Source: a virus
Direction: 5' to 3' (one strand)
DNA: 24,450 nt
Virus record (IMG/VR): IMGVR_UViG_3300005581_000130
Span: 1 to 24,450 of that record
The notes beneath the pieces were generated by a model, which made no database searches, had not been told where the DNA came from, and saw only the letters and a program-made list of their open reading frames with translations. Each line of letters begins with the position of its first letter. The stretch's first letter is position 1. A program made the position numbers and the translations under genes. Positions 1-24,450 of this stretch are shown here, one piece after another.

Positions 1-1479
1 GGATCTGATCCCAAACGCAATGACTTTGCGTATAAGATTAAATTTATTATTAGTCCTTACAAAGTTGACAACTTAGAAAGTGTGTACTTTCCGCGACCGG
101 TATTTGCTGGAATTCATAAACAGTATTCTTACTGGTTCACTGGAGAAAACACCCAGGTATTAGACTTTCAGCAAGACTTCAACGCATTATATTACGAAGT
201 CATCAGTGGCAGAGTAGCCACACAAAGCATCACTTCGAGTGGACGAGAATTGGCCAAACGATTTTATCAACCAACTAGTGGACAAAGTGATCAAGGAGCC
301 AGTGGTAAAACCAACGAAGTATCAGCCAATGCCGCAGATTATTTGTACAGTCCAACTGATCAAGCCGAGGCAAAAGTGCAAATTATTGGTGATCCTGCCT
401 GGCTTCAACAAGGCGAAGCATTTGCTGGATTTAGACCAAATCAGTTTAATTTTAATGCATTTTTACCTGACGGTACCATCAATTATGATGCACAACAAAT
501 TTTGTTTGAAATAGATTTTAACCTGCCAGTTGATTATAATATTGGTACTGGTCTTCAAGACCCAGGCCAAAATAACTACAATGCAAACCGTGCTGGTGGT
601 ATTGCAGGACGTGCTAGACAAAGTTACATTTATTATGCATATGAAGTTACTAGTTTTTTCAAACAAGGTAAGTTTACTCAGGAGCTCAAAGGTAAGTTGC
701 GTAAAACATTGATACCTAAAATTGAAGAAGTACCAACTTGGGACATTGATCCCTATTATCCAGAAACTACAGCAGAAGAAAATCAGCAAGCAGTTGAGGA
801 TGCAATTGCCGCAGATGCTCGAACAGCCGACATAGGCAACACCGGACAGGACATTACATCAACACCTTTCTCTGCACCTGAGGCTGGTATTGATCCAGGA
901 ACAAACACAGATGTTAGAGACCAGGCCGGTATTTCAGCCACCGAAGCCAGTTTTAACTTGACTAGTCAGGAACCAGAATATCGATTAAGCCCTGCACAAC
1001 AACCAAGCCCTCCCACCAGCGACGGTGTGGTAGTTGGGTTAGCTGACGGCCCGCCTAGTCCAGCAGCCGCTGGCGCCACTGGGTTGACAGACAATGATCC
1101 TGATATTGTAACACAAAATGAAATAGTTACTCCCAGAGCATTACCAGCATCAGGCAGCACTGTGGTTCCAATTGATGCAAGTCAATACGAAACTGAATAC
1201 AAGGATGCACAACAAACTAGTCTGATTGCGTTGGTAAACTGGCAGGATGCAGTAAACGCATCAAACTCAATTAACTTCCCTGGAGCCACCAACACCACGC
1301 CTGATCCAACAGCACGAACTAATTGGATTGCGGCTAGACAACTTGCGGCAGATTTAAAAGTAACATACAACCAAGCAACGCTTGCTGAGGACAATGCATA
1401 TTCTAAACTAGTAAATGCTAGAAATGCATCAACCACAGAAGGACAACAATTAATTGCTCGTGAAACACGAGGAGGCTGA
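1..1479 (+). CDS. Probable baseplate hub / virion structural protein (5'-truncated by window edge)
   Basis: The frame is open from base 1, so the first 492 readable residues are the C-terminal part of a longer protein; the GTG at 82 is only an internal codon. The N-terminal part (about residues 1-240 of the fragment) is a folded, aromatic-rich beta region with 'YWFTGENTQVLDF' and 'IIGDPAWLQQGE' (I128-E138). From about 260 to 385 it becomes a low-complexity Ala/Pro/Thr/Ser-rich linker, and the last 100 residues are charged and probably helical. It ends 3 bp before the gp5-like spike gene. Position and the 'IGDPxWxQQ' segment fit a hub protein that joins tail tube to spike, the role of T4 gp27, but I recognise this as a type seen in aquatic T4-like phages rather than by clear similarity to T4 gp27. 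The long disordered linker is unusual for a hub. Another tail-tip structural role is possible. Confidence 0.6.
   Translation, partial: GSDPKRNDFAYKIKFIISPYKVDNLESVYFPRPVFAGIHKQYSYWFTGENTQVLDFQQDFNALYYEVISGRVATQSITSSGRELAKRFYQPTSGQSDQGASGKTNEVSANAADYLYSPTDQAEAKVQIIGDPAWLQQGEAFAGFRPNQFNFNAFLPDGTINYDAQQILFEIDFNLPVDYNIGTGLQDPGQNNYNANRAGGIAGRARQSYIYYAYEVTSFFKQGKFTQELKGKLRKTLIPKIEEVPTWDIDPYYPETTAEENQQAVEDAIAADARTADIGNTGQDITSTPFSAPEAGIDPGTNTDVRDQAGISATEASFNLTSQEPEYRLSPAQQPSPPTSDGVVVGLADGPPSPAAAGATGLTDNDPDIVTQNEIVTPRALPASGSTVVPIDASQYETEYKDAQQTSLIALVNWQDAVNASNSINFPGATNTTPDPTARTNWIAARQLAADLKVTYNQATLAEDNAYSKLVNARNASTTEGQQLIARETRGG
1457..1475 (+). promoter_or_regulatory. Strong Shine-Dalgarno of the spike gene, partly inside a small hairpin
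   Basis: GAGGAGG at 1469-1475 lies 7 bases before the ATG at 1483 and is the strongest ribosome-binding site in the window. Its first three bases form the end of a perfect inverted repeat, CTCGTG (1457-1462), AAA loop, CACGAG (1466-1471). In mRNA this could form a 6-bp stem that partly hides the site until ribosomes translating the upstream gene open it. The pairing is seen; the regulatory role is inference. Confidence 0.4.
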
Positions 1480-1482
1480 TAA

Positions 1483-3006
1483 ATGGCAGAGAATATAGGA
1501 CGAAGTAAAGGTCGCGGAACCGGATATAAATTTGATCGTGGCGGCATGCCTGCTGAGGGTGGCCCGTATGTTGGTACTGTGGTCAACAATGTTGACGGCA
1601 CCCGCACAGGACGACTTCAGGTGTACATAGAGCAGTTTGGTGACGGCACTGTGACATCTAAAATACCGCAGTCAGATAAATCGTTGTGGCGTACAGTGCG
1701 TTACCTAAGCCCGTTTTATGGGCAGACACAACAAGGTGCCAGCGGTGGCGTGGGCAAGTTTGCCAACGGAAACCCGCATAGCTATGGTATGTGGTTCACT
1801 GCCCCTGACATTGGCAGTCAAGTGATTTGTTTCTTCATCGGCGGCGATCCAAACAAAGGTTATTATGTTGGATGTATTCCACAACCGGGACTTAATCACA
1901 TGGTGCCGGCTATTGGTGCAGCCACTGAGTTTAATGCCGACAACGATGCACAAAAATCATTGTTTGCCAATGCCAAGCAACTGCCGGTTATTGAGATCAA
2001 CAGTGCCAACGCAAGGATTAGCAATGATCCTAGATTTTTTAACCAACCAAAACCGGTTCACAGCGTTCAAGCCAGCATTTTATTTGCACAAGGTCTAGAC
2101 ACAGATACTATACGCGGCGCTATCACTTCAAGTAGTCAACGAGAAAGTCCAAGTCGTGTATTTGGTGTTAGTACTCCGGGTCGGCCAATTTATCAAGGCG
2201 GAGCAACGCAGACTGATTCCACCAATCTAGCATCTGGACAAACTACAGCAGCCAACATGAAAATCATAGGCCGACGCGGTGGCCATACACTTGTGCTTGA
2301 TGACGGTGACACCACCAACAAGGATAATTTAATTCGTATCCGAACCAGTAAAGGTCATCAAATCACCATGAGCGATAATGGTGATTGTTTTTACATTACC
2401 CATGCCAATGGCCTAACTTGGATGGAATTTGGAAAAGAAGGCACAGTTGATTTGTATTCAACTAATAGTGTTAATGTGCGTACTAGAGGAACTATTAATT
2501 TACATGCTGACAAAGATATTAACATGTTTGCTGGCGGCAAAATTAATATGAAAAGCTCAGAAGCCATGGTATTAGAAAGTGCTACTTCATTAACAGCCAT
2601 GTGTGTTGACGACATGAAAATATACAGCAAAGGCACAATTGGAGTCCTTAGTGACGGAACCCTAGCATTACAATCTGGTGGTGAAGGCAGCTGGGGCGCA
2701 GGTGGCTCGCTGACATTTGAAGGGGCGCCCATAAACTTAAACAGCGGTGGCGCAGCTTCGGTTGATGCACCTACCCCGTTAACCACTACCACACTAGACG
2801 ATACATCATTTCAGGATGGCACTGGTTGGACTGTTGATAGTGGTGCATTGGAAAGCATTGTAACTCGGGCACCCACACATGAACCTTATCCTTATCATAA
2901 CAAAGGTGTTACTCCTGACGGTGCTGATGCTGGCACTGGCGATGCTACTCTTAGCGATGAAGAAATTGCAGACAACAATGCAGCCTTGGGCGACTTTCCA
3001 GGATAA
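1483..3006 (+). CDS. 5: gp5-like baseplate central spike protein (no lysozyme domain)
   Basis: This is the puncturing spike at the centre of the baseplate, expected to trimerise and sit under the hub. Residues about 28-150 look like the OB-fold of gp5/VgrG/gpV proteins ('GPYVGTVVNN', 'GRLQVYI', 'GSQVICFFIGGDPNKGYYVG'). Residues about 266-405 are the spike: 'GGHTLVLDDGD', 'IRIRTSKGHQI', then short repeats with alternating hydrophobics and glycines ('TINLHADKDINMFAGGKINM'), the pattern of an intertwined triple beta-helix. The C-terminus carries 'APTHEPYPYH', like the PTHEPW-type motif at the end of many phage spikes, then an acidic tail. T4 gp5 has a lysozyme domain between OB-fold and helix; here that stretch (about 150-265) is short and shows no catalytic motif. 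The start is fixed by GAGGAGG 7 bases upstream. The family call is firm; the symbol rests on the T4 analogy. Confidence 0.88.
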   Translation: MAENIGRSKGRGTGYKFDRGGMPAEGGPYVGTVVNNVDGTRTGRLQVYIEQFGDGTVTSKIPQSDKSLWRTVRYLSPFYGQTQQGASGGVGKFANGNPHSYGMWFTAPDIGSQVICFFIGGDPNKGYYVGCIPQPGLNHMVPAIGAATEFNADNDAQKSLFANAKQLPVIEINSANARISNDPRFFNQPKPVHSVQASILFAQGLDTDTIRGAITSSSQRESPSRVFGVSTPGRPIYQGGATQTDSTNLASGQTTAANMKIIGRRGGHTLVLDDGDTTNKDNLIRIRTSKGHQITMSDNGDCFYITHANGLTWMEFGKEGTVDLYSTNSVNVRTRGTINLHADKDINMFAGGKINMKSSEAMVLESATSLTAMCVDDMKIYSKGTIGVLSDGTLALQSGGEGSWGAGGSLTFEGAPINLNSGGAASVDAPTPLTTTTLDDTSFQDGTGWTVDSGALESIVTRAPTHEPYPYHNKGVTPDGADAGTGDATLSDEEIADNNAALGDFPG

Positions 3007-3014
3007 CATATAGC

Positions 3015-3761
3015 ATGGCAACCGCAAAATTATCAAATACCGCAGTTTTATTAGCCAATGTGCCAGTGGTCAACGGCATCACAGCCGCAGATTTTGTCAA
3101 GCAGCCAGCAGTCAGTAAGACGTTTGGCAAATTTAAATCCACAGAGATACAAGGTCTAATAGCCCAGGCTGCTAAAAGTGCTGGCCAAAGTGCAGATACC
3201 GTTAGCAATACAACCGGGGTTGGGCAGTTTAGTTTTACGCCAACTCAACTTGAAAGTGTGGGTTATTTAAAACCAGATACAGTATCTAGATTTTTAACCA
3301 ACAGCACAGATATTGTTACAGTGTTAAGTAGTCCCATAGTCTGGACTGGAAAAAATGGCGTACTATCGTTGGAAGTATTGTTGTCTGACAGCAAAATACA
3401 AAGCACCATACAGTATGAACTGTTACAATTGGGACTTGCACAATTAACTAGTACTAGAGCCAGTATTGGTAATGTTGCAATCAATAATTTAACTTCGCAG
3501 GAATTGGGCGGTATTGTACAGGCTAGTGCAAAGTACGGTGCCGCAGTGACAACCCAATGGATCAAGGGACAGGCACCAGCAAGCATTGTTACCAATATTA
3601 AAATAATTGCTCAATCTGGAGAATACGCAGTATATGTAGTTGATGCAAAGTTCCCAGAAAATATCAAAGGCCAAGAAACCCCAAGCTCGGTATCAGGCAC
3701 AGTTACGTTGACTACTCTAAGTGAAAACGTGACAAAAATTATCGGTAACAATAAAGTCTAA
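3015..3761 (+). CDS. Hub-associated protein with a degenerate lysozyme/transglycosylase-like motif
   Basis: A 248-residue protein between the spike and gp25-like genes, with 8 bp to the gene before and 16 bp to the one after. The start has a modest AGGA at 3000-3003. Residues 67-86 read 'TGVGQFSFTPTQLESVGYLK', which resembles the 'GxxGxYQFtpxtLexxGYl' segment of lysozyme-like muramidases and transglycosylases; further on come 'VWTGKNGVLSL' and 'ELGGIVQASAKYGAAVTTQW' (163-182), a layout I associate with phage tail-tip cell-wall proteins. The catalytic Glu expected about 20-30 residues before the GxYQF segment is not evident: the local sequence is 'QAAKSAGQSADTVSNT'. It may therefore be an enzyme relic acting as a structural or peptidoglycan-binding part of the hub. 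The spike beside it lacks a lysozyme domain, so a cell-wall role here would make sense. No signal peptide or membrane segment is clear. Function is tentative. Confidence 0.7.
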   Translation: MATAKLSNTAVLLANVPVVNGITAADFVKQPAVSKTFGKFKSTEIQGLIAQAAKSAGQSADTVSNTTGVGQFSFTPTQLESVGYLKPDTVSRFLTNSTDIVTVLSSPIVWTGKNGVLSLEVLLSDSKIQSTIQYELLQLGLAQLTSTRASIGNVAINNLTSQELGGIVQASAKYGAAVTTQWIKGQAPASIVTNIKIIAQSGEYAVYVVDAKFPENIKGQETPSSVSGTVTLTTLSENVTKIIGNNKV

Positions 3762-3768
3762 CCGATAA
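3739..3768 (+). repeat. Perfect 8-bp inverted repeat across a stop codon and late-promoter box
   Basis: TTATCGGT (3739-3746) and ACCGATAA (3761-3768) are exact reverse complements separated by 14 bases. The right arm contains the last base of the stop codon of the 248-residue gene and most of the GATAAATA box before the gp25-like gene. There is no T-run after the right arm, so it is not a classic intrinsic terminator. Repeats of this size also occur by chance in 24 kb; the location is what makes it worth noting. Confidence 0.35.
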
Positions 3769-3771
3769 ATA
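3764..3771 (+). promoter_or_regulatory. T4-type late promoter octamer GATAAATA before the gp25-like gene
   Basis: GATAAATA differs only at the first base from the T4 late consensus TATAAATA, which is read by the phage sigma-like gp55 with the sliding clamp; marine relatives relax the first base. By eye I found ATAAATA on the + strand only three times in the window, each time in an intergenic gap. The box ends 6 bases before the ATG at 3778, so a transcript starting at the usual distance would have almost no leader. Confidence 0.5.
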
Positions 3772-3777
3772 TCAATT

Positions 3778-4152
3778 ATGACAACATTTATTGGGTTTAA
3801 CACACAAAATCAATACAAGAAGTTTACCTTAGTTGACTTTGAGTTAATTAAACGAGACCTTCTCAATGCTTTAAACATACGCCAAGGTCAGTTGGTTGGA
3901 AGACCAGCCTACGGCACACGAATATGGGATTATGTATTTGAAAGCCAGGTACAAGAAACTCAAGCAGGCATGGAGCGTGAAATTCAACGTGTCTGTGGCG
4001 GCGATCCTAGGATATTTGTGCAGAGTATCAATGCATATCCTCAAGAAAATGGCATGTTACTTGAGCTACTGATTAGTGTGGTCCCTAGTACAAACGCAGA
4101 ACGCTTGGCTATATTTTTTGATCAAGAACAGCGCACAGCTAGTTACGTATAA
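3778..4152 (+). CDS. 25: gp25-like baseplate wedge protein (gp25/gpW family)
   Basis: At 124 residues it has the normal length of the gp25/gpW (lysozyme-like fold) family; T4 gp25 is 132. The family signature is clear: 'NIRQGQLVGRPAYGTRIWDYVFE' spans about residues 33-55, with the conserved Arg-Pro-x-x-Gly (R42, P43, G46) and the following hydrophobic 'IWDYVFE'. In T4, gp25 joins the inner baseplate to the sheath and works with gp6 and gp53 in the wedge core; despite its name it is not thought to be an active lysozyme. It lies directly before the gp6-like gene, as W precedes J in P2. There is no recognisable Shine-Dalgarno upstream ('aaatatcaatt'), only the GATAAATA box, so it may be translated from a nearly leaderless message or by coupling to the gene before it. 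Confidence 0.92.
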   Translation: MTTFIGFNTQNQYKKFTLVDFELIKRDLLNALNIRQGQLVGRPAYGTRIWDYVFESQVQETQAGMEREIQRVCGGDPRIFVQSINAYPQENGMLLELLISVVPSTNAERLAIFFDQEQRTASYV

Positions 4153-4172
4153 ACAGTACGGTTTATGATGTC

Positions 4173-4180
4173 CATAAATA
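4173..4180 (+). promoter_or_regulatory. T4-type late promoter octamer CATAAATA before the gp6-like gene
   Basis: CATAAATA lies in the 47-bp gap between the gp25-like and gp6-like genes, the largest gap in the window, 19 bases before the ATG at 4200. Initiation at the usual T4 late spacing would fall near 4186 and give a leader of about 14 bases. An A-rich stretch follows it and the site has only a weak CGGA as ribosome-binding sequence. Confidence 0.5.
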
Positions 4181-4199
4181 ATAAAAACAACGGACAACC

Positions 4200-7100
4200 A
4201 TGGCACGTACTACTAGACAAACTGCAATTTTTGGGGTTGAGGACTGGAAAAGAATTTACCAGACCTACCGCGAAGCTGACTTTCAAAGCTACGACTTCGA
4301 AACTCTACGTAAGAGCTTTGTAGATTATCTACGATTATATTACCCAGAAACATTCAATGACTATATCGAAAGCAGTGAGTTTATTGCATTGCTGGATGTC
4401 ATGGCATTTATGGGACAAGCACTTGCATTCCGTACTGACTTAAATACTCGTGAAAATTACCTTGACACTGCTGAACGCCGTGACAGTGTGGTTCGTTTAA
4501 GTAATTTAGTTAGCTATACACCAAAACGTAACACTGCGGCCCAGGGATTATTAAAAGTTTTCTCAGTGACTACCAGCGAATCAGTGTATGATTTCAACGG
4601 AGTTAATCTTAGCAATATCACAGTTGACTGGAATGATCCTACCAATACTGATTGGCAAGAACAATTTACCACAATTTTAAATGCGTCATTAGTCAGCAAC
4701 CAACGTGTTGGACGCCCGGGTAATCGTCAAAATATACTAGGCATAGACACTAGTGACTATGCTATAAATCTTGTACCTGGATACCTACCAGTTGTGCCAT
4801 ACAATTCCACAGTGGATGGAGTTAACATGCCATTTGAAGCCGTGAACAGTACCACCGTTGGCAAAGACTACATATACGAACCTAGTCCCAAACCCAGCGG
4901 TAAATTTAATGTGTTGTTCCGCAATGATCAACTAGGGTTTGGCAGTCCAAACACTGGATACTTCTTTTTATTCAAGCAAGGCGTCCTACAGAACCAAGAT
5001 TTTAACCTAGCTGAAAGAATATCTAACCGCCAAGTAAACATCAACATTGAAGGCATTAACAACGAAGACCGTTGGTTGTACCAATTAGATAATGTTGGAA
5101 CCATTCAAGGTGAGTGGCAGTATGTTGACAACGTTTATGCTGGCGCAGTAGAACAATTAGCACCAGACTTGAGACAATTATTTGCGGTGACTAGTCGCGC
5201 CAATGATCAAATCACACTCAACTTTGGCGATGGTGTGTTTAGTGAAATTCCTGTGGGACTTTTTAGAGCGTATGTACGTGCATCAAATGGATTATCATAT
5301 ATCATTAATCCAGAAGAAATGCAAAGTGTGATTATTCCCATCAGCTATGTTAGCCGCACCGGTAGACTTGAAACGATTACATTTACCTGTGGTATCACTA
5401 CTCCGGTCAGCAATGCACAGAGTCGTGAAAGTATTGACGAAATTAAACAACGTGCTCCAGCAAGATACTACACACAGAATCGTATGGTCAACGGCGAAGA
5501 CTACAATAACTTTCCGTTCACAGCCTACAACAGTATCCTGAAGAGTAAAGCTCTTGCTCGTAGCAGTGTTGGTACTAGTCGATTCTTGGATCTAGTAGAC
5601 AATACTGGCAAGTATTCTAGTACTAATACGTTCAGCAGTGATGGTGCGCTATATGAAGAATCTGAAGCAACACCAACATTCCAGTTTACTTGGTTTAGCC
5701 GTAACGATATTGCTAGTACCATTGCTAATTTACTGCAACCGTTATTGGCAGCACCATCAACCTTACAGTTTTATTACTCAGACTTCCCAAGACCCGGACT
5801 TACCGGACTTAGTTTGATCTGGCAGCAAAGCACAGTTGCAGTCAACGAGTCTTCAGGTTATTTTAACAACAGCACTGGCTCGCCGCAGCCAGTTGGGTCT
5901 TTTGTAACCACAAATGCACAATATATCACAAAAGGTGCATTGATTAAATTTGTTCCGCCAACTGGATATTACTTTGATTCAGACAAGCGGTTAAAGTATG
6001 GTGTGCCAGTCAGCGCCGACGAAACAACTGTGTTGTGGGCAAGTCCAATCTTGGTAGTTGGTGCTGGCGATAATCAGGGAACCGGTAACCTAGCTGATGG
6101 AACCGGTCCGGTGATATTAAACAACTTTGTACCAACTGGAGCAATTGCAACAGTAGTAATACCAGTGTTTGTCACAGATCTACCAGCGTCACTTGAAGAT
6201 CAAATGATTGAACAAATTGTATTGTATCGAGATTTTGGACTTGGATTTAATAATCAAACTGGTGAATGGTATCTAATTACATCCACTAACTTAGCTGTTA
6301 ACCAACCTTTTAGTTTAGCCAATGCTGGAAACACATCTGGCACTAATGTGGATGCAAGTTGGATGGTACAGTTTACCACCGATGGCGAAACATATACTGT
6401 GGTTCTACGTGGTTTAAATTACTATTTTGGCAGTGTGTTACAGACTAGGTTTTTCTTCTACACAGGAGAACCAATTTACGATAGTCGCACCGGTACTGTG
6501 ATTAAAGATTTTGTTCGGGTGTTAAAAACTAATAGTAAACCAGACAGTAACCTTCCCTTAGAAGGCGATACAGACTTAACCATCATTGGTCAAGAAATTG
6601 AAAGTGATGGCTATGTCAACGATTATCAAGTCATTGTTAGCTACCGAGACAGCGACTCAGATGGTGTTGCTGATAACCCAGACTTTTTTAATGATATTGT
6701 AGCACCAAATATTAATAGCAATACCAAATATGTATTCTTCCAACAGACTGTAGACTTTGATAATCTAGAACGATACTTATTAGTTGAGTATGGTGTGGTT
6801 AACTCAGCTTACGCCACCAAAAATAACATAGAACTAGTCAAAGGCGAATACATTCTCACACAAATTTTCTATGCATATAGTCAAAAAACCTTCTGGGAAC
6901 TTACGCTAACTTCTACAGGCAGTCGTGAATTAATTCAACGCAATGATTATATTGCAAGAGTTGGCCGCCAAAGGTTGTATTTCCAATATCGTCACAATGC
7001 TCCGTTAAGTGCCAGAATAGACCCAGGCACAACAAATATTATTGACGTGTATCTGGCAACACAGGAATACTACACTGCATATCAAAATTATGTAAGAGAC

Positions 7101-7607
7101 GTCACAGGCAAGGTTCCTGAACCATCACAACCCACCATTGACGAGTTAAGCGTGGCCTACAGTGGGTTGCAAGATTATAAGATGATCAGCGATAATATGG
7201 TGTTAAACAGTGTTACTTTTAAACCGTTATTTGGTGCCAACGCCGCAGAATATCTGCAAGCAACAATTAAAGTTATCAAAGCACAAAATAGTACAGCAAG
7301 CACCACCGAAATCAAGAGTGCAGTGATTGCTAATATTAACAATTATTTTACAATTGACAAATGGGACTTTGGCGATACATTTTACTTCAGCGAGCTCGCT
7401 GCCTATTTGCATGACAACATGGGAGGCATAATTAGTTCAGTAGTGTTAGTTCCTTTAAATTCTGAAAAGAGCTTTGGCGATTTATATGAAATACGAAGTG
7501 AACCGAACGAAATTTTTGTTAATGCCGCAACTGTGGCAAACGTAGAAGTGATTGATGCACTTACTAGTACAAATATCAAAACAGCACCAGGCAGTGGAGT
7601 AATTTAA
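4200..7607 (+). CDS. 6: gp6-like baseplate wedge protein (baseplate J family), enlarged
   Basis: This is the wedge protein whose dimers form the ring around the hub and that starts the sheath-contraction signal. N-terminal residues about 29-110 have the gp6 signature: 'DFETLRKSFVDYLRLYYPE', 'SSEFIALLDVMAFMGQALA', 'NYLDTAERRDSVVRLSNLVSYTP'. 'ESIDEIKQRAPARYYTQNR' with 'MVNGEDY' (from E410) is the other family hallmark. The C-terminus ('DKWDFGDTFYFSELAAYL', 'GGIISSVVLVPL') also fits. T4 gp6 is 660 residues; at 1135 this one is much longer, the extra being beta-rich sequence between about 470 and 960. That part includes 'DSDSDGVADNPD' (817-828), a calcium-loop-like DxDxDG motif as in thrombospondin type-3 or EF-hand-like loops. 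The stop overlaps the next start by one base (TAATG), so translation is probably coupled. The ribosome-binding site is weak. Confidence 0.9.
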   Translation: MARTTRQTAIFGVEDWKRIYQTYREADFQSYDFETLRKSFVDYLRLYYPETFNDYIESSEFIALLDVMAFMGQALAFRTDLNTRENYLDTAERRDSVVRLSNLVSYTPKRNTAAQGLLKVFSVTTSESVYDFNGVNLSNITVDWNDPTNTDWQEQFTTILNASLVSNQRVGRPGNRQNILGIDTSDYAINLVPGYLPVVPYNSTVDGVNMPFEAVNSTTVGKDYIYEPSPKPSGKFNVLFRNDQLGFGSPNTGYFFLFKQGVLQNQDFNLAERISNRQVNINIEGINNEDRWLYQLDNVGTIQGEWQYVDNVYAGAVEQLAPDLRQLFAVTSRANDQITLNFGDGVFSEIPVGLFRAYVRASNGLSYIINPEEMQSVIIPISYVSRTGRLETITFTCGITTPVSNAQSRESIDEIKQRAPARYYTQNRMVNGEDYNNFPFTAYNSILKSKALARSSVGTSRFLDLVDNTGKYSSTNTFSSDGALYEESEATPTFQFTWFSRNDIASTIANLLQPLLAAPSTLQFYYSDFPRPGLTGLSLIWQQSTVAVNESSGYFNNSTGSPQPVGSFVTTNAQYITKGALIKFVPPTGYYFDSDKRLKYGVPVSADETTVLWASPILVVGAGDNQGTGNLADGTGPVILNNFVPTGAIATVVIPVFVTDLPASLEDQMIEQIVLYRDFGLGFNNQTGEWYLITSTNLAVNQPFSLANAGNTSGTNVDASWMVQFTTDGETYTVVLRGLNYYFGSVLQTRFFFYTGEPIYDSRTGTVIKDFVRVLKTNSKPDSNLPLEGDTDLTIIGQEIESDGYVNDYQVIVSYRDSDSDGVADNPDFFNDIVAPNINSNTKYVFFQQTVDFDNLERYLLVEYGVVNSAYATKNNIELVKGEYILTQIFYAYSQKTFWELTLTSTGSRELIQRNDYIARVGRQRLYFQYRHNAPLSARIDPGTTNIIDVYLATQEYYTAYQNYVRDVTGKVPEPSQPTIDELSVAYSGLQDYKMISDNMVLNSVTFKPLFGANAAEYLQATIKVIKAQNSTASTTEIKSAVIANINNYFTIDKWDFGDTFYFSELAAYLHDNMGGIISSVVLVPLNSEKSFGDLYEIRSEPNEIFVNAATVANVEVIDALTSTNIKTAPGSGVI

Positions 7608-10600
7608 TGGCTCGAGTTAGAACGGTAGACTTTTTACCAGAAATTTTTCAAACAACAACAAATCGACAATTTTTGTCAGCTACTCTTGACCAACTGGTAC
7701 AGGAACCCAAGTTTAAAAAAACACAGGGATTTATTGGAAGAAAAATTGGCCCTGGTGTAAACCCCCAAGACAAATATGTAATTGAGCCAACAGTTGAGAG
7801 AACTGATTATCAACTTGAGCCGGGCGTTATTATCAATGATATCAATACCAACAAACCCAACGATGCAATTACATATCCAGGAATTTTAGATGCATTGCAA
7901 TTACAAGGCGCAGATGTTAGTAAACCGTCTCGCTTATTCACCAGCGATTATTATACGTGGGACCCGTTTATCGACTTTGATAAGTTTGTAAATTTTAGTC
8001 AGTATTACTGGCTGCCACTGGGACCCGACTCGGTTGATGTTGGCAATGATGCGTTACCAGTTACTGGTGATTATACAGTAACACGCTCACCATTATCATA
8101 CACTTTTAGTGACCTGCCGGGCACAAATCCAATTATTACACTAGTGCGAGGCGGAAATTATAAATTTGAATTAAACCAAGCCGGCCACCAATTCTGGATT
8201 CAAAGTAGCCCAGGCGTCAACGGGCGCAGTCCTGTGTCTCCCAACACGTCAAGTAGAAATGTGTATGGGGTAGTAAATAATGGTGCTGAATTTGGCACTG
8301 TAACATTTAATGTTCCAAAAAAGAATGCCCAGGATTTTTATTATAACCTAACTCAAGTTGCATCAGTTGATTTACTTGGGCAAAATTTAAAACCAGCAGA
8401 CATTGATGGTGTTCCGTTAAATGAGTTTTTAACAACATATCCCACTGGCATCGACGGAATCACTGACCTTCGGGGTCGAAGTATTATTTTCCCTAGCCGT
8501 TCAGAGGGAGGCTGGAATATCACAACGTTGTTTGATCCTGTAGTTGCAAATAGTAATAATAATGGACTGCCGGGATCGTTTGACACATACTCATTTTCTC
8601 AAGATACAGAAATTACAAGTATCAACGAACGGTACAGTGTTTGGCAAATTAATTATATACCAGACACCGACGGAAGTTTTATCTTACAATTAGTTAGTAT
8701 TCGGAGTATCAACGACAAGGAAAAGTTTCAAATTTTGTTTGGAACACAATGGGCTAGTACATTTTGGTACAAGTATGATGGGATATTTCTTGAAGTACCA
8801 GCACTGACAGCCGTGTCTGATATACTATACTATCAAGACAGCACCAATCCAGTAATTTTTGGACAGATTCGATTACAAGAACCAACTGGTGCTGAAAATA
8901 GTTATTTGTTTATTGAAGATATTGTTGGCAAAAAGAATTACACCAGCCCAAATGGGGTGGTGTTTACCAACGGACTAAAAGTTCAATTTCAAGGTCGTAC
9001 ACTGCCAACAGAATTTGAAAACAACATGTATTATGTTGAAGGGGTGGGTACTGCAATCCAGTTACTGCCCACAGTGAATTTTGTTACGCCAGAAGCATAT
9101 ACCACCAGTCAAACAATTCCATACGACAGCACGTTCTTTGACTCAGACAACTTTGATGCAAACTTAAATGCACCACGTCAGCAAGATTATATTACCATCA
9201 ACCGAGCCAGCGAAGATTTAAATGCGTGGACTCGCAGTAATCGTTGGTTCCACATTGATGTGATTCAAGCAACATCTGAGTATAACAATCAACCAATTGA
9301 CACTTATAATATTAGTCGTGGCAAACGTCCAATTTTAGAATTCCGGCCTGGTGTAAAAATTAATCAGTTTGGAACTAAAGGCAAACGTCCAGTTAATGTT
9401 ATTGATTTTACTGAAACTGATGCATTAAGCAATATCAATGGTCTAACAGGCTATGGCATTAACGGCTACTCGTTGATTGCAGGAACTCGGATTATTTTTG
9501 CCGCAGATATTGACGATCAAGTCCGTAATAAAATTTATCGTGTAGAATTTATTAAACCTGATTCTGTGCTGCCGTTGATACAGCAACCAGTTATTAACTT
9601 GGTTCCCGCAGAAGATGCAACGCCGTTAATTGACGAAACTGTGGTTTGCTTAAATGGTATTACACTACAGGGTAAAAGTTTTTACTTTGATGGGATCACC
9701 TGGACATCAGCACAGGATAAAATAGCAGTTAATCAACCGCCATTGTTTGATGTCTATGACGTTGATGGATTTTCATTGGGTAATAGGGCCAAGTACCCCA
9801 GTTCAACATTTGTTGGATCAAAATTGTTTAGCTATGCTCAGGGCAGTTCTGGTAGTACCAAAGATGCAGTACTGGGATTCCCCTTAAAATATCTATCGTT
9901 AAACAACGTTGGTGATATTGTATTTGATAATAATTTATACACTGACACATACATTTATGTTAAAGATAGTGTCAGCGAAACTGTGGACATTAGCGTGGGC
10001 TTTGCTAGACAGTACAGTTCAAGAGTTGACTACCAATCGTTGTTGGGCTGGCAAAATGCTGCCGCAAAGAGCCAAAATTATCAACAGTTTAGTTTTGTCT
10101 GGGACGGAACTGTTTTAAAATTGGATATTCCAGTAATACTCGAAGCTGAATATCCCGGAATTAAAGCCTATGCCAACAGTGCATTTATTGATCCATCCAA
10201 CTATGTGGTGACTGTGACCGATACAGGCACAGAAATTCTAATGTTGCAGGAGTATGTGCTAGGAACAATCATTGAACTTGTGGCACTTAGTGACCAGGCC
10301 AGCCGTGTGGGGTTTTATCAAGTGCCCAGTAATCTTGAATGTAATCCGCTGAACTTAAACTCGTCAAACTTTACATTGGGTACTATTAGAAATCATTATC
10401 AAAGCATTGCTGAAAATTTAAAGCAGATCACTGGCAAAATTAACGGTGCAAACAACAGTAGAGACTTGGGTAATATTATTCCTTATGGATTAACATTATT
10501 GCAACAAAGTAGCCCGTTGACTTTAACTGGGTACTTCTTACGTAAGTCTGAGTATCAAGTATTTTCAGCTATTGAATTTAACAGTCGGGAATATACAAAA

Positions 10601-13600
10601 TACAAATCAAGATTACTTGACAAGGTAGTAAAAACAGATTGGGGCACACTAACGGTGCCAGAGATCTTAACCAATGCAGTTGTTGATGTGTCATCAGGAA
10701 GAACTTCGTTGTCGCCTTTCTATTGGAGTGACATGTTACCAGCCGGTAGTGTGTATACTGAAAATATATATACTTTTACTTCAATTTCGACCTACATTTT
10801 TGATACAATACAAACCTACGATTTTAACAGCAGTAACTATTTAGGATTGTTGGTGTATGTGAACGGTGAGTTATTAAAAATAAATTACGACTATGTAGTC
10901 ACAGTGGGTGCACCTAGCTTTACAATTATTAGAACTTTAACACCTGGCGATAAAATTAGTGTACAAGAATTTCCTGCAACCTACGGTAATTTTGTACCAA
11001 ATACCCCTACTAAGATGGGATTGTACCCAGCCTACAAACCGGAAGTGTATATAGATTACAGCTATGTTGAAGCTAGAACAGTAATACGCGGACATGATGG
11101 TAGTATTACTGTGGCCTTTGGTGATATACGTGATGAGGTATTGCTTGAGTTTGAGAATAGAATTTTTAATAATTTAAAAATTCGTTCGACGATACCGCTG
11201 AGCACAATTGACGTGATACCGGGCCAATTTAGAAAAACTGATTACAGTGCGTCTACAATTCAAACCATGCTTGGTAGAGATTTCTTAAGCTGGGTTGGGT
11301 GGAATAAACTTGACTATCGAAGTCAAACGTATATTCCCGGAAATGAATTCACCTACAACTACAGTAGCGCAGGCAATAAACTTGATGGCAAACCGTTGCA
11401 AGGCGCCTGGCGCGGAATTTATCGTACATTTTACGATACTGAAAATCCTAGCAGCCGTCCCTGGGAATTATTAGGGTTTACCGAAGAGCCATCCTGGTGG
11501 CAAACTCGTTACGGATCAGCACCATACACCGGCGAAAACTTGGTGCTGTGGGATGATCTTGCGGCAGGTCTTGTGGATGACCCAGCTGGAGCATATATTA
11601 AGCCGGCCTATATCCGTGATGGATTAACATCAGTTATACCAAGCGGCAGTGAAGGCACATTGTTAAGTCCTTTTGACAGTGTGGTTGGAAACTATGATCA
11701 ACTACAGTTTAAAAAGAGTTGGACTGTGGGCGATGTTGGTCCAGTTGAGGCCAGCTGGTATAATAGTAGTAGCTATCCGTTTGCAGTAATGAGATTGCTG
11801 GCATTAACTCGCCCGGCTGAATTCTTTAGTTTGTTTGTTGACCGTGATCTATACAAATACAGCGACGAAGTTGGACAATATTTGTATAACGGACGTTATA
11901 GATTTAATCCAACTACCTTAGAAATCTATGGGAATGGTGTTAGCAAAGCTAGTTACATCAATTGGATTGTTGACTACAACCGACAACTTGGTAAAAATTC
12001 CACTACAGAATTAACCACAGATTTGGCCAATATTGATGTTCGGTTATGTTACCGCATGGCGTCATTCAGTGATAAACAATATTTAAAAATTTATAGTGAG
12101 AAGTCAAGCCCTAACAGTTTAAACAACAGTTTAATGTTGCCAGATGAAAGTTACAGTATTCTGTTGTACAAAAATCAGCCATTTGAAAACATTGTTTACA
12201 GCTCGGTCATCATTCAGAAAACAGACGCTGGATACACAGTCAATGGATATAGCACACTAAACCAATATTTTAACATCTTGGTAAGCCAAGCGACGGGGGT
12301 TACTGCAACTATATCTGCAGGTGGGTTAGCAGTTAAAGTTCCAATACAATACACATCCACAGTGGTCCAAGTTCCGTACGGTTATGAATTTACAAATGCA
12401 TCGGTTGTTTGCGACTTCCTATTAAGCTATGGCGAATTGTTAAAACAACAAGGAGTAATCTTTGACAATATTGACAACGGATATGTATTAAATTGGCAGC
12501 AGATGGCTGCGGAATTTTTATACTGGAGTCAACAAGGATGGGGTGTTGGCGCAATTATTAACTTGAATCCGGCAGCAACCCGCATACAGGTTGTCAAACC
12601 CCTGGCTGTAGCTGATACAATTATTGAAACATCCCCAGAAACAATTATTCAGGACCAAAATAGATCAAGATTGCCAGTGCGCAATCTCATTATAGAACGT
12701 TTGGAAAATACGTTAACAATCACCAGCCCAACTGAAAAAACTATCAGTTATCTATCACTGAACTTTACAAATTTTGAACATTTGATTGTGTTAGATAATA
12801 TTAGTACGTTTGCTGACCTAATATATCAGCCAATTACTAATGCACGACAAAGTCGGTTATTGCTGATAGGCTTTACTACCACTGAGTGGAACGGCACAGT
12901 TGATGCACAGGGGTTTGTGTTAAATGAAGACAATATCAAAGAGTGGCAAGCCAATGTTCGATACACCAAGGGTCAAATTGTATCTTACAAGAACAATATA
13001 TGGAGTGCACGAACCATTGTCCAACCTAAAACTGAATTTGAATACAACGACTGGCTAAAAAGTGATTACACACGCATTCAAACAGGATTGTTACCTAACT
13101 TACCAAATAAAGCCAATCAGTTGCAGAATAGTTATAATACTAATAATGCCAATCTTGAGACTGACAACGACTTGTTAAGCTATGGACTAATTGGTTTTAG
13201 ACCAAGACAATACATGCAGGCATTGAATCTTGACGATACCAGTCAGGTTAACTTGTATTCTCAGTTTCTTGGGACAAAAGGAACTGTGCGCAGTGCTGAA
13301 CTATTTACATTTGCTAATCTTGGAAAAGAAGCGGCTGAATATGTCATATACGAAAACTGGGCAATTCAACGTGGAGTGTACGGTGCCAGTTCAAATCGTA
13401 GCTTCTTTGAATTACAACTTGATCAATCTAAGTTAACTGGGAACCCTAGCATCATTGAAATAGTGTTGCCACAACAACAGAGCAATGCTGATCAGACTGT
13501 ATTAGTTGACAATATATGGAAAGAAAGTTATAAAATAACCAATTTGGATATTTTGCCAACCCATTACCTTGTGTTAAATGACAAAACATTGCCCAATGCT

Positions 13601-16600
13601 GGATACGTTGATATTGATGATATAGATATTACAGTATTTGATATCAACGATCCAACAAGCCTAAGCGCAGATCTTGACACAATTGGTGTTGGTACAAAAA
13701 TCTGGGTTGCAAAAATCAATAATCATGATTGGGGAGTTTATCGTACTTCGCTGGCCCCTGGAAATATTACACAGTTAAGCGACAACCTTAACGGTACTTG
13801 TGTTGCACAGTTTACAGTTCCGCACTTGTTGATAGTTAATCAGACTATAATTATTAAGTTCTTTGATCCAGCAGTCAACGGTGTGTACCGTGTGTTGTCT
13901 ACGCCAACCATTGATTCTATTGTAATAGAACTTACCCTACCAGATCCCATTGTTAATTTAACTGGAATAGGAGTTGCGTTTGAGTTAGACACCATGCGTG
14001 TTTCTCAAGCCAGTGACATACTTAACCTAACATATTCTGCAGAATTACTCCCTGGTGCATTTGTCTGGGTTGATAATATTGGCGACGGTCATTGGGCAGT
14101 ATTACAAAAAGAACAACCATTTTCAGCAATCATTGACTTGGAACCCGAAACTCTAATCATCAATGCTGGGTACGGGCAATCGGTGGCACAATCAAAAGAT
14201 AATACCGGAGCATTAGTTGGCACGCCAAGTTTTGACGCAAATGGTGCAGTATATGTGTATAGTCGGGGACAGGATGTACTATATGCATCCAGTTTATTAT
14301 TACAGTTAAACACAGTAAACACTTCTGAATTTGGTGCATCAGTGGCAATGGCCTCAGCTGATTGGGGAGTCGTTGGAGCGCCCGGTAGCTTATACAACAC
14401 TGGATACGCCGCAGTAGTGTATAAAGACCCTAGTACTGGTGCCACTGAAATCACACAGTTGTTGATTGGGTATGATCAGCCAGGTCCTGGAAGATTTGGT
14501 GATAGTGTTTCAATTAGCCTTGATGGTAGATGGATTTATGTCGGTGCACCCGACGCCAACGAAGTTTATGCATTTGGTCGCGTTGACATTGAAATGCAGT
14601 ATAAATCTTATATTGCAACTGGATTAACAAACAGGTTCTCAGCGGCCGACATCATGTTTGATAACAATTCTCAACTTATTGTTGTTTTAAACAACAAAGA
14701 GTTAGTTATAAACACCAACTATAGCATATCTGGCACAGACGTTGTGATCACTGAAACTCCAACACTTGGTAATCTAATTACAATTCAACGCAAAGTTGCA
14801 GTACAACTTGACCATAATGTTTATTATGAAGTAATACCAATAAGTACCTCAGGTTCAGGCACCGGTGCAACGTTCACTGTTGAAAGAACTCGCGGAGCGT
14901 ATACGGTTACTGTGTCTGCACCTGGCATTTCGTATGCGCCCGGCGACACAATTACTATTTCAGCTGCCGACGTGGGTGGCGGTACTGTGCCAACAAACAA
15001 CCTTACGTTAACTGTGATTGGAGTGGGTGGTGTGGGCGGCGTCCAAGGTGTATCAGTATCTGGATTTGCATCCACATCAAACTCATTCCAGCTCAGAGAC
15101 AATTTATATACCGCAGAAAATATCTGGAGTTTTAGTGTATATGTCGACGGAATTTTACAGCGTCCTAAATTAGACTATGAATATCAAGGTGCAATTCCTG
15201 ACAGTTCATTGACCCCATACGAGCTGACATTTGTTACTATTCCAGCGTTTGGGTCTACCATCATTGTTCGAGCAAAGACCTATTTTGAATTGTCAACAAT
15301 TATTAAACCGTCTAGCATCAACATTGGTGCAAGATTCGGGCATAGTGTTTATACTAGCACAAACGGTCAACAAGTACTAATTGGTGCACCTTATGCCAAC
15401 GTTGGATCAGTTACCAAAGCTGGTAAAGTTTTTGCATATGATCGTAGTATTGAAAATTTTGTTGTCAGTGATCCAACCCAAAAATCATTTACTACGCAAG
15501 CCACATTGGTATCTCCAACTAGTGTTATATTGAATAATGTGTTTTTATCAAATGCTGAAAATTACAACAACGGTCAATTTACTGTTGCTAGTAACACAGT
15601 TACGCTACTATCAAATGTAACTTTAAATGTTGGCGATATTGTTACCATTGATACTAATAACTTTAATTTGTTACAGGAAGTAGTTGCCAACACGCCAGGC
15701 CAGGATGCATATTATGGGTATGCTGTTGATTTATGTGTTAATAATTGTAGTTTGTATATTGGCTCACCAAATGATAACACAGTATTACCAGCCGCAGGTA
15801 GTGTTGATCGTAGCGTAAATCAAAGTAGAATATATGGTGCAATTAGTACAACATTGCCAACAAATACTGTGTTTACAGTTGGCAACAGTATTAGGATCAA
15901 CAATATTCCAGTGACGTTAACTGGAACCAGCATTGATGATTTAATATCAGATATTGCCACAGCTAACATTACCAATGTGGTTGCGGTGGCAGCCACCAAT
16001 GGTAGTGACACTATCATAACTATTTCTGTTAAAAACTTTGCGGCAGCAACTCCTTTGGCACGATTGACATTGGCACCTGGATTTGGTACCGCCTGGACAA
16101 CATTGAACTTTCCAATTTTTGTATACACCCAAACAATTGAGAGTCCAAACCCAGTTGAGTTTGCAAAATTTGGTTCCTCAATAAGTGTTGACAGCAGTGC
16201 AAATGCATTGATTATTGGGGCACCACAGGGAAACACAGTGTTGCCAGTGACATTTGATAAAGGTACAACCACCTTTGACGCTCGATCAACAACATTTAAT
16301 TCAACATATCTTAACAGTGGTGCAGTGTATGAATTTGACTATTTGCCAAGTGCAAACGATTCAACATCTAACCCCGGCAAGTTTGTATTTGGCCAACAAA
16401 TTGTTGACGGCACAAAAATTGAACAATATGATTTGTTTGGTCAATCAGTGAATTATGTATCAGGCATATTAATGGTTGGAAGTCCGGGAGACGATCTTGG
16501 TGATAGCACAACCAGCAATGTCAACTATGGCCGTGTTGGACTGTTCTCAAACCCAACATTAAAACAAGCCTGGACTGTAGTTCATAGACAGCAACCGGTT

Positions 16601-19600
16601 GTTGAGATCGAACTACTGAATTCAACATTTATCTATGATATTGGAAAAACCACTGCACAACAATATTTTGACTTTTTTGACCCACTGCAAGGTAAAATAT
16701 TAGGTGCCGCCCAGCGCAACATTGATTTTATCACAGGAGTAGACCCAGCATTGTACAATGTTGGTAATGTTGATAGTAAGAATACCTGGTACACCACACA
16801 AGTTGGTAAAGTTTGGTGGAACACTAGTACGGTGAGATTTATTGATCCCAATCAAGATGACATTACTTATGCAAGCAAGAAGTGGGGAAATGTGTTCCCG
16901 GGCAGTAGTGTTAATGTATATCAATGGATTGAAAGCGAAGTGCCACCAGGCCAATATACTGGAGAAGGAACTCCGTTTAGCCTGATTAACTATAGCGTTA
17001 ACACATCCTTGACTGTGAATGGTACATTTGCCACACTGTATTATTTCTGGGTAAAGGGTCTACGAGCAGTGGCTACCAAAGCTGGCAAAACATTGAGTAT
17101 AGAATCAGTTGCGCAGTATATTGAGAATCCCAGAAGTAGTGGTATTCCGTACATTGCTTGTTTGAATGGTAGTACCATTGCAATTTACAATGGGTTTGAG
17201 TATATTAATAAATTAAACTCAATCATACATATTGAATTCGACAAACAACTAACTGATGCCAATGTTCACTTTGAATATGAATTAATTGCACAAGATAAAA
17301 CTGATAGTTTTATCAGTGCTGGATTATATAGAAAACTGCAGGACAGTTTCTGTGGCTCAGACACATTGGGTAATCTAGTTCCTGACCCTACGTTGAGTCT
17401 AGGCGAACAAATTGGTGTTCAGGTTCGTCCACGCCAGAGTATGTTTGTTGATCGGTTTGGGGCATTAAAAAATTACCTACAACGTGTTAACAGAATACTG
17501 GCACAGTATCCAATTTCTGAAACTCGCAAGTTTAATCTATTAGACAGTGCAGAGCCAATACCCACTGCTGCCAGTGGCGCTTGGAACAAAACTGTAGCTG
17601 ACTTGCAGGAATTAAGTTATCAAGATTTGTTAATTGTGCCTATTGGGTACAAGTACCTGGTGTTAAGTGATTCGTCGCAGAATGGTCTATGGACCATATA
17701 CGAGCACATCAGTTATGGTACATTACAACTAAACCGTGTACAAGGATATGATACTCCGCGTTACTGGAATTACATTAACTGGTATGCAATTGGGTATAAC
17801 CGCAGTACCAGCATTGTTACCGAAGTAGCAAACTATACAGGCTTATCAACACTATCTGTGCCACCGGGTTCAAGTGTACAAGTTACTGCTAATGCACAAG
17901 GTAAATTTGAAATTTACTTATTAACTGATCTAGGCTGGGAACGTGTTGGCTTAGAAGATGGCACCATTGCATTCTCAGAAAGTTTATGGAATTACCAAAT
18001 TGGACGATTTGGGTTTGACGTTGAAGTCTACGATGCTCAATACTATGACCAAGCACCGATTGAAGAAACTCGCCGAGTAATTCAGGCAATTAATCAGGAA
18101 TTGTTCATTGATGAATTGTTAGTTGAGCGCAACCGCGCACTAGTATTGATGTTTAACTTCATACTGTCAGAAACAAACAGTCCGGAATGGATAACTAAAA
18201 CTAGTTTAATTGATGTTGATCATAAGATTCGAGACTTGGTGCCTTATCAAATTTATCGTCAAGATAACCAGGATTTCGTACTGGACTACATACAGGAAGT
18301 TAAGCCATACCATGTACAGGTTAGGGAATTTAACTTAACGTACAACGGTAATGACATTTATTTAGGTAGTCTTGCCGACTTTGACTTGCCAGCATTTTAT
18401 GATACTGCATTGCCAGTACCACAATTTGTGAGCCCAATCTTAGATGATACCGGGCAGATGTCTGCTAATAGTAGCATTCCTAGTACATCATCGCTGTGGA
18501 CTACATTCCCTTACAATCAATGGTTTAACAATTACCAGTTGTCTGTGGTATCTGCATCTGTTATTGATGGCGGCACGGGATACTCCAGTCCTCCGCAGGT
18601 TGCAGTAACTGGTGATTGCATTACTCCAGCAGTTATAGTCAGTGTTATCAACAGTGCTGGCAAAGTAGTTGCGTTAAACGTGCTGGACAGCGGCACAGGA
18701 TATGTGTTGACTCCGGTTCTTGAACTAATTGGTGGCGCTGGCACCGGTGCTACAGCAGTGGCAGTTTGCTACAATTCTTTGGTGAGAACTATCATCACCA
18801 CAATCAAGTATGACCGATATCAGTATAACAGTACTGTGGTACCTTGGGAACCAGGCGTAGCATATGAAAATGGCACACTGGTCCGCTATATCAATCGCGT
18901 GTGGCAAGCAACTAGTACAGACAGCACAGTGCTGCCAGCAGATACATTTGATCCAGATAACTTTACATCAGTGCCAGCCAGCGAACTCAGCGGCGTTGAT
19001 CGTACCATGGGATTCTATGTATCTCAAGTTAACACCCCTGGACTCGATTTACCGTTATTAGTAAATGGGGTCGAGTACCCAGGTGTACAAGTTAAAGCAG
19101 TGAGTTTTAGTGAAAACACTGGATTTGATATTGGTAATTTTGACGTCACGCCGTTTGATAATATTAGTTATGGGCCAGACGGAAGACCAACTTACAGTGA
19201 CACTATCTTAGATGCTGAATATCGTAGTAGCTTTAGCGATGTATATCTTGGAACCCGTGTCACAGACATCAATGTCAGTGGTGGCGAATTTGTTGGACCA
19301 TATGAAAGCCATGCGCCAGAAGAACTTATACCAGGAATCATATTTGATACTGTGGATATTCAGGTAACTACACGACCAGGGGCTGATTGGACGGGCCGTG
19401 GACACGGATGGCCACAAGATTCAAAATTCTACACATTTAATTCAACAACACCGACTATTAGTTTTGTTGGAACAACAGTTAAATATCCCACTGTGGTAGT
19501 GGTAACTAACACAACACAGCAATTGGATCTGAATCCAATTACTAATTACACAGTTGACTATAACGCTCAAACTATTACGTTTACTAGTGGTGTTAACAAC

Positions 19601-21352
19601 AACGAAATTATTGCAGTTAATGTGTTTGGATTAGGCGGTGGCAACCAATTGTATCGCGAAAATAAAAACGGTGCAGACATTGGTATTACCACAATAATAC
19701 CGGTAGCCTACAATGAAATCAATGAAATTGTTGTGTTTATAAATGGCTCAAATTTTACAAACTTCACGTATGAATCATTGATAACCGACACTAAAATTAA
19801 TTTTGGTATTCTATTAAATCAATTTGATGATGTGTTGATTGTTGCATTGGGAGTAACTGATGATAGTTTCCAACGCTCATGGAGTACCGCAGTAACTCAG
19901 TATATTACTATTACTGACCCCACAGAACTAACATACACGTTAGATAATACCCTTGAGTATTCTAACCCAGATAATATTGTAGTTACTAACAATGGATTTA
20001 GAGCACGCCCAGCACAAGGTGTTGGGTACATTGCTGATGGTAGTAGTGCAGACTTTTTATTACCACAACGTGGAGGATATAGTCAAGGACTGATTGCCGA
20101 CAATGACGTACGAGTATACATCAATGGGCTAAATCAAACATTGGGTACAGATTTTACCGTTACGGTTTGGGATGGAATCTCACCAAGATCGGTTATTCTT
20201 GCTAATACCCCGGATTCGGGAACATCAGTATCGATTGCAGTGAGTACTCGTGCTCAATACGTTGTTAGCCTTGATTCAAGTAGTAACGAAATCACGTTCC
20301 GTGTTGACAGCCAATTTGGTCTACAAGTTGGTGATGTTTTAGCAATTACAACTTGGAATGATACCAGCGAACAAAACTTGTTAACTTTGGTGTATGTTGG
20401 CCCGTTGTCCGAAGGCACGGTAACATATCAGGCCTATGACGAAACCATATTTGACGAAGCCACTGTTCCTGGGCCAGGCAGTTTCGACTATGGAGTTGGT
20501 GTTATTGTATATTACAACGACTTCCAACTTGGCAGAACAATAACTAACTCGTCTCGTTTATGGGTGACGTTAAACGGCTTTAGACTTTTTGATGGCATTG
20601 ACTTTACCATACAAGATCAAGAGTTGATACTTAATTCAGGGCCAGTTGGGCAGTTTGATGTGCTGGCAGTAACTTTGTACACCGATACTGTTGTACCAGA
20701 TGAATTGTCATTCCGTATATTTCAAGACATGCGCGGTGTGCAAGCCACTTATAGAATTACAGATAATTCTACCACTGAATTAACAGTGACATTGGGTGAC
20801 TATGATGACACAATCTATGTCAATAACGCATCAGTGTTGCCTGTGCCAGATTTAACTGTAAATCTTTGGGGTATTGTAATGATTGGTGGTGAACGTATTA
20901 TGTATCGCTACATTAACCTTGAAAATAACACACTCAGTAGTTTGTTGCGTGGCACTGGCGGAACTGCAAAAGCTGGACATTTCCCCGGGGATAAAGTCTA
21001 TGATTTAACTGCAGATAATTTGCTAATGGTTGAATACCAGGATCGATTTGTAACATACAATGAGATTGCTGATGGACAACAACAAGAGTTTGTTACAGAT
21101 ATTTCTGTAGAAACAATTGACAATGCCGCAGTATTGGTATTCGTTGGCGGAATTGCATCAACTGATTACATATTAACTGCAAATAGTCCAGTAACTGTGT
21201 TCTTTAACCCAGCCCCAATAGCCGGTTACCAAGTAACGGTACAGGTTCGTCGTGGATTGAGCTGGTATGAGCCTGGCGAATCCACTGCCAGTGATGGGAT
21301 AGCATTGCAGGAAACCAATACTCAAGCCGCAAGGTTTTTGAGAGGTTTTTAA
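7607..21352 (+). CDS. Giant multidomain peripheral baseplate/tail protein (4581 residues)
   Basis: One uninterrupted frame, starting at TAATG overlapping the gp6-like stop, with GGAG 7 bases upstream. Domain order as read: conserved N-terminus ('RTVDFLPEIFQTTTNRQF', then 'YYTWDPFIDFDKFVNFSQYY', from about 115); cupredoxin-like barrel 174-259; beta-rich body to about 1050, with 'YYVEGVGTAIQL' and 'GKRPILEFRPGVKINQFG'; central block from about 1224 ('DFLSWVGWNKLDYRSQTY'); CBM5/12-like motif 1780-1820; 'YVIYENWAIQRGVYG' block near 1910; interrupted FG-GAP propeller 2186-2985; 'HKIRDLVPYQIYRQDNQDF' and 'EVKPYH' from H3539; paired GTGY units 3655 and 3695; second CBM-like motif 3747; 'ELIPGIIFDTVDIQV' near 3905; repeated beta-modules 3945-4555; conserved C-terminal tip ('LQETNTQAARFLRG'). 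I know these blocks from large structural proteins of aquatic phages. It sits where T4 encodes gp7 and further wedge proteins, suggesting an outer-baseplate part that also carries host-binding domains. Exact function is not established from sequence. Confidence 0.85.
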   Translation: MARVRTVDFLPEIFQTTTNRQFLSATLDQLVQEPKFKKTQGFIGRKIGPGVNPQDKYVIEPTVERTDYQLEPGVIINDINTNKPNDAITYPGILDALQLQGADVSKPSRLFTSDYYTWDPFIDFDKFVNFSQYYWLPLGPDSVDVGNDALPVTGDYTVTRSPLSYTFSDLPGTNPIITLVRGGNYKFELNQAGHQFWIQSSPGVNGRSPVSPNTSSRNVYGVVNNGAEFGTVTFNVPKKNAQDFYYNLTQVASVDLLGQNLKPADIDGVPLNEFLTTYPTGIDGITDLRGRSIIFPSRSEGGWNITTLFDPVVANSNNNGLPGSFDTYSFSQDTEITSINERYSVWQINYIPDTDGSFILQLVSIRSINDKEKFQILFGTQWASTFWYKYDGIFLEVPALTAVSDILYYQDSTNPVIFGQIRLQEPTGAENSYLFIEDIVGKKNYTSPNGVVFTNGLKVQFQGRTLPTEFENNMYYVEGVGTAIQLLPTVNFVTPEAYTTSQTIPYDSTFFDSDNFDANLNAPRQQDYITINRASEDLNAWTRSNRWFHIDVIQATSEYNNQPIDTYNISRGKRPILEFRPGVKINQFGTKGKRPVNVIDFTETDALSNINGLTGYGINGYSLIAGTRIIFAADIDDQVRNKIYRVEFIKPDSVLPLIQQPVINLVPAEDATPLIDETVVCLNGITLQGKSFYFDGITWTSAQDKIAVNQPPLFDVYDVDGFSLGNRAKYPSSTFVGSKLFSYAQGSSGSTKDAVLGFPLKYLSLNNVGDIVFDNNLYTDTYIYVKDSVSETVDISVGFARQYSSRVDYQSLLGWQNAAAKSQNYQQFSFVWDGTVLKLDIPVILEAEYPGIKAYANSAFIDPSNYVVTVTDTGTEILMLQEYVLGTIIELVALSDQASRVGFYQVPSNLECNPLNLNSSNFTLGTIRNHYQSIAENLKQITGKINGANNSRDLGNIIPYGLTLLQQSSPLTLTGYFLRKSEYQVFSAIEFNSREYTKYKSRLLDKVVKTDWGTLTVPEILTNAVVDVSSGRTSLSPFYWSDMLPAGSVYTENIYTFTSISTYIFDTIQTYDFNSSNYLGLLVYVNGELLKINYDYVVTVGAPSFTIIRTLTPGDKISVQEFPATYGNFVPNTPTKMGLYPAYKPEVYIDYSYVEARTVIRGHDGSITVAFGDIRDEVLLEFENRIFNNLKIRSTIPLSTIDVIPGQFRKTDYSASTIQTMLGRDFLSWVGWNKLDYRSQTYIPGNEFTYNYSSAGNKLDGKPLQGAWRGIYRTFYDTENPSSRPWELLGFTEEPSWWQTRYGSAPYTGENLVLWDDLAAGLVDDPAGAYIKPAYIRDGLTSVIPSGSEGTLLSPFDSVVGNYDQLQFKKSWTVGDVGPVEASWYNSSSYPFAVMRLLALTRPAEFFSLFVDRDLYKYSDEVGQYLYNGRYRFNPTTLEIYGNGVSKASYINWIVDYNRQLGKNSTTELTTDLANIDVRLCYRMASFSDKQYLKIYSEKSSPNSLNNSLMLPDESYSILLYKNQPFENIVYSSVIIQKTDAGYTVNGYSTLNQYFNILVSQATGVTATISAGGLAVKVPIQYTSTVVQVPYGYEFTNASVVCDFLLSYGELLKQQGVIFDNIDNGYVLNWQQMAAEFLYWSQQGWGVGAIINLNPAATRIQVVKPLAVADTIIETSPETIIQDQNRSRLPVRNLIIERLENTLTITSPTEKTISYLSLNFTNFEHLIVLDNISTFADLIYQPITNARQSRLLLIGFTTTEWNGTVDAQGFVLNEDNIKEWQANVRYTKGQIVSYKNNIWSARTIVQPKTEFEYNDWLKSDYTRIQTGLLPNLPNKANQLQNSYNTNNANLETDNDLLSYGLIGFRPRQYMQALNLDDTSQVNLYSQFLGTKGTVRSAELFTFANLGKEAAEYVIYENWAIQRGVYGASSNRSFFELQLDQSKLTGNPSIIEIVLPQQQSNADQTVLVDNIWKESYKITNLDILPTHYLVLNDKTLPNAGYVDIDDIDITVFDINDPTSLSADLDTIGVGTKIWVAKINNHDWGVYRTSLAPGNITQLSDNLNGTCVAQFTVPHLLIVNQTIIIKFFDPAVNGVYRVLSTPTIDSIVIELTLPDPIVNLTGIGVAFELDTMRVSQASDILNLTYSAELLPGAFVWVDNIGDGHWAVLQKEQPFSAIIDLEPETLIINAGYGQSVAQSKDNTGALVGTPSFDANGAVYVYSRGQDVLYASSLLLQLNTVNTSEFGASVAMASADWGVVGAPGSLYNTGYAAVVYKDPSTGATEITQLLIGYDQPGPGRFGDSVSISLDGRWIYVGAPDANEVYAFGRVDIEMQYKSYIATGLTNRFSAADIMFDNNSQLIVVLNNKELVINTNYSISGTDVVITETPTLGNLITIQRKVAVQLDHNVYYEVIPISTSGSGTGATFTVERTRGAYTVTVSAPGISYAPGDTITISAADVGGGTVPTNNLTLTVIGVGGVGGVQGVSVSGFASTSNSFQLRDNLYTAENIWSFSVYVDGILQRPKLDYEYQGAIPDSSLTPYELTFVTIPAFGSTIIVRAKTYFELSTIIKPSSINIGARFGHSVYTSTNGQQVLIGAPYANVGSVTKAGKVFAYDRSIENFVVSDPTQKSFTTQATLVSPTSVILNNVFLSNAENYNNGQFTVASNTVTLLSNVTLNVGDIVTIDTNNFNLLQEVVANTPGQDAYYGYAVDLCVNNCSLYIGSPNDNTVLPAAGSVDRSVNQSRIYGAISTTLPTNTVFTVGNSIRINNIPVTLTGTSIDDLISDIATANITNVVAVAATNGSDTIITISVKNFAAATPLARLTLAPGFGTAWTTLNFPIFVYTQTIESPNPVEFAKFGSSISVDSSANALIIGAPQGNTVLPVTFDKGTTTFDARSTTFNSTYLNSGAVYEFDYLPSANDSTSNPGKFVFGQQIVDGTKIEQYDLFGQSVNYVSGILMVGSPGDDLGDSTTSNVNYGRVGLFSNPTLKQAWTVVHRQQPVVEIELLNSTFIYDIGKTTAQQYFDFFDPLQGKILGAAQRNIDFITGVDPALYNVGNVDSKNTWYTTQVGKVWWNTSTVRFIDPNQDDITYASKKWGNVFPGSSVNVYQWIESEVPPGQYTGEGTPFSLINYSVNTSLTVNGTFATLYYFWVKGLRAVATKAGKTLSIESVAQYIENPRSSGIPYIACLNGSTIAIYNGFEYINKLNSIIHIEFDKQLTDANVHFEYELIAQDKTDSFISAGLYRKLQDSFCGSDTLGNLVPDPTLSLGEQIGVQVRPRQSMFVDRFGALKNYLQRVNRILAQYPISETRKFNLLDSAEPIPTAASGAWNKTVADLQELSYQDLLIVPIGYKYLVLSDSSQNGLWTIYEHISYGTLQLNRVQGYDTPRYWNYINWYAIGYNRSTSIVTEVANYTGLSTLSVPPGSSVQVTANAQGKFEIYLLTDLGWERVGLEDGTIAFSESLWNYQIGRFGFDVEVYDAQYYDQAPIEETRRVIQAINQELFIDELLVERNRALVLMFNFILSETNSPEWITKTSLIDVDHKIRDLVPYQIYRQDNQDFVLDYIQEVKPYHVQVREFNLTYNGNDIYLGSLADFDLPAFYDTALPVPQFVSPILDDTGQMSANSSIPSTSSLWTTFPYNQWFNNYQLSVVSASVIDGGTGYSSPPQVAVTGDCITPAVIVSVINSAGKVVALNVLDSGTGYVLTPVLELIGGAGTGATAVAVCYNSLVRTIITTIKYDRYQYNSTVVPWEPGVAYENGTLVRYINRVWQATSTDSTVLPADTFDPDNFTSVPASELSGVDRTMGFYVSQVNTPGLDLPLLVNGVEYPGVQVKAVSFSENTGFDIGNFDVTPFDNISYGPDGRPTYSDTILDAEYRSSFSDVYLGTRVTDINVSGGEFVGPYESHAPEELIPGIIFDTVDIQVTTRPGADWTGRGHGWPQDSKFYTFNSTTPTISFVGTTVKYPTVVVVTNTTQQLDLNPITNYTVDYNAQTITFTSGVNNNEIIAVNVFGLGGGNQLYRENKNGADIGITTIIPVAYNEINEIVVFINGSNFTNFTYESLITDTKINFGILLNQFDDVLIVALGVTDDSFQRSWSTAVTQYITITDPTELTYTLDNTLEYSNPDNIVVTNNGFRARPAQGVGYIADGSSADFLLPQRGGYSQGLIADNDVRVYINGLNQTLGTDFTVTVWDGISPRSVILANTPDSGTSVSIAVSTRAQYVVSLDSSSNEITFRVDSQFGLQVGDVLAITTWNDTSEQNLLTLVYVGPLSEGTVTYQAYDETIFDEATVPGPGSFDYGVGVIVYYNDFQLGRTITNSSRLWVTLNGFRLFDGIDFTIQDQELILNSGPVGQFDVLAVTLYTDTVVPDELSFRIFQDMRGVQATYRITDNSTTELTVTLGDYDDTIYVNNASVLPVPDLTVNLWGIVMIGGERIMYRYINLENNTLSSLLRGTGGTAKAGHFPGDKVYDLTADNLLMVEYQDRFVTYNEIADGQQQEFVTDISVETIDNAAVLVFVGGIASTDYILTANSPVTVFFNPAPIAGYQVTVQVRRGLSWYEPGESTASDGIALQETNTQAARFLRGF
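8126..8383 (+). other. Degenerate cupredoxin-like domain in the giant protein (residues 174-259)
   Basis: The stretch 'NPIITLVRGGNYKFELNQAG', 'HQFWIQ', 'VYGVVNNGAEFGTVTFNVP', 'FYYNL' follows the plan of the plastocyanin-like beta-barrels found in aquatic phage structural proteins: 'rG.tY.F...ghpF.I', 'Gv.NNG...G.v.F.vP', 'l.YyC..H..M.G'. The first His is kept, but the last ligand loop that normally supplies Cys, His and Met reads 'YYNLTQVASVDLLG' (Y245 onward), with N247 at the Cys position. The fold is inferred and copper binding is unlikely. Confidence 0.55.
12944..13066 (+). other. CBM5/12-like (chitin-binding type 3) motif in the giant protein, residues 1780-1820
   Basis: 'WQANVRYTKGQIVSYKNNIW' then 'SARTIVQPKTEFEYNDWLK' keeps the short aromatic plan of chitin-binding type-3 modules: W.....Y..G..V.Y....W.A and a final W. 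Such modules bind polysaccharide through the exposed aromatics. Phage fibres and baseplate proteins often carry them, so a glycan-binding role is plausible. The motif is short and chance similarity cannot be excluded. Confidence 0.5.
14162..16560 (+). other. Seven-repeat FG-GAP (integrin-like) beta-propeller with inserted domains, giant protein residues 2186-2985
   Basis: Seven repeats begin with an F/YGxSV-type motif and continue to a GxP motif: YGQSV at 2189 (then LVGTP), FGASV 2242 (VVGAPG), FGDSV 2297 (YVGAPD), FGHSV 2577 (LIGAPY), YGYAV 2703 (YIGSPN), FGSSI 2855 (IIGAPQ), FGQSV 2944 (MVGSPG). Most are followed by a 'vyvYs/vfaYd'-type strand. This is the FG-GAP repeat of integrin alpha-subunit propellers, and seven is the canonical blade number. 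Repeats 1 to 3 are 53-55 residues apart; the later gaps of 280, 126, 152 and 89 hold additional beta-domains. The DxDxDG calcium loops of integrin blades are not seen. Blade 5 has a CVNNC pair. Confidence 0.7.
18221..18334 (+). other. Conserved 'HKIRDL...EVKPYH' block in the giant protein (from H3539)
   Basis: 'HKIRDLVPYQIYRQDNQDF' followed by 'DYIQEVKPYHVQVREF', preceded by a helical stretch ('RNRALVLMFNFILSE') and 'WITKTSLIDVD'. I recognise this as one of the best-conserved segments of large structural proteins in aquatic T4-like phages, which suggests a structural or assembly contact rather than host binding. No enzymatic motif is visible. Confidence 0.5.
18845..18967 (+). other. Second CBM5/12-like motif in the giant protein, residues 3747-3787
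   Basis: 'WEPGVAYENGTLVRYINRVW' then 'QATSTDSTVLPADTFDPDNF' repeats the plan of the motif near residue 1780: W, Y..G..V.Y, W.A, and an aromatic (F) in place of the last W. It follows two glycine-rich GTGY units (3655-3659 and 3695-3699, 40 residues apart). Glycan binding is an inference from the motif. Confidence 0.45.
19435..21300 (+). repeat. Run of related beta-modules ('V.VxxNG' core) forming the C-terminal part of the giant protein
   Basis: Repeated protein modules of about 65-80 residues share a core 'V.VxxNG....g.DytV....I.f...p..gd.v.v': VFINGS at 4043, VRVYINGLN at 4168, LWVTLNGFRL at 4319, VLVFVGGIAS at 4509, with a more divergent unit near 3960. Related units occur further upstream: VYVNGELLK at 1083, VVLNNKEL at 2359 and VYVDGILQRP at 2511, the last two inserted between propeller blades. 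Similarity is at the protein level only; no tandem DNA repeat is visible, so the duplications are old. Confidence 0.55.
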
Positions 21353-21369
21353 CATAGGTAAATAAAAGC

Positions 21370-21519
21370 ATGATAACAAAATCCGAGAATAGTCATGTTA
21401 CTGAACAACCAGCAAATCCACAGAAACCTGTGAATGATGCTGGTACCATTGCAGTCAATGCACATTTTAAAATATTTGATCCAAACACTGAAGAAGTGTT
21501 TGTGGAGGAACGTGGATGA
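21370..21519 (+). CDS. Small conserved-type protein, 49 residues, coupled to the next gene
   Basis: ATG at 21370, TGA at 21517-21519, overlapping the next start by 4 bases (ATGA), so the two are very likely translationally coupled. The sequence starts with a polar stretch (MITKSENSHVTEQPANPQKP), and its second half, 'HFKIFDPNTEEVFVEERG', aligns with 'FIKIHDPITGEVLVDKKN' at the start of the following protein. I believe small genes with this 'KIxDPxTxEVxV' end occur in other aquatic phages next to structural genes. Upstream there is a short AGG at 21355-21357, 12 bases from the ATG, and a GGTAAATA that only loosely resembles the late-promoter octamer. Function unknown; perhaps a small virion or assembly partner of its neighbour. 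Confidence 0.65.
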   Translation: MITKSENSHVTEQPANPQKPVNDAGTIAVNAHFKIFDPNTEEVFVEERG

Positions 21520-22121
21520 TAACTCCAGGCTTATGCAAAATTGAGGGATTTATTAAAATCCATGATCCAATAACTGGCGAAGTATTGGTTGATAAAAAGA
21601 ACGCAGTGCACTATGAAAACATCAGTATTTCTATGGCACAGACTCTAAGTGATCGTGGTATCGGCTACATCTATCAAATGGCGTTTGGCAACGGTGGAAG
21701 CTCAGTGGACCCCACTGGCGTTATCACCTACTTGCCGCCCAACGTTGTTGGACAAAATGCTGATTTGTACAATGAAACTTATGCAAAAGTTGTCAACGAT
21801 AACAGCAGTGCAGACACTGACCCAACTAACAATAAAATGACTGTGTTACATACTTCAGGTACTGTATATACAGACATTTTAGTGTCCTGTTTGTTAGATT
21901 ATGGCGAGCCTCCGGGGCAACAGCCATTTGATAATAGTACAAATTTTAGTGGAGAATTTGTTTTTGATGAATTAGGATTAAAAACTTGGAATGGATCAGC
22001 AACAAATCTCAGATTGATTACTCACGTAATTTTTCACCCGGTGCAAAAAAGTCTGAATCGTCAAATACAAATTGACTATACACTAAGAATTCAAACTTTA
22101 ACTAACCTAACGGTTGCATAA
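21516..22121 (+). CDS. Conserved aquatic-phage structural protein of unknown function (201 residues)
   Basis: The start has GGAGGA at 21504-21509, 6 bases before the ATG, inside the end of the 49-residue gene. The sequence begins 'KIEGFIKIHDPITGEVLVDK', then 'MAFGNGGSSVDPTGVITYLP', 'LYNETYAKVVND', 'DILVSCLLDYGEPPGQQPFD', 'FVFDELGLKTW', 'LLxTHVIFHPVQKSLNRQIQ'-like segments (here 'LITHVIFHPVQKSLNRQI') and 'IDYTLRIQTLTNL'. I recognise this as a protein widespread in aquatic T4-like phages beside the large baseplate and fibre genes. It is soluble and beta-rich, without signal peptide or membrane segment. Its position between the giant protein and the fibre genes suggests a connector or fibre-attachment protein, but this is inferred from context alone. 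Confidence 0.78.
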   Translation: MITPGLCKIEGFIKIHDPITGEVLVDKKNAVHYENISISMAQTLSDRGIGYIYQMAFGNGGSSVDPTGVITYLPPNVVGQNADLYNETYAKVVNDNSSADTDPTNNKMTVLHTSGTVYTDILVSCLLDYGEPPGQQPFDNSTNFSGEFVFDELGLKTWNGSATNLRLITHVIFHPVQKSLNRQIQIDYTLRIQTLTNLTVA

Positions 22122-22124
22122 ACG

Positions 22125-22132
22125 AATAAATA
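22125..22132 (+). promoter_or_regulatory. T4-type late promoter octamer AATAAATA before the fibre gene
   Basis: AATAAATA lies in the 39-bp gap before the 452-residue fibre-like gene, 28 bases before its ATG at 22161. An AAGGA ribosome-binding site follows at 22145-22149. Initiation at T4 late spacing would give a leader of roughly 20-25 bases with the binding site included, the most conventional arrangement of the three octamers. Confidence 0.5.
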
Positions 22133-22160
22133 ACAGAAGCGTAAAAGGATAACGTAAAAA

Positions 22161-23519
22161 ATGGCATATACAATCAATCTAACTGATGGTACGATTTTTG
22201 CTACCGTAGCAGATGGTACAATTAACACCGCAAGTTCAATGACACTTGTTGGTAAGAACTATGCTGGCTATGGTGAGTTTTTAGATGAAAACTTTATCCA
22301 TGGGCTAGAAAACAGTTCAAGCAGTGTTGCGCCTGGCGCACCGTTGACCGGCCAACTTTGGTGGGACAAGGGCAATAACTTACTTAAAATTTATAACGGT
22401 AGCGTATTCAAAGTAATCAGTGGTGCAACCGCTAGTTCATCAGCACCGGCTAGTAATGTCACTGGCGATTTATGGTACGATACAGTTAACCAACAACTTA
22501 AAGTTTGGACAGGTACTGGATTCTTATTAGTTGGACCAGCATTTACATCTGGCCAAGGTGTTACTGGTGCAATTGCAGATACCATCACCGACAACGTTGC
22601 AGTTAGCCACGTTGTTATTAAATTGTTTGTTGAAGACAGTCTTGTTGGCATTGTTAGTAAAGATGCGGCATTTACTCCGGCTGCCGCAATTCCAGGGTTT
22701 ACCACAGTAAAGCCAGGCATTACTTTGGCCAGCAGTGTTGGCGCACAGGTACCACTGTTCCAAGGTACTGCACTTGATTCACAGACACTTGATGGGTTGG
22801 ACAGCGCACAATTTTTGCGCAGTGACGCCAACGATACTACTAGTGGAACATTGGGTGTGCTCAATGATACCGGATTTGCAGTTGGTGCTGACAGTGACTT
22901 CCGTGTTACTATATCAGGTACAACAGTAAATTTGAGCAACCAGACACAAGACGGTAATCTAGCATTACGTGTTAACGATGGTGGTGTGACAACAACTTTA
23001 ATTAACCTTGAAGGTGCAAGTAGCACAGTATTGCCAGGTGCAAATGCCACCATCAACATGGGCTCAACCACTGTGAAATGGAACACAATTTACGCTGTTG
23101 AATTTAATGGTACTGCTACATCAGCTGAATACGCTGACTTGGCAGAGAGATTTGAATCAGACGAAGTACTTGACGCAGGTACTGTTGTTGAAATTGGTGG
23201 TAGTGCAGAAATTACAAAAGCACAAAATGAACTCAGCGATAATGTGTTTGGAGTTATTAGTGATCGTGCCGGTTACTTAATGAATGCTCGCAAAGGCAAA
23301 GATAACAATACTCATCCAGCAGTTGCAATGACTGGTCGAGTTCCAGTGAAAGTTAAAGGTATTGTAAATAAAGGTGATCGTTTGGTATCAGCTGGCAATG
23401 GTATTGCTAGATCTGCTTTACCTGGCGAAGCTACAGCTTTTAACGTTATCGGTCGTGCATTAGCATCTAAACTAGATACCAACATTGGTACAGTTGAAGC
23501 TATTGTAACAATTAAATAA
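22161..23519 (+). CDS. Tail-fibre-like structural protein
   Basis: The N-terminus 'MAYTINLTDGTIFATVADGT' and 'LVGKNYAGYGEFLDENFIHG' is a signature I know from fibre-like proteins of marine T4-like phages, probably the part that attaches to the virion. Two beta-hairpin units follow: 'GQLWWDKGNNLLKIYNG' (about residue 63) and 'GDLWYDTVNQQLKVWTG' (about 102). Middle sequence is Gly/Thr/Ser-rich beta, typical of trimeric fibre shafts. 'INMGSTTVKWNTIYAVEFNG' (about 295-315) resembles the segment that precedes S74-type intramolecular chaperones, but what follows is a different domain: 'AEYADLAERFESDEVLDAGT', 'GVISDRAGYLMN', 'MTGRVPVKVKGIVNKGDRLV'. That C-terminal domain is also common on phage fibres and ends the protein without an obvious S74 catalytic region. 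AAGGA lies 11 bases before the start. A receptor-binding or fibre-tip role is likely but not proven. Confidence 0.82.
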   Translation: MAYTINLTDGTIFATVADGTINTASSMTLVGKNYAGYGEFLDENFIHGLENSSSSVAPGAPLTGQLWWDKGNNLLKIYNGSVFKVISGATASSSAPASNVTGDLWYDTVNQQLKVWTGTGFLLVGPAFTSGQGVTGAIADTITDNVAVSHVVIKLFVEDSLVGIVSKDAAFTPAAAIPGFTTVKPGITLASSVGAQVPLFQGTALDSQTLDGLDSAQFLRSDANDTTSGTLGVLNDTGFAVGADSDFRVTISGTTVNLSNQTQDGNLALRVNDGGVTTTLINLEGASSTVLPGANATINMGSTTVKWNTIYAVEFNGTATSAEYADLAERFESDEVLDAGTVVEIGGSAEITKAQNELSDNVFGVISDRAGYLMNARKGKDNNTHPAVAMTGRVPVKVKGIVNKGDRLVSAGNGIARSALPGEATAFNVIGRALASKLDTNIGTVEAIVTIK

Positions 23520-23535
23520 TTATTAGGAAGCGAGA

Positions 23536-24450
23536 ATGACATACTCATCGGGTAGCTTAATTTTAGCCACAGACTATAACGGGTTTGTAAGTACCAACGC
23601 AGGAGCCAATGTCAATGACATTTGGAGCACTGGTAGCGGTGATAAAGGGTATGGCGAAACAGCAGTGCCCACAGTCAGTACATCTGCTACTATTACTGCC
23701 ACACAGTGGGCAACATTAAATAATCGTATTGCTAGTTTAGGCAGCCAGACTGGTACAACTATTACCAGCCGAACCAATCCTGTGGCCGGCGACACCATTG
23801 GCATTTTAGCCGCACTCAACACTGACTTAACAAACTGCACCACCAATCGTGGCAACGCAGTGGGTACAGGTTCACAGTATACAACGTTTTCAGGGTCTAC
23901 TTCGTATACCAGTAACTGGAGTGGCACATTAACTTTTACCCATACAATTTCATTTGCTTCTGCTGATGCCGCACGTTATTTCTTCAACGCCGGTGGCAGA
24001 TTTAAATGGGAAGTTAATAAAACATCAACTGGCAATGGCGGTGATCCAGAATGGAATGACTTGGCCAACACACTCACTGGCGATATATTCTTTACCGGCC
24101 GGGTCAATGGAACATCACAGACCATTGCTGGCACATCATATACTGGCACTCAAAAATCTGGCGGCACAGGAAGTCCTAATACATTAGCTACCACAACTGG
24201 TTGGTATCAACTCACTACGTCGGATACACTGATATATCGTCAATACGCAGACTCCTCACCTTATACCAATAACAATATTGCCTTGTACGCAAGGACTGCT
24301 AGTTCGGGTACACAATTGGTGTTTACCACAAATTGGGTTAACAGTGAAGGTGACACAACTTCGGGTGGAAGCGCAACTGGATCACCATTCAGTAGTTTTG
24401 GAACAGCACCAGCTACAGTGGTAACATATTTCCCACCAAGCGCAACCTAT
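23536..24450 (+). CDS. Tail-fibre/virion structural protein (3'-truncated by window edge)
   Basis: ATG at 23536 with AGGAAG at 23524-23529; the frame is open to the last base, giving 305 residues with no stop. It starts 'MTYSSGSLILATDYNGFV', then 'VNDIWSTGSGDKGYGE', 'ITATQWATLNNRIASLGSQT', 'PVAGDTIGILAALNTDLTN' and 'ASADAARYFFNAGGRFKWEV'. I recognise this plan, including the 'ADAARYFFNAGG' segment, from structural proteins of aquatic T4-like phages, often near the fibre genes. The composition is rich in Gly, Ser, Thr and Asn and low in charged residues, as in beta-rich fibre proteins. It follows the fibre gene by 16 bp, with no clear promoter of its own, although ATTAAATA around the preceding stop codon is a near match. 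The C-terminal part, which might hold the receptor-binding end, is outside the window. Confidence 0.8.
   Translation, partial: MTYSSGSLILATDYNGFVSTNAGANVNDIWSTGSGDKGYGETAVPTVSTSATITATQWATLNNRIASLGSQTGTTITSRTNPVAGDTIGILAALNTDLTNCTTNRGNAVGTGSQYTTFSGSTSYTSNWSGTLTFTHTISFASADAARYFFNAGGRFKWEVNKTSTGNGGDPEWNDLANTLTGDIFFTGRVNGTSQTIAGTSYTGTQKSGGTGSPNTLATTTGWYQLTTSDTLIYRQYADSSPYTNNNIALYARTASSGTQLVFTTNWVNSEGDTTSGGSATGSPFSSFGTAPATVVTYFPPSATY

Follow-up and report, generated by a model that had tools for sequence, protein, structure and literature searches.

Does a giant phage baseplate protein carry a closed propeller of the type that forms integrin alpha heads, and what might such a domain do there? The question is raised by a 24,450-base virus record (the window), which contains a baseplate operon; all features described here lie on the plus strand. 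The operon encodes a baseplate hub/tail lysozyme family protein (gp5-like; 1483 to 3006; phrog_13211, E = 2.3 × 10−32), a small baseplate wedge subunit (3778 to 4152; phrog_43 and phrog_975) that we take to be gp25-like from family background, and a gp6-like baseplate wedge subunit (4200 to 7607; phrog_10646, E = 1.6 × 10−279). Directly downstream of the gp6-like gene is a giant open reading frame encoding a 4,581-aa baseplate/virion protein, the host of the propeller (7607 to 21352). By gene order, this frame occupies the slot of T4 gp7; two flank queries of the giant protein had no sequence match in the PDB, which does not exclude kinship with T4 gp7. The virion structural protein profile phrog_10938 matched across the conserved core of the giant protein (E = 4.5 × 10−267), and no NCBIfam family was found for the whole protein. 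Homologues occur in PA5oct, Atu_ph07, Phosso, SCTP-2, Vibrio 2.275.O, and 121Q, with flanks aligning to six isolate phages. The PA5oct homologue is annotated "ESI-MS/MS" (mass spectrometry) in its record, consistent with a virion protein. Gene order, PHROG matches, and these mass spectrometry notes support the assignment of the propeller-bearing protein as a putative phage baseplate protein.

The preliminary description had reported seven F/YGxSV...GxP repeats, at residues 2189, 2242, 2297, 2577, 2703, 2855, and 2944 of the 4,581-aa protein. A regular expression for the repeat ([FYLW]G.[SAT][VIL]...[GA][ATSV]P) recovered exactly those seven in the giant protein, whereas composition shuffles averaged 0.12 matches and never had more than 2. 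The proposed Pfam search of the region was also borne out: FG-GAP_2 (PF14312) matched residues 2101 to 3050 above the cutoff (47 bits against 23; E = 3 × 10−12) and scored 34.6 bits on the whole protein. When blades were scanned singly, five of seven matched FG-GAP_2, clearly only for blade 1 (1.3 × 10−4) and blade 7 (0.0094); values for blades 3, 4, and 6 were 0.025 to 0.083, and blades 2 and 5 gave no match. By Pfam alone, this comes close to what had been named as evidence against a propeller, significant matches in no more than one or two repeats; the evidence of relatives and of structure overrides this. A blade profile built from 78 sequences detected exactly seven domains in the window protein (21 to 40 bits each), although this profile includes the window protein and is therefore not independent. 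A PDB sequence search with the propeller profile returned no match.

Structure prediction gave the seven blades around one axis that the preliminary description had anticipated. The AlphaFold model of the monomer (residues 2135 to 3012; 67 input sequences) was confident (pLDDT 90.4, pTM 0.90) and contained seven blades of four strands each, plus inserts. All 50 of the best PDB matches listed were integrin alpha heads (VIA-align; Z = 36.2 to 40.3; root mean square deviation [RMSD], 2.6 to 3.0 Å; 346 to 371 residues; ∼20% identity), in a 50-row list that re-examines Foldseek's own top matches. The top match reached a Z of 40.3 (RMSD, 2.7 Å; 357 residues). These alignments cover model residues 36 to 859, corresponding to residues 2170 to 2993, which is the whole ring. 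Global TM-scores from Foldseek were low (0.16 to 0.32 by query length), as is expected for a model with three large inserts. L110, a distant relative that has no large inserts (519 aa; 40 sequences), was modeled with a pLDDT of 87.0 and a pTM of 0.90 and again resembled integrin heads (Z = 33 to 36), and some relatives have a bare propeller of ∼480 aa that is also integrin-like in fold. Given that the bare L110 propeller is integrin-like, the ring is the domain core and the inserts are additions to it. These models predict that the seven repeats close one ring. We conclude that the observation of a seven-bladed propeller is real and that the domain is, as strongly predicted, a complete FG-GAP propeller of integrin alpha type.

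The propeller occupies residues ∼2170 to 2993 (14114 to 16585), as indicated by repeats, Pfam, the blade profile, AlphaFold, and the structure match; the span first given (14162 to 16560) was in the right place but slightly too narrow. It includes an N-terminal strand (residues 2173 to 2178; 14123 to 14140; DSSP strand 39 to 44 of the model), beside model residue 36, with which integrin residue 1 aligns. This is probably the ring-closing strand, as in integrin alpha, judging by its position in the model. Blades were delimited by the blade profile and AlphaFold. Blade 1 (residues 2189 to 2232; 14171 to 14302) and blade 2 (2242 to 2286; 14330 to 14464) are followed by three blades with inserts in the strand 3-4 loop, delimited by DSSP strands: blade 3 (strands 1 to 3, residues 2297 to 2326, 14495 to 14584; strand 4, 15281 to 15304) has an insert of 232 aa (2327 to 2558; 14585 to 15280), blade 4 (strands 1 to 3, 2577 to 2619, 15335 to 15463; strand 4, 15638 to 15682) has one of 58 aa (2620 to 2677; 15464 to 15637), and blade 5 (strands 1 to 3, 2703 to 2738, 15713 to 15820; strand 4, 16118 to 16138) has one of 99 aa (2739 to 2837; 15821 to 16117). 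Blade 6 (2855 to 2932; 16169 to 16402) and blade 7 (2944 to 2995; 16436 to 16591) complete the ring. In beta-propellers, one face is formed by the 1-2 and 3-4 loops, and the opposite face by the 2-3 and 4-1 loops. All three inserts, being in strand 3-4 loops, therefore lie on the same face. Across the 78 sequences, insert length ranged from 140 to 249 aa in blade 3 and from 95 to 215 aa in blade 5; a few of these relatives also have insertions or length variation on the opposite face. The inserted modules in blades 3 to 5 had escaped the preliminary description, as had the role of the propeller as the mark of one clade.

The blade 3 insert consists of two xVNGxLxxxxDYxV modules flanking a GxxYxxGDxITI module. 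The small xVNGxLxxxxDYxV...P..G..I.V module is repeated at residues ∼1081, 2338 to 2400, 2490 to 2560, 4168, and 4312, and thus serves both in this insert and elsewhere in the giant protein. In one relative (L083, 7313 to 10000; query residues 359 to 437), an insert module is 50 to 56% identical to tail fiber genes of the Sinorhizobium phages phiLM21 and phi3LM21, a likeness to siphophage proteins that is suggestive of exchange among unrelated phages.

The opposite face carries a conserved loop, FDKGTTTFDARSTTF (residues 2883 to 2897; 16253 to 16297), found by alignment conservation in the strand 2-3 loop of blade 6. Its pattern, FDxGTTxFDxxSTxF, is almost invariant in the propeller clade (Asp2884 in 78/78, Asp2891 in 77/78, and Thr2895 in 76/78 sequences) and hardly occurs in the rest of the giant proteins. 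The shorter pattern TxFDx(2-4)TxF was present in 116 of 161 hinges first labeled propeller-bearing versus 2 of 48 others, the labels here coming from a loose regular expression and differing slightly from those on the final tree; outside the hinge, it occurred 7 times in 756,381 residues. The loop overlaps the lowest-confidence part of the AlphaFold model.

Compared to known systems, the domain has over its full length the same ring of seven FG-GAP blades as the integrin alpha head (alphaM, alphaX, alphaL, alphaV, alphaIIb, and alpha4). Integrin alpha likewise has domains inserted in inter-strand loops, the insert there being the I domain; however, it inserts between blades 2 and 3, whereas the phage protein does so in the strand 3-4 loops of blades 3 to 5. 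Integrin alpha also has DxDxDG calcium loops, which the phage propeller lacks: no DxDxDGxxD motif (strands 1-2, C-terminal blades) was found in the propeller, and the strand 1-2 loops are only 2 to 5 residues long in all 78 aligned sequences, too short for integrin calcium loops to be present. Integrin alpha is half of a membrane-anchored heterodimer with a beta subunit; the phage propeller is part of a protein encoded in a phage baseplate operon and has no known thigh domain, beta subunit, or other partner. Without calcium loops, the domain is integrin-like and not an integrin. Bacterial FG-GAP_2 proteins similarly have short hairpins with no calcium loop, but the phage propeller differs from them in being embedded in a virion protein and in carrying inserts in three blades.

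Both bacteria and giant viruses commonly have integrin-like FG-GAP propellers, and similar predicted folds were also found in other viral proteins (Foldseek, E = 3 × 10−31 to 7 × 10−10): A0A6J5L8L4 and A0A6J5S3H5 from uncultured Caudovirales, H6WG31 from cyanophage S-TIM5, the "hemagglutinin" A0A2L0UZX4 of Atu_ph07, and giant-virus FG-GAP proteins. Phage propellers of integrin-like type are therefore not unprecedented. H6WG31, A0A2L0UZX4, and A0A6J5S3H5 are small proteins (∼390 to 470 aa) and do not form inserts within a giant baseplate protein; A0A6J5L8L4 may belong to the same family. Chain U of the cyanophage A4 portal-tail complex (9k09_U) matched the propeller model by Foldseek (E = 3.5 × 10−8), but its global superposition was poor (TM-score, 0.18; RMSD, 23.7 Å), indicating local likeness only; we found no paper on this structure. 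Our literature search, which covered a minority of subscription journals, returned no description of a phage baseplate with an FG-GAP or integrin-like propeller. The earlier statement that the propeller is not part of the T4 model was fair, since no T4 counterpart was found and close isolate-phage relatives are without the domain. The novelty is that a fold already known occurs in a new setting, carries inserts, and defines a clade.

Scanning IMG/VR with the conserved flank that follows the propeller (residues 2988 to 3305) recovered 80 loci, and a 78-sequence alignment showed an architecture common to all, with a propeller region 37 to 47% identical to that of the window. Added scans led by PA5oct, SCTP-2, and Phosso raised the set to 209 distinct flank-bearing reading frames. 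Seven blades were detectable in 71 of the 74 strong scorers with the propeller profile; weaker classes showed fewer, because the profile loses them, and 24 of the 55 sequences that it missed entirely still matched FG-GAP_2 (best, 1.8 × 10−17). On a tree of the flank, 165 sequences with the propeller and 44 without it were split by a single branch (FastTree SH-like support, 99). The tree is unrooted, so either one gain or one loss of the propeller is compatible with it. One sequence, L248, was relabeled "none" for this tree on inspection, having been called propeller-bearing by the loose regular expression only, with no blade-profile match; with its original label, the tree needs two changes. 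The idea that the propeller site is a frequent domain-swap hotspot was dropped, as the flank tree needs only one change of label. These data show, or strongly predict, that the propeller is common to one whole clade of related large phages, and this clade-wide single origin would make it useful as a marker.

A search of 50,697 isolate phage records found no propeller. In isolate relatives, the alignment covers residues 1 to 2058 and resumes at ∼2974 to 2991, with 82 to 1,527 unrelated amino acids in between. The giant proteins of PA5oct, 121Q, SCTP-2, Phosso, and Vibrio 2.275.O are homologous before and after the propeller and share its gene neighborhood, but have other or almost no sequence at the propeller site and no FG-GAP propeller. 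In Phosso (L005, 12001 to 25581), the homologous site holds ∼1,500 aa rich in GxGYxxxPxVxxxGGGGxGA repeats and no propeller. Nine propeller-less sequences (L261, L263, L264, L272, L274, L278, L280, L302, and L311) have a related hinge of ∼820 to 840 aa of another kind, one member of which weakly matched Pfam MtrC-MtrF_N (2 × 10−4, below cutoff). By eye, SCTP-2 seemed to contain a LamG-like domain, but Pfam did not confirm it. A profile search of genome contigs identified no relative and hence gave no clue to the host.

What, then, is the propeller for? It is probably a binding or docking head. The reading that we favor, with about even confidence, is a baseplate-anchored adhesion or binding head, plugged into the protein with a variable face toward the host and a constant face toward a partner. 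Because the ring termini are close together, the propeller could protrude from the baseplate and leave the flanking conserved core undisturbed. The insert-bearing, fast-evolving, length-variable face would point to the host surface and serve as the adhesion surface, while the near-invariant blade 6 loop on the other face may be in contact with an unchanging partner (a virion protein, metal, or sugar ligand, for example). Alongside the tail fibers, such a head could aid the landing of the baseplate on the cell. Within the close clade, mean pairwise identity was 0.51 for blade cores and 0.41 to 0.52 for inserts, compared to 0.62 to 0.65 for neighboring regions (residues 900 to 1780, 0.62; right flank, 0.64); the C-terminal part of the giant protein (4000 to 4581) also diverges fast (0.49). 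It is this faster evolution, together with the tail-fiber-like inserts and the chitin-binding-like stretches described below, that favors adhesion. However, swapping or loss of host-binding domains is frequent, whereas all 165 propeller-bearing sequences sampled have kept theirs, to which a structural role fits at least equally well, and the length variation of some relatives on the other face also speaks against adhesion.

An assembly platform is a possible alternative, to which we give distinctly less than even credence: the propeller would dock a virion protein (a neighboring wedge, a tail fiber, or a whisker) with no direct host recognition, by analogy with the integrin alpha head pairing with its beta subunit. 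The single gain or loss on the flank tree and retention by all sampled carriers suggest a domain integral to these baseplates, and it is this single origin without loss that keeps docking at the level we give it. A near-invariant loop of low model confidence is likewise expected when a segment takes up its fold on a fixed partner. On the other hand, a platform sits poorly with a propeller that diverges faster than the rest of the protein and carries large, length-variable inserts, and PA5oct, 121Q, and others build baseplates without one.

We tentatively propose, as something that may well prove wrong, that an integrin-alpha-type propeller was acquired a single time by a whole clade of large phages, became part of the baseplate wedge, and serves there as a second, baseplate-anchored recognition head, whose inserts on one face can be exchanged while a docking loop (FDxGTTxFDxxSTxF) on the other stays fixed; if true, this would be a recognition-head baseplate design not described for T4-type phages. 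A passive spacer or armor, that is, a stable beta-rich bulk domain widening the baseplate rim with no specific ligand, is improbable: giant phage proteins do have many beta modules, and xVNGxLxxxxDYxV recurs here near residues 1081, 4168, and 4312, but the near-invariant loop within a variable region would be left unexplained. That the repeats of a beta-rich protein merely resemble FG-GAP by chance is hardly credible, despite the weak single-blade Pfam matches, in light of the shuffle test, the FG-GAP_2 match, the spacing conserved in relatives, and two confident models best matched by integrin; the fold prediction has already refuted it, as far as this is possible short of an experimental structure.

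The finding places a binding fold best known from animal cell adhesion receptors in the baseplate of a large uncultivated phage group, and yields testable predictions about the propeller ligand, the cell-facing side, and the role of the invariant blade 6 loop. The domain is compact enough for expression alone.

Elsewhere in the giant protein, two stretches resemble CBM_5_12 (chitin-binding type 3; E = 5 × 10−9), one of them at residues 1779 to 1801 (12941 to 13009). Weaker matches of this kind occur in the PA5oct, SCTP-2, and Phosso homologues, as well as in several hinges that lack the propeller. A phrog_460 head-closure match at 3645 to 3758 was judged to be a repeat cross-match. Two propeller-bearing relatives, L077 and L083, lie on contigs of 340 and 262 kb, respectively, which fits jumbo phages.
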